NCBI GenBank assembly: GCA_907165275.2
Contig: OU015677.1
Coordinates: 6,013,001 to 6,077,000, forward strand
DNA: 64,000 nt
Source: Zygaena filipendulae
Taxonomy: Eukaryota; Arthropoda; Insecta; Lepidoptera; Zygaenidae
Direction of reading: 5' to 3'
The position numbers and the translations under genes were made by a program. Below, piece by piece: positions 1-64,000 of this stretch; the stretch's first letter is position 1; the number at the start of each line of letters is the position of its first letter. The notes under the pieces were generated by a model that searched no databases, was not told the DNA's origin, and saw nothing but the letters and a program-made list of their open reading frames with translations.

Positions 1-1189
1 CAGTCCTACACCCTTGTTAGGGGTGTCGCAATCGCACCCTTGTGCGTAGGGCGACGGGCGATGCCAGAGACGTAATAAAATAGACAGACAGTATCTACAA
101 GTTTTCCGCTGCCGTGCCGGTAAGCGGTACAGAGGCTTTAAGGTTTGTTTTTTTTTTGATTAGGTAGAAAAAACGTGTCCAATGTACAAGACGTGTCCAA
201 TGTAAAATTTAGTCATGGTATTATATAATATTATTTCTCCTGATTTAAACGGTCACTGCTTTAGCATCGTGCTACGGGTGCAGAACTGCAGACAGCCAAT
301 TTTTTTTCAACCGGCCGTGTCTATTTTCGCGTAGGTCTGTGACGAGCCGTGACACTCACCCTCGCGCGAGATTTCCTCTCGTTATATCGCGTGGTTTGGA
401 ATATAAACACAATGATTTTTGGCTCATTGTTTTTGGGGTTGCCACTGTGTATGTAAGTACTTGGTCTACGCCTTAAGTGAATGTTAATTTATTATGATAC
501 AGTAAGCGTAAGCTCTGTCTGCTTGTCTGTAGATTTATGGAGCGAAAACAATTTTATGTTTATAAACTGGTCGGATGGAAATGGCTTTGGAAGTTAATAA
601 ACATTTATAATTATCTACAAAGTTCAGCGAAAAAAAACAACGAACAACTAAAGAAAAGCATAAAGATTCGTTATCTCCGTAACTTATCTTACGTCTTTGC
701 CGATATTGGTTCTGGAAGGGAAAAAAGGACACTAAACTAAAAGGCGACAATATGTCACAGGCCGCTCACAAAGGTGGCTATTAACGTCAAAATATTTTCA
801 AAATAAGAACTCGCCACGCCGGGGGCGTCCCAGCCATCGCTTTGCTGGCACCGCTGCGTTCAGAAATTCGAATCTTTAAGTTCCTTTATATTATTATGCA
901 CTGGCCGGTTTAGCTATTTTGCGCGACGATCGGCTGTTTTTTTTTTGCAATTCTCAGTTGGATACTTTTCTTGCATGCTCTTTATAAAATGCCGCGAAAA
1001 GGTTTCTACTATTAATTGGATTGAGTAGGTTTATGGACAGGTGGACAAATGTAAACTTGTTATAGTTATTTTGACAAAATAAATCGTGATTTCAAATTTT
1101 TTACAATGGTTTTTTACAGTAAAGTGTAACTGATATTATATCTATTAATAGATTTTTTTTAAAGATTTATCCTTACATAAATCATAAAA
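1..1189. other. No gene recognised
   Basis: I see no gene here. Short open frames around 535-750 exist on both strands, but they have AT-rich, uncoding-like composition and no recognisable motif. Confidence 0.6.
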
Positions 1190-1373
1190 CCAAATCCTCC
1201 GCCGCGTCTGTCTGTCTGTAGAAATAAACTGGAAAAACTACAAGAACGGATTTTCATGTGGTTTTCACCAATAGATAGAGTGATTCAAGAGGTAGGTTTA
1301 TACGTTCAGTTTATCCTGGAGTTCCCGCGGGCACTCCGACATTATCGCGGGTGAAACCGCGGGGGACAGCTAG
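1190..1373 (+). mobile_element. Helitron-like non-autonomous repeat, variant subfamily
   Basis: The left part reads CCTCCGCCGCGTCTGTCTG. The right end is the CGCGGGTGAAACCGCGGG hairpin followed by GACAGCTAG. The same subfamily recurs at 51472-51655 (plus) and 58875-58975 (minus). A 3' hairpin followed by CTAG is the Helitron-type terminus. The class assignment is inferred from these ends. Confidence 0.6.
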
Positions 1374-1379
1374 CTAGGT

Positions 1380-2230
1380 ATTAATAAGAAAATGCTGACC
1401 TATTTGTTAAATATCTATCATAATAAGCACTTATCAACATATCTATCTAATAGTAATACACAACGATTGAAAATAATGATAAATATCTACCTATCTAATA
1501 TTAATTCACCCTAGTCCCAAAAATTTTGTAAACTTTAATAGATACAGTTTAAAATATAAAAAAGGAACAATTCGACGTCCATATAATAGCAAAATACGAA
1601 TATAATAGCTTATTTAAAATACCTACTCGTACATTGACATAACAATAAACGACTCCAGCGTAAACGATATCAATCTACATGATTTCTATTCACAAACAAT
1701 AGATTGTGTTTACATAATAAATACATCTGGCAACACAAACTAAAATTATGTAGGTAACTAAGTATAATATTATCCACTGAACCGAAAAAATTTAAACTAT
1801 TAAAAAATGTAACCGGATGTTATAAAGTAGCATTATAGGCCGATTATACGGAGAGAGAAAAAAAAAACTTTCGTACTTCCGCTCCCTAAAACAACTATGT
1901 GACACGAATAGAAATGGAAGAATTAAGCGTCGCTCGAATTATCATTAAATGTCGATCGGATTGGCTGCAAAGCTTTAAAATCCGTGCTCTGTTTGTGCGC
2001 AATAAAAATACAAAAGATTTAAAACCCCTTTATCTGTGGTCGCAGGGAAGCGCGCCAAGTTGAATGTCAGCATGAGCATGACATTTCAACAAAATGGCGC
2101 AATCAATTCGAGTATTACGAATTTATAACACAAAGGGTATTAGAGGATACTTACTAAACCTACCACATCGTTGAATTAAGCCAAAGAATTAAAACAAATC
2201 CTTTTTTGCTATAGCTAAAGTTAAATTATA
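1380..2230. other. AT-rich sequence, nothing recognised
   Basis: No coding exon, RNA gene or bounded repeat was recognised in this stretch. Confidence 0.55.
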
Positions 2231-2235
2231 ATAAC

Positions 2236-2535
2236 ACTAGCAGTTTCAGCCGCGGAAATTTCAGAGATCCCGCAGAAATTCCGAAATACAATTATAAACC
2301 CTATGTCCTTTTGTGTAGGTAGGCAGTGGGTACCCCTGAAAACGTGTATGCTAAATTTCATGAGATTTCACCTCCGTTAATTTCGGAGTTTACTCGGGAA
2401 TTCCGAGAAAAAAGTACCCTATGTCCTTCTCTGTACCCCTGACAACATGTATGCGAAATTTCATGACGATCGATCGAGGAATTAAAGCGTGAAAGCGTTA
2501 CAAACAAACAAACTCGCTTTCGCATTAGTATAGGA
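2236..2535 (-). mobile_element. Two overlapping Helitron-like repeat fragments
   Basis: The block contains two successive copies of the CGCGG/GAATTCCG body and the CCCCTGA(A/C)AACGTGTATG box. It ends with the AAACAAACAAACTC segment. It is probably a copy inserted into, or recombined with, another copy of the same family. Confidence 0.55.
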
Positions 2536-2539
2536 ATAT

Positions 2540-3640
2540 GAGAACTGAAAAATTCCTGAAGTTAAAATTAAAATAGCATTCGGTCACACTCTGAGCGGCG
2601 CGCGCATAATTTTGATGAAACGAAACGTCACCTCGCGTGTGGTCCGGATTTGGCGCCCAATTTACACTGGCGTTGATATTAAAATTGCTGCGCGCAGCTA
2701 GGGTTGTCAGGCACTAATCGTAAGTTTGACTCTTTAGGTCTTTTACCGATTTAAGGTCCATTTATATCTACAGACATTGAGCGTGATATACACGTTGCGT
2801 CGCAGACAAAATAATATTCTCCAATTATTATTATTATTGTTAAAGCCCTGCCCTGTTTATTCCTTAATAAACTTACATACTTTGATATTAAATACAATTC
2901 GATAATTTAAAATGAATTTATATTTGAATTACAATACTTAATGAAGAATTAAAATTTAACAAAATATAAAGAATAATGTCATTATTCCATGCAAGTAATT
3001 ATGAGTTATTTATTATTTATTGTTATTTATTTATTTTATCATTTCCATTATTACTTTTTTCTATTTATTTAAGTATTTATTACTTATTTATTTCATCAGA
3101 GTAAGGGCCTCCTCCATTTTTCTCCACTTATAACAATTTTCCTTTTTTTTATTGTTAATTGTTATGTTTTTTCCCCATTTAATTTTAAATATTTAAAATT
3201 CTCCAATACAGTGCGTATTAACGTATTCATATCTATCGTAACCCGGTCGCGCAGACGCGGACAGACACTGGCCAGTATTCGCGGAAAGAATATTTTGTCT
3301 GCGCGGTTCATGTCTGTACGTGTCTATGGCTACATGCCGAGCAGTGTGAATAGAGCATCAGAACCGTGCAGACGTCTTTTGTAAATAAACGGTGTACGTT
3401 GGTTGGTTGGTTGGTTTTTTTCCACATTTTTTTCTTGACACGTGTCTGGCACGCTCAATGTCTAGATAAATGGAACCAAATAAGTGCGATACCTCACCCT
3501 CTCCCCGTCGCAATTAACGCGGGTGAATCCGCGAGGAATAGCTATAGTAGGTTATGATATAAAATTAAGAAATAATTTCCGGCTTTTTGGGCTAAATCTC
3601 CGGATTTAGATTGTACCTAGTTAGGTATTGTCAAAGTGAC
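2540..3640. other. AT-rich sequence with a 3' Helitron-like stub
   Basis: Most of this interval is AT-rich, with ATT-type simple repeats near 2829 and 3005-3100. Around 3500-3545 is a short right-end stub of the Helitron-like family (AACGCGGGTGAATCCGCG followed by ATAGCT). No gene is seen. Confidence 0.5.
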
Positions 3641-3897
3641 TTTTGGCAACAACTCTTCACAGTTGAACCTTAATAGGACGCTCTGTGGGAATTTGTACAG
3701 TAAAACGACAATCTCCCGATGAACGCCCAATTTCATCTTATTTCACTGTTTCCTCACACTGTTCATCACTAATGGATCACTATTATGCAAACTCCACCAC
3801 ATTCACACAATATTAATCACGATAAACTAATTTGCAAAACAAAGAAATAAAACTGACGTCTATCACTGCTAAAATCCCGCCAAAAGCCCTAGATGTC
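3641..3897 (-). repeat. Dispersed repeat paired with 24507-24716
   Basis: Read on the minus strand, this matches 24507-24716 closely. Shared blocks include GGGCTTTTGGCGGGATTTTA, a GTTTTATTT stretch, GTGAAATAAGATGAAAT and GGGCGTTCATCGGG, and both end with ACTGTGAAGAGTTG. The other copy lacks about 50 nt near the end. The family is unknown and there is no coding capacity. Confidence 0.7.
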
Positions 3898-3905
3898 AAT
3901 ATAAA

Positions 3906-6280
3906 TTGGTAACTACCTACAAGTTTAGTCGAAAGGGGGGCTCGGACCCGCGACCCCTCATTAAGAGGCAGGTATTTTTCTTCAAGGTTTTTGATTGCAA
4001 AAAGGATTATTTATTTTATTTTACTTTATATTACACATATACACATATTTTATTTTACAAACACCATTCTAACGCCTTTTTCGTTGTTTAAGTAGGTAGG
4101 TATACCCACTTTAATTACCTTGAACTTTCTCCATACCCTCCATTTAGATGGTGGTGGGTGGATGAGTCTACTCCGCATTTCCCATTTTAATACGACCATA
4201 GGAAAAAATATAAACGAAAGTTCCACTCGCAGTCCTTTTGAGTATAACCACAAGCGACATAAACAAATTAGCTTTACAAAACAACCGCAGACAATAATGT
4301 TTGACTGTTAAACCTTTTTTTTTTTAATTCCTGCCTGCAGGCAAAAGTCAACCTCATTGTGCGCAAACAACAATAAATACTCCTTTGTTGCGACTCATGG
4401 GATAACTGTTATTATTCTCTGGTTCAAGTGTGTATAACTGGAATATATCTGGCCGATTCTTGCTAGAGAGGTTATTTTTCAGAGAAATTGCTACCAAGTT
4501 GATAGTTTTCGATAGTTTAGGGGATTCCCCGGGTGTGAATTTGATTTCAACAAGGTAGAGCGACAGCTCTATTAGTTAATCTGACTGCAAAATAGGTGTC
4601 GCGGGTTCGATTCTTGTTTTAAAGTAAGCATTTAGGTATGTAAATGAACATTAGATTCAAATAGAATTTACTAAAAAATTTACAGTGTTTTTTTGGCAGG
4701 CTGTTATATCTATTTAATTCTTACCTTACCTGATATTTTAACTTACCTTTATTTTATTTTTCCTGGAATCTTCATAAATGTATAGTTACCAAAAGCAATA
4801 CCCTACTAAGTAAGCAAAATCTCCAAAAATATTGCTGAACATCGCAAATGGGAAAATATAATTTACAATCAATGTAAACTTGCAAAGTGCCTATTATGTG
4901 AGGAACGTTACTGCAAAGTATATCGAAAATTAATTCTTAGCTAGCACTGGGAAATCAACTTATCTAATCTTACCTACAGCTGCTACTACATTGGTTTTGT
5001 AACTTTAAATGCGTGATAGACAAACTTACTAAAAATCAAAACAATATTAAGTACCTACCTATTTACCAAAATAAGAGTAGGTAAGTAGTATGTACCATAT
5101 TTATTAAAAAAAACGAAAAACAAAAGAATACTTTAAAAAAATATTCAAAAATAGATTACATAACAATTATTGTCTCTGCTCCAGATCGCTTATCTGTTCC
5201 CGCCTAATAGCCTATTGTCTTCGCCGAGGAATCCTCCTGCTCTAAGTTTTTGTTGCGACGAAAAATCCAGGATGGGACTTTAATTGCGGCAATTTTTATG
5301 GTGTCACTAGAACGTGGTATTGCTCTTAGACGGCACTTTGATTTTTAAACCATTTGGGTTTATCTAATCTGAGATAATTATAAAAATATAATTAGTTAAC
5401 CACTAAAAAAACTGTTGTTATCGGACAAAATATAACGGTGACTTTTTAACTGGATTAGATGAAATTTAGCTTAGGGATAGACATGGAATTAATATTCATT
5501 TAGAACCGTATTCAGCGCACGCATGCACGCATCTTATTTTTATTATTAAGTTTAAAGAGCTTACTAAGTATAGGTACCTACCAACGTCTTTCGTAATTTC
5601 ATGCCGTTCCACACACTCGTGCAAGGATTTGTCCTTCAATTTCAAACTCAATTATGAAATTATTCAATTTAGAGAACTAATAGCTTTTATAGAGTTAAGA
5701 AAAAATTACCTACTTTGTTTTCTCAGTGACACTTAAAAGCGATCGTGGCTTCGTACCCGCTTTCGGACTAAACTTATAATAATAAATATTAACAGGATTT
5801 CGGAGAAAATCGTATCAGACGTAGTTAGGTAGGTAGGTAGGTAAGTACACACACATTCACGCAAACCTCTAACCCGGAGCGCAAACCAAATCCTTTCCGA
5901 CAAAAAAGAAATTTATACTTTTTAATTATCAAACGAGAAAACCCCTACATAAATTGAGCAACTTACCTGCATGCACACCTACCATACACTCTCAAAGCAC
6001 TACAACTTCACCTGTGCGCTAAGGACACACATATAACACTAGTATAGCTGTGTCCCTTTCCCTCAGTAACATTTGCCTCACTGTCGTATTAAGTACTGGC
6101 CGATAAAAAATATAGGCAAAGAAAAAAAAAGGTAGGCAAGCGTTTTGTTTTTAAAAGGGGGACCAATGAAAAATCGCGGTCGATACGCGTAATGCCCTAC
6201 CGAATTTTGAAATCGGAAACCTTCTGGGACTACGAACGGTGTGGAGACTTCATCGAACTCAAGTTGTTTTTTCTTACACT
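3906..6280. other. Non-coding interval with tRNA-like SINE scraps
   Basis: Two B-box-like fragments are visible: GGGTCCGAGCC on the minus strand near 3940 and CGGGTTCGATTC near 4605. Neither has a full cloverleaf. A (TAGG)n tract lies near 5825-5845. No gene is recognised. Confidence 0.45.
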
Positions 6281-6284
6281 ACAC

Positions 6285-6484
6285 CAGCCCAGCGACTATC
6301 CCTTGAAGTTACTATGGATTTATGGGCGAACTTCTTTACCAACTTTGGAATACTTAACCAAATCCCTATGACCGCGTCATACATTGTATTGGTATCTAAG
6401 GTTGACACAAAATGCTTTCATAGATCGGTTCAGCGATTAGTATGAAAGTGCCGACTCTTAAAACGTTGTGATTATTTGCTCAGT
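6285..6484 (+). repeat. Dispersed repeat paired with 57239-57445
   Basis: A block beginning CCAGCCCAGCGAC and ending TTTGCTCAGTG recurs at 57239-57445, with many long identical stretches such as CCAACTTTGGAATAC and TCATAGATCGGTTCAGCGAT. Both copies are in the same orientation. No open frame is conserved between them, so it is treated as a non-coding repeat. Confidence 0.75.
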
Positions 6485-6492
6485 GAACTACA

Positions 6493-6692
6493 CTAACTGT
6501 GCCCCGTACTTTCACCTGCGATAATTTCGGAGTTCCCGCGGTAATTCCGGGATAAAAGTATGTCTTTGTCCCTATGTCTTTTTCTGTATTCCTGACAACG
6601 TATATGCAAAATTTTATGATGATGCGTCGAGCCGTTGAGGCGTGAAAGCGTAACAGACAAACTCACTTTCGCATTTATAATATTAGTAAGGA
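6493..6692 (-). mobile_element. Helitron-like repeat copy
   Basis: The copy runs from CTGTGCCCCG through GGAGTTCCCGCG and a TCGAGCCGTTGAGGCGTG box to ATTTATAATATTAGTAAGG. It is a nearly full copy in reverse orientation. The hairpin end is damaged. Confidence 0.65.
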
Positions 6693-6699
6693 TTATTGC

Positions 6700-7236
6700 A
6701 TTTTTATTCTCTTCAAGTAGAGTAGGTAGGTAAATAACGAACATGCACTGACGTCTGACCACCATTGAAAAATATTATATATTTTTCTCATAACTTCTTA
6801 TTCAATAAATGTTGCAAAGCTTGCAAAGTAACTATAAATCCGATTTGGGTACTAAAGTTTTATTATCTACCTACATAATATGTTTGCTTGCTACTATAAC
6901 TATATTTGTAAAATCCTATTTTGAATTAATTTTAAAAAACTTCGAGTTAAGTTTATATAGTCTCAAGTTTTTGTGTAAATACAACCAACATTTTTCTCGT
7001 AAGTACTTTACTTTCGAAATGTTATAAAAATAACAACCACTGCACTCCATTCGCGAACCGTAGATTATCGTCCTCCGAAAACTGTTTCAAAATAAGAACA
7101 AGAGCATTCCGAATTCAAATCTCGCGCCGCCGCGTATAAATTTGTACGACGTTGTTTAGTTTTTTTTTTTTAAGAATATAAGGCAACGGAGACGCTTAAT
7201 TCAACGCGGCAACGCGCGATAAAGTGTTTACCGACT
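6700..7236. other. AT-rich flank of the Tc1 element
   Basis: No gene or bounded repeat is recognised between the Helitron-like copy and the Tc1 insertion. Confidence 0.5.
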
Positions 7237-7238
7237 TA

Positions 7239-7265
7239 CACACATCAAAAGTGTCTAGGGATCAA
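7239..7265 (+). repeat. Tc1-like element left terminal inverted repeat
   Basis: A 27-bp TIR directly follows the TA target site and matches the reverse complement of 8769-8795. Confidence 0.92.
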
Positions 7266-7507
7266 CATATATTTTTGCAATAACTTTTCTCCTGATTGAT
7301 ATTAATTAAAATTTTCTTTAAGGATTCATCAAATAAAGTGTTTTCGTTTGTCACAGTAACGATAAACCAAGTCACCTTTGCATTAATAAAGAAATTTGCC
7401 ATTTTCCTAATAAAGGGATTTTTGACATTTGAACCACTAACATTAAAGTTCGAAAAAAAGACTGAAATAACAGTTTTCTTTAAAATTTTATTGGGTAACT
7501 TAAACAA

Positions 7508-8533
7508 TTAATAATCCGTGTTTCTACCGCGAACACTAACAACACAAGAACATCGGTTTGGCATACTCAAAATGAGTTCATCCAAATCACGCTGTGGAAT
7601 GGCCGCCCATGTTCGTTGCAACAACAAAAAAAGGTCTTCTTGCGACTGGATACCCTCCATATTCGGCAGAGCTCTTCTCTGTAGCATATCCCATGCATGC
7701 TCAATCGGGTTCAAGTCTGGCGACTGAGCAGGCCAGGGCAGGACATTGATGTTAGCTGCGGCGAGAGTCTGTCTTACAACTCTTGCGGTGTGCGGTCGTG
7801 CATTATCATGCATTAACTGAAATAAGGGACCGATTTGCCTTTGTAGAGGAACGATGACGTCTGATGCAATCGTCTCAGCATAAATTTGAGCGTTGAGGTT
7901 GCCTCTGATCCAAATCAACTCAGTTCTTCCGCCGATCCAAATACCCGCACATACCATGATGGTTCCACCACTATAAGGATGGACTTCCTGGCAGGATTTT
8001 AATCGCTGTTGGCGTCCAGGGGTTTTCCAGTGTCGTATACGTCTTGTATCCGGTCTCATACCAAAACGAGACTCATCAGAAAAGCACACGAAACGCCATT
8101 GTTCTTCTGCCCAATTTCTGTGTTCAAGAGCCCATTGATATCGAATCCTACGATTGTGCATTGCTATAGGTGGTACCCGTAGCGGTCTTCGGGAATGAAG
8201 GTTCACTTCATGCAAGCGGTTTCTGACTGTTTGGTCGCTAATTAAGTTCCCTGAAGAGTGATGAAGCCTCACGGCTAACATCATGGCGGTTATTGTTGGA
8301 GCTCTTCGAGTTAAGATTTGAATGTATCGGTCTTGTCTCCGTGTGGTGCAGCGATACCGTCCTCTATGGCGCTCAGCCACGGTACCAGTGCTTCGGTAAC
8401 GTGTCCAAAGTCGACTGATAACACTCTGACTTGTATTCAGAGCTAAAGCCACAGTACGTTGCCGGGAACCAGCTTCTATCATTCCCACGGCTCTGAGCAT
8501 TTCTTCCCTGCTTAAATGACGTCGCCGCTCCAT
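7508..8533 (-). CDS. Tc1-like transposase (DD34E), intact
   Basis: This gene encodes the cut-and-paste transposase of the surrounding element. The start was set at 8533 (MERRRHLSREEM), giving 341 aa, the usual Tc1 length. An upstream in-frame Met at 8635 would add 34 residues unlike the family. Residues about 1-120 form the paired helix-turn-helix DNA-binding region (LNTSQSVISRLW is a recognition helix). The catalytic triad is visible: D153 in CFSDESRFG, D243 in MHDNARPH and E278 in SPDLNPIEHAW, with 34 residues between the second D and the E. There is no frameshift or stop. It is the only gene in the element, and its expression probably depends on the flanking TIR sequence. It is not a host gene. 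Confidence 0.95.
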   Translation of the reverse strand: MERRRHLSREEMLRAVGMIEAGSRQRTVALALNTSQSVISRLWTRYRSTGTVAERHRGRYRCTTRRQDRYIQILTRRAPTITAMMLAVRLHHSSGNLISDQTVRNRLHEVNLHSRRPLRVPPIAMHNRRIRYQWALEHRNWAEEQWRFVCFSDESRFGMRPDTRRIRHWKTPGRQQRLKSCQEVHPYSGGTIMVCAGIWIGGRTELIWIRGNLNAQIYAETIASDVIVPLQRQIGPLFQLMHDNARPHTARVVRQTLAAANINVLPWPAQSPDLNPIEHAWDMLQRRALPNMEGIQSQEDLFLLLQRTWAAIPQRDLDELILSMPNRCSCVVSVRGRNTDY

Positions 8534-8768
8534 AATAACGTTGGTTTTAATCAGTAGTAGGGAAACAGTAGCACTAATAATGTCTTCAATGCATTGTATG
8601 TTTTTATAGGGAAAATATTGACAGCTGATTTTCATCTTTTACTTGAATTTGATTGACAGTTCCTGATTCAAATTATGTAATGCACCAAAAAGGATCCATA
8701 TAAATTTAGAAAATCATAAATTTATTACAAAGCCACATCTCAATCTCAAGAAATCCGCATAAAAATGC

Positions 8769-8795
8769 TTGATCCCTAGACACTTTTGATGTGTG
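8769..8795 (-). repeat. Tc1-like element right terminal inverted repeat
   Basis: This is the reverse complement of the left TIR. It is followed by the duplicated TA at 8796-8797. Confidence 0.92.
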
Positions 8796-8799
8796 TATT

Positions 8800-9660
8800 T
8801 GCGGCCATGTTAACTTATTGAGTTTTATTTTACTTTTATACGGAGATAAAATATGGAAATGATTTTTTTTTAATAATTCAACCGCAGGTCTCCGGTGATT
8901 ATTTGTATCGCCTGTCGATTTTTTTATGTTTATGAATTGAGATTTAAAAAATATCTAAGTGAAACACACAAATTAATTCAACGCTAGATGCATGTTGTGA
9001 ATAATAATACTTAAATATTGTTACATTTGTATATAAAAAGCTCTGGAATCATCGATAAGAAAACCTTTTTAAACGTTGACATTGGCAAAATCTCGCCAAA
9101 ACGGTGGAGCCAATCTAAAAATTTGAAATTGGAAGTTTCCTTCACAAGAATCAAATTATTTATAAAAAAAAAAAACTCCGAAATTACCGCGGGTGAAATC
9201 GTCAGGAACAGCTAAGTACATTAGTACATAATATAACAAATCTTTCCTCTGAATTATAATATTAGTTTGGTAGATGTAGAGTGGAATTTAGCCTCACTCC
9301 TTGATCGTCTTAACTACAAAATGCTATTTCACGTGGATTTCACAGCTAATTTTAACCGAAATAACAGAACACAAGCTATCTTAAACATTATTTAATAAAA
9401 AAAAACTCAATCTCTTAACCTAAAATAAAATGAAATGTTAAAAAAATGTTGTAGACAATCGAATAAATCAACACAAGCATGAATAAAAAACTGTATGAAG
9501 TATTTTAGAAAATAATTATACACGCCGCTTGGGTGTTTGAATCTTGATGGTTTGTTTTTTTTGGATGACTTTTTTCCGAAGATCCCACGATAAGGCTGTC
9601 GAAGGAACAAGTTTAAGCTGTTAGAGGGTTCCGTAGAGATAAATCTAGGAGCTTTGTTAA
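8800..9660. other. Non-coding interval with a Helitron-like right end
   Basis: At 9175-9215 a plus-strand Helitron-like right end (AATTACCGCGGGTGAAATCG then CAGCTAAG) is recognisable. Its body, about 9035-9175, is degenerate. Nothing else is recognised. Confidence 0.5.
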
Positions 9661-9671
9661 ATAGACAATAG

Positions 9672-10345
9672 GTGGTACTGTCCTGGGCGGAGCGCGCACG
9701 TGCTGCTACTACCTCTAAGTGCTGGGTGCCTGGTAGTCATGAGTCCTCGTACATGAGCGAGGAGGTGTACTGTCCCGAGCGGAGCGCGCACGTGCTGCTA
9801 CCACCTCTGAGTGCTGGCCGCCTGGCAGTCATGAGTCCTGGTACATGAGCGGGGAGGTGGTACTGTCCCGGGCGGAGCGCGCACGTGCTGCTACCACCTC
9901 TCAGTGCTGGCCGCCTGGTAGTCATGAGTCCTGGTACATGAGCGGGGAGGTGGTACTGTCCCGGGCGGAGCGCGCGCACGTGCTGCTACCACCTCTGAGT
10001 GCTGGCCGCCTGGTAGTCATGAGTTCTGGTACATAAGCGAGGAGGTGGTACAGTCCCGGGCGGAGCGCGCACGTGCTGCTACTACCTCTGAGTGCTGGGA
10101 GCCTGGTAGTCATGAGTCCTGGTACATAAGCGAGGAGGTGGTACTGTCCCGGGCGGAGCGCGCACGTGCTGCTACTACCTCTGAGTGCTGGGAGCCTGGT
10201 AGTCATGAGTCCTGGTACATGAGCGAGGAGGTGGTACTGTCCCGGGCGGAGCGCGCACGTGCTGCTACTACCTCTGAGTGCTGGGAGCCTGGTAGTCATG
10301 AGTCCTGGTACATAAGCGAGGAGGTGGTACTGTCCCGGCCAGGCC
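9672..10345 (+). repeat. 93-bp GC-rich minisatellite, about seven units
   Basis: The landmark GTAC(T/A)GTCC recurs at 9675, 9767, 9860, 9953, 10048, 10141, 10234 and 10327. Spacings are 92, 93, 93, 95, 93, 93 and 93. Because 93 is divisible by three, long frames stay open on both strands (for example 10045-10467 plus and 9922-10362 minus), but they simply repeat a 31-residue unit. The array is much more GC-rich than its surroundings. No splice sites or known protein motif support a gene. Confidence 0.92.
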
Positions 10346-11268
10346 GTTACTACGGTACCCAATTAAAACTAACAATGAATAAATACATTGCACTACGTGT
10401 TGGCTGGTCCATTTGTCCGTGGGCCTGTATGCGAGCTCTCTTGAAATGGAATTATCACATTGGTTAACAGAAATGGACATATACAGCGTGTTCAAATAGT
10501 TTTCTGTTCACTCTTCTTGTTCTATAGGTAGTCCCGACGTTGTCTCAATAAGAAAATTTAAAGATGGATATCAAAGTTCCACTAAAACTAGTTGTGACAA
10601 AATATTTTTAGAATTAATTTAGGACTCAACCTACGTAACCTACCTACTTCTTAAGTTTAATTAAAATCCATTTAGCAGTTTTATCATAAGTGGGTTCAAA
10701 TAAACGGATAAATAGATAAACTTTTTCCCCTTCATTTTGCCAATTATAATTTTTAAGGTAGGTAGGTATAGATACAGACACTACACTTTTTTTTTGTTCA
10801 GATCAATAACTTATTTTCTAACACCATGTACATAAACAAAAGCAATAAGCAACAAACGACGCCGCCCATACACTTCAATAACCCTAGAAAAAAGCACATT
10901 ATCCACCCATCCCTCTCTTGCAGACGCTAATAGCTCGAACTCTCTCCCTCTAACTAACCTAAAATGGTCGGCGGCCACAAAATTAATAACATATATATCA
11001 CCAATTTACAAAGATCCGTCGTAGTCGAGAAATTTTTAAATCACAAAGGGTCAACTTACGTTGGTTGTGATTCCAAACTTTCTAGCTCCATCGCATATAA
11101 TTCACTTCGCTGGGGATAAAATTAATAATTATCTCACGATGGGAGCCATTTTGGCCTTTTTTGGGCAGGTCTTGTCAAAATAGAAGCATAATGGCCATGA
11201 GTTCTAATAGTTGCGGGACGAAAACTTTAAGGTTTATATTTCAATGTCGCATAAATAAAGATATCTTT
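10346..11268. other. No gene recognised
   Basis: No recognisable exon or bounded repeat was found between the minisatellite and the next Helitron-like copy. Confidence 0.5.
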
Positions 11269-11450
11269 AATCCTTACTGTAGGTACCTAGGTATTATAAA
11301 TGCGAAAGTGAGTTTGTTTTTTTGTTTGTTACGCTTTCACACCTTAACGGCTCAACCGGTCATCATGAAATTTTGTGCACACGTTGTCAGGGGTACAGAG
11401 AAGGACATAGGGTAGGTATTTTTTATCCCGAAATATCTAAGTTGAACCTT
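11269..11450 (+). mobile_element. Helitron-like repeat, right-truncated
   Basis: The copy starts TCCTTACTGTAGG with ATTATAAATGCGAAAGTG following. It continues through TCATCATGAAATTTTGTGC and GGACATAGGGTA, then stops before the CCGCGG hairpin. Confidence 0.65.
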
Positions 11451-12229
11451 TTTTTGGATAGATATTCTTCTGTTTTTGTGTAAAAGATATTTAACATTAT
11501 TAAAAAAAAAAAATTCTAGATACATAGAGATACATAGATGAGACCTTTGACCTGGGACTTATAACCCATGGCCATCCTACACCCAAATTACAGCGCCATA
11601 TTGTAAATACTTCCTTTTTTTATTCTATAATGGCGTTCGGGCGAAGGCTTCACTCGATCTGTAGCCGCGGGATGACTTCATATTATAATCTATGGTCCAT
11701 AGATGACTCTATATTATCTATGGACTATTATTTTTTCTCTTTCAAATCTAAATTATGAGATACGCGTCGCCGCAGATGTTTTGGTCGTAAATGGATTATT
11801 ATTTAATGATTTATATCTTTATATGTTAGATTACATAAACCGCAAGCTATAGCGGTAGGTACGGACTTAAAGACGGTCGTGGGTTCGAATCGAACTAAAT
11901 ACAAAACTACAATTCTGCCGCTGTTTAAATTTTCAATTGCAAACAAAAGATTGATTTCAGTTTGAGACAAAATTGAATTTTAAAATTAGTAAAACATGGC
12001 GGTTTTTTTACGAATCAAACTTTGATTTCGATTCGATTACATACTTACGTGCCTAGATGATTTTGATTTTGATCTCACCGCAGCTTCAAAAGTAGTAAAA
12101 TTTTTCGATCCTGCGACCTCATTTCGATTGCGTCAAGAGTATGAGACCCTTACTCGATCAACAACACCGGATTCAGCGTACCCAGTGGTACAATTTAACG
12201 GGTGGTGAAACCAGCTTACTACTCTTAGG
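11451..12229. other. No gene recognised; tRNA-like scrap
   Basis: A B-box-like GTGGGTTCGAATC lies near 11880, probably an old SINE fragment. No coding exon is seen. Confidence 0.4.
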
Positions 12230-12640
12230 TCCGTATTCCAGAAGGTGACTCACATCACGTTTCTCTTGAGATTAGTTTTAAGTTCAAATCATAACTCAAG
12301 CGTACATCTTATTATAGAATGCGTTTTAAGTTCTAATCACTTGAAACGAGTCTTGAGTAGGGATTCTGAACTCTGATTGGTTCTAATCACTTGAAAATAG
12401 TCTTGAGTAAAGATTTTGAACGCTGATTGGTTGAGTGGTCTTGACATGACAGATGTAAACAGAGATCAAATCTTTGCTTGAGTATAGATTACTACTTAAG
12501 CGTCGTTCTAGAATAAGGAAATAACTCAGCTGATTGTTGATTGATGAATCTCGTTTCAAGTAAGGTTCTAAAATTAACGCTTTACTTGAAATCAGTTTTA
12601 AAACTAGATTCATGACTTGAGTAACCTTTTGGAATACGGA
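12230..12640. mobile_element. MITE with 3-bp TAG flanks
   Basis: The inverted ends TCCGTATTCCA(G/A)AAGGT at 12230 and their complement ending at 12640 bound about 410 bp of non-coding DNA. TAG flanks both sides (12226-12228 and 12641-12643). Inside, a roughly 50-bp block (TCTAATCACTTGAAA...CTGATTGGTT) is tandemly duplicated at about 12333-12431. A 3-bp duplication suggests the PIF/Harbinger class; that assignment is inference. Confidence 0.65.
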
Positions 12641-12852
12641 TAGTCTTACTTATTCGTGGCGCGAACGCAACTTCGCGCCACGAGACGTAGTGGAACGCAC
12701 CCATCAATTGTTTATTGTACTTTTTCGAACGGATTTTGTATGTGAAAAAAACGTATGAACCCTCCATTATTATGTTGTCCTTGTTAGTTTTTTGAAGTGA
12801 AACAATTTTTGTGGCGGATTGTCATAACGAGACGTGATAAGGTAGATTAATC

Positions 12853-12940
12853 ATCCTCCTTAGCCAAGTTGAAAATCTTCTATCATTGTTTTCCATAGCA
12901 ATGATGATCAAAGATTGTCAAATTGGCTAATGAAGCAGGA
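12853..12940. repeat. Degenerate copy of the CCTTAGCCAAGTTG MITE family
   Basis: CCTCCTTAGCCAAGTTGAAA on the left and TTGTCAAATTGGCTAATG on the right are worn versions of the TIRs seen intact at 28726-28824 and 31746-32254. Confidence 0.6.
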
Positions 12941-13108
12941 TACTGTACTTATTCACTTAACTTGGACCAACATTCCTTGCCCATAACGCGCGTCCTAAAA
13001 ACAATCCCAAACGCTCCGGATGCCAAAATTTTAGAAATTACTTAATAGGTAGCGCAACTTCTTCATCATTTTTGTGGCGCGTTATCTTGACGCCACGTGG
13101 TATGGTCA

Positions 13109-13336
13109 TCCTACTAATATTATAAATATGAAAGTTTGGATGTTTGGACGTTTGGATGTGTGGATGTTTGGATGTTTGTTACTCATACTCAATCACGCAA
13201 AAACGGCTGAACGTAATTGGATGAAATTTGGCATGCACATTGTAAGGGGTATAGAAGGACATAGGGTACTTTTTATCCCGGAATTCCCGCGGAAACTCCG
13301 AAATTACCGCGGGTGAAACCGCGGGGCACAGCTAGT
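13109..13336 (+). mobile_element. Full-length Helitron-like non-autonomous element
   Basis: This is one of the best-preserved copies. It starts TCCTACTAATATTATAAA, has a short TTTGGATG repeat tract, then ACGGCTGAACG, GGACATAGGGTACTTTTTAT and AAATTACCGCGGGTGAAACC. It ends GCGGGGCACAGCTAGT. A TC start, a 3' GC hairpin and a terminal CTAG fit Helitron ends. It has no coding capacity and would depend on a Rep/helicase supplied elsewhere. Confidence 0.75.
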
Positions 13337-13754
13337 AGTGAATAAGGCTGTTTAGTATGAAAGGATATAAACAAACTGGCCTTTAGACTGTGTTACCTAT
13401 AATTTGGACAAAAATTCGAGGTGAAATTTTGTGGTCAATGTTTGCAGATGTTGTCCGGCGACGGACGCAGACGGTGGCAGGACGCGGCGGTCAGGGAATC
13501 ATTACGACAGCACAATAAGACGTAATGGATGCGGTCGCTTGTTGACTTTCTAAATCGGTACAATAACAAGGAATTAATCATGTTAATTCCATGGTTAAAC
13601 TAACTACACAGCGTACAGAGAAAACGAGGTCCCGCCTGACTCCCGGAGGAGGCAAAAACATTTGTTTTTTTGTAAAGTTTCAGGGAAGGCAAAGGAAATC
13701 TAGTCCTTAGAGCCAAGTCAGATATTAGAGAGGTAATTATTTAAGTCGAGCTAA

Positions 13755-13933
13755 TCTCCGCGGTTTTACTCGCGTTAATTTCAGAGTTTCCGCGGGTATT
13801 CCGGGAGAATAACCTATGTCCTTTTCTGTAGGTAAGAACCCCTGACAACGTGTATGCAAAATTTCATGATAATCTGTTGAGTAGTTAAGCAAAACAAACA
13901 AACGAAATCACATTCGCATTTATAATAATAGGA
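13755..13933 (-). mobile_element. Helitron-like repeat copy
   Basis: A reverse-orientation copy from CCGCGGTTTTACTCGCG to ATTTATAATAATAGG. The central CCCCTGACAACGTGTATG box is intact. Confidence 0.65.
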
Positions 13934-14465
13934 ATTGAACACTCAATAGACCAATTTAAATGTTAAAAACCCACAAATCAAAATGCCAACAATTAAAAAC
14001 CTGACGTCAATTTCTTTTTTTACAAGAAAAAATTCTCCACTGACAACAATAAATATTATGTCATTGATAAATTTAATGTTTTGACAGTTTCAAAAAAAGG
14101 ATGTCACGCCGTTTTCCCATACAAAAAAAAAGAAAAAGATTCAAACAAAATGGCTGTGAATAGGTTCGAAATTCATGGATCCGCGGCCTCTTTGTAGGTT
14201 TTATATCGGACGGGGTTTTTGTCACAACATATTTACGTCAATACAAGTATACCTGACGCCTCCATATATCAGCGGTGGGACGGTGTGTCGGTGCGTTTGT
14301 GCACGGGTGGTCTCCCGCACAGTGATGGTGTTAAAATCTTCTAAAATCCCCTAGTAGTAAGGAATCGTGGGTTTCCTTACTACTTCCCCTTGATGGAGTC
14401 TTCCGATCGAAGGTCGAGATTGGATTGACTTTCGTTCGACATTTATAGCACGAACTGGCTATTCC

Positions 14466-14637
14466 TAAACGAGTTAATTTCAGAGTTTCCGCGGGAATCC
14501 CGGGATGAAAAATACCCTGTATTCGTTGCTGTACCCCTGACAACGTATATGAAAAATTTCATGATGATCGGTTGAGTAACTAGAGCGAGAAAACGTAACA
14601 AACAAACACATTCGGATTTGCGTAGAGAAGTAAGGAT
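14466..14637 (-). mobile_element. Helitron-like repeat copy, hairpin end missing
   Basis: The body from GTTAATTTCAGAGTTTCCGC through CCCCTGACAACGTATATG to the AAACAAACAC end is recognisable. The terminal hairpin is lost. Confidence 0.6.
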
Positions 14638-14810
14638 AGGTTATAACTAGCTACTATAGGTAGGTGCCTACTTCGAGACACAGAAGTTTGTTTACCACTA
14701 CACCAACGATACAAGTGTTGAGTGGACTTAATATTATTTAATCCTTAAAATTATAATTCCGATCGTGTGTTCGTTTGTTTGTTAGGTACTAATATAATAA
14801 TATCTGTCTA

Positions 14811-15465
14811 TCTATACTTATAATAAAACTGTAGAGAGGTCAATTCTGTACATTGAATATATATTCAGAATTAATATTGGAGGATGAATGGTGATCGATA
14901 CTGATGACAAAAATGCAATCAGTAATTTTTTTGTCTGTTTGTCTGTCTGTATGTGCACGCATGGGTCAAAAACTACTGAAGGGATTTTAACCAAACTTGG
15001 TACGATTGTAGTCCATACTCCTGGGCAGGTTATAGGCTATATAACATAACGCTAAGATACATAGGAGCTGAGCAGTGGCGATAAATTTGAAGCAAGTCGG
15101 ATGAAAATACGCTTTCGAGTTATTATTCTCGCATACGCGTTTACTCAATCACGCAAAAACGGCTCAACGGATTTGTATGAAATTTGGCATGCATGTTGTC
15201 AGGGAACATAAGGTACTTTTTATCTCAGAATTTCCGCGGGAACTCCGAAATTACCGCGGGTGAAACCGCGGGGCATAGCTAGTAATATAATAAATGCGAA
15301 AATAACTTTGTCTGTCTGTTACCTTTTCACGCCTCAACTACTGAACCGATTATCACGAAATCTTGCATACACGTGTCAGGGTTACATAGAAGGACATAGG
15401 CTGCTTTAAATCCCGGAATTCCCGCGGGAACTGAAATTTCCACGGGTAAGACCTCGTGGAACAGT
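14811..15465 (+). mobile_element. Two adjacent Helitron-like elements
   Basis: 14811-15281 is a composite. Its left part begins CTATACTTATAATAAAACTG and contains GAAGGGATTTTAACC. Its right part carries the standard hairpin end GGGTGAAACCGCGGGGCAT followed by AGCTAG. A second copy follows at once, 15283-15465, ending in a worn CCACGGGTAAGACCTCGTGG hairpin. Confidence 0.6.
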
Positions 15466-16329
15466 TGAAATTTTATGTAGACGGTAAATTCTACCGATTC
15501 TAAAACTCATTTCACTGACAAAATAGATTCCTGTGGACCTAGGGTGATTAAATAAATCGGCAAAACCAATAGTGACATATTTCTTCATCGATCTAAATGC
15601 TGGTATAGGTATTGACCAACTGTCGTTACACTCTGTTTTGATTAAGTGTTTGCAACATTTTTATATTTTTTTTCTTTCATGTTTTGATTGTAAGTTGAAA
15701 TTATTATAATTCCTTTACTCAGACGAAATAAAAACTTATTTAACGAGTTTTGATTTCGTCTGAGTTCCTTTATTTTAATTTGCAGCTTAGAGCTTTACAA
15801 AAATTAATCTTATTATTATCTATCAAAGTGAACGTGACATGTTTTGTGTCAGAATTAATAAATAAATTAAAAAGAAATGGAATAAGTGGATCCGGGGTCT
15901 AAGCTATTAAGTATCGAGCGGTCAGTATTTGCCAGATGGTTAACGGATGTCCGACAAATGACGGGTTTACTCGAGGACTAAGTAGGCATTTAACTGAATA
16001 AGTACATATTATAATATGCGAGTACTAAGTACGGAGTTCTACCGGATAAGTACAGGAATTAGACAGGTTGTTTTTGGTTTTGCGGTTTATAAAGGTTTCT
16101 CGAATACAGGATAACATTTAAATCAGATGGACTTTCGAAATGGTAGATGTAGGTTACCGTTTGTTCTCTTTGTACCTATGTACGTTTATAGAAAAATACG
16201 CAGTATCTACGTAGGTAGTAAAAAAAACATTTCATAAGATATTTCCTATATAAAAAGAGATCAATGAAGAGTAATGAATTAATGAATAATTAGGTAGGTA
16301 TGTAAAATAGAATAAACTGATAATTTTAT
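15466..16329. other. No gene recognised
   Basis: AT-rich sequence with no bounded repeat or exon that I can support. Confidence 0.5.
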
Positions 16330-16990
16330 GTGCAGCAGCTTCGCTATTGTTAATGAGATTCCCTCGAGAACTGGATAAAAGATAGCCTATGTGAGAGAAT
16401 CTATCACATCTCATCAAATCCGTCCAGCCGTTTCAGCATGAAGGAGTAACAAATATTTTAACACACATTTTTCTTTGCGTTTTCACCCGCGATATTTTCA
16501 AAATTCCCGCTCGAATGCCGAGATAAAAAGTAGGAACCTTATCGTCGGGGATAGTGCAAAACCACGAATCTACTACAGGCAGGGAGCGCGTATCTGCCTA
16601 CAGAAGGTTACAGGAGAAGGAACTTTCTATTTTTTTATTTTTACAGATCTTGCAATAATAATTTATCGTTTCTGTGTATTGTTAACAATCTATCTAATAT
16701 TTTAATATTATTTATTAAGTCGGTACGGTTCGGTCGCGGTTTATGGTCGCGGTATTATAAATTGGCTATATTGCATTTTCGACCTTAAGGATTTGTCACA
16801 TACGCGGTTTTATCCAATGCTAGTTACGTGAATTTGCACTATCCCCGACGGTATGTCCTTTTCTGTACTCCTGCCAACATGTATGCAAAATTTCATGTTG
16901 TCATGTTGATCGCTCAAGATGTTAACCCGTGAAAGCGTAACCAACAAACAAACAAACATATAAACAAACACTCGAGTTTATAATATTAGA
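16330..16990 (-). mobile_element. Helitron-like repeat interrupted by a MITE
   Basis: A reverse copy starts at about 16478 (TTTTCACCCGCGAT) and stops at about 16541. It resumes at 16852 with GTATGTCCTTTTCTG and ends with TTTATAATATTAGAAT near 16990. The 16543-16850 MITE is inserted in its middle. A more diverged fragment of a related repeat lies at 16330-16475. Confidence 0.6.
16543..16850. mobile_element. 308-bp MITE with perfect 18-bp TIRs
   Basis: CGTCGGGGATAGTGCAAA at 16543-16560 is exactly complementary to 16833-16850. The element lies inside a Helitron-like copy. I could not settle the target duplication. The interior is non-coding. Confidence 0.8.
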
Positions 16991-17014
16991 ATCCCAACAG
17001 AAATTAGCTTGCTA

Positions 17015-17285
17015 GCGCCATCTACTAGTGAGTAGATAAATCCTTCATTTTAGTTTTTCTATGCAGCGCCATCTAGTATCGAGTAGTAGTAGTACTTAAT
17101 AATAGCTTTTCTGGTAAATAAAGGTAGTTTTTTATAAAACCACTAGATGGCACTTAAAATAACTAATGATGTATACGCCATCTACTGTAAGTACGTAGAA
17201 CCAATATAAAACGTAGTATGGTAGTATTTATTATTTGCTCATGGCTTAAAACTATTAAGTTCAGATTCAAATCACTAGATGGCAG
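17015..17285. promoter_or_regulatory. Cluster of five CTCF-like motifs
   Basis: Five matches to the CTCF-type core AGATGGC(G/A) occur in 271 bp: 17015-17028 (minus), 17066-17079 (minus), 17140-17153 (plus, CCACTAGATGGCAC), 17175-17188 (minus) and 17272-17285 (plus, TCACTAGATGGCAG). The plus-strand site at 17140 fits the full CCASYAGRKGGCRS consensus, and the others miss one or two outer positions. The intervening sequence is not duplicated, so this is not a simple tandem repeat. It lies about 0.8 kb past the AP-3 sigma extension stop. Function as an insulator is inferred. Confidence 0.5.
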
Positions 17286-17466
17286 TAATTACACTTGGAA
17301 ATAACGCCATATTTTGCGCGATATTTGTAATAAAATGTACCCTAATGCGCATTGCGCACTTCAGATACAAATCAAGCAATCATTGTTCTCTTTGGATAGA
17401 ATCATTTAGTAGTTGGTGAGAATCGGTAATGGCCATTCGTTGATTTTGTTTTATGATGAAGTGGAA

Positions 17467-17472
17467 TTTATT
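17467..17472 (-). terminator. Possible AP-3 sigma polyadenylation signal
   Basis: AATAAA on the minus strand lies about 620 nt beyond the extension stop at 18089. A second AATAAA is at about 17226-17231. Neither can be chosen without transcript data. Confidence 0.25.
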
Positions 17473-18088
17473 TAACACGAGATGAAACTGCCCACTATTA
17501 TACCTTTCTGAAAGCAATAGGTATAGTACGGTCTACCTACGATAAATAGGTTCCAAAAAATACGAAATTAAATACATTAACATAACGTATATTCTTACAA
17601 ATTACAATCTAAAATAGAACAATAAAATTAAAAATAACTAAAATTATTATGATATACATAACGAATTAACGGAAGTCACGCGTCGCACTCTTCCACCAAA
17701 AGGGAAATATACATTGGTTAGGTTCAAGATTATCTAATATACCTAATACATTATTTCTTCAGCCAATTGACAGTAAGTATATTATCTGTACATATATATT
17801 ATAACTAATTTATGATATTCCAGCTTTATATACTTATAATTTAAATTTTATCATTTCTCTAAGAATTAAGAACAAAAATAAACAAATTCTAACGTCACTC
17901 TAAAGTCTCCAACTCTAAAGGAATGTAGGATTCAATCTTAAACATCAAAATATGAGTTGAGGCAGTTGAGAGCTAAGAAATTACATTAATAATGAAGCTG
18001 AAATATTGACAAGTTACAAACACATCAAAGAAAATGCAGACAGAACCATGATTTTCTGATGCCGGCTGAAGAGTACCAAGTCTCTCCC

Positions 18089-18451
18089 TCACTGGCACCC
18101 CTTCCTGCTCCTCCTCTTCCTGCGCCTCCTGCCCTCCCCGGCCTCGGGGCCCACGTTGGACCCGCCCAGGTCCTGGTACCCCTCGCCCCCGCGGCCCTCG
18201 TACTCCGGGAAGTTGACGCCGTCCGTCTGCTGATAGTTCTCCGAGAAAGTCTCCGAGAACTTGGCGCTGAGCGTCTCCGAGCCGAAGAACTTGGTGAAGT
18301 GGTCCGCCGGGGGCTGGTGGGGGGATGTGTGGGATGTGTGGGGGGGATGCTGCAGGTCCTGGTACCGGTCCGGGTGGGGGCAGATGGTGGTGAGGATGTT
18401 GGCGGCGAGCGCGACGGGCGTGGCTGCCGGGTGGCCGCCGGGCTGCAGCGG
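18089..18451 (-). CDS. Putative in-frame C-terminal extension of AP-3 sigma
   Basis: Directly after the AP-3 sigma TGA, the same frame is open for 120 codons to a TGA at 18089-18091. Codons are strongly G/C-ending, like the accepted AP-3 exons and unlike the surrounding AT-rich introns. The predicted segment is Pro/His-rich at first, then has an acidic/aromatic stretch (HFTKFFGSETLSAKFSETFS). It ends in a basic run, RRRRKRRSRKGCQ. It has no internal Met, so it cannot be a separate ORF of that length. It could be expressed by readthrough of TGA-C (312 aa in all), or by the downstream acceptor at 18443-18444, which removes exactly 24 nt including the stop (304 aa). I recognise no family. It could instead be an exon of an unseen gene or GC-rich 3'UTR. 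Confidence 0.5.
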   Translation of the reverse strand, partial: PLQPGGHPAATPVALAANILTTICPHPDRYQDLQHPPHTSHTSPHQPPADHFTKFFGSETLSAKFSETFSENYQQTDGVNFPEYEGRGGEGYQDLGGSNVGPEAGEGRRRRKRRSRKGCQ

Positions 18452-18466
18452 TCAGAACTTGAGGTC
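18452..18466 (-). CDS. or: AP-3 sigma terminal coding exon (DLKF-stop)
   Basis: Residues 188-191 (DLKF) and TGA at 18452-18454. The acceptor AG is at 18467-18468. The base after the stop is C (TGA-C), the leakiest stop context. A second AG at 18443-18444 is a possible alternative acceptor. Confidence 0.88.
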   Translation of the reverse strand, partial: DLKF

Positions 18467-21400
18467 CTGCGGCGACGGAGGGATCATTGTACATACTATT
18501 ATTATGATGTAGTATTTTATTATATTACTAGCTGTCCCGCGCGGTTTCACCCGCGATAAGTTCGAAGTTCCCGCGGAATTGTTCCATACAAACTTTGCAA
18601 TCCCTTTTCATTCCCTTAGGGGCTGAATTTTCAAAAATCCTTGCTTATCGGATGCCTACGTCATACAAAGAACACACCCTCCAAGTTTCAGGTCTCTACG
18701 ACTAGCGGTTTAGGCTGGGCGTTGATCTATCAATCTCAGTCATTCAGGACAAAACTTTTTATATGTATAGATTAGCAGTTTTACTCAGGTAAACATAGGA
18801 ATTGCCGGAGGAATTCCGGAATAAAATATACCCTATATCCGTTTCTGTACCCCTTCTAACGTGTGGGCAAAATTTCACAATGATCGGTTGAGTAGCTAAG
18901 GCGTGACAAGGTCCACTAAACTACACTACAAGTCCACTACCCTACACGGCCACTGCGCCACACGTCCACTACCCTGCACATCCACTACCTATTCACGTCC
19001 GCTACTCTACACGTCCACTACCCTGCACGTCCACTACCCTACACATCCACTACCCTGCACATCCACTACCCTACACGTCCACTACCCTGCACATCCACTA
19101 CCCTGCACGCCCACTACCCTGCACGCCCACTACCCCGCACGGCCGCTACCTCCCCCAGGGTACCTTGATGGCCTGCGGCAGGTCGGGCAGGCGCATGTCG
19201 CGCAGCTGCTGCGGCAGGTTCATGCTCTTCACAGCGGAGACGGCACGCGCCGGCGCAGCCGAGATACCCGCCTGCAGATTAAACACAAACATACATACAA
19301 ATAAATCATAAATCATTTTATAGGGTACTACATGTGTCCTGCGGTTTCACCCGCGGTAATATCGGAATTCCCGCGGGAATTCCGGATACAATATAGCCTA
19401 TGTTACTCGGGGATGTAAGATTCTAATGAGGACAGAATTTTTGAAATCGGTCCGGTAGTTTTTGAGTTAAATCGTAACAAACAAACAAAGAAACAAAAAA
19501 TAAAATCTTTCCTGTTTATAATATCAGTATATAATATGTAGATACATTTCTGATGCCGTCTGTACCTCGGCTTTCTGCATCTTGTTCTGCTCCTGCAGCC
19601 GGCTGAGGATCTCGGCCATGTTGGTCTGCAGCACCATCCCACCCATCACCAGCTCGTCCAACACCTGGAAATTGGAAAGCAACCATATTCAATGAAGTCT
19701 TTGTTGGATACAGTGAATAGGGGCGACTAGCCACTGAGGTAATATGGACGAAAATAGCGAATGGCTGCGATACCACAAAAACAAACACTTTTTATGATAC
19801 TAATTTTACAAATGTCACATCGAAGTAAAACAGGAGTTCGCTGAAAACGAATATGCACCTTATGACATTAGGGTATAAGGTCGATTATGAATGTATCACC
19901 TGGTGCGCGGCGTCCGCGTGGAAGATGAGGTCCAGCTCGCACACGTTCTCGAAGCACTTGTCTAGCGTCTCGACGAACACCTGTATATAAATAAATTAAA
20001 TAACAGTATAGTCTTGATTATCTGAACCCTCGATTATCCGAATGCTGACTTAATTTATCCGAACGCTGACTTAGTTTATCCGAACGCTGACTTAGTTTAT
20101 CCGAACGCTGACTTAGTTTATCCGAACGCTGACTTAGTTTATCCGAACACTGGCTTAGTTTACCTGAACACTGGCTTAGTTTACCTGAACGCTGACTTAG
20201 TTTATCCGAACACTGGCTTAGTTTACCTGAACACTGGCTTAGTTTACCTGAACGCTGACTTAGTTTATGCGAACGCTGACTAACTTTATCCGAACGCTGA
20301 CTTAGTTTATCCGAACCCTCAATTACCCGAACGCTGGTATAATGATGATCAATTAAGCAGTTATGGCGTGAAAGCGTAACGAACAAACAAACAAACTCAC
20401 TTTCGCTTTTGTAAGGATAGTTGATAGGTAGAGGGGATACTCGTGTACTCGTATTGAACTTTGTACGTCGTATTTTGAACATCGTACTTTAGTAGTACCG
20501 CACTCATTTTCAGGTCTATCATTAACAACAGTATTTTATCTATTACTAGCTGTTCCTCGGGGTTTCACCAGCGTTAATTTCGGAGTTTCCGCGGGAATTC
20601 CGAGACAAAAAGTATCCTGTGTCCTTCTCTGTACCCCTGACAACATGTATGCAAAATTTCACGATGACCGGTTGAGGCGTGAAAGTGTAACAAACAAACA
20701 AAATCACTTTAGCATTTATAATATTAGTAAGGATTGTAAAAGCAAAAGGTCACTCACTGACGATATAGTATAAAATCTGAATAATTAAAATCTTGGAATA
20801 GAAGATGACGTGTGGACCATCAGCTATTAATTTATATGATTGAATTTTTGTTAGAAAGTGTTGACAGTTGATGGTTAAGAGTTAAGACTTAGAGAGATGT
20901 CGACCCACCTGTATCAGATCCAGTATGCCCAACTCGCTCTCGGACGAGTCCACACAGAACACGAAGTACAGCGTCGCGTAGTGGCGATAGATGAGCTTGT
21001 AGTCCGAGCCGCCAATCAGGCTGATGACAACAGACATGCGACACAATCATTGTGATGAAACATTGTGAGGAAACCACACTGCACACTTGTTGGAAGCAGT
21101 TCGTGCTTGTGTTCACGTCCACACACAGCAGGGTACGAAGCCTAGGACTATGCCTCAGCATCAGGGACTTAAAAGGCTGATTATGCTGCATTTTTTTAAC
21201 CATGATTTTGCCTGATGGAGAGTTATGTGTTGACAACCATACATTTCACTCTATTGGAGCGGGAGCGCGATAGTAATATGGCTCGACCGCCACCAGAGGG
21301 GAAGCTTCCCGCAGGGCAAAGCGGTGTGCCCGGGGAACCGCAGCTTCGACTGTAGACGGATGCAGCGCCATGTGAAAACATCGTTAGTGCGATTCAGGAT

Positions 21401-23399
21401 TTCCATATAGCTAGTGTTCATTGTTTTGTTGGAGTTTGTGACTTGTGGCGTAGAGGTCGCCACACTATCATAGTTTTAAACTGAGGTTTCATTTCCAAAG
21501 TCTAGTATTTGACTAAATTTTTGTCCTGTAGATTCATAAAAAATATTAGACACGTATTCTCTCTTTTTTACGTAAGTAAAAAGTAACGGAGATACGTTGA
21601 GTCGAAATGTCACGTAACTCACGTAACGTCACAAGTAGCTACAGTTTTCACCTGCTTATGACGTTACGAGCCCCCACTTCTAAACTTTAATGCACTTTAT
21701 CCAAGTATATTTTCATTGTTTTGGAAAAGCAATGTGTGTCAATTATATTTTTATTATCTAACTGACGGACTAAATGAAAATACTGGTTGCAGATTCCCCT
21801 CACCTGCCACCCTCTAAGAAGTTGCAGACATTATCGTCCCGCTTGGAAACCAACTGGAATGTCTCCTTTATTATCTGCTGCTGCATATCTTCGTTCTGCA
21901 AACCCAAACACGTCGAAATTCTAAGAGTTGTATTCTATTCTATTACATAATATAACAATAAATACAACAAAGTGTTTGGTACAAATCTTTATTTCTTTCT
22001 GAAGAACTTTATTTCTCACTAACGGTCCACTGCAGTTTCACCTGCGTTAGTATCAGAGTTTCTGCAGGAATTCCGGGATAAACTGTACCTACAAACCTTC
22101 ACCCTATCTATTGGTGAAAATCGCATTAAAATCTGGTATGTCGTTTAAGAGATCTAAGCATACATACAGCGACCTTTGTATATAATACATGAAATTCTAT
22201 TTGTTTTGCCTCGCTAAAAGTCGAGAATGGCTGGACCGATTTGGCTAATTTTGATTTTGAAATATTTGTGGAAATTCAGGGAAGGTCTGTATTAAAGAAA
22301 ATTGGGAATTCCTGCGGGAATTCTGAAACTCACGCGCGAAACCGTGGGGCACAACTAGTACTATGTAAAGATAAAGAACTACATAAATTTAATTTCAGAG
22401 AAGACATAAATTTTAACTTAAAATACTTAGATCAAATAAAAACTAACACTAGACTACACTATAAATCCTAAGTAAACTTTGCAAATCCATACACCATCCT
22501 AATCACCACATGCATACGCAACCGGCTTCACTTCGTTGTTCGAGACGTTCCGTCTTAAGTTTTTATTTGGTCTGAGTTAAAATAATACATATTTAGAAAC
22601 TGGCACAGTCAGGGCAACTTAAACTTAATAAAAAGCTTAACATAATATTGTACAGATAAATAATAAATCGGGTAGATAATCACAAACACTATCGGGTAGG
22701 TAAATAATTGCTAAAGGAATTAACAAAGCAGCTATACCTATTTAACTCGTTAAGCAACTAGGGGTATAAAACACACCGAGCCATACACATTCTAGATATG
22801 GTACAAACCACACACCATGGCAACACTCAATTATTTTTCTATGTTAGTATATTGTGATTTTATATTGGTAAGTTTATATGAATTATTTACAATAAATAAT
22901 TAAAGAAATTAACAATTATATGCAGTTGGTTTTATGCATTTTTAATGTAATTTGCAATGTTGTAGTATGGTTTTTTAAAATTTTGTCCAAATGTAAAAAT
23001 TTTTGTCAATTTTTAAAACTGTTTATTGTTTTTGCACTCCTAAATCTATAGGTATATAGGCACATAAAACTAAATGCCTTGCTTCCTTTTATAACAAACA
23101 CTAACATTTTTAGCAATTGAACTCCAAAGAGGTTTCTGTTCTTTTTTAAGTTATTAAATTTGGTATCAAAGCACCCTTTTTCAGGTAAATAAACACATTC
23201 AGAATTTTCAATGGTAATCAAACACTAAAAACAGTCAGAAACATAATTATGGAAAGACAGACAGAAAATTCCGATTTTGGTCTCCTGAATTTCGGTATCT
23301 AAAGGCACCATGTATAGTTAAATCACTTACAAAATATTGATAGAACTTCGATAATCGAGGCTTCCCATGATTGTTGAACACCAATATAGCTTTTATCAT
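18452..23399 (-). CDS. or: AP-3 adaptor complex sigma subunit, seven exons
   Basis: This is the small (sigma) subunit of the AP-3 coat, which sorts membrane cargo from endosomes or the trans-Golgi to lysosomes and pigment granules. Coding exons in transcript order are 23331-23399, 21804-21895, 20909-21020, 19900-19980, 19566-19664, 19164-19271 and 18452-18466. All have GT/AG junctions and the phases join cleanly, giving 191 aa. The protein starts MIKAILVFNNHGKPRLSKFY and contains QQQIIKETFQLVSKRDDN, NFLEGGSLIGGSDYKLIYRH and CVDSSESELGILDLIQ, which are diagnostic AP-3 sigma blocks. The C-terminus is AISAAP-type followed by LPQAIKDLKF. Only one residue (Ser54) is split by an intron. Introns hold two minisatellites and several MITE/Helitron-like copies. 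Losing AP-3 subunits gives eye-colour phenotypes in insects (Drosophila orange). Confidence 0.96.
18527..18776 (-). mobile_element. Helitron-like/other repeat in AP-3 sigma intron 6
   Basis: It starts ACTAGCTGTCCCGCGCGG and passes CCTCCAAGTTTCAGGTCTCT and GGCTGGGCGTTGATC. It ends AAAACTTTTTATATGTATAG. The left end matches the common family but the body is different, so it is a separate subfamily sharing that end. A diverged common-family fragment follows at about 18785-18905. Confidence 0.6.
18912..19150 (+). repeat. 16-bp minisatellite in AP-3 sigma intron 6
   Basis: Units of the type CCACTACCCTGCACGT repeat about fifteen times, becoming more regular toward the right. The array ends only about 14 nt from the exon 6 splice donor. 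The plus-strand frame through it is an accident of the repeat. Confidence 0.88.
19164..19271 (-). CDS. or: AP-3 sigma coding exon 6
   Basis: Residues 152-187, AGISAAPARAVSAVKSMNLP followed by a Gln/Arg-rich stretch to LPQAIK. The donor GTACCC runs directly into a 16-bp minisatellite in the intron. Confidence 0.94.
19336..19530 (-). mobile_element. Helitron-like repeat in AP-3 sigma intron 5
   Basis: A copy from CCTGCGGTTTCACCCGCGG to TTTATAATATCAGTAT. Its middle is the GTTACTCGGGGATGTAAG variant also seen at 59729-59925 and 61177-61345. Confidence 0.65.
19566..19664 (-). CDS. or: AP-3 sigma coding exon 5
   Basis: Residues 119-151, containing ELVMGGMVLQTNMAEIL and the start of the C-terminal helical tail. 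It is phase 0 on both sides, with a GTACAG donor. Confidence 0.95.
19900..19980 (-). CDS. or: AP-3 sigma coding exon 4
   Basis: Residues 92-118, VFVETLDKCFENVCELDLIF followed by HADAAHQ. It is phase 0 on both sides. The HADAAHQ end is less typical than the preceding conserved stretch. Confidence 0.95.
20032..20335 (-). repeat. 21-bp minisatellite in AP-3 sigma intron 3
   Basis: About fourteen units of GAACGCTGACTTAGTTTATC type, period 21. The minus strand stays open as repeats of the heptad LSQRSDK or LSQCSGK. It lies within the intron between exons 3 and 4. A truncated Helitron-like end follows at 20340-20420. Confidence 0.88.
20545..20734 (-). mobile_element. Helitron-like repeat in AP-3 sigma intron 3
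   Basis: Nearly full length, from ACTAGCTGTTCCTCGGGG to TTTATAATATTAGTAAGGAT. Confidence 0.7.
20909..21020 (-). CDS. or: AP-3 sigma coding exon 3
   Basis: Residues 54-91, the most conserved part (GGSDYKLIYRHYATLYFVF then CVDSSESELG). The acceptor is ATCAG and the donor is GTGGGT. Confidence 0.96.
21503..21785 (-). mobile_element. CRE-type MITE, degenerate copy A (AP-3 sigma intron 2)
   Basis: Shares the TTTGACTAAATTTTTGTCC end, the ACACGTATTC box, the ACGTCAC region and the CTGACGGACTAAAT end with better copies at 53149-53480 and 31897-32227. Its central palindromes are mutated. Confidence 0.65.
21804..21895 (-). CDS. or: AP-3 sigma coding exon 2
   Basis: Residues 24-53 plus two bases of Ser54. 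The acceptor is TTTGCAG at 21896 and the donor is GTGAGG at 21803. It encodes the MQQQIIKETFQLVSKRDDN segment. Confidence 0.96.
22022..22360. mobile_element. Helitron-like fragments in AP-3 sigma intron 1
   Basis: A reverse fragment (GCAGTTTCACCTGCGTTAGT and following) lies at about 22030-22095. A plus-strand right end (GGGAATTCCTGCGGGAATTC ... ACCGTGGGGCACAACTAGT) lies at about 22200-22361. Confidence 0.5.
23331..23399 (-). CDS. or: AP-3 sigma coding exon 1
   Basis: Residues 1-23, from the ATG at 23399 to a phase-0 GTAAG donor at 23330. Exon 1 ends after QYF, at the start of the longin-like fold. Confidence 0.95.
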
Positions 23400-24500
23400 T
23401 GTGCTAGATTATACAGCTGTTGGGAGTTAGTTAAAAGTCATCGAATCATTTGTTTAGAATCGACATGAACCCAGTACCTATACAATGAAAATGTAAAGAT
23501 AATGAATTATGAGGAATTAGGAATTTATTTTCTTAAGTATTGAGAGGTTTATATGGTAAAGCAAAGAGAATATAACTAAATAAATAAATAAATAACCACT
23601 ACGTGGGCTTAAGCTCCACTAATTTCACCCCAAAAAAGACTAATGAAAATAATGAAATTCCTTAATTTGTAAAAAAACTACCACAATGCAAAAATCTGTC
23701 TTTAGCTGATGACATTGACATTTGACAATAAAATGACAACCACAAGATTTTTTATTTATCCTATATAGGAAAGGCTAAGAGTACAGGGCCCATACTGCCA
23801 CAACCACAAGATTATAGAAGTTAGATGACAACTGACAGCTTACCTATCTTCTTTTTATGGACTTTTGCATTTAACGCATTTAGCCAGTTTCAAATAAAAT
23901 TTATATCAATATTATTTCTTATTGAAATGCTTCGTTTTATGGTTTGAAATTGCAAGCCATGGTACTATGGCTCGCAAGAACTTTCTTGGAGCTCCTGGAG
24001 GAAACCGAAGAAATCATCTTGAAATGTCATAATATCTTCTTGAGCACATAAAAAACCATCATTGTGAAAATTTTTATTCAATACAGTTGTACAACAATAC
24101 AATACATTGTAGTGTCAACAAAGAAAAACTGTTGTTGTCGTCTTACGTTTATGAAAGTACGACGGTACGGTTTATACCACCCGCCTTGTAGTGGTTACCT
24201 TCTCTCTGGTATTAATATAAAGTTTGTGTTACTTGCGTTGAGTATTTTTTAACAGAGTCCAATAATAAATGTGGATTAGCCGTTACCAAATCCCTCCTAT
24301 GAAAATGATATAATATATTTTTTTGGGCGTGGTGCGACTGTGATTACAAAGAAATGTGACTTAGTTTTGCAAATGTGTTATGGAATTTTGTGTTTTGCCT
24401 CTCCTGAAACCACGTTTACAAAGAATTACATGAACCATGGTTTTTGAAAAGCAATTGATAGATAAAACCACGATTTTAAAGAAAAAAAAATAGTATTGGC
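23400..24500. other. Upstream region of AP-3 sigma; no gene
   Basis: This must contain the 5'UTR and promoter of the minus-strand AP-3 sigma gene, but I see no TATA box or clear initiator. TGACATTTGACA-like repeats occur at 23707-23840. No other exon is seen. Confidence 0.4.
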
Positions 24501-24506
24501 TCAAAT

Positions 24507-24716
24507 CTATGTCAGGGCTTTTGGCGGGATTTTAGCAGTGACGGACGTCAGTTTTATTTATTTGTTTTGTAAATTAGTTTATTGTGATTAATATTTGTGT
24601 GAACGTGGTGGATTTTCAATAATAGTGATGAAATGAACAGTTTGTGGAAACAGTGAAATAAGATGAAATGGGGCGTTCATCGGGCGTTTAACTGTGAAGA
24701 GTTGCTGCCAAACATT
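24507..24716 (+). repeat. Dispersed repeat paired with 3641-3897
   Basis: The inverted partner of the copy near the left edge. It lacks an internal block of about 50 nt present there. Confidence 0.7.
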
Positions 24717-24844
24717 CCGGTAAAGCATCGAAATACATCTCACCAATGCATTTCGATGTAAATAACTTAAAGACGAAGAAAAATAAAATACTGAATTGGC
24801 TGTATGGACTTAGCTTCCTTTGCCTTACCCATTGGGGTAAATTT

Positions 24845-26095
24845 AACAAAAAAAATCGAGTCTTCTTCTTCTTCTTCTTTAATAATGGCGTCTATAATTA
24901 TAATGGGAACCAGGAATTCACAACACGAAAATGTACGACACTGGAATGTACAGCACTGGAATGCGCGACACTGGATTGTACGACACCGGAATGTACAGCA
25001 CCGGAATTGGTGACACCGCTCCTATTGGTCGATGAAATCACGCCTCCTTTCTTTGTGCTCGTTTACGTTACTTACCTAAATACTGGGTCAAGTTATTGTC
25101 AAATACGGCACATATATTTTATGTTAGATTTTTTGGTGATGATTATTAGGTTTCATGTTAGTGTTTATGCCCATTACGTTATTATGTTACAGTCTATAGG
25201 CAGGATAATCAAACAACGGACCACTCTATATATTTTACTGTATAGACTTAGAGTACAATACACTAAATCTGGTCCCTTAGTTTACACCTTATAATTATTA
25301 TTTCCACGAGCTATATGCCCTATACAGATTGTACAGATTATAAAAGTTACGAAAAGAAAGGAACCAAAACTGTATTAACTGGCGAACGGGAAGCGACTGG
25401 CGAGCGGTTAGCTTCGCCTGATTTACGTCACCTTTCCTACACCTATCCTATAGTAGGTACTAGTGTGGCGATGATGTCACTATAAGCTGTTTATTGAAAT
25501 AAGTAAAAAGTAATGAGAACATTACTATCAAGGCCACATCATGAACAGATTTCAAAGTAGTACACCCGACATTCTTTATTAGGTTAGGTTCTTACTGATG
25601 ACCAGGTCTCGCGAGCCGAGCGAGCGTAGCGAGCGTGCCGCGGTAGCGGCCGGCGATGCGCTAAAGACAAAATAAGGTGACATTTATTCGATTAATTCTT
25701 AGGTGTGACCACGAAGTTTCGATATATTATGCAAAAAAAAGAATATAACAAGTTGTAACAATTCATTAAAGTGAAAAATAATAATTACGTTACTAAATAT
25801 TACACTTGGACTTGTTATTTGAATTTCCATCAGATTTTGAGACAGTAACTACTAACTACCTACTACCTGCATTGTATTGAATACTACTAAACGGAGCACG
25901 AAGTCGGCTAGGCCATGAAATCCGGTGTCGCCAATTCCGGTGCTGTACATTCCGGTGTCGTACAATCTCGTGTCGTGCATTCCGGTGTCGCCTTTTCCGG
26001 TGCTGTACAATACAGGGACTCATTATAATTTGCCAATGACAATGTTTCTTAATAATAACAATCTCTTCATCTACTTCTTCAATTGTGGCGAAACG
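24845..26095. mobile_element. Foldback element with inverted 15-bp minisatellite arms
   Basis: At 24925-25015 five 15-bp units (CGACACTGGAATGTA type) precede GGTGACACCG and a GATGAAATCACGCC/GTGCTCGTTTA segment. The same arrangement appears reversed at 25880-26015. Both arms then share a diverged TAATTATAATGGG block and an AGAAG-type tract. The spacer is about 0.9 kb and non-coding. It includes a short CpG-rich patch (25600-25670). Confidence 0.6.
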
Positions 26096-26099
26096 CCAA

Positions 26100-28725
26100 T
26101 GACATATTAGATTGTTCCCCAAGTTAAAACATGACTCTTTTGAATCGAGTCTATGTCAATTGTCAAATATTTACATTTACATTTTGTCATTTTCATTTAT
26201 TATCTGTAGGCTGTAGCGCTTCGCGCAGTGTCGCTCGTGGTTGTCACAACTCGAATAAAAAATCGCGAAAAAACTTACTAAACACAAGAAGTGTGTGAAT
26301 AGAACTGTTATTAGTATAAATAGTGTTTTTTTTCTAGAGAAATATTGAGTGGAAGTTTCATCAGACGCAGCGGATTTGTTGTTAGCGCGATTCACCGATG
26401 CGGGTTAGTAAGATTCAGTTATGTCAGATCGTTATTTGTATGTCTTTATTTAGAAGCCGGGTTTTGGCTCCAGCGGTGTCGTATTGCTGTTAAATTGATG
26501 CTACCACATTTCGTGTTGATATTACCTGATCGTCCCGTTCGGAGAGATCACGAGGCCACCGCAATCGCGCAATATTTTGATGCGAGATTTCTACCACTGC
26601 ATACGTCGTTCTAATACTTTTACCTACTTTTTACAAGATGCGATTTCGCGTATTGCAACGTGATTCAGGGCATCACATGCTGTTGAGACGGGAACACGAG
26701 TTTAGTTACTAATGCCAACTCATGAGGTCAAATCAGTGGCCAGAGTTTAGCATTTTAATTTTTAACAACAAATGTTTGTAAACATAGATAACATATTGAT
26801 ACAGAACCACTGGGTTTTTTTATTTCTAAAATTATCATTGTTATTTACTCACAATTTTCGAATTCGAAACAAAATAAATCATTTGAGCCAGTATACAAAT
26901 TGTTTGAAGTCTCTCTGACCTATATTGTCTTATAACGTTGACCAGTTGTTGACCAACTGTAGCAGATAGAAAGTTGGACACTTTCACTCGTGGTTGGTGT
27001 GTTATATGTGCTAATTTATCTCATATAATATGTAGCTATAATCATTATATATTAGTATCTGTTATACCAACAAAGTTTTTAAATTGCTATTTGTATGTTA
27101 TTCACTTTTTAATGTGCAAAATATTAAATTGATGTAAAAATATTGTTGGTCCTTGAATGACTCTTCATAATATTATGTTTGCATAGACCTTGTCTTTCAT
27201 TAGATATGCCACTATGTTGTAAAATGAATTCCATTGTGTATAAGTCAACACTATCCAGTAAGTCATTGAAAACACATTTTTATTGCCCAATGCAAATGAT
27301 GCGTACAAAACTTGTTTTTCCTCTTGCATAATCTGCAATCAGTAATCAGATCAGAGAGAAAAATGTAATAATTTCTTAATAGATAAATAAAACTTTACCT
27401 ACAGTTTAAATTCAATCTTTTATCATTGTAATAAAAGTCTTAGTTAAACAAATGACACTCAAATGATACAAAAACAATGTTTGTAATATTTACAATTCAC
27501 TTGCAAGAAGCTTATCTAATTTGTTTAAAGAATAAAATCATTTTGTAGCTTGTGATGAGATGTCTATATGATTAACATATAAAAATAAACAGGACAAGTT
27601 TGTATAGCTACATTTACATAATAAAACACATTTTAAGTAAATAAATATTCTAAATATATTCTAAATAAATATTATAAATATAATAATATATTCTAAATAA
27701 ATATTATAAATATAATAATATATTCTAAATAAATATTCTAAATATTTCTTCCGCTGATAAAAGCTACAAAAAAAACTACAGATCTATATGTATATCTATA
27801 TTAAAAATAGTTTTGCAAAGTTCAATGGACATTAATATCCTATTGGACATGATAGTACACTTCTTTACCATTTTTAGCTGTTCATCCATGTGTCTACCAC
27901 ACATGTTATAGGTATGTACATTTCGTGGAAATTGGCATCTTGATAGTTTATTTCCTAGATGGCTAATTAGTAATTATTTGATTCTGACACAGCAGCACGT
28001 TCCTGAGGGGTTCCCAAAGTTAAATAAAAAAACCATGCACCAGCTTGTCACACCTCTAAAGTAATATTATAAACCAGCTGACTCGGCAGACATTTTTGCA
28101 AATCTGTGACTGTTGTTATGCTCGAACATACATAAAAAAAATACCTCCTCCTATGAATGAATGAATTGAATGAATTTTATTGAAAACTTTGTTACTTTTT
28201 CTAATACAAAGAGCTGCTGGTTTCTGATGTAGGATAAACCTGTGTTTCAGAAGCCAGCGTTACCAACTCGTAGTGCTTCACTATATAAATAACAGAAGTC
28301 TTAAAAAATTTGAATACACTATGTACTACACTATGCTATACTTACCTACAACTTATCAGTTTAAGACCGATAAAAACCAAACTTACTCCTTTCTAATCTC
28401 ACTGTGTCCCTCCTATGTCACAATACACAGTACGAGTGTAGTATAGTGTACCTAGTGTAGTATAGTGTTGAGCGAGGTCAGTTAGTGAACGCAGGCGTAT
28501 GTGAGCGCCATATTTAAATCAGCTTCATAGTAACTAGGGTTGTCGAAAATATGCCGTACAGTATAGCCGTCTTCTTTATTATTTGTGGCGTTTATATCGC
28601 GCGGTTGCACGGTAGTTCCGCCACTGTCCAGATAAAAATGTTATTAAAACTATTGGTAAAGTCGTACGGTGAAGCTTGCTGCCTGAGCGAACGTGGTTTT
28701 CGCGCGAGAAGCAGTCATTTGCTCA
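26100..28725. other. AT-rich non-coding stretch
   Basis: A TATAAATAG box lies at 26315-26323 without a well-spaced initiator. A 32-bp AT tandem repeat occupies 27657-27740 (about 2.5 units). Open frames at 26345-26614 and 28551-28751 have no recognisable motif. No gene is supported. Confidence 0.45.
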
Positions 28726-28824
28726 GCCCCCTTAGCCAAGTTGACAATTGACGATCTTTATTGCCGTAGAAAACTAAGGAACTATAGTTAAACGATTAAA
28801 GATTGTCCAATTGGCTAAGGGGGC
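28726..28824. mobile_element. 99-bp MITE, GCCCCCTTAGCCAAG family
   Basis: GCCCCCTTAGCCAAGTTGAC at the left is matched by the complement TTGGCTAAGGGGGC at the right. This short copy is compact and non-coding. Confidence 0.8.
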
Positions 28825-29119
28825 TGGTTACACAAAATGGCGTGGATGCAGCCAAATTGCCTAAAGTTGTGCTCTAGTGAAAAAATGCTGTTACCTACTC
28901 ATTTAACCTATTTATTTATTTTTTGTTAAGCACTTCTGGCAACCCTATATCGAAATTCAGCTCTAGGTGCATAACTAACAACACATAATTGGCACGGACA
29001 CTACCCGTTTAATGTGTACCGGTCTACTCTCACTCAAACAGCTGGGATGCGGGAATCGGTTCCGTCGTTTATTTTTGTGTCGATAAAAATTGTGATAAAA
29101 ATGGATTATGCGTTCGGAA

Positions 29120-29355
29120 TTCGGATCAAACGCCGCGAGGCGTAGGTTCAAACCCTAACAATGAGCTTGAGCTGTCGGTGAAGGAAAACATCGTGAGGGA
29201 ACCATAGCATGGTGGTAGGGCGCTCTCTAGTGCCCGGTTGGCTAGCCGGCTTTCCAACTTAAAGGTTAGTGGTGAAACTAACTTAACCTAGGTAACCTAA
29301 GTTGGAAATCTGTCGCCGAGCACCTATCGGTGTGTTCCGGCAGCCCCACTTGCAA
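29120..29355 (+). mobile_element. tRNA-derived SINE, family 2
   Basis: A B-box-like GTAGGTTCAAACCCT is followed by GTCGGTGAAGGAAAACATCG, GAGGGAACCATAGCATGGT and CGGTGTGTTCCGGCAGCC. Related copies are at 33908-34135, 54462-54850 and 63853-63950. Confidence 0.65.
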
Positions 29356-29727
29356 AGCTAAGATGCGCGCCACGATATGTTTATCGAACGAAAGATAAAA
29401 TTTTCGACACGACAAATATTTGTGGGCGTCCAAGCAAAAAAGTGCAGTAGTGGGGTATTGAGTTAAGACTAGATTCGGTTAAACATTTTTTTATCACTGG
29501 TAGACAAAACGATATAATATTATGTCGACGAGAATCGATAAAATGGCTCGATAAATTTTGTCGTGTTGCGCATCCTAGAGGCCGATCCGCACACAACAGT
29601 GCCGACACGTGACGGACAGTTCCGTACCGTACCGTTCCGTGAAGTGCTATTCGCACATGTCAGTACCGACGCGACGCGTGCAGTGATTTTTAGTACCTAC
29701 CTTGCAGCAGTTTGACGTGCTAGTAAA

Positions 29728-29889
29728 ATGCCTCGATATTCAAGATCACAGTTAGCTGCGATTGCTTTATTATTAGATGAAGGCGAAGAAAATGTGAGAA
29801 GAAAGAAATGGGTTCATAACGCGTGGAGGAAAAGGGAAGACGAAGGAGAGTTCGCCACCCTTTATAAGCATCTGATAGATGATGAATGC
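29728..29889 (+). pseudogene. Harbinger transposase N-terminal remnant
   Basis: Codons from ATG at 29728 read MPRYSRSQLAAIALLLDEGE and then RKKWVHNAWRKREDEGEFAT followed by LYKHLIDDE. WVH..W..R..EGEF..LY..L..DE is the typical start of insect HARBI1-like transposases. The catalytic DDE domain is missing; after about residue 54 the sequence belongs to the reversed MADF gene. Confidence 0.82.
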
Positions 29890-29901
29890 TGTTGTTGTTG
29901 C

Positions 29902-29991
29902 TTTAAAATTATTGTCCATGTATTTTCTGTGGGAAAGGTCATAAATAGCAGGGTGTACACGGACCAATTCAATTAACTTTTCGTCGTCCAT
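29902..29991 (-). pseudogene. Harbinger MADF (Myb-like) protein N-terminal remnant
   Basis: From ATG at 29991 the minus strand encodes MDDEKLIELVRVHPAIYDLS and then HRKYMDNNFK, the start of a MADF DNA-binding domain (LI.LV..HP..YD...Y). Autonomous Harbingers carry such a gene opposite the transposase. Only the first 30 residues remain. Confidence 0.8.
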
Positions 29992-30214
29992 CTTGAAACA
30001 CTGCGACCGTATCAGGCAAAATATTGTCCGCCACAAATTCACGTCGGATCACGGCGAATGCCGGAGCAGCACTGACATCACTGAACGTCACTGTCACTGA
30101 CGAGTGCGGATAGCGTCGTACAAAATGTATGCTACAATATCATATTTCACTGACACTGACTGAACGGCACGTGTCGGCACTGTGCCGGCACTGTTGTGTG
30201 CGGATCGGCCTTAG

Positions 30215-31745
30215 CTCGGCTGGTCGGCAACGCACCTGCACGCCTTCTGGTGTTGCAGATGTCTTTGTCTATGGGCGACGGTGGTCACTTACCACCAGGT
30301 GTGCCACCTGCCCGTTTTCCCCCTATGACATAAAAAGGCTGTTTCCCTCTAACTTTGCCCTTTGGTAATTTCGGAGTTAGCTCAAACTCAAACCCAGTTT
30401 TTTTTTTATGATTCGCAACGCCAAAGGCGCGTGATGAATGGATTGTAAATTATTGCAATACCTAATTAGTCCTGAAAATTATTTTTATAATTTTTTTTAT
30501 CTCATATTATTTCGCTTGGTCACAGTCCACAGATAATATAATGCTATTCGATTCAGTTCACGGTTTTAGAAGGAAATGTATGAGTAGATTCTAACTTTTA
30601 CACCTACTTCTAGTAGATATGTAAACATAGAGAGCTTCTAAAGGGGTTCGTTGCATCCTGTCAAATTATATTATATTTATTAACCTAAGTAGCGCGAATA
30701 AGATTTCCTGATCATAAGATTAATAAAAAAAATGACGGAGAGAAATGTACACTAATGTTTAAAAGTAAAGTTTTTAGTTTGGTTGTGAGTGGTTAACTAT
30801 GGAACTAATTCCAAAATTCTTTCACAGTAAGCTACACCATCCACGAGTGGATACTATTATGAGTTCCCGAAGGAGTTCTAAAGAGCGCTCTGGTGCAACC
30901 GCGTAGGAATAGATACAGTTAATTGAATTCTTAGAGTAGTTAGTTGACTTTTAAAACTACCTTATAGCAATCATATTTTCCGTGCACGACCGTGGATTAG
31001 AATCCAAAACGCATTTTTTTATTTCTCTATGTTTGTCTGTACGTGCATCACGCGAAAACTACTGCACGGGATGGAAGACCTACCTACCTGTGTGCACTGT
31101 GTGTGCACAACGCACGGCGCGCTCGTCACTCTATAGTCTATTCTATTTTTGAATCGGTTGAAATAAACTCGCTGCATTATATTTTAAGTTTGTTACCAAC
31201 CAGTAACCTAGTTCTGGAGAAAGAGTCGTCTAATATATTGTGGGTATTTCATAATATTTCACGGTTTCACTTCTCCAGAGAGAAAACTGGGTACCCAACT
31301 ACCCACCCTATGCTATTAGTGGATCTAAAATAGAGTAACCATACACCTACCAAATTTCCTGAAAATTAATTCTCATGAAAAAAATTAATGCTTGTTTATG
31401 TTTTACTATAGCAAGCAAATAAACCGTCTGAGCTAAACACAAGGCAGTCATCTTTCATCTTGATATTACCCACAGTCATTAAATAATACATATAGATGTC
31501 AAATAAAGATAGAACACTCATTCCAAATCGAAAGATAAGTCAAAACAATTTTCCCTCCAAACTACCAATCGGTAACACAGCGCCGGCTGTTGTCCGAGCG
31601 TCTGGCAAAGACAACGGGCGGCATACAGCCGCCGGCGCCGGTGACACGTCTGACATCGAAGCTGCGACCTCGCGGTCAGGGGCGCACGCGTCCACGCAAT
31701 ACTGGTCATTTTTATTCAATAGACAATATAAATATTGCGTAGCCT
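30215..31745. other. No gene recognised
   Basis: Several short open frames (for example 31043-31333 and 31496-31774) lack motifs or splice context. A GC-richer patch lies at 31580-31700. Nothing is supported. Confidence 0.45.
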
Positions 31746-32254
31746 GCCCCCTTAGCCAAGTTGTCAGTCTATAATCGTCAACCTATAGAAAACTCAGGAA
31801 CGGAATCGTCAGTCACGCAAAATCGGACTTTAGATTGGACGATTTTACGTAACTACGTGTCATGACGATTCGTTCCTTAGTTTTCTATGCATTAACAATA
31901 GGCTATTTGACTATTTTTTTTTCTTAGTCCGTCTTGTAGATTAATAAAAAATATTGGACACGTATTTTTTCTTTTTTTACGTAATCAAAAAATAACAGAG
32001 ATACATTGAGTTGAAATTTCGCGTGACGTCACTAACTAGTGCAGTTTGTATGGCGGCTTGTAGAGGTAAGTGACGTCACGAGCCCCCACCCTAAACTTTA
32101 ATGCGCTTTATCTCTGTGTATTTTCATTTATTTAAAAAATAAAAAAATACGTGTCTAATGATTTTTAATTTTCTAAAAGACGGACTAATTAAAATTTTGA
32201 TTTTCAAAAGTTGTCAACATCCCTATTGTAGATTGTCAATTTGGCTAAGGGGGC
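31746..32254. mobile_element. GCCCCCTTAGCCAAG-family MITE carrying a nested MITE
   Basis: The outer TIRs GCCCCCTTAGCCAAGTTG (31746) and their complement (ending 32254) match the compact 28726-28824 copy. The extra length comes from a second MITE at 31897-32227 inserted near the right end. Confidence 0.75.
31897..32227 (-). mobile_element. CRE-type MITE, copy B
   Basis: It runs from AATAGGCTATTTGACTA to GTCAACATCCCTATT. It carries perfect TGACGTCA palindromes at 32024-32031 and 32071-32078, separated by a GTATGGCGGC segment. Confidence 0.75.
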
Positions 32255-32547
32255 GTTCGGACTTCGTTAGAGGCGAGAGAGTGTTTAGACTACTTATTAT
32301 AAATCGTTTTCCTCACTCAATAGGTACACGATACCTAGGTACACAGATAGATAAAATTGGTAGGCATAGAGATTCTTACCTCTATGGCATAGAGCGGCAT
32401 TAAAATTGATACCTAGTCATAGAACGGCGTTGCGCACGCACAGGCATGGAGCTGAAACTGTTAACGTCTTTGCGCCGTTTTACGCACACTTCGATTGTTT
32501 TTGTAGTTTCGAATTTCGAACTAAATTTTGAATGAAACTATATCGCT

Positions 32548-32792
32548 CTATCGGCCGCACTCAGAGTCGAGTTTAATGATTACTTAGTTAAGTATAGATT
32601 TTTAAAACAAAACTGCCGCAATTAGAGACGTTCAGTAAATTAATGTTAGTTGGCATTTAATGAGATGTAACCTAATTAGTTAAATGCCAATTAACATTAA
32701 TTTATCAAACTTGTCTGATTGCGGCAGTTTTGTTTTAAAAATCTATACTTAACTAAGTAATCATTAAAGTCGACTCTGAGTGCGGCGGATAG
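32548..32792. repeat. Long near-perfect hairpin, 245 bp
   Basis: The arms are about 110 bp each, including the 20-mer TTAGTTAAGTATAGATTTTT and its complement. They surround a loop of roughly 20 nt near 32665-32687. Mismatches are few. Probably a foldback MITE. Transcription across it would give a long double-stranded RNA. Confidence 0.8.
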
Positions 32793-32984
32793 TGTCATAT
32801 CTCTAACTCTCTAATGATACTCCTTGGTATGAACGACAGCGACTTGGTTTGTGACGACAAACTGGACGACTCAGCGCGGGACGTCCATTCTTCCGAACCC
32901 AACAAGCCCATAGCCAGCTAGAGCTCTCTTGAGTCTTCGATTACAGCTGCAGCACCGCCGCGATACTCCAACCCCCCAAGCACC

Positions 32985-33039
32985 GGGTTTAAACCCGACG
33001 AAGTCAAGGCGTTTACGGGCTTTCATCGGGTTTAAACCC
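32985..33039. repeat. Paired GGGTTTAAACCC palindromes
   Basis: The 12-bp palindrome GGGTTTAAACCC occurs at 32985-32996 and 33028-33039, with a related GACTTAAACCGGGTT at about 33049. The function is unknown. Confidence 0.5.
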
Positions 33040-33344
33040 AAGCACCAGACTTAAACCGGGTTGATTGCACATCCATATTTGATTTTCGGCCTAGCAATTA
33101 AGTTTTTCAATCAAAGCGGTCCAACTTTCAGAACACTTAATTGAATTTATCCGCTCGAGTAAATACTTAACTGATTTCCTAGCCGGCGCGTGTACATGGA
33201 TTACGTACCTATTACAATCGATTATCTGGCGTAGAGAAAAAAACAATCTTAATCGAATACTCGATATACTTAATGCAGACAAAAGTTTGAGAAGTGTTCA
33301 AAGGGCACATTTTTTTCCATTTTTCATGGGTGTTTTGTTCCCCG

Positions 33345-33713
33345 CGTTCATTTCGGAGTTTCCGCGAGAACTCCGGGATAAAAAGTACCCGATATCCTTT
33401 TCTGTCGCCTGACAACGTGTACATGCAAAGTTTCATGATGATCCGTTGAGCCGTTGAGGCGTGAAAATGTACGAACAAACATTCATTTTCGAATTTATCC
33501 TACTAATATTATAAACGCGAAAGTTTGTAACTATGTATGGATGGATGGATGGATGTTTGTTACTCTCTCACGCAAAAACTACCGAATGGATTTAAATGAA
33601 ACTTTACAATAATATAGCTTATACATCAGATTAACACATAGGGTACTTTTTATCTCGGAGTTCCCGCGGGAACTCTGAAATTAACGCGGTTGAAACCGCG
33701 CGGCACAACTACT
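33345..33713. mobile_element. Two Helitron-like copies facing each other
   Basis: 33345-33497 is a reverse fragment (GTTCATTTCGGAGTTTCCGC onward). It abuts a plus-strand full copy, 33498-33713, which starts TCCTACTAATATTATAAACG. That copy has a GGAT tetranucleotide tract and ends GAAACCGCGCGGCACAACTA. Confidence 0.68.
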
Positions 33714-33907
33714 ATTGATAATGTGATAAGGATTAACTCACAAGTCTCACAACCGTTCCTTTGCTTTTTGCGATTTTCCCCAGCTCATGGGTCCATCTTG
33801 CTGGAGATCTTGACAGCTTTGCCAGTCCGAAAGACCATCAGCGTCTCGTTTACTTTCGACTTGAAACCAATTGATAACCTCTGTTTTAATGACTCCAAGC
33901 AAACAGA

Positions 33908-34135
33908 GATGATATAGCTCAGCGGTTGGCGCGTTCTGATCACGTTTGTGCTGAAGGAAAACATTTTGAAGAAACCATAGGGCATAGACATACATGTATA
34001 CATATATACATAGTTGGTGTAGGGCATTTTCTAGTGCCCGGCTGGCTAGCTGCCACCTTGTCAAGCGCCTAACGGTGTGTTCCGGCAGCCTCACTCGAAA
34101 GCCAGTTCCCATTCCAGGCTAGGTGTGTTCAAAAT
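33908..34135 (+). mobile_element. tRNA-derived SINE, family 2
   Basis: The A-box-like head TAGCTCAGCGGTTGGCGCG is visible at 33917. It is followed by GAAGGAAAACATTTTGAAG, CTAGTGCCCGGCTGGCTAGC and CGGTGTGTTCCGGCAGCC, ending at CCAGGCTAGGTGTG. Confidence 0.7.
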
Positions 34136-35476
34136 CTTCGACCACACCGTCACTTGCTAAGTAAGGTAGCCTGTTAACAATAAAACAAAAACCGGGACTA
34201 TTTTGTGAATAAAGATTACAGAAATGCTGTTTGATTTACAACTGATAAAGACGTGTCTACGTAATGGTTGTAACTTAAGCAATGATTGATCCTCGTTCTA
34301 CAATCGCTGCGATGAACAATAGTTGGTGCACTGTATGTACCTACTTCCATGGACTGAGTATTGTTATACATAGGATGTTCGGAAACTGTTGTCGTCTAAA
34401 CTATCGTAATAGATATAATACTCAAATACTTTTTTTTAATATACCGTATAAAAAGTCCATGGTATAAACTTAAAATACATATTAAACGCCCAGACTCAAG
34501 GTTAAAATTAATTGTGTCGCGTTTTTAAAAGGAGGTTCTCAGTTTCACCTGTATGTATATTTGTGCACGATTATCTCGCGTTTGGCTGAATCGATTTTGT
34601 TGCGGTTTTCAGGTAGGTGTAAGTATTTGATACATTCTGGAGAAGGTTTTAGTATAAAATTTCATGAATCGGTTCAGTACTTTTTTCAGAATTCTGATAT
34701 GACCGAGTTACAAATTGCAATACTGATTAAAAGACGAATTGTAATTTTTGTTACTGTTCGAGCGCACTAAAATAAATATAAAAATTACAAGGCATCAACA
34801 AGAAATAAAAATATGTATAATGAATTAAGTATATAACTTCTGAGTATTTTTAATGCCTTCATCTTTAGACTCAAAGATATTTAAAAGGATATAGAATAGT
34901 TTGTTATTCAGCAACACAAATAAAAAAGGTCTTACGGCATGGTGTAATATCCATTATTTGGTGAGGTGAAAATGAAATAAGCTTCAACGACATTCACCTA
35001 AAAACTAAGGCAAAGGAACTGTACTGTCGGGATTGCCATACAAAAAATAAATTAAAATAACAAGATCGTTGGCAACTGAAGACGTGACAAAATCGAAACT
35101 AACAATCGTTAGACTCATAAAAGATTTGCCTAAATTTTACCTGCGAACGTCCCTCCGACTGAGATCCTGTATATGATCTCTGGTTCTACTTGTCTCAAAC
35201 TCCCTATTCTCCTTCCGCCACGGATAATCTATGCAAATCCACACAATGATGTGACTGGCCATACACACTTTTTGCGCTTCACTCGCACTTAATTTGTGGT
35301 TTATAGAAAAAAACAAAGATTGACCGAGCGACGCCGAACAAAGGGAGCGGACAATTTGTCTAATGGAGCGTTCCAATTTCAAATTGGTTTGTGTTTAGAG
35401 AGTGATAGAAAAAAAAAACGCATCCTTCCTGCTTCCGTATTGGCTTGGCGTTGATAGTTTTTCGCGCGTTTTTCAA
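34136..35476. other. No gene recognised
   Basis: A minus-strand open frame at 35137-35382 (81 aa) ends next to a possible GTAAAA donor and lies beside the 35481 promoter. I recognise no motif in it. Nothing else is seen. Confidence 0.4.
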
Positions 35477-35515
35477 ACTATATAAAATAGTGACTCTGAC
35501 GGTATGTCGTCAGTC
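35477..35515 (+). promoter_or_regulatory. TATA box and initiator
   Basis: TATAAA at 35481-35486 is followed 31 nt later by the arthropod initiator TCAGTC, with the likely +1 at A35512. A reversed CCAAT lies at about 35441. The spacing is canonical. Confidence 0.6.
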
Positions 35516-35595
35516 GTGTGGAGTTTGTGATCCTTCGCAGTGCTTGTGTTTCGGGATATTTGGATTTGATCTTCTCTCATTGTCTTTGAAAAACG
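35512..35595 (+). other. Candidate non-coding 5' exon
   Basis: The sequence from the predicted start ends at a strong splice donor, AACG|GTGAGTT at 35596. It has no ATG-initiated frame of note. No plus-strand coding exon is seen until the foi-like gene at 61834, whose UTR exon has a good acceptor. Splicing over 26 kb to that gene is possible but unproven. Confidence 0.45.
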
Positions 35596-35596
35596 G

Positions 35597-36938
35597 TGAG
35601 TTGAAAAACGTTCAAAATAATTAGCTATAATAATGACAAGGAGACATCCTTGTCTCCACTGGAGCTCAGCGGTAGTAGGTAGGTAGGTAATTAACGAGAT
35701 ACCATAAAAAGATCTAGAACAAATTCAGTGCACAGAAACGCAATTTTTTTCTACTTCTAAGAATCTAGTCCAACTCAACTAAGGTAGGTTGAGGTGCCTA
35801 TGCTATTTGTGGCGAGTAAAACGAAACGTATCGCTATAATAGATTGGTCGCGCCGACTCCGTGCATCGTAAATTGAAACGTGATTCGCAATAAAAACAAA
35901 ATGATTGACTTATCAGATGTCATTGCTACTTGATTGCCCATCGTTAACTCTTTAGTCTGTACTTGCCGTTCCCCGCGGTTTCGCCCACGTTAATTTCGGA
36001 GTACCCACGGGAGTTCCGGGATAAAAAGTAGCCTAAGTCCCGTCAAAACTTTTATCGAAAGTCGCATCGCAACCGTATCTAGTCGTACTTTTCAATCAGT
36101 TGGTGAATACGTTGTTGACACATATTTAAAATTCATTTTATCATGTTTTTGTAAAGTTTTTGTATGTGTTGTTTGTATTCGTGAAATTAAATAAAAAAAA
36201 AACCGTTTCAGAGATTAGCCGGAACAAACAGAGAGAAGACTTTTGTATGCATTTAGTAAAAAGCTATTAATTCGACATTACAAACAGACACTTCAGTTTT
36301 ATTTATCTGTATAGATTTTATGTGACGTTTGAATTTCCTACTACTTATGTATTGTTTACCGCCTAGTCGCTGGTAGGTACTATACATATTATAAATGCTA
36401 ACGCGCTTTAATTTCGTCAAAAAACAAATCGAACCTCGTTCATCGCCAACGCCGGTAGGCAACGCTAACGGAAAAACGACATTATATTAAGAGCCATTTC
36501 ACAAAAATATTGCGCGCGAGTTTAGGTACAAACTGCGTTATTGTTTATGTGTGCGTAGTTACTCACACGTACACAACGTAAGCAGCGTAAAGCGCGCGTC
36601 GAGACTCGAGGTGGACAACGCAATCTTGAGCCGTGGGCAATCGTAGGTACCTATTCTCAGATAAAGCAGGTATACGACCCTAGCCACGCAGCAATTTATA
36701 CGAGACAGATGTTGTTCAAGGTTTTACTGGCTTTGTAAAATGAAAAACTGGGTTTCTTTTTTAACTAATATATTAGTTACATTGACCGATAGAATAATAT
36801 TTTTTTACTTGTATTACAGCTTCAGTGGTGTACTTATACATATTATGACGATTACAACTCATCCAACATTTTGAATCGTTTATCTCAGAAACGGTGGCTC
36901 TCAGGAAAAAAGTATTCAGATGTTTTTTTTTATAGATA
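35597..36938. other. Intergenic/intronic with repeat fragments
   Basis: A reverse Helitron-like fragment (CCCCGCGGTTTCGCCCACG ... GATAAAAAGTAGCC) lies at about 35968-36040. A scrap of another repeat (GAGATTAGCCGGAACAAACA, also at 54113) lies at 36210-36260. No gene is seen. Confidence 0.5.
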
Positions 36939-36939
36939 A

Positions 36940-37150
36940 ATAGCTGTGCCCCGCGGTTTCACCCGCAGTAATTTCGGAGTTTCCGAGAGAATTCCGGGAT
37001 AAAAAGTAATGTTCTTTTCTGTACCCCTGACAATGTGCATGTCAAATTTCATCCAAATCCGTTCAGCCGTTTTTGCGTGATTGAGTAACAAACATCCAAA
37101 CATCTAAACATTCAAACATCCAAACTTTCACATTTATAATATTAGTAGGA
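36940..37150 (-). mobile_element. Helitron-like repeat copy, well preserved
   Basis: Full length, from TAGCTGTGCCCCGCGGTTTC to TTTATAATATTAGTAGGA. Includes the CCAAACAT tract typical of this subfamily. Confidence 0.72.
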
Positions 37151-37244
37151 TAAATTCCATATCAAGAAAAAATCCAGTCTTTTTTAAAGATATATGGTCT
37201 ACTTAAATATTTTATGAATAAAATTTTTACCTGAACTAATTTTA

Positions 37245-37480
37245 TCAAATAAATGAAAATATACAAAGATAAAGCGTATTAAACTTTAGGGTGGGGGCTC
37301 GTGACGTCACTAACCGCTATAAGCCGCCATACAAACTGCACCGGTTAGTGACGTCACGCGAAATTTCAACTCAATGTATCGCCGTTATTTTTGGATTACG
37401 TAAAAAAAGAAAAAATACGTGTCCAATATTTTTTATTAATCTACAAGACAGATAAAAAAAATTTAGGTAACATGCCCATT
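37245..37480 (+). mobile_element. CRE-type MITE, copy C, left-truncated
   Basis: TGACGTCA at 37312-37319 and 37349-37356, within CGTGACGTCACTAACCG and CGGTTAGTGACGTCACG, form a longer imperfect palindrome. The right end is AACATGCCCATT. Confidence 0.75.
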
Positions 37481-37716
37481 CCGATAAAAATATGCCATGT
37501 TACAGGTACATTATATCCATTTTTCAAATGAAGTACTCGTCAAGACCAATCTAACGAGCACTAACTCAAGGGGATTGTATCATTTTTTACGGAGTTCCTA
37601 TGGCCCCCTTCCAGCTCCATCAGCAGATCAGCTCCATGTCATCATGATATTCCATTGTCAGGCGATATACTTCAGCTAAATCGAAAAAAGTTGTAGTAGT
37701 AGTGTATTTACTTTAC

Positions 37717-38080
37717 CTCTGTTGCTTTTTTTAAGGCTGCAAAATTATCACGGTTCCTTTTTTTAAAACAACGGTATACACTATCCTTGCGAGTACCCAT
37801 AGCTAAAAAATAAAAAAAATTATAGTATTATTATTAGTAATTTATTAACATATATCTTTATTATTATTATCATACAAACAACTAAAATAATTCATACCTA
37901 CATATTTCATAATAAACAAAACTTACCTCGCGAAACAAAACTCGAAGCGGATCAAAAATATTTGGTCGCAGTATAATCACCACTTTACCAATTTTACAAT
38001 ACGAGCGCACGAAAGTCGGGACGCGGAACAAAATGGCACAGGTCCTGCCTCGACGGGCGCTCGCGCCATTCTAATCGGTA
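37717..38080 (-). CDS. Candidate 5' exons of an unknown small gene
   Basis: On the minus strand, CG-rich sequence (about 38080 to 37927) ends at a strong donor GCGAG|GTAAGT. A second exon, 37717-37802, follows a T-rich acceptor (TTTTTTAG). It opens two bases later with ATG and 28 codons, MGTRKDSVYRCFKKRNRDNF followed by AALKKATE, then a GAG|GTAAAG donor. Phase is 0. If the donor is not used, the frame ends two codons later. I do not recognise the protein, which is basic and Lys/Arg-rich. No continuing exon could be identified to the left. Confidence 0.4.
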
Positions 38081-38667
38081 TCCGGTTGTGCATTGTAATT
38101 TATACTGATGTTTAGATCAATATATTGACAAATTATTTGCTAATATTTGCAAAATAACTGTAGAAATCAATTCTCCAAAGAACATTGTTTATTTTGGGAT
38201 AATTTCATTTTAGTTATTACTGTGTATTTAACCAAAAATCACGATAAAATTGACACTTGAATCTTAAAAATTTACCAAATTATTTATTTTTTTTATTCAA
38301 TAATGGTAATGAAATTCAAAAATCTATTACATTAAATCACGACAAAAATATATGTCCGATGATTACTATATTTTTTGAAACTTATTATATCAGCATTATT
38401 AATAGATATAGGACTTTGAAATTGAGTCTGCGGCCATTTTTCACTAAAATGGTTGTGGGAGAAGAGGCACTAAAAATTTACCAAATTAGTTTTAGTAAAT
38501 GTGTTACATTAAATGTCAACACCAAAGATAGACCTATTTTTGGCAGTTATTAAATAATTTCTGGGTGTTACTTAACATAGTAATTTAGGAGTCCAAAATC
38601 TTAGAAATTCGCGCGAAAATGTAAGATGGCTCTTAATATAATAATATTCAAAAGCTATTTATTACTT
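38081..38667. other. AT-rich interval, no gene recognised
   Basis: The plus-strand frame 38257-38553 (98 aa) is AT-rich and has no recognisable motif. I do not support it as a gene. Confidence 0.4.
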
Positions 38668-38948
38668 AATAATAATAATAATAATAATAATCCACATCAC
38701 CACAACACACAGATCTACTTGATCCCACAGTAAGCTATTAATAGCTTGTGTCGTGGAAACCAAGCAAACGTGGTATATACTACATAGAATTACTTATATA
38801 TTATACTATAGATATATAGACACACCCAGACTGGAAAATGGAACCCTGTGTTCATCACACAAAGTCCACCCCCATCGGGAATCGAACCCGGAACCCCTTG
38901 ATTAGCGGGTAGGCATGGTGGGTGATCTCTGCGCCAATCGGGTCGTCG
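38668..38948 (-). mobile_element. tRNA-derived SINE, family 1
   Basis: Minus-strand reading: GACGACCCGATTGGCGCAGA head, B box GGGTTCGATTCCCG, then CACACAAAG-type body and a (TTA)n tail at the left end. Other copies are at 39597-40012, 46516-46697 and 60282-60556. Confidence 0.82.
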
Positions 38949-39049
38949 AAGGATTTTTGGTTTACTTAGGATTGGCTACAATCACTTATAATCGTCAGCT
39001 GGTTCTTAGAACTATAAAATTACAATATTATAACGCCGTAAGTAAACGC

Positions 39050-39200
39050 GTCGTCGTTTGTAACGAATCGCTAACGTGCGTCGCGTCGCGGGCGGCGCGT
39101 GCGCATGTACCCCCCCCCCGCCCCCCGACCCGTCATATTTTCCTCCTCCTAAATCATGTGACTGCGACTGCGTCGTTTGCGAATGCGTCGCGTGTGTAAC
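39050..39200. other. CpG-rich patch with a C-run
   Basis: Dense CpG (TCGCGTCGCGGGCGGCGCG) and a run of ten C residues near 39110. It may be part of a promoter, but no initiator or exon could be assigned. Confidence 0.3.
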
Positions 39201-39271
39201 CTTACTTTGCGCATAGAATAAGTAATATTTACGTACCTTTAAAATGGAGCGTTAGGTTTTTTTTTCTGTTA

Positions 39272-39596
39272 TTGTCAGATGTCTACAACGTGTTAATGAA
39301 TTAACTGAAAACTAGAAAGTAGTTTGCTCAGAATCGACTAGCGAATCGATCGCACTGTGTTTTAATATAGGTTATATTTTTTTATTTTACTAGCCCATGT
39401 CTAAATTATTTATAATACAATATTCGGCGCGTACGCCGCCCGCAGCAAAAAAATTCGAACCGGTAGGCGCGGGCGTAGCGCTTGGAATTTCGTAGATAGG
39501 GCACCTCCAAACTAATGTTGAATAACTTTTAAAGTATAAATTTTTTCGACATAAAATATCAGGTTTTCAGTTAATTCATTAACACGTTTTATATTT
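39272..39596. mobile_element. Element with 26-bp inverted ends
   Basis: AACGTGTTAATGAATTAACT followed by GAAAAC at about 39287 is exactly reversed at about 39563-39588. Weaker complementarity extends outward. The interior is non-coding. The SINE at 39597 begins directly beyond its right end. Confidence 0.6.
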
Positions 39597-40012
39597 GACG
39601 ACTGATTGGCGCAATAGGTCACCATACCTGGGGTCGTATTTTTGAATCGCTCGAATTACTTTCACGCACGGCATCGCGAATTCACGTGCGAATGCTCATA
39701 CATTTTTTTAAGCATTCACGCGTGAATCTTGCAATTCCGTGCGTGAAAGTAATTCGAGCGATTCAAAGATCGACCCCCTGCCCGCTAATCAAGAGGTTCC
39801 GGGTTCGATTCCCGGTGGGGGTGGGCTTTGTGTGATGAACACAGGGTTCCACTTTCCAGTCTGGGTGTGTACTGTGTATATACATAGAATAATATAGTAA
39901 TTCTATGTAGCACATACCACGTTTGCTTGGTTTCCACGACACAAGCTAATAATAGCTTACTGTGGGATCAAGTAGATCTGTGTGTTGTGAAGTGGGTTAT
40001 TATTATATTATT
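39597..40012 (+). mobile_element. tRNA-derived SINE, family 1, split by a MITE
   Basis: The head GACGACTGATTGGCGCAATA (39597-39630) is separated from the B-box half (39777 onward, GGTTCCGGGTTCGATTCCCG) by the 146-bp insertion at 39631-39776. The tail is an ATT repeat at about 39998-40012. Confidence 0.88.
39631..39776. mobile_element. 146-bp foldback MITE with CCTG target duplication
   Basis: Starts GGGTCGTATTTTTGAATCGC. The right end is its near complement (TCGATTCAAAGATCGACCC pattern), sharing ATCGCTCGAATTACTTTCAC. CCTG occurs on both sides (39627-39630 and 39777-39780). Removing the element restores the uninterrupted SINE sequence seen at 60282-60556. Confidence 0.88.
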
Positions 40013-40197
40013 ACTAGTTGTGCCCCGCGGTTTGACCCGCGTTAATTTCAGAGTTCCCGCGGGAATTCCGGGATAAAAAGTACCCTATGTGTTAATCTGA
40101 TGTATAAGCTATATTATTGTAAAGTTTTTGCGTGAAAGACTGACAACTATCCATCCATACATTCTTACAAACTTTCGCGTTTATAATATTATAGGAT
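40013..40197 (-). mobile_element. Helitron-like repeat copy
   Basis: Runs from TAGTTGTGCCCCGCGGTTTG to TTTATAATATTATAGGAT. It begins at the tail of the split SINE. Confidence 0.7.
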
Positions 40198-40781
40198 TAT
40201 TTGTATTTGATTGAGATGTGTGCGAATTTAAGATCCTCTCTTAGCTGACACACTATCTCATTTTAACCAGTAACCTTTAAGTCCTACTTTTAATAGTAAA
40301 AGTGGGCCTAAAATAAATCTTAAAAACCAATTCATATTAATTTACATCTTTATAATATTATTGTTAGTCTACATTTGTTTTGTGAGCAATAAAAAAAGAA
40401 AAAAAAATCCCAGACAGATGTCTAGCGGCCAGTTAGTTGTCTGCCAAATCAATTCAACGATCTCCGGCGCACTTCACGCTCCGTCGGATCTACTCTATAT
40501 TGTCAATGGCCAGCGATCAGCGGAACGAACCCACTTGACACCGACACGGTTTTTAAACAGAACTGTCTGCGCTCAGTCTTCCAAACTCGTGCGCAACTAT
40601 GATGCTTGGGAAGCGCCACTTCTGTTCCTGTACTATGAGCTCTTAAAGAAGAAGCTAAATTGAATAGCTTTAAAACCACCACCTTCAAGCAGCCTGCTTA
40701 AAGTTGGTTATCGTACGATAAAGCAGAGCAACTCAATTTCGGTTCTGCTTTATGAGCTCAGTTTGGGAGTTGGGGACAGTC
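40198..40781. other. No gene recognised
   Basis: Open frames on both strands (40361-40663 plus and 40503-40688 minus) overlap and show no known motif. Confidence 0.4.
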
Positions 40782-40872
40782 CCAAACTAAGAAGAGCTTG
40801 TACTATGGGTATCGGAAAACTGAAGGTACTTTTTCTGTCTGGTACCCATAGTACAAGCTCTGCTTAGCTTGG
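40782..40872 (+). ncRNA. Candidate pre-miRNA-like hairpin
   Basis: A 91-nt stem-loop. The left arm CCAAACTAAG, one mismatched base, then AGAGCTTGTACTATGGGTAT pairs with the right arm ending at CTTAGCTTGG. The arms are about 32 bp with three imperfect positions and a 27-nt loop. Size and shape fit an animal pre-miRNA, but it may equally be part of a foldback repeat. I do not recognise the mature sequence. Confidence 0.3.
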
Positions 40873-41213
40873 AGTTGGGACCAGGTGGCCCTCTATGATA
40901 CTCGTAATGTCCAAGCACTATTATTATATAGTAATCTAAACGAGTGTAAGTCTAAGGTCACACTGCCAAGAGCTTCGCTTATTGCTGAGAGCCAAGCTAC
41001 TCGCCGAGTGACTAATCCTAGTGAACAGGTCAACAGGCATATATATTGCATAGTATCGCAGCTGGCCACACTTCAAGCGACGTGCCTAGGTAGGTGCCTA
41101 GCTAGTCACCATGCAATGCCAGTATGGTCGATTGCAGCGATAGTATGCAATGTGTCCATGTCCAGAAGCTCTTTGTAGTATTTCCTTAACTTGTTTTGTG
41201 TCTGTATTAATAA

Positions 41214-41460
41214 ACTAGCTGTTCCCCGCGATTTCGTCCGCGTTAATTTCGGAGTTCCCGCGAGAATTTCGAAATGAAAACTTTGAAAGTACGTTCTATA
41301 TCACACGGGAACACTAGCTTCCTATAAATGAAAAAAAAATTAAAATCGGTTCAATAGTTCCAGAGATTACATCCTAAATACCTCACTAAAAACTTACATA
41401 CATCCTACATAACTCACTAAAAATTTACAAACGTTACCTCTTTATAATATTAGTGCAGGT
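41214..41460 (-). mobile_element. Helitron-like repeat copy, variant middle
   Basis: Starts ACTAGCTGTTCCCCGCGATT and ends TTTATAATATTAGTGCAGG. The central segment differs from the usual copies (ACGTTCTATATCACACGG). Confidence 0.6.
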
Positions 41461-42215
41461 AGATAAAATAAAATAGGTAGATCTATCAAAGCTCCGACGC
41501 ATCTGCGCTGGCGCATAGTCTGTGACGACGTTTATAACGTCGCAAGTCGCAGCACTCGCAAACGAACAGTCCCTCGAAACTCCCATACAAATGAAAATTG
41601 TATGGGATGCCTACGTTCATTAGCCAACATAATTCAATTATTCTGAAAAATTGTCCAAAGAGTATTTAACCACTACTAAAATTGTCTTTGAATAGAGGCA
41701 CCAACCAAGTACCAACTACAAAGAATTAAATGGTAAGTGACATTTCGACTTCTACCCTTAAAATAAAAATATTTTTTCAATTGAAAAATATACTTAATAT
41801 TTTGATTAAATTTATCCTAAAGCAAGATTTTGTGAAATTTGTGCGTGTGCGGAAAAGAAAGAGGTTTTTTCGCAAACTTTCCATCAAATGAGAGTCGGTA
41901 AGCTCTGACTTTTCTTTATAAGATATATTGTTGATACGCAAAATTTGTATATTCTCTATATCTTTATTATTTAGCTATTGCTTGCATTATTATCCGCCGT
42001 AACGTAAATCTTATTGCGAACCCCGTACAATGAAATCAAAATCCGCTAGCAGTACGCAAATCATGACCCAAAAAATTAAAAATTAATGTAGATAGGTATT
42101 TATAATCAAATCTCTTGTTTTGCTTTACAGATTTAAAATATGGGAAAAATGTTTGGAAATGAGGACTTAGTACACCTTCCCATTGAAAAGTTGTGTGATG
42201 TGTCTTCTACGTCAT
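41461..42215. other. No complete gene; possible upstream part of the THAP relic
   Basis: ATGGTAAGT at 41730 resembles an exon end. CTTTACAG at about 42123 resembles an acceptor. No coherent reading frame joins them, so no exon is called. Confidence 0.3.
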
Positions 42216-42345
42216 GTATGTGGTGACCATTTTTTGAAAACGGATTAAATTAAAAAAGGCAGCCGTCTCAAAAAGACTGTAATTCCTTCTGTAGGATTAA
42301 AAGCACCATCATTAACAGAAGATCAACTCAGAGATTTTCCTCTTC
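42216..42345 (+). pseudogene. THAP-domain gene remnant
   Basis: In one frame from 42216 the sequence reads VCGDHFLKTD, then a TAA stop at 42246-42248, then IKKGSRLKKTVIPSVGLKAP. VC.DHF...D and SRLKK..(I/V)PSV are the second half of a THAP zinc-finger domain, found in P-element-like transposases and THAP proteins. The stop and the missing upstream C2CH half mark it as a remnant. The following codons (SLTEDQLRDFPLH) remain open. Confidence 0.6.
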
Positions 42346-43139
42346 ACGTTGCAAGTTATAAAGGTACCAACACCAGACACACTGACCTAAACCTAAACAA
42401 TAAGTGATGAGAGCTTGATCAAAATATTGTACGAGGTCTTAATATCACTATCATTAAACTATCATTCTCCAAAATTGAAGAATATTGTCTTAGTAGTTTT
42501 GCAAAATATGGACTGATTGAATACATGTGATTGATTATGTGTGACGGCCCGGTTACTAGATACGAGTTACGGGGTTACATCGGCACTAACTACCAGCCAC
42601 TATTGATTAAAAAAATAATCAAGAAAATCCTTGCCTGATTTTTATATAATAATTTATTATGTGCTACACTAGATTTGTAAGTGTGCAAAATGTATAAGAT
42701 CATTTAATTTTTAAGTTAATTTAAGCTCACTTAATTTTAAGTTTGCTTATAGAAGCTTACTTCATAAGATTTGAGACTTTGGTATACTTTCATAGTTTAT
42801 AGCAAAACTTGGAAATTGTGAATATTGAATTGTAAAAAATAAACTAAGATTTTCTATAAATTAAGCAGTTTTATTACATTTTATTACTGATAAAAATTAA
42901 GCAAACCATTGTAAGGAGGTTCGATCGAAATATCGATATGCACATCACTAGTATCGATACTCGATACTATTCTATCTATCCGATTTTCAGCCCTACAGTC
43001 CAATTATACGTAATTTCCGTATTTCATTTTAATGTTGGCAAAAATTTACTAATGGTGAGTTGGCAGCAGAACAAAAGCAATCCATACATTTTCTTATTTT
43101 TTTGAAATGTTCCTACTTCCGTCTCTTAAAACGTAGTGG
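42346..43139. other. No gene recognised
   Basis: AT-rich sequence apart from a short CG-richer piece at 42540-42600. No feature is supported. Confidence 0.45.
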
Positions 43140-43480
43140 TTATATACTCTTTGCAAACGAACGCGCGCAGACGTCTCGTTACACGCATGTAACACGGCCA
43201 TACGACACGTAACGGCGCGCGCGCAGCCGTTATCGCTTCGCAGCGGCGCGATAAGCCAGCCGTGTCAGCCAGCGCGTTCCAAATTCGAAAACGTTCGATT
43301 TATAAACTCCGTTGCCGCGTTTTGTCGGGCGGAAGAGTAGTGCCGAGCGCACGCGTTCGTTGCTCCAGACACCTGTCAGCGGCCATTTTGTTTACCAGAT
43401 CGAGAGATTGATCCTCGGACCTTCGCACAGGATCGTATTTTATCTCGGGGACCTTTAACCGTAGGTACAACGTTACCTTT
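43140..43480 (+). promoter_or_regulatory. CpG-rich region, possible promoter/5'UTR
   Basis: CpG-dense sequence (ACGGCGCGCGCGCAGCCGTT and onward) is followed by GCGGCCATTTTGTTTACC and a possible donor ACC|GTAGGT at about 43461. It could be an alternative plus-strand start for the downstream gene. No TATA box was seen. Low certainty. Confidence 0.28.
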
Positions 43481-43568
43481 TCTAATTATTTATTAGAGTA
43501 TTAGTAGTTTTTTGTCAGTAATCAAAGAAAAATAATTTCAGTGTCAGAATTTTTCTTTTTAAGCGTGT

Positions 43569-43713
43569 ACCAGACTGTTGTAAACAAAGTTTTCAACATT
43601 GGTTTAAGGTGTGGACGGTTGTTTGGAACGAAATTACGGACGACGAACGGTGGTTTTAAACCAGCCTCCCGCCAAGGTCACCTTGTGGGGAAGCTTGTTT
43701 AAAACAGTCTGGT
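43569..43713. mobile_element. 145-bp MITE with ACCAGACTGTT ends
   Basis: ACCAGACTGTTGTAAACAA on the left and TTGTTTAAAACAGTCTGGT on the right are inverted copies with one or two mismatches. The middle is GC-richer and non-coding. Confidence 0.65.
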
Positions 43714-44105
43714 AGAGCTTTTAGCGTGACACTACTATACAGTCAATGATTACTTGCAAGATAAAAATGCTTGGGATTGACTCAAATGACTCAATATAAT
43801 TTATTATTATTGAATCGTACTTTAATCATATAAATAATTAGTATAATATTACATTTTAATTCAATTTTTATATTTGTATTTACCTACATTTGTTTTTGTA
43901 TTGCAATTTTTTTTTTTCTCTTTTATTTGACATGTCTAAGTATACATAATATTGTATCCAATGGCAGAATAAATGATATGATATTATATATGATATGATA
44001 TGACACTATTTATGCCCATGTTATTGTAGATGTCATAAGAGCATTGTCGTTTTAAACTGACGCTCCTGCGAACGTGAAAACTTTTTTTTAGTTAGTCCAT
44101 AGTTC

Positions 44106-44426
44106 AATAGGGATGTTGACTACTTTTGAAAATCAAAATTCTAATTAATCCGTCAGTTAGAAAATAAAAAAACAACAGACACGTATTTTTTGCTTTTTTA
44201 AATAAATTAAAATATGTAGAGATAAAGCGCATTAAAGTTTAGGATGAGGAGGTCGTGACGTCACTAACCGCAAAACAGCCATACAAACTGTCAGAATAGT
44301 GACGTCACGCGAAATTTCAACTCAATATACCGCCGTTATTTTTTGATTACGTAAAAAAAGAAAAAATACGTGTCCAATATTTTTTAATAATCTACAAGAC
44401 GGACTAAATTAGTCAACATGCCCATT
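44106..44426 (+). mobile_element. CRE-type MITE, copy D
   Basis: A 321-bp copy. The left end AATAGGGATGTTGACTA and the right end TAGTCAACATGCCCATT are imperfect inverted repeats. TGACGTCA occurs at 44256-44263 and 44300-44307. The LTR element begins 12 bp further right. Confidence 0.8.
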
Positions 44427-44438
44427 CTTTCATGGAAT

Positions 44439-45064
44439 TGTTAAATTATTAGCATTAGTAAGGATACCTAGTAAATAAAACAAAGCCTGATCTTAACAAA
44501 ACTATTCCTTTGTGTCTGTATTACCAATTATAATAAAAACTCTTTGATATAATTTGTATCAAATTATATAATAATCAAAGCCAGTATAGATAAGCAATAG
44601 GAATCTCAAAACATGTTACGCACAAAGTAATCAAATCTCTGAAGCTAAAGTTAAGCTTGAACAGTATATTTTATGAGAACAATACAGTAATCACAATTAT
44701 TATTACAATTATTAAATAGAGCCAAAACTGTCTACCAATACTTAACTTTCGATGTTATGATGTCTTCCATCTAGGAAATCACCAGCACCACTGACTCGAT
44801 CCTTTGTTGCTGCCATTATATAAACATGTTCTCCCGCGCGTTTTTCCCGCTATCTCAAATAACATTTTATTTACTCTACAGTCTATGAATTCACAATATT
44901 GCCAGTTATTAAATATGAATTGGCCATGGAAATGCAATTTAAATCACTTTAATAAACATTGGTATAATTATTTAAATTAAGAATCACAATACATAGCATA
45001 AGAATCATAATAATATTAATCAATTTTAATATATTAGTACAGAATACCTAAATCACTATTCACA
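44439..45064 (-). repeat. LTR, left copy
   Basis: Starts TGTTAAATTATTAGC and ends ACTATTCACA. The same 626 nt recurs at 49345-49970. Confidence 0.92.
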
Positions 45065-45333
45065 CTCGCCCATCCTGACATCTTTGCGACCCTGCAAAGT
45101 AAAAAGGTTTTGTAAAAATAATTCCACTTTATCTAAATGTAACACAAATTCAAACCATGATTCTTTTTTTTTTGTTTTTATCCAATCCATGTAACTAAGT
45201 TCCACCAACTTCCACTTAATAACTTCTATCCATTATCCATAATAAGATTTTATTTTATTCCTTAATAACCAATAATATTAATAATAATATTTAGCATTGA
45301 ACCATTTATCAAATATTTTATCTGCGGACTCGC

Positions 45334-45825
45334 TTGGACGATTACGTAATTTTCGTCCAAGTTCCAACTGCTACTAAAGTTGCATTAGCACAATCATTCC
45401 TTTTACCAATGATCGACTATGCCGATACCTGCTTTACTGACATTAGCGAGGAGCAGCTAAATAAACTTGAGCGCCTCCAGAATCTATGTATCCGGTTCAT
45501 ATTTGGTCTACGCAGATATGACCATGTCTCCGAATTTCGCACCAAGCTCAAGTGGCTTCCGATTTGCCTTTGCCGGAATGCGCATGTCCTCTTCCTTCTA
45601 TATAGCATACTGTTCAATCCACCTTCTCCCAACTACCTAAAAGACCTCTTCGTATTGCAATCTTCTTCCCATAACCTGCCTGTTCGATCATCCCAGAACT
45701 TACTTCTTATGATTCCTGCCCCTAGAACCAACTTTTATGATTATTCCTTCTCTGTACAAGCAGTCCGCTTGTGGAATTCGCTACCTGTAGAGGTGCGAAT
45801 AGGCCAAATCACTACCCACCTTTAA
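45334..45825 (+). pseudogene. LINE reverse-transcriptase C-terminal fragment (CR1/Jockey-like)
   Basis: An open frame of 163 codons includes FLLPMIDYADTCFTDI, EQLNKLERLQNLCIRFIFGL and YSFSVQAVRLWNSLP. These are typical of the region after the RT active site in CR1/Jockey-clade LINEs. The catalytic YADD block is absent, so it is a 5'-truncated, 3'-interrupted fragment. It lies in the plus orientation inside the LTR element. Confidence 0.8.
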
Positions 45826-45827
45826 GA

Positions 45828-46124
45828 GCCTGGCTTACTTGGGGTGAACTGTTTCCCGAAACAGAAGGATTTATGCTTGCCATTCAAGACCAAGTCATCG
45901 AAACACGAAACTACCAAAAGCATATACTAAAAGTCCATAATATATCAAATGATAGCTGCAGAAAATGTAACGGTGCCCCGGAAACGATACAGCATCTCAT
46001 AAGTGTCTGCAAGTCAATAGTACAAAAAGATTATAAACACCGCTACGACCTGGTTGCTAAGATTATTCATCAGAAACTTGCAAGCAAATCTAAATTGAGG
46101 ACGAATGAACCAATTTCTTATTAA
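45828..46124 (+). pseudogene. LINE C-terminal zinc-knuckle fragment (R2/RLE-like)
   Basis: The frame contains AWLTWGELFPETEGFMLAIQ and CRKCNGAPETIQHLISVC, a CCHC-type knuckle found just before the restriction-like endonuclease of R2-type LINEs. It follows the previous LINE fragment almost directly but belongs to a different clade, so the junction is chimeric. The endonuclease core is missing after about 46124. Confidence 0.7.
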
Positions 46125-46224
46125 AAACACATACCTGACAGCGTTCTAGGGAATTCAACCCACAGGCTGTAGAGCACAATATCTGAAAGCTTACAAAATA
46201 TACTGACCTCAAAACGAAATAGCA

Positions 46225-46440
46225 AAAAATGTGGAAATTACAGAATATTACCTTCATCCCTGTTGTACTACCATCATCTGAAATCCCTTGTCAACTGCAC
46301 CAACCCTTCGCTACCCTCCAATTACCTAGGTACACTTACATTATTATGCAGAAGGCGGTAATACTAAATACATGTCGAATCGTCCGCAAACTCCTCCAAA
46401 CTGATGACCACACAACTCTTAATACTTCCACTTAAACTAA
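46225..46440 (+). pseudogene. Terminal segment of the same RLE-type LINE
   Basis: An ATG-containing frame has NITFIPVVLPSSEIP and MQKAVILNTCRIVRKLL, matching the usual end of the same LINE family (PIVLS..G.IP and QKAV.LNTCR.VRK). A deletion and frame changes separate it from the zinc-knuckle fragment. Confidence 0.62.
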
Positions 46441-46515
46441 CCTCCACTTGGCTTTGGCCCGTGGTTGCCAATTAATACCGGTCTAGCTGAGAAGAATTCA
46501 AAAATCCAAATTCCC

Positions 46516-46697
46516 ATAATAATAATAATCCACTTCACAACACACAGATAAGCATCGTGACCCCACACTAAGCTATAAGCTTGTGTCATGGCAACCAAGC
46601 AAACTTGGTATACCTATAATTACTACATATTATTACATATGTCCATATTACACGATAGATATGGTATATTATATATTCATGTCCAGACTGGAAAATA
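46516..46697 (-). mobile_element. SINE family 1, 5'-truncated, inside the LTR element
   Basis: Keeps the (TTA)n tail and body (AGCTTGTGTCATGGCAACCA, TCCAGACTGGAAAAT). The tRNA-like head is lost. Confidence 0.7.
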
Positions 46698-46859
46698 TAA
46701 TAATATAAAAAATAAAATATAAAAATACAATAATCTATACATACATAATTATAAATAAAATTTATGTGTCTGTTGTAACTCAAAATTAACAGCTTTTTAA
46801 TAAATGCATAATATGAAAATAAGTATAATTATAATATGGCACCTACTTATATGTCTGTC

Positions 46860-47135
46860 TGTTCCGGGTAATCTCTAAAACGGCTGGATCAATTTTAACT
46901 GGACTCTCACTGGCAAATCGTCAAAGTCAAATCATTTATTCAAATTTGATCCATAATATGACTCTTTTGACGTCAACATAATTACAATTATTATGACAGC
47001 ACCCATAAAATATCCACCCTTCACAGCTTCCTAGCTGATGTTATAAGGAGTAAATTGGCTACATTTATTTCCAAAAATTAGTTCCTGCGGGAATTCCGAA
47101 ACTCACGCGAGTAAAATCGCGGGGCACAGCTAGTA
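46860..47135 (+). mobile_element. Helitron-like right-end fragment inside the LTR element
   Basis: Ends with CGCGAGTAAAATCGCGGGGC followed by ACAGCTAGT. The left part contains an AAACGGCTGGATCAATTTTA block of a related subfamily. Confidence 0.55.
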
Positions 47136-49344
47136 ATCAATAAATAAATATATAAATAAATAAATTTATTTCACACTCTTTATCTCCATTATTTTCAACC
47201 ATAATTTATAACCATTCATTATTATTCCATTATTTATAACCATTTTATTTTCAACCATATTTTTTTTTTATCCAATTTATCCAATTTTTCCAATTTATTC
47301 CATTTTTACCAATATTTTATTCATTTGGTCCAATTTATTCATTTATACCAGAGATCCATTCAATTATTCCATTTATTACTTTTATACCATTCATCACTTA
47401 GATTATCAACCACTTTTAACCATTAGTAATTAAATCCAATAATCAAAATCGGTTTAACTAGTTAACCAGCTAGTTATTCCTTACACAATTGGTAGAGTAA
47501 ATTCTTTTTCCTCAAGTACCTACCTAGATTAAATTGAAATTGAAAGAACTTTATTTGACACAACACATACATTAATTTAAAAAAAAATTATGAATGAGGG
47601 ACTGCTTCCCAACCGCCAAACGATCAGAACCGTACCGGGAGATCGCAAGCGCACCAAACCCAAAATTAACTCTATCAATTCTTCTATGCTATCCACCTGA
47701 CTCGTCTGTCGAGATTGTATCGGTCTCAGAGTCAATTTAGAACAATTGTATGTAATTTGACTATGCTTTGACACCTTCTGGACAAGTTCTAGTTGAAGAA
47801 AAGAAAGAAGTCTATCCATTACAAACAACCAAGGAAACAAACAAAAATGGATCTTATATCCTTATTATATTAGCACCTATTAGATATTATACGGAGGTAA
47901 AGTTATATAAGTTTGCAAACTTTGTAAGTTTGGATGTAGTGGGTAGTCTCTGGTACTACTGAACAGATTCTTAAAATTCCTTTATAAAAGATACTGACAC
48001 AGCACAGGAGTGACACGTACTTTCCATTTCGAAATAAAGAATTCCTGCCGAAATATCAAAATTCACGCTGCGAAATCAGCGGGGAAACAGATATTTTAAT
48101 AGGTTACCTATGGATAAAAGTGAAATAACCAATAGGGTAGATACATTTTATCCTGATGTAAAGGAATTTCGCGGGTTGAATCGCGGGGGATAGTAGGCAC
48201 CTAGCAGTAAAATATTACTTATTGTTGAAGGTAAATTATGATAATACTCTAAAACAGATTTTGTTCTCTATACGTATCTATTTAAGTATTATTAATGAAT
48301 GTTGGCATATAATCAAAAAAGAAAATTGTGACTATTGTTTTAAACAAAATTCGAATTTTGAAAACTAACTTAGAGACCACACTTGAATCGTAACCTTTTA
48401 ATGTGTTATACAAATGCATATTACGTTTAATTAAATTGTTTAAATTACAGGAGGATTACAGTATAATTTCACAGAAAGTACCTTTACCTATCTATTTTCT
48501 TCAAAAGCTCAATGGTTAAATAGAGTTACTACTGCATTAATTAACATCAAGTTAAATATTGTGTACAACAAATTTCACTACAATTTATTAATAAAGACTT
48601 ACCGCTACCACAATAACCACGAGTATACTCCGCTACTAAGCGCACTAAAGAAGAAATGCTGTAATTGAATACCCGCGCATAATCACACATTTTTAGACTT
48701 ATAAGCATTGATATATTCCTATACGGAAAATCACCAAGACTTCAAACCCATTTACTACGAATTCTATCGACGCCCGACCTCATACTTTTATTGGACTACC
48801 TCCAAAACCTTTTACAAAAATATCTGATGGAAGCAATAAGACAAGTTTTAGCGAGCAATCTCGAGTATCTAAATTAACCCGTGTAATCGATATTGTAAGG
48901 AAATGCCTCTAAAATCTTTTGTTTCCATTTATGCTATGTAAATTCATAAGAACGCAAAGTCTTGTGCCACAACTTAGCCAATCCAGTCAAACGTGACTGC
49001 ACAGAATAACTTTTCCATCATCGTTCCAACCATGTACCTATTGCCCCTAGATGTTCGATTTTATCAAGATTTTATTAAGCCATTGTAATACCGGCAATTC
49101 CGATTTCTCAAAATCGAATTCGGGAAAAATACGGGTTTAACCAAGACGTTACTATAATATGGAGCGATCCTACCAGTATCATCCAGTTGTGAAGATTCTT
49201 TATTTCTCACGGCCCGTGGAGAAGGCGTATCTCTAGGCCGCCATGGCGCCCAGGATCTGGAAGTGATCCATGACCGTCGTTTCGTTTAACAGGACTCCGA
49301 GAATGCTTTGGCTGCTTGAATCCTTAATAATCCCACTTCTGAAA
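47136..49344. other. Rest of LTR-element interior, non-coding
   Basis: 47140-47450 is low-complexity ATT/CCA-rich sequence. A hairpin end (TTCGCGGGTTGAATCGCGGG) of a Helitron-like scrap lies at 48168-48195. 49200-49340 is GC-richer and, read on the minus strand, begins TTTCAGAAGTGGGATTATTA directly after the LTR, where a primer-binding site would be. I found no tRNA match. Confidence 0.45.
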
Positions 49345-49970
49345 TGTTAAATTATTAGCATTAGTAAGGATACCTAGTAAATAAAACAAAGCCTGATCTT
49401 AACAAAACTATTCCTTTGTGTCTGTATTACCAATTATAATAAAAACTCTTTGATATAATTTGTATCAAATTATATAATAATCAAAGCCAGTATAGATAAG
49501 CAATAGGAATCTCAAAACATGTTACGCACAAAGTAATCAAATCTCTGAAGCTAAAGTTAAGCTTGAACAGTATATTTTATGAGAACAATACAGTAATCAC
49601 AATTATTATTACAATTATTAAATAGAGCCAAAACTGTCTACCAATACTTAACTTTCGATGTTATGATGTCTTCCATCTAGGAAATCACCAGCACCACTGA
49701 CTCGATCCTTTGTTGCTGCCATTATATAAACATGTTCTCCCGCGCGTTTTTCCCGCTATCTCAAATAACATTTTATTTACTCTACAGTCTATGAATTCAC
49801 AATATTGCCAGTTATTAAATATGAATTGGCCATGGAAATGCAATTTAAATCACTTTAATAAACATTGGTATAATTATTTAAATTAAGAATCACAATACAT
49901 AGCATAAGAATCATAATAATATTAATCAATTTTAATATATTAGTACAGAATACCTAAATCACTATTCACA
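49345..49970 (-). repeat. LTR, right copy
   Basis: The second copy of the 626-bp LTR, followed by the GAAT duplication at 49971. Confidence 0.92.
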
Positions 49971-49974
49971 GAAT

Positions 49975-50383
49975 ATAATTATGATGTTTCGTTTCATTCA
50001 AATCTATTCGCTACGTCACGGCGGGGCGGCGGGGGGTAGGCAGGAATTTGGCAGAGGGCGGGCAGTGTCGCTTCTTTACTTAGTAATAGTTTAGTATTCT
50101 TTGGCTGAAAAACCATCTGGCTGTTTGATTGTTACCGAGTCACGTTCAGACATACAACCAAACGTATCTGTGCGTGACACACGTACAGACGAGATCAAGG
50201 ACAAACGTCCAATCGATGGTCAGTTTTAAACAGTGGTTAGAATTTCAACAAAGTATATTTAAAATTAAAACCGACTTTCAGAAAACTTATCCAATTTTTT
50301 TACTGACAGATAAACACTTATAATTAGGTATTGTGTGTATCTAAAGATCGGAAAATACAGTGTAATGCTGGTAATTATTATAT
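49975..50383. other. No gene recognised
   Basis: Includes a short G-rich patch at 50018-50060. The frame at 50129-50323 has no motif. Confidence 0.45.
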
Positions 50384-50590
50384 ACTAGCTGTTCCCCGCG
50401 GTTTCACCCGCTGAAATTTCGGAGATCCCGCAGGAATTCCGGGATAAAAAGTTTAAAGTACCCTATGTCCTTCTTTGTACCTCTGACAACGCGTGTACAA
50501 AATTTCATGATGATCGGTTCAGCCGTTTAGGCGTGACAGCGTAACAGACACGCATACAGAGTTACCTTCGCATTTATAATATTAGTAGGA
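50384..50590 (-). mobile_element. Helitron-like repeat copy, well preserved
   Basis: Full copy from ACTAGCTGTTCCCCGCGGTT to TTTATAATATTAGTAGGA. Confidence 0.72.
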
Positions 50591-51471
50591 ACAGTAGGGT
50601 AGGGATTATGCTAAAAAAAAACATACGAGTGGAGCCCGTGGCATCAGCTAGTTAATTAAATAACTATTACTAATTTAAAAAAAAAAATTACCAATTAGTT
50701 AAAAAAATAAACACTCAAACGGAACAAATCGATTTATGTACGTACGCACGTGGCCGAATGTTTCAAATGTATGTACTAGTACTACTATTGTACTTTAGTG
50801 CAGTAACCAAAGAGAAAGGAATATAGGTAATGAAATGTTTCTTTTTTCTGGTCAATATCATTGATTAAAGTTGTTCCATCCGGTTTCACACGCGTTAATT
50901 TCGGAGTTCCCGCGGAGATTCCCGGACAAATAATGCCCTTTATCCTTTTCGGTGCCCCTGACAATGTGTATGAGTCGTGGCCACAATGATAAATTCATTT
51001 AATAATAATTATTATTATTTAAGCTGTACCCGTTTTGATGTTGTTCGAGTGATGGAAGTGCGTAAACTATTATTTGGTATGTTTTGTTCACAGTTAAAAC
51101 CTAACCTAACCTAATTTTGAAAATCAGCGCTGCCGCATTCTATGCGACAGCATATGCTGAGTCGGCGTCCAGTTTGGCATCGCAACAAATATTTAACAAT
51201 TTACTCCTACTGAAGATCTCTGCATTTTACGTACCTACTTGTATTTTTTCTTGTATTTCTTTCTATTTAAGGTATTTTGATGTTGATGCCAAATAAAGTA
51301 TATTATGTCTAATAATGCTGAGTGGTAGCCATTTTGGTACCAACTATTCTAGTTTAAGACTCACGCTTGTACTTATTTTATCTTTATGGTATCAAATAAA
51401 CTTTTTTCTATTCTATTCTATTCTATGTCTAATTTCTAGGGGTAAACTAGAATACGAACTAGGTACGTATA
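50591..51471. other. Repeat scraps, no gene
   Basis: A Helitron-like fragment lies at about 50875-50975 (GTTTCACACGCGTTAATTTC ... CCCCTGACAATGTGTATG). A (TTCTA)n tract at 51403-51424 looks like a retroelement tail. Confidence 0.5.
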
Positions 51472-51655
51472 AACAAAGTCCTCCACCGCGTCTAGCTGTC
51501 TGTTCGCGATAAACTCAAAAACTGCTGAACTGATTTTCATGCGGTTTTCACTAATATATAGAGTGGTTCAAGAAAATAGGTTTATAGTTTATCCTGGTAT
51601 TCCCGCGGGAACTCTTACATTAACGTCAACGAAACCGTGGGGGATCGACTAGTTA
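51472..51655 (+). mobile_element. Helitron-like repeat, CCGCGTCT subfamily
   Basis: Matches 1190-1373 along its length: CACCGCGTCTAGCTGTCTGT, TTTTCATGCGGTTTTCAC and GTTTATCCTGG. Ends GAAACCGTGGGGGATCGACT. Confidence 0.65.
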
Positions 51656-53148
51656 GTGTATTATGTGCTGATTAAAGCGTATACGATGAAGAATATTGAC
51701 TCTTTAAAAAATAGAGTACTTAGGTAGTTAGGGCGTTAAAAATTTTCCACGAGGCGTAATAACGAATATGCGTCACTCCGTTACCGGATGTAACGAACAC
51801 TGACTCATTGCCTGCCTAAAAATCAGCGCATGACGAGACAAAAAAAATATATTACATCCATGTTTCCCGTGCCATTACGCTATTTAAATTCAAACCTTAA
51901 GTAGTACAAAACAAAGCTTAAAATCGTATACCAATCAATTAAAAACATAATCAAAATGGACTCTGTGTTCTCTACGGTGTTCTTATTTTGAATTCGCATA
52001 ATATTAGTTTTGCTTCGAAACGTGCTCGTGCGGAGTTGTCTACTCTATAGTTGTCTCGTTCTAACCTACTTTGGGTATATCAAACGCGCATCACTTACCT
52101 ATTTAGGGGGCAGACTGTACTGGAGCGGTCGTTACTCGTTAGTCCGTTAACGTAACGACTAACGCGGTAACGACACTTTCAATGATCTACAATCGATTAG
52201 ATAAATCTAGTATATCGAACGTTCCATTTGATAAACTGTCGTTTATCTTATCCATTTTCCGTTACAAATACATAAATGTAGGTATAGAAGTAGTTTTATC
52301 TGCATATTGTATTGTTATAATATTTTGTAAAGAAATATAGGTAGGTAGATTTTTATCGCTTGTGGAGTATCTTGGCTGCCGTGCGGACACGTTTTTCCTT
52401 GAATCAATGTATGTTAAAAAACGTACATTACCTAGAAATATTATTAGACCTTAGATTTAGTTTTATTTAAAACTAGTTGCTCCCCGCGGTTTTAACCGAG
52501 TTAATTCCGGTGTTTCCGCGGAAGGATTTTGTTTGAAATCAGAAGAACAGTGCGAAATTAGCATCCATTTTTGGCGATATTTTTTTTAAAATGTGACATG
52601 AGCTGCATGCCGCTCTCTATGTGTTCATTAATTCTTTTGTTTCTTAATTTTCTACTTATCGTTAGAGTAGGTATTTAACCAATGAGATACCATAGAGATG
52701 GCAACTCTACTAACTTGAGGCACACCAGCAATGGACTTCTGTCGATTTATACCTATAACCATGGAAACCGATCTCTGTACAAACTCAACCACTTCATTTT
52801 GACACAAAAACAGTAGGTACCTACCTACAACTCGACCTTATTTGTACGCAGATAATCAATAACATGTTAACCCACAAACTTAAGTTATTGATTCAGAACG
52901 ATTTATTGAGAGTTAGGGAACGTTTTTAATTATGCGTTTACCTTATTACATTGCTTAAAGATGTAACTAAATATTTAACATAAAAAAATGTTGACACAAA
53001 ATGGCGCTATACTTTTAAAACACGATTCACTCAAAATTTCTCCAGTGTGGGTTAACACACTATTGCTTATCTATGTCCATTTACATCTTCGAATGGTGAG
53101 TTCGATGCACCAAACTCGTTCGACTCGACTTTACCTGCATGGGTTTAC
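51656..53148. other. No gene recognised
   Basis: A palindromic GTTAGTCCGTTAACGTAACG segment lies at about 52138-52185. A Helitron-like end fragment lies at 52474-52520. No exon is supported. Confidence 0.45.
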
Positions 53149-53480
53149 AATAGGCTATTTGACTAATTTTTCATTTTTAGCCCGTCGCGTCGTGTAGATT
53201 CATAAAAAATATTAGACACGTATTTTTTCTTTTTTCACGTAAGCTAAACATAACGGAGCTATTCGTTGAGTCGAAATGTCGCGTGACGTCACAAGCAGGC
53301 GCAGTTTTTAGCTGCGTATGACGTTACGGGCCCCCACTCCCAAACTTTAAAGTTTAATGCGCTTTACCCAGGTATATTTTCAATTAATTTGAAAAAGCAA
53401 AAAATACGTGTCCATTATTTTTTTATTATCCAACTGACGGACTAAATAGAATTTAGAAAAAACAGTAGTCAAATAGCCTT
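53149..53480 (-). mobile_element. CRE-type MITE, copy E
   Basis: AATAGGCTATTTGACTA and its complement TAGTCAAATAGCCTT bound 332 bp. One perfect TGACGTCA occurs at 53284-53291. The second site is mutated (TGACGTTA). Confidence 0.78.
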
Positions 53481-53522
53481 AATTCTGTTGCATAATCTGG
53501 CGCGAAGTTGTAATTATAATAA

Positions 53523-54240
53523 TCCTACTAATATTATAAATGTAAAAGTGTGGATGTTTGGATGTTTGTTGCTCAATCACGCAAAAACGGCTGAACGGAT
53601 TTGGACGAAATTTGGCATGCACGTTGTCAGGGGTAGAAGGACATAGGGTACTTTTTATTCCGGAATTTCCGTGGGAACTCCGAAATTACCGTGGGTGAAA
53701 CCGCGGGTCGCAGATAGTATTGTATAATCCTTACCATTAAATGCGAAAGTAAGCTTGTCTGTTTGTCTATTTGTTAAGCTTTCACGCCTTAAAAGCTCAA
53801 CCGTTAATTTTGGAGTTCCCGCGGAAATTCCGCGACAAAAAGTACCCAATGTCCTTCTCTTTACCCCTGACAACGTGTATGCAAAATTTTATGATAAACG
53901 GGTGAGCCGTTAAGGCGTGAAAGCGTAACAAACAAACAAACTCACATTTTAAATTAGTATATTCCTAACTAGCTGTGCCCTGTGGTTTCACCCGCGTGAG
54001 TTTCGGAATTCCCCCACTACTTTTTTCTAAGATAAAAGTAGCCTAAATTACTCCTGATAACATCAAATCACTGCCAGTGAAAGTCTCTTTAAAATCGGTA
54101 CAGTCGTTTCAGAGATTAGCCGGAACAAACAGATAGTCAGAAAAAATAAAAAATAAAAAGATTGTTTTATGTACGCATTTAGTGAAAAGCTGTTAATTTC
54201 GAATTTACAAACAGACACTTCAATTTTATTTATATTATCT
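53523..54240. mobile_element. Cluster of three to four Helitron-like copies
   Basis: 53523-53717 is a near-complete plus copy (TCCTACTAATATTATAAATG ... GAAACCGCGGGTCGCAG). 53735-53960 mixes a plus left end with a reverse body. 53968-54230 is a reverse copy of the CGGAACAAACAGATAG variant. Confidence 0.65.
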
Positions 54241-54461
54241 AGGTAGGTATGTATGTAGGTACTAATAGATGATCAACACGTGCTTCAATATTATTATGAT
54301 ACCGATGTTCATCATCAGTACATACGAAAATATTAGCACCTAATGCAAACATCCGGTCATATTACATGCACCGTCGTCAAATAAACGATCGCCGATGTCG
54401 ATATCACAGATAATATGGTACCATAGACCGACCAAGGAGCTCGATTCCGCACTAGAACTGG

Positions 54462-54850
54462 ATGCTAGCTCAGTGGTCGGTGCTTTCGAGGCGGTTCCAA
54501 TTCCAAAAGTGAGCTTGAACAGCTGTCGGTGAAGGGGATCTTTGTGGGAAAAAAGTCCAAATAAATCCGCCCAGTAGATCATCTTCGATAATGGGATCCA
54601 TACGTCTGTAAAATTCAAATGAATCCGAACAGATCCCTAGGACTTGAATCCTAGGGATCTGTTCGGATTCATTTGAATTTAAAAACATTGTTACAACCTA
54701 ACCTAACCATAGCATGGTAGTAGGACACTTTCTTGTTAGCTGGCTAGCTACCAACCTTCAAGGTGAAAATCTGCCGCCGAGCACCTAACGGTGTGTTCCG
54801 GCAGAACCTCCCTCGGAAGCCAGTCCCATTCCAGGCTAGGTGTGCTCAAT
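54462..54850 (+). mobile_element. SINE family 2 carrying a hairpin insertion
   Basis: The head GATGCTAGCTCAGTGGTCGG is tRNA-like. The body has TGTCGGTGAAGG, then about 150 nt of foreign sequence including the 54611-54680 hairpin. ACCATAGCATGGTAG and CGGTGTGTTCCGGCAGAACC follow. Confidence 0.68.
54611..54680. repeat. Perfect 32-bp inverted repeat with 6-nt loop
   Basis: The left arm at 54611-54642 (AAATTCAAATGAATCCGAAC and 12 more bases) is exactly complementary to 54649-54680. The loop is CTTGAA. It lies inside a SINE copy. Confidence 0.9.
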
Positions 54851-54883
54851 TCGCTTTATGTGTTAAATATTACCTAATTAATA

Positions 54884-55205
54884 GTAGTTTATGCAACTGT
54901 CATATAATTAAGGGTATTAAAACACGAGTGTGAGTTTATGAAACGAGCGCAGCGAGTTACATAATAGTAACGAGTGTTTTAATACCCGTGTTATATGCAG
55001 TTGCATACACTACTTTATCTTCACTAATGCAATTAATCAAACAACAAGAGTAAAAGCATTAAATTAAATTCACGCGTACGTGTATTGTCACAGTGATTTT
55101 GCCGCCATTAAAATCTAACCAATGAGAGCGCAGCTGCGCGCATCAATAAAACACGACCAACCTGATTGGCCCTGCAATCAAGTTGGTCGCGTTTTATTGA
55201 TGTTA
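54884..55205. repeat. Two adjacent foldback structures
   Basis: At 54884-55012, AGGGTATTAAAACACGAGTG pairs with CGAGTGTTTTAATACCCGTG further right. At 55145-55205, CATCAATAAAACACGACCAA pairs with the complement TTGGTCGCGTTTTATTGATG across a 4-6 nt loop, with two mismatches in 28 bp. They may be the two halves of one MITE. Confidence 0.6.
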
Positions 55206-55790
55206 TAATGAGATTTTACGATATCGATGTGGATATTATACCATCATGTGAAATTGCTTAAATTGAGTGTTTTGTTGTCTGCGCTATAACAGTAGTAATT
55301 ATAAGTCAAGTATTGGAAACATAAGTAGAATGTTACAACATTAATGTAGATAAAAAATTTAAATTCCAGTTGGCGGATTCAAGTTCAGGAAACTTTATTG
55401 ACTAACCATACTTAATACAAACTTTACACGCTCCTCTTCAGCCTCCTAAATCTTAGGAGGTGAATTTTTACACTTTACTTTTGTATTTCGGTTAAAGTCT
55501 GGTTTTTTTTGTTATTTTTTCACTTTTTAGGACTGCATTTTTGTGTTTTGAACGTCGATTGATGTATTTTAAATTTAGTTTCTTCAATTCTCAATCCTCA
55601 AGTTAGTTGGTTTCGCTTAGCGTTTCTAGAATTGGGCTTCAATTTACTTGTCATAATATCGCTCGACGCTAAACTATCCAAGCGTCGTTGATATGGCGGC
55701 GAAATGGGATCACATTGATAAAGACGTTGCAAAAACATTTTTGTAAGTTGTAACCCGCTTCTATGGCAGATGGTTCCGTGGCAGTGGATT
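55206..55790. other. No gene recognised
   Basis: AT-rich, with no supported feature. Confidence 0.45.
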
Positions 55791-56560
55791 TTTAACCGAC
55801 TTCCAAAAAGGAGGAGGTTCTATGTTCGATTGTATGTATGTTTTTTTTTTTTTTTTTTTTTTTTTTATGTATGTTCACCGATTACTCGAAGACGGTTTGA
55901 CCGATTTGAAAAATTCTTTTTTTGTTTGAAAGGGTTTACTCCCAATTAGGTCCCATTGCCACCAAGTCGGGATCTGATTATGGGATCTTGGAGAAATCGA
56001 GGGAACTCTTCAAAAATTATAGGCACACCTATAGCGATTTGGGTATTTTTTATAGTAAATCGTTCATTTGCTGATGAAAAGCAAAATTTTAAGAAGTGGA
56101 ACTGATGATGAAGACCACGGATGGTCATCAGAACTACTTCACTATAATACCTATTTCATGCGTTCCGATTGGAGCGATTTCAAAAATTGTTTTTTTGTTT
56201 GAAAGGGGATACTTCCAAATCGATTCCATTGTCACCAAATTGAGATCTGATGATGGGATCTTGGAGTAATTGAGGGAACTCTTCAAAAATTATAGGTACA
56301 CCTATAGCGATTTTTGTATTTTTTATAGTAAATCGTTTATTTGCATTCGGAAAGCAAAATTTGAAGAAGTGGAACTGATGATGAAGACCACAGATGGTCA
56401 TCGCAACTACTCAATAATAGGTATTTCACGGGTTCTGAATCGTTAACTTTAATATGGTTTCTAAACAATTTATGCCTGTCACAATGTATATGGTGAAGTG
56501 GAACTGATGGTGAAGCACTAGGAGAACTCCTCAACAATTAACGTCCCTGCGTCGGGAAAA
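55791..56560 (+). mobile_element. LINE/SINE tail with tandem duplication
   Basis: Starts AACCGACTTCCAAAAAGGAG followed by GAGGTTCTATG and a T-run of about 28. Two direct copies of a roughly 250-bp block follow (about 55905-56155 and 56170-56445). They share GGGAACTCTTCAAAAATTAT, ATTTTTTATAGTAAATCGTT and GTGGAACTGATGATGAAGAC. No RT domain is visible, so the type is uncertain. Confidence 0.55.
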
Positions 56561-56662
56561 GTAATATTTTGTAAAAGGTGATGAGCAGTTGACATTAGGC
56601 TATTGTAACTTAAAGAAATTACCAACTAAGTCACTTAAAAGCGGAAAATAAACAAAAATTTT

Positions 56663-57071
56663 TAACAAAAAAATTAAAACCGACTTCCAAAAACACAAAA
56701 CTGAAAAGCTAAAAATAAAATGCTAAAATTAACAAAATACCGATTTAATCCAAAAGACAAAAACACACGTAATATTATTATTGGTTTGTGCTACCACTGA
56801 TCGGTATGAAGTCGGTGACAAGCCAAATATGGAGGGGGTAGATGGGCTAAGTCGACTCCCGCCACCAGCTCTTCGTGAGCAGGACAACCCAAGTGGGCAG
56901 ACACCAGCGGGCTTGTCACCGAATTCAAACCGATCAGTGGTAGCACAAACCAATAATAATATTACGTGTGTTTTTGTCTTTTGGATTAAATCGGTATTTT
57001 GTTAATTTTAGCATTTTATTTTTAGTTTTTCAGTTTTGTGTTTTTGGAAGTCGGTTTTAATTTTTTTGTTA
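56663..57071. mobile_element. Foldback element with 162-bp arms
   Basis: The arms 56663-56824 and 56910-57071 are complementary with about three mismatches. They start TAACAAAAAAATTAAAACCG. The 85-bp spacer is GC-rich (GGGCTAAGTCGACTCCCGCC). Both strands therefore encode the same short frame MVCATTDR, which is a consequence of the symmetry and not a gene. Confidence 0.88.
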
Positions 57072-57238
57072 TACAATATCAAAACTGATATTATTATTAT
57101 AAAAGTGACCTAAAAATTACGATGTAAGATTTTTTGCCCGTTTGCTCCCTATGACATTAAAAAAAAGTAATAATTGCAACAACTCTGAGTGCGGTCGTTA
57201 GTTTTGTATGGTGAAAACGATTAGACTGTCAAGTGTCA

Positions 57239-57445
57239 ACCAGCCCAGCGACACTCCCTTGAAGCAAAGTTACTATGGATCTATGCGCGAACTTCCTTAC
57301 CAACTTTGGAATACCTAACCAAATTCCTATGACCGCGTCATACATTGCACTGGTAAGGTTGGCACAAAATGCTTTCATAGATCGGTTCAGCGATTAGTAT
57401 GAAAGTGCCGACTCTTAAAACGTAGTGATTATATTTTGCTCAGTG
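57239..57445 (+). repeat. Dispersed repeat paired with 6285-6484
   Basis: The second copy, with the same ends. It is followed by a relic of the TTAGCCAAGTTG MITE family at 57449-57468. Confidence 0.75.
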
Positions 57446-57770
57446 GTGTCAACTTGGCTAAGAGGGCTGTGACGTCACTGTCGCCTTCGCGCTCATAGCG
57501 GCCTGCTGTACCCTAGCTTGCTTTATCTTTTCCTACTACTAGCTAAAGGTGTACGATTTCTGCGATCGGCACATTTCTGGCACAATAATATTTGCCAAAA
57601 AAATTACTGTTTATGATTACTATTAAATACACGATTTCACATCGAATCACATTTATTCCGTATCTAGGTTTTCGTACAAAGCCATAATCAAAAGACAACA
57701 TTAATGTCAACAATCATCCATAAACGAAGAGAACACTATAATCCTTAACCACCAAGTCTGTATATACGAC

Positions 57771-58101
57771 AATGGGGATGTGGACTACTTTTGAAAATCA
57801 AAATTCTAATTAGTCCGTCAGTTAGAAAATAAAAAAACAATAGACGCGTATTTTTTGCTTTTTTAAATAAATTAAAATATACAGAGATAAAGCGCATTAA
57901 AGTTTAGGGTGAGGGGGTCGTGACGTCACTGACCGCTAAAACTGCCATACAAACTGTCAGAATAGTGACGTCACGCGAAATTTCAACTCAATATATCGCC
58001 GTTATTTTTTGATTACGTAAAAAAAGAAAAAATACGTGTCCAATATTTTTTAATAATCTACAAGACGGACTGAAAAATAAAAATTAGTCAACATGCCCAT
58101 T
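57771..58101 (+). mobile_element. CRE-type MITE, copy F
   Basis: A 331-bp copy very similar to copy D, from AATGGGGATGTGGACTA to TAGTCAACATGCCCATT. TGACGTCA occurs at 57921-57928 and 57966-57973. Confidence 0.8.
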
Positions 58102-58537
58102 ACACTTGCAGGTTAGCATTTAGCGTATTTTGGTTTGTTCGCAACGCCTAACGGAATATTACGTGTCAGGAGCCAGGAGCACGTCTTTCTAACATCGTGA
58201 TATTACTGGGATGGTGGTGAAAGGACTAAATAAAGAAACACGTATTTTTAAAGCCAGATTTGATTAGGTAAGATGCAAAGGGTAAAATTTAGGTATGTTG
58301 CAAGCATGGAACTAAGAAAGTGTTATGTAAAACTGATGTTAAGTCTTCGGGAACCTAAATATAACTTCAAAATCGATTACGGCCTTGACTCAGTGACTGC
58401 CATCGAGTGGTACCCGGCGGTGTCACTCGGCAACATTTCCGCCCTTTGGATACCAATTTTTGATAACCTATTTTATATTTCGCCTTGAAAGTTTTAAGTT
58501 GTATCTTATTATGTTATACCTACCTGTTCACACACGT
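58102..58537. other. No gene recognised
   Basis: A frame at 58273-58488 has no motif or splice support. Confidence 0.4.
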
Positions 58538-58975
58538 CAACCGGAGTTCCCGCGGAAATTCCGGGATAAAAAGTACCCTTTTCCTTTTCTGTACCTCGTG
58601 ACGTGTAGTTATGCCAAATTTCATGATGATCAGTTGAGTCGTTAAGACGTGAAAGCGTAACAAACAAGCAAATAAACAAACTCACTTTCGCATTTATAAC
58701 AAGTGAGGATTTGAACCAAATTACACAAAACTTAAACAAATTACATACTTAATAATAATAATAATATTGTTTATTTTCAGATAACAAGATCCATTTACAA
58801 TTTTTCAAGTTAAAAAATAAGTTTTGTCTAATAAACTTAGCGAAAAACATTAAATTAAATTACTATCCTCATGAATCACTCTATCTGTTGGTGAAAACCG
58901 CATGAAAATCCGTAAAGTAGTTTTGAGTTTATCGCGAACAGACAGACAGACGTGGTGGAGGACTTTATGTTTTAC
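58538..58975 (-). mobile_element. Two Helitron-like copies
   Basis: 58538-58712 is a reverse copy lacking the hairpin end (GGAGTTCCCGCGGAAATTCC ... ACTCACTTTCGCATTTATAA). 58875-58975 is a reverse copy of the CCGCGTCT subfamily (CGAACAGACAGACAGACGTG). Confidence 0.6.
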
Positions 58976-59725
58976 ATTAAGTAGCGATTACTGAACACTG
59001 TGCGTTCAATAAGTCCTACATAGGTACTTCTTAAAACTGGTAAGTAACTACTACCTATGTTCTTCGAGATTTGAGCAGATTTGAGTTATCCTCTCAAAAC
59101 AAAAACAAAATTTGCCTCCAAACCAAACGTTTTGTAACTACAAACAGACATTTTTTGTACTATTTTATTAAATCGTTCAGTGCAATGCCACATCGCGCGT
59201 CGCCTTGAACTTGCGCGGGCGACGCGAAATTGAGCGCCCGGTCTTCGTCCTCTGCCATCTTTTTTTTTTGTTTTTTTTTTTTTTTTTCCAACGCCGCCGT
59301 GGCGCGCGGTCGTTTGGCGCGCGGTTTCGTAATATCTTATTGTACATGCATGTAGGTATTCACAACGCCCGCTAACGACTGTATGTAGTAAGTAGGTAAC
59401 GACTCTTCCTTCGCTATTTCTATCAAGGTGGGATCCTTGGCTTTGACACGCAGATAGAATTTAAATACCTACTCGACTTGTTCCGAAAATTAGGTAACGA
59501 ACGGATAGGCGGCGCGTGTCGTTACTCGTTGTTTTTTTTTTTAAAACCGACTTCAAAAAAGGTAAAGTTCTCTATTTTCCCACAGGCAACAATAGTGAAA
59601 CTATTTTAATAATTTTAAAGGAGCAATTCTTCGCGCCTCCCCACGTCCCGCAATTGGCAAAATCGTGCATATAAATTTTGTTGATGTTCAGTTAAAATAT
59701 TCCCTAGATATCAATACAATCTATA
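58976..59725. other. No gene recognised
   Basis: Two T-runs (59261-59287) and a CpG-rich patch (59185-59325) are present. AAACCGACTTCAAAAAAGG at about 59545 is a repeat tail. Nothing coding is seen. Confidence 0.4.
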
Positions 59726-59925
59726 CCTACTAATATTATAAAGGGGAAAAATTTGATTTTTTGTTTGTTTGTTACGATTTAACTCAAAAACTAGTAGACC
59801 GATTTCAAAATTTCTTTCACCATTTGAAAGCTACATTATCCCTGAGTAACATAGGCTATATTGTAATCCGGAATTCCCGCGGGAACTCCGAAATTATCGC
59901 GGATGAAACCGCGTGGGACAGCTAG
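59726..59925 (+). mobile_element. Helitron-like element, well preserved
   Basis: Starts ACCTACTAATATTATAAAGG, has TGTTTGTTTGTTACGATTTA and GAGTAACATAGGCTATATTG, and ends GAAACCGCGTGGGACAGCTA. It represents the subfamily with the GTAACATAGG middle. Confidence 0.72.
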
Positions 59926-59929
59926 TATA

Positions 59930-60262
59930 TTATAAAACAAAGTCTTTCGCCGAGTGCGCGTCTGTCTGTCTTTCCGTTCGCGGTTAACTCCGAGTTTCCG
60001 TTTATTCGGTTCATGAACGGATATTCATGCGGTTTTTACCAATCCCTAGGGTAAAACGGTGAGGAACAGCTTGTTATTACATACTGGCTGGTCTAGCTGT
60101 GCCCCGCGGTTTCACCCGCATTAATTTCGGAGTTCCCGCGGGAATTGTACCCCTGACAACGTGCATGCCAAATTTCATCCAAATCCATTCTGCCGTTTTT
60201 GCGTGATTGAGTAACAAACATCCAAACATTCACACTTTCACATTTATAATATTAGTAGGATT
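59930..60262. mobile_element. Helitron-like fragments
   Basis: 59935-60075 is a worn plus copy of the CCGCGTCT subfamily. 60093-60262 is a reverse common copy with an internal deletion (CGCGGGAATTGTACCCCTGA). Confidence 0.6.
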
Positions 60263-60281
60263 AATAACAAATCCACCAAAG

Positions 60282-60556
60282 AATAATAATAATCCACTTC
60301 ACAAGTCACAACATACAGATCTACTCGATCCCACACTAAGCTATAAGCTTGTGTCGTGAAAACCAAGCAACACGTGGTATATACTACACATATTATTACA
60401 TATATATTATACTATAGATATATATATACACGCCCAGACTGGAAAATGGAACCCTGTGTTCATCACACAAAGTCCACCCCCACCGGGAATCGAACCCGGA
60501 ACCTCTTGATTAGCGGGCAGGGCAGACATGGTGACCATTGCGCCAATCGGGTCGTC
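60282..60556 (-). mobile_element. tRNA-derived SINE, family 1, uninterrupted
   Basis: Read on the minus strand: GACGACCCGATTGGCGCAAT, ACCATGTCTGCCCTGCCCGC, B box GGGTTCGATTCCCG, body and an ATT tail. It serves as the empty-site reference for the MITE-split copy at 39597. Confidence 0.85.
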
Positions 60557-60651
60557 AAAGCAACCAGTAGGCACAGCACTATTCCGATGTTATGTTCCAA
60601 GATCTGTTTCGGCATAATTATATATGTATTAGCGACTATTATAAGTGACTA

Positions 60652-60945
60652 GCTGTCCCGCGCGATTTCATCCGCGGTAATTTCGGAGTTCTTACGGGAA
60701 TTCCGGGAAAAAAGTACTCTCTTTGTACCCTTGACGGCCCTCACAGTAATTTACGGTGATTAGCTGTACCCCGCATTAATTCCGGAGTTCCCGCGTGAAT
60801 TCCGGGATAAAAAGCTATCCTATCTTTTAAGTTGGACCATATTATAAATGGTTACAAAATTTTATCAAAATCCGTTCAGTAGTTTCGGAGTCCATCGCGG
60901 ACAAACAACGTGACACGTGATTTATATATATTAGATAGATTAGAC
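60652..60945 (-). mobile_element. Helitron-like fragments
   Basis: 60652-60735 and 60755-60945 are reverse fragments starting at CTAGCTGTCCCGCGCG and TAGCTGTACCCCGC respectively. Confidence 0.58.
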
Positions 60946-61169
60946 TAGTAGCTAAACAAGACAATAGGCTGTCAATCTGTTCATCTATGTCCACACACGA
61001 CACTCTTTGTACTACAGTTGAGTGTTCAGTATCAGTCTCGCCGATTTTATGGCATCTCACAACTCACCAGATGTATGACCACAGGCGACGTTTATTGTAC
61101 GATTGTGTCAACCGTGTTTTTTTCAGACACGTTGTTTTATAAAAAAAAAAAACATACAAATTATCGTGT

Positions 61170-61664
61170 ACTACAGCTGTTCCCCGCGGTTTCACCCGCG
61201 GTAATTTCGGAGTTCCCGCGGGAATTCCGGGTTACATAACGGATAACGTAGCATTCGAACGGTAAAAGAATTTTTTGAAATCGGTCTAGTAGTTTTTGAA
61301 TTAAATCGTAACAAACAAACAAAAATCCAAATCTTTCCTTCTTACAACTAGCTGTTCCCCGCGGTTTCATCCGCGTTATTTTCGGAGATCCCACGGGTAT
61401 TCCGAGATAAAAGTACCTACTTACTACCCTATATTTTTTCCGTACCTACCCTTGAAAACGTGTAGGTAGTTGCAAAATTTAATGTAGTTTCTTCCGCGTT
61501 AATTTCGGAGTTCCCGTGGGAATCCCTGGACAAAAAGTAGCCTATGTCCTTCTCTGTACCCTTGACAACGTGTATGAAAAATTTCGCGGTTGATCGGTTG
61601 AGCCGTTTAGCTGTGAAAGCGTAACAAACAAACAAACTCACTTTCGCATTTATAATATAGGATA
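61170..61664 (-). mobile_element. Helitron-like copies just upstream of the foi-like gene
   Basis: 61175-61345 is the GGTTACATAACGG-middle subfamily. 61349-61664 contains a copy partly duplicated internally (two GTTAATTTCGGAG/TTATTTTCGGAG bodies). It ends ATTTATAATATAGGAT about 60 nt before the gene's UTR exon. Confidence 0.62.
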
Positions 61665-61726
61665 GTCACTAAAATCTTCGAGAACCAAAATATAAATTTA
61701 CAATTTGACTTTTTCTTTGTCCATAG

Positions 61727-61833
61727 ATAAACCGAGAGACATGATTCACACAATATCGTGACGAACCACCCCGGGAACGCTGTCGGAGACAATTAAATTA
61801 TAAGACTTAATCGTATTAGCTGTAAGGATCAAA
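61727..61833 (+). promoter_or_regulatory. foi: 5'UTR exon of the foi-like gene with uORF
   Basis: A pyrimidine-rich acceptor (TTTTTCTTTGTCCATAG, ending 61726) marks a likely UTR exon start, implying an upstream first exon. Within it, ATG at 61741 opens a six-codon uORF ending TGA at 61759-61761. The main ATG at 61834 has a good insect context (CAAAATGG). Confidence 0.55.
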
Positions 61834-62259
61834 ATGGCTCGCCACCTGGTGACGGTGTGCATGTTTTGCTTGATGTGCGCGGCGCACGTCTGCGGCGCAC
61901 ACATGGAGAACAGAGTCGCAGTAGCACACGAACCGAAACCGGAGTACCAGCATATGCAAGTGGAGTTGAACGAGAGGCGACAGCTGGAGTCGAGGTTGAG
62001 GTATCAGGACCGATTGCAGAAGATAAGGCACGGGGATAGGGTCAAAAGACACGCGGTTTCGAAGACCGATCCAGAAGACTACGTGGACAAAATATTCGAG
62101 GCGTACGGAGACCCGGGCAACAAGGAAATGAATATGACAGAGTTCAACCGGATGGTGGACGCTTTGGACCTACATCTGTTGGTCACGGGAGAGGTCCAGG
62201 ACAACAGAAACAAGCCGTACATGATCGCGGTGGATCATGAAGACGAAGGGTTCGTCAAG
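61834..62259 (+). CDS. foi: foi-like coding exon 1
   Basis: 142 codons: signal peptide, a charged Arg/Glu/Gln stretch (44-72), a KRH site that could be cleaved, and the ectodomain module. It ends FVK|GTGAGT at 62260, phase 0. Confidence 0.92.
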
Positions 62260-63812
62260 GTGAGTCCTAAACTCTTGTCTTTTGCAGTGTAACGGTGAAA
62301 GGGGTTGGAAAGAAAGCACCTCGCGTAGTTTTTGGTCCACATTTAACTAAGTAACATTGTCCAATTGTGATGTAACTCGTGACATATGAAAGTTCTTGGG
62401 ATGTACTTCATTTCGTTCTGTGGCACCTAAGTTCAAATCAAGCTTGAAGCCCCTTAGCTGCTATAAAATGAAATAAAGTACAATAACTCTTAGAGGTTTC
62501 AATTTCATAATTATCATTTGTGTGTAATCACTGTTGGACAGTGTTGATAAAGTGGGTCCAGGCTTCAAACAGAAATATCCTTCGTCCTTTCTTACACACA
62601 GACAACAAACATATTGTAATAATAACAACTTTTGCACACGTCAATTTTAAGAGCTCCTTCAGTTCCGAGTTTTGTTTTAAAAAAATCCCATTTTCAATTC
62701 CAGTGTCTCAACAGCACCGAGCTGGTCACACGAGTGAACTCGCGGCTAAAAGACCAGAGTCACTCGCACGACCACACGGACCATCCGCACGAGGAGCACA
62801 GAAACGATGAGATCGTCACAAAAGAGACGTTGGACCGTCTGTGTCCGACTCTGTTATACCAGAAACTGGTCAGCAACAACGCCCTGGGCAAAAACGGGTG
62901 CATAGACGAGAGGCTACTTCACTCGAAAGGGGACCAGAGCCTAATGTCTGGAACACGTGATAAAAGCAAAGAAACCGCCAGCAAAAACATGGTGCAGGTC
63001 TGGCTGTATTCCACTCTGAGCATAGTAGCGATCAGTGCGTGCGGTCTTCTAGGGGTGGCCGTCATCCCGATCATGCACAAGACGTACTACAACCATCTGC
63101 TGCAGTTCCTTGTAGCTTTGGCCGTGGGCACTCTCTGTGGAGATGCGTTGCTGCATTTGATGCCTCACGCGATGAGTCCGTTAGAACACAGTCATGTCCA
63201 CGGCCAACTGGCTCAGCTGGATCCCAGCGTGTCGCACAACGACGGCATGTGGAAGGGTCTGGCCGCGATGCTCGGGGTCGTGTTCTTCTATTTCATGGAG
63301 AAAGGTCTGACGGTCGTCGCCGAATGGCGGAAACGCCGGCAGAAGCTCGAAGACGACAAACTGCCTTCGAGGGTACGCGTGCTGAAAGACGAGACCGTCG
63401 GCGGCGGTTCGGGCGGCTCCAAAGCGCCCATAACCAACTCCACCTCGAGCACTCTGCTCAAAATCTTCAAGCGGGAAGACAAGAGCGACCCCACGACCAA
63501 GACGTGCAAACACAAATACTCGGAGTACCCCTACTGCTACGACGAAATAGACACAGACACGCACGACGACCACCACATGCGCGATGGCCAGGTGCCTCCG
63601 AGTCCGAAAGCGCCCAAGAACCACAACAACTCGGTCAGTGTGGTGTCCTCGAACGCCCTCACCCGGGAGGGCAAGGAGGGCGAGCCGACGGCGAAGGACT
63701 GGCTGCTGAAGGGAGAGTCCACCCCGGCCGTGGTAGAGATGAACAACATCAAGCACAAAGAGGAGGGCGCTAAGGACTTGAAGGATGGCGATAGCTACAC
63801 CGTTATACTGAG
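61834..63812 (+). CDS. foi: LIV-1/ZIP zinc transporter, ZIP6/ZIP10 (foi) type, 5' part
   Basis: This is a membrane zinc importer of the SLC39 LIV-1 subfamily; Drosophila Foi is needed for gonad and tracheal morphogenesis. Coding exons are 61834-62259 and 62704-63812 (511 codons plus two bases), continuing beyond the window at a GTGAGT donor. Residues 1-22 are a signal peptide. Residues 83-113 are the IF..YG...M...F ectodomain module. CLNSTEL (143-149) and LCPTLLYQ with C208 form the cysteine-flanked core shared with ZIP6/10. A His-rich stretch lies at 162-174. TM1 is about 239-264, TM2 about 273-296 (FLVALAVGTLCGDALLHLMP) and TM3 about 325-348. A long cytoplasmic loop follows. The catalytic HNFTDG-type and HELPHE-type helices lie outside the window. 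Zip71B-like is the main alternative. Confidence 0.92.
62704..63812 (+). CDS. foi: foi-like coding exon 2
   Basis: Acceptor TTTCAATTCCAG at 62703; donor AG|GTGAGT at 63813 in phase 2. It encodes residues 143-511. The codon ends are strongly G/C-rich compared with flanking DNA. The intron before it is 444 nt and non-coding. Confidence 0.93.
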
Positions 63813-63852
63813 GTGAGTTCTCCGATCAGTATCGTTTGTCACGTGTGAGTAG

Positions 63853-63960
63853 TTGTCACGTTATGATCAGACGCCGCAGGGCGTAGATTAAATCCCAATG
63901 TGCGCGAGCTGACGGTAAAGGAAAACATCACGAGGAAACCATAGTAATCCCTTTTCGCTG
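63853..63960 (+). mobile_element. SINE family 2 fragment in a foi-like intron
   Basis: CGCAGGGCGTAGATTAAATC, GACGGTAAAGGAAAACATCA and GAGGAAACCATAG match the family 2 body at 29120. The copy is truncated on the right. Confidence 0.55.
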
Positions 63961-64000
63961 ACGCGCTGCCACAAATCAAACGTAAAGTTTATTCACCTAC

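What the first reader, a model, noticed from the sequence alone, without database searches (positions are those of the whole stretch)
18089..18466. AP-3 sigma has a 120-codon in-frame extension behind its stop
The annotated-type protein ends DLKF-TGA. The TGA is followed by C, and the same frame then stays open for exactly 120 GC3-rich codons, whereas the neighbouring introns are AT-rich. A second CAG acceptor at 18443-18445 removes 24 nt including the stop and keeps frame. Either readthrough or tandem-acceptor splicing would add a Pro/His-rich, then acidic, then Arg/Lys-rich tail (RRRRKRRSRKGCQ) to a normally compact coat subunit. Such a tail could bind cargo, nucleic acid or another coat component. 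I know of no AP-3 sigma with this.
Basis: partly seen in the sequence, partly recalled or inferred. Interest (0 to 1): 0.8.

Follow-up and report, generated by a model that had tools for sequence, protein, structure and literature searches.

The report
Hidden conserved tail on AP-3 sigma
In this moth or butterfly genome, a small protein of the cell's cargo-sorting coat can probably be made with a long extra tail hidden behind its normal stop signal, and related butterflies and moths keep the same tail, so it is very likely a real second form of the protein.

Summary
On the minus strand a normal AP-3 sigma gene (187 residues + DLKF-TGA) is followed by 120 in-frame codons. Openness alone is not significant (1503 of 5000 shuffles), but GC3 of 0.95 is (0 of 5000). 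Protein searches return ten AP-3 sigma clusters with the same tail, nine from named Lepidoptera and one unnamed (window tail 46-57% identical). In 8 of 10 the tail follows ...LPQAI[KR] directly, without DLKF: the product that the second CAG acceptor (18443-18445) predicts. The unnamed P0010, from a 1247-nt contig, reads DLKF-W-PLSQGAYNATPV, so there the tail sits just behind the stop position. The tail is a conserved alternative C-terminus, best explained by tandem-acceptor splicing. Readthrough is not excluded and looks likelier in two Diptera-like sequences (P0014, P0016), which also continue DLKF-W-P. The tail is predicted mostly disordered, with a short helix, two YxxPhi motifs of the cargo-signal type in 11 of 11 tails, and a Lys/Arg-rich end. 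Proposed role (inferred): built-in pseudo-cargo and membrane tether regulating AP-3. Ten literature searches listed no paper describing it.

The parts
23331..23399 (-). AP-3 sigma coding exon 1 (start codon at 23399)
   Evidence: Donor GT and translation; PF01217 5.3e-49 and human AP-3 sigma-1 chain 9c58_S 1.1e-93 for the joined product
21804..21895 (-). AP-3 sigma exon 2
20909..21020 (-). AP-3 sigma exon 3
19900..19980 (-). AP-3 sigma exon 4
19566..19664 (-). AP-3 sigma exon 5
19164..19271 (-). AP-3 sigma exon 6, ends ...LPQAIK (residue 187), phase 0
18467..18469 (-). proximal acceptor CAG of the last exon; gives ...K-DLKF-stop
   Evidence: DLKF is the commonest ending among the proteins that could be parsed (30 of 59 parsed, of 122 held)
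18443..18466 (-). 24-nt segment GACCTCAAGTTCTGACCGCTGCAG: codes DLKF-stop-PLQ, or is removed with the intron when the distal CAG (18443-18445) is used
   Evidence: relatives joined K|tail without DLKF
18452..18454 (-). TGA stop of the short form, followed by C
18089..18451 (-). tail reading frame, 120 codons plus TGA (18089-18091); 117 codons are used if the distal acceptor is taken
   Evidence: homologous tails in ten protein clusters
18383..18418 (-). PVALAANILTTI: counterpart of the only helix predicted in the tail of the Maniola protein P0004 (residues 193-204)
   Evidence: hydrophobic moment of PVALAANILTTIC reached by 217 of 5000 shuffles
18353..18364 (-). YQDL, first YxxPhi motif
   Evidence: counterpart present in 11 of 11 tails
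18233..18292 (-). KFFGSETLSAKFSETFSENY, best conserved block of the tail
18167..18178 (-). YQDL in EGYQDL, second YxxPhi motif
   Evidence: counterpart present in 11 of 11 tails
18101..18130 (-). RRRRKRRSRK basic cluster; Lys-rich in the relatives, Arg-rich here
17467..17472 (-). AATAAA, first poly(A)-signal-like hexamer downstream; one terminal exon would hold both endings (inference)
   Evidence: another at 17232

Best explanation
The gene makes two AP-3 sigma proteins. The short form ends DLKF at a UGA. The long form replaces DLKF with a conserved tail of 117 residues, because the splicing machinery joins exon 6 to a second CAG 24 nt downstream of the usual acceptor and so removes the stop codon in frame. 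The tail (mostly disordered, one short helix, two YxxPhi motifs, a Lys/Arg-rich end) probably works as a tethered pseudo-cargo. Its YxxPhi motifs would bind the tyrosine-signal pocket of mu3 in the same or a neighbouring AP-3, and its basic end would bind acidic phosphoinositide membrane. This would create a subset of AP-3 with altered cargo access, membrane residence or clustering. Shown: the frame, codon structure, protein-level conservation, and relatives' annotated proteins joined without DLKF. Inferred: use of the acceptor in this species, and everything about function. The confidence given is for the existence of the long form by splicing; the pseudo-cargo role alone is about 0.25.
For: Coding signal: GC3 0.95, 0 of 5000 shuffles. 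Conservation: the window tail finds six proteins, all AP-3 sigma of Lepidoptera, E 8.9e-22 to 1.8e-14; the Maniola tail finds ten, three more named Lepidoptera and the unnamed P0010 among them. Window tail identity 46-57% (40/87 to 50/88) against core identity 182-185 of 187 in the eight rows with a complete core. Junction: 8 of 10 join K/R directly to the tail without DLKF (P0003-P0006, P0008, P0009, P0011, P0012); P0004, P0005 and P0012 are named 'isoform X2'. The short form also exists in Lepidoptera (Pieris brassicae P0026, Spodoptera exigua P0049, Leptidea sinapis P0069). The distal site has 10 of 17 pyrimidines, the gene's six other acceptors 9-12. Tail similarity at one place only in the 366-Mb assembly (query P0004, 12 candidates scored). 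Both YxxPhi motifs in 11 of 11 tails. The genome encodes AP-3 mu, with AYFDVVEE identical to the mu3 chain of 4ikn. AP-3 binds YxxPhi cargo and prefers PI(3,5)P2 membranes (PMC13178560, passages and section 7 seen).
Against: No RNA read from this species was seen. Some relatives' proteins are probably ab initio predictions that could have placed the junction to avoid a stop; 'X2' suggests but does not prove transcript support. P0010 and the Diptera-like P0014/P0016 keep DLKF in front of the tail, which fits readthrough better. Two of the four to eight tyrosines per tail having a hydrophobic residue at +3 is not striking by itself. No binding was tested; the structure model is weak (mean pLDDT 54.7, at least 61 of the 98 tail residues under 50).
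Confidence: 0.75

Rival explanations
1. Translational readthrough of the UGA-C stop makes the long form (DLKF-X-PLQ-tail), in Lepidoptera as well as in flies; the splice-joined models in relatives are annotation artefacts or a minor route.
For: Stop is TGA followed by C, and the frame continues at once. P0010 (1247-nt contig, 352 aa, so intron-free) keeps DLKF-W-PLSQ-tail; P0014 and P0016, with dipteran-like cores, read DLKF-W-PN and DLKF-W-PS followed by tails similar to each other (score 80 against a shuffle mean of 29, 0 of 500) from just behind the W. I take the W as TGA read by a gene caller using code 4: in P0014 and P0016 it is the only W, P0010 has two more far downstream and P0018 one at its end, and P0031 ends DLKLW where others end DLKL. 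Readthrough is abundant in Drosophila and Anopheles (PMC5100048, abstract and passages).
Against: 8 of 10 lepidopteran-type long forms lack DLKF and join directly. No marked RNA structure behind the stop (z -1.67, 11 of 200 shuffles fold as well). The UGA-CUAG motif that triggers readthrough in four human genes (PMC5100048, passage) is absent: the window reads TGA-CCG. That W is TGA could not be checked on DNA.
Confidence: 0.2
2. The block is an exon of a different gene, or an independently translated frame in the 3' UTR, not part of AP-3 sigma.
For: GC-rich island bounded by AT-rich DNA; other frames are open as well. The searches could not have found a tail-only protein, because candidates had to be about 0.55-1.75 times the length of the full protein.
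Against: In ten of ten proteins found the tail is on the same polypeptide as the AP-3 sigma core; no Pfam family in the tail or in one opposite-strand frame; no Met in the 120-residue tail.
Confidence: 0.03
3. Chance open frame in a GC-rich 3' UTR.
For: 1503 of 5000 shuffles are open.
Against: 0 of 5000 shuffles reach the GC3 seen; homologous tails in nine named Lepidoptera.
Confidence: 0.01
4. The tail is real but its basic end is a nuclear or RNA-binding signal rather than a membrane or cargo-site element (a rival on function only).
For: RRRRKRRSRK / KKRKKKKK resembles such signals (recalled); predicted and functional NLS exist among Drosophila readthrough extensions (PMC3840789, passages).
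Against: The tail is attached to a coat subunit, and the conserved YxxPhi motifs have an obvious partner in the same complex. Not tested.
Confidence: 0.15

Closest known systems
AP-3 complex subunit sigma-1/sigma-2 (human AP3S1/AP3S2; Drosophila orange, recalled)
   Same: Small adaptor chain, PF01217 over 141 of 142 positions; aligned to human-type AP-3 sigma-1 over residues 1-183
   Different: Plain insect forms end DLKF at about 191 aa; here an alternative ending adds 117 residues in place of DLKF
AP-3 complex subunit sigma isoform X2 of Maniola, Aricia and Epargyreus, and database proteins of Papilio, Pieris, Danaus, Euphydryas, Scirpophaga, Eumeta
   Same: Same tail on the same subunit, 8 of the 9 joined directly without DLKF
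   Different: Window tail has a His/Pro-rich insert (HPPHTSHTSPHQPPA) and mostly Arg instead of Lys in the basic end
Stop-codon readthrough genes of Drosophila and Anopheles (PMC5100048; PMC3840789)
   Same: In-frame coding sequence directly behind a UGA-C stop
   Different: Here an in-frame tandem acceptor can remove the stop. The main texts of both papers were searched for AP-3 with 0 hits; their supplementary gene lists were not looked at, so the gene may be listed there
Pseudo dileucine motif at the beta3 N-terminus that occludes the sigma3 site in compact AP-3 (PMC13178560, passage)
   Same: A coat subunit carrying its own mimic of a cargo signal
   Different: Here the mimic would be of the tyrosine class, on sigma, and present only in one isoform; binding not shown

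Membership tests
AP-3 sigma subunit | clathrin adaptor small-chain domain over its full length | tested here: met
   PF01217 5.3e-49, profile 1-141 of 142
AP-3 sigma subunit | closer to sigma of AP-3 than to sigma of AP-1, AP-2, AP-4 or zeta-COP | tested here: met
   AP-3 sigma-1 1.1e-93; best AP-2 sigma 3.5e-28, AP-1 2.1e-27, AP-4 2.8e-26, zeta-COP 1.6e-06
tandem-acceptor alternative splicing | second AG in frame with the first in the same exon | tested here: met
   CAG at 18443-18445, 24 nt
tandem-acceptor alternative splicing | product of the distal site observed | tested here: inconclusive
   8 of 10 relatives' proteins have the expected junction, but these are database proteins and no junction read was available
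stop-codon readthrough gene | conserved coding frame directly behind a conserved stop | tested here: inconclusive
   frame and tail conserved at protein level; P0010, P0014, P0016 read DLKF-W-P, the W being probably TGA but its DNA not seen
stop-codon readthrough gene | no splice variant explains the downstream coding signature (criterion in PMC5100048, passage) | tested here: not met
   in Lepidoptera a splice variant would explain it
stop-codon readthrough gene | ribosome footprints or protein across the stop | not testable with these tools
   no such data held
YxxPhi sorting-signal ligand of mu3 | Y-x-x-hydrophobic conserved in an accessible segment | tested here: met
   two motifs in 11 of 11 tails, region of mostly low model confidence, taken as disorder
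YxxPhi sorting-signal ligand of mu3 | binding to mu3 | not testable with these tools
   no binding assay or complex prediction on hand

The most novel reading that the evidence does not exclude
AP-3 sigma of holometabolous insects has an old, selected 'second ending' encoded behind a UGA stop: flies reach it by readthrough and moths and butterflies by a tandem splice acceptor. In both it equips the coat with its own tyrosine sorting signal and a basic stretch, so that one subunit switches between plain and self-liganded AP-3.
Probability: 0.25. Interest if true: 0.8.

Novelty: new variant of a known kind. Interest (0 to 1): 0.62.

Why it matters
AP-3 sigma is generally treated as an invariant small subunit (recalled). 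A conserved isoform with a long disordered tail would mean that insects tune AP-3 by its smallest subunit, with a cargo-like motif inside the coat. It would also be a clean case for asking how readthrough and alternative splicing replace one another as ways past the same stop codon. AP-3 makes pigment and other lysosome-related granules in insects (established for the Drosophila eye-colour genes; recalled), so a phenotype would be easy to score.

Tried and rejected
Chance frame: rejected by GC3 and relatives. Separate gene or antisense gene: disfavoured (no Pfam match; tail on the AP-3 sigma polypeptide in ten of ten proteins found, though the length limits of the search would have hidden a tail-only protein). 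Second copy of the tail elsewhere in the genome: the search with P0004 found tail similarity only here (12 candidates scored); a search with the window tail itself did not complete. Homology of lepidopteran and dipteran tails: not shown (profile comparison probability 0.6%, E 0.1, 13 columns; pairwise shuffle counts from 4 to 228 of 300), so I claim only the same place and a similar layout. P0018's tail resembles none of five others tested (35 to 351 of 500 shuffles as high). Amphipathic helix for KFFGSESLSTKFSETFSENY: rejected (1285-1705 of 5000 shuffles as high in five versions); the PVAIATNILNTIY helix is only suggestive (101-217 of 5000). RNA structure behind the stop: weak. First structure prediction from 10 similar rows failed (mean pLDDT 35.1); the second, with 74 of the 120 proteins found, gave a moderate core. 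No relatives' DNA was found in the viral and bacterial collections, so no synonymous-rate test could be run. Literature: (ten searches; judged by the listings, and only PMC13178560, PMC5100048 and PMC3840789 were looked into) gave no paper on an extended AP-3 sigma.

Full report
WHAT IS THERE. The minus strand of the window carries a seven-exon gene whose joined product is AP-3 sigma: exons 23399-23331, 21895-21804, 21020-20909, 19980-19900, 19664-19566, 19271-19164 and a last exon starting at 18466, with GT donors and AG acceptors. The product matches PF01217 at 5.3e-49 and human-type AP-3 sigma-1 at 1.1e-93, far above other adaptor sigmas (best 3.5e-28). The last exon begins GAC CTC AAG TTC TGA, i.e. 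DLKF-stop, a common insect ending (of 122 proteins held, 59 could be parsed: 30 ended DLKF, 4 DFKF). The same frame then runs for 120 codons to a TGA at 18091-18089.

IS IT MORE THAN CHANCE. The open frame alone is not: 1503 of 5000 dinucleotide shuffles of the stretch are open, and both other minus frames and a plus frame span it open too. The codon structure is: GC at positions 1, 2, 3 is 0.625, 0.525, 0.95, and no shuffle of 5000 reaches that GC3; the first six exons have 0.567, 0.289, 0.807. The GC-rich block ends about where the frame ends.

RELATIVES. A search with the tail only, allowing candidates of roughly full AP-3 sigma length, returned six proteins among 100 candidates at E <= 10, all AP-3 sigma of Lepidoptera with E 8.9e-22 to 1.8e-14: Scirpophaga, Maniola (isoform X2), Aricia (isoform X2), Papilio, Eumeta and Pieris. 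The Maniola tail as query returned ten among 45 candidates: the six, plus Euphydryas, Danaus, Epargyreus (isoform X2) and an unnamed P0010 from source 'lgn' (I take lgn to be assembled public reads, Logan, which is recalled). Because of the length limits a tail-only protein could not have been found. Against the window, tails are 46-57% identical (40/87 to 50/88), cores 182-185 of 187 in the eight rows with a complete core; P0007 and P0008 have aberrant N-termini. The species belong to several families, from Psychidae (Eumeta) to butterflies (recalled taxonomy), so the tail has been kept for a long time while evolving much faster than the core. One telling detail: the basic end is Lys-rich in the relatives and Arg-rich in this GC-rich gene (the P0010 row ends elsewhere), so charge was kept while letters changed.

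ROUTE PAST THE STOP. In 8 of 10 relatives the tail follows ...LPQAI[KR] directly and DLKF is missing; Eumeta also lacks DLKF but has about 50 extra residues there, probably a prediction error; P0010 alone has DLKF. Joining exon 6 to 18442 in the window predicts the common form (IK-PGGHPAATPV). Some relatives begin Q-AYP or QG and others AYP, as expected for nearby alternative AGs (inference). P0010 is encoded on a contig of 1247 nt although this gene has six introns in the window, so it should derive from RNA; it reads DLKF-W-PLSQGAYNATPV and then the tail. That places the tail right behind the stop position in the same mRNA, with a tandem spacing of 27 nt against 24 here if its acceptor is the CAG of the Q codon (inference). 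I read the W at residue 192 as a TGA translated by a gene caller using code 4. In P0014 and P0016 it is the only W; P0010 has two more, at 306 and 341, behind the basic end; P0031 shows DLKLW where relatives end DLKL. I could not see the DNA, and a sense TGG is not excluded.

BEYOND LEPIDOPTERA. A profile search with the long AP-3 sigma gave 2899 proteins among 7987 scored candidates, of which the best 120 were listed. Among those, P0014 and P0016 have dipteran-like cores and read DLKF-W-PNTNFD... and DLKF-W-PSNSTID...; their tails are similar to each other (0 of 500 shuffles) from just behind the W. Lucilia (P0017) and Glossina (P0082) predictions carry another pair of similar tails (0 of 500). 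P0018, of unknown origin, also reads DLKF-W-P but its 51-residue tail resembles none of five others tested and has no YxxPhi motif. Dipteran and lepidopteran tails are not demonstrably homologous: the profile comparison gave a probability of 0.6%. They share the place behind the stop, a YxxPhi motif (two in 11 of 11 lepidopteran-type tails, a third in P0010; YxPI in 4 of 4 dipteran ones, which I chose from the listing) and a basic stretch, weaker in P0016.

HOW IT MAY WORK. The structure model gives a longin-like core and, in the tail, one helix (193-204 of P0004), with at least 61 of 98 tail residues under pLDDT 50, compatible with disorder. The conserved short elements are KYQNL-type and GYQDL-type motifs and the basic end. 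AP-3 recognises YxxPhi cargo through mu3 and prefers PI(3,5)P2 membranes; a cryo-ET study used the cargo peptide ...SDYQRL and describes a pseudo-dileucine motif on beta3 that blocks the sigma3 site in compact AP-3 (PMC13178560; passages and section 7). [quoted passage not shown] This genome encodes AP-3 mu on contig C3 with the segment AYFDVVEE identical to the solved mu3 domain. I therefore propose, as inference, that the long sigma is a self-liganded subunit: a tyrosine pseudo-cargo plus a membrane tether. It may auto-inhibit cargo capture, hold AP-3 at the membrane, or bridge neighbouring complexes.

WHAT IS KNOWN. Automatic annotation already contains such proteins as isoforms. Ten literature searches listed no paper describing them, judged by titles and abstracts. 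The main texts of PMC5100048 and PMC3840789, both searched for AP-3, hold no occurrence; their supplementary gene lists were not looked at, and the gene could appear there under another name. The readthrough paper of 2011 in Genome Research (recalled) is not held.

VERDICT. Real, conserved, and undescribed as far as searched: a second C-terminus for AP-3 sigma. My odds: existence of the extended protein in Lepidoptera about 0.97; tandem splicing as the main route there about 0.75; the pseudo-cargo role about 0.25.

Noticed in passing
7508-8638 (-): Uninterrupted 376-aa frame of a Tc1/mariner-type transposase (HTH_Tnp_Tc3_2 2.1e-22, DDE_3 2.8e-17).
   Followed up: partly
9670-10338: Minisatellite, 93-bp unit, 7.2 copies, 94% matches.
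   Followed up: no
18920-19150: 16-bp minisatellite (14.4 copies) in intron 6, ending 13 nt from exon 6, whose donor must be joined to either acceptor of the last exon; it might affect splicing.
   Followed up: no
20034-20316: 21-bp minisatellite (13.5 copies) in the intron between exons 3 and 4.
   Followed up: no
62626-63816 (+): Exon of a ZIP zinc transporter (PF02535 7.8e-27).
   Followed up: partly
P0018 (243 aa, source lgn): A further AP-3 sigma that reads DLKF-W-P and then a 51-residue tail unlike the others tested. The residue after the W is P in P0010, P0014, P0016 and P0018, and CCG follows the TGA in the window, so TGA-CC may be a kept context.
   Followed up: partly
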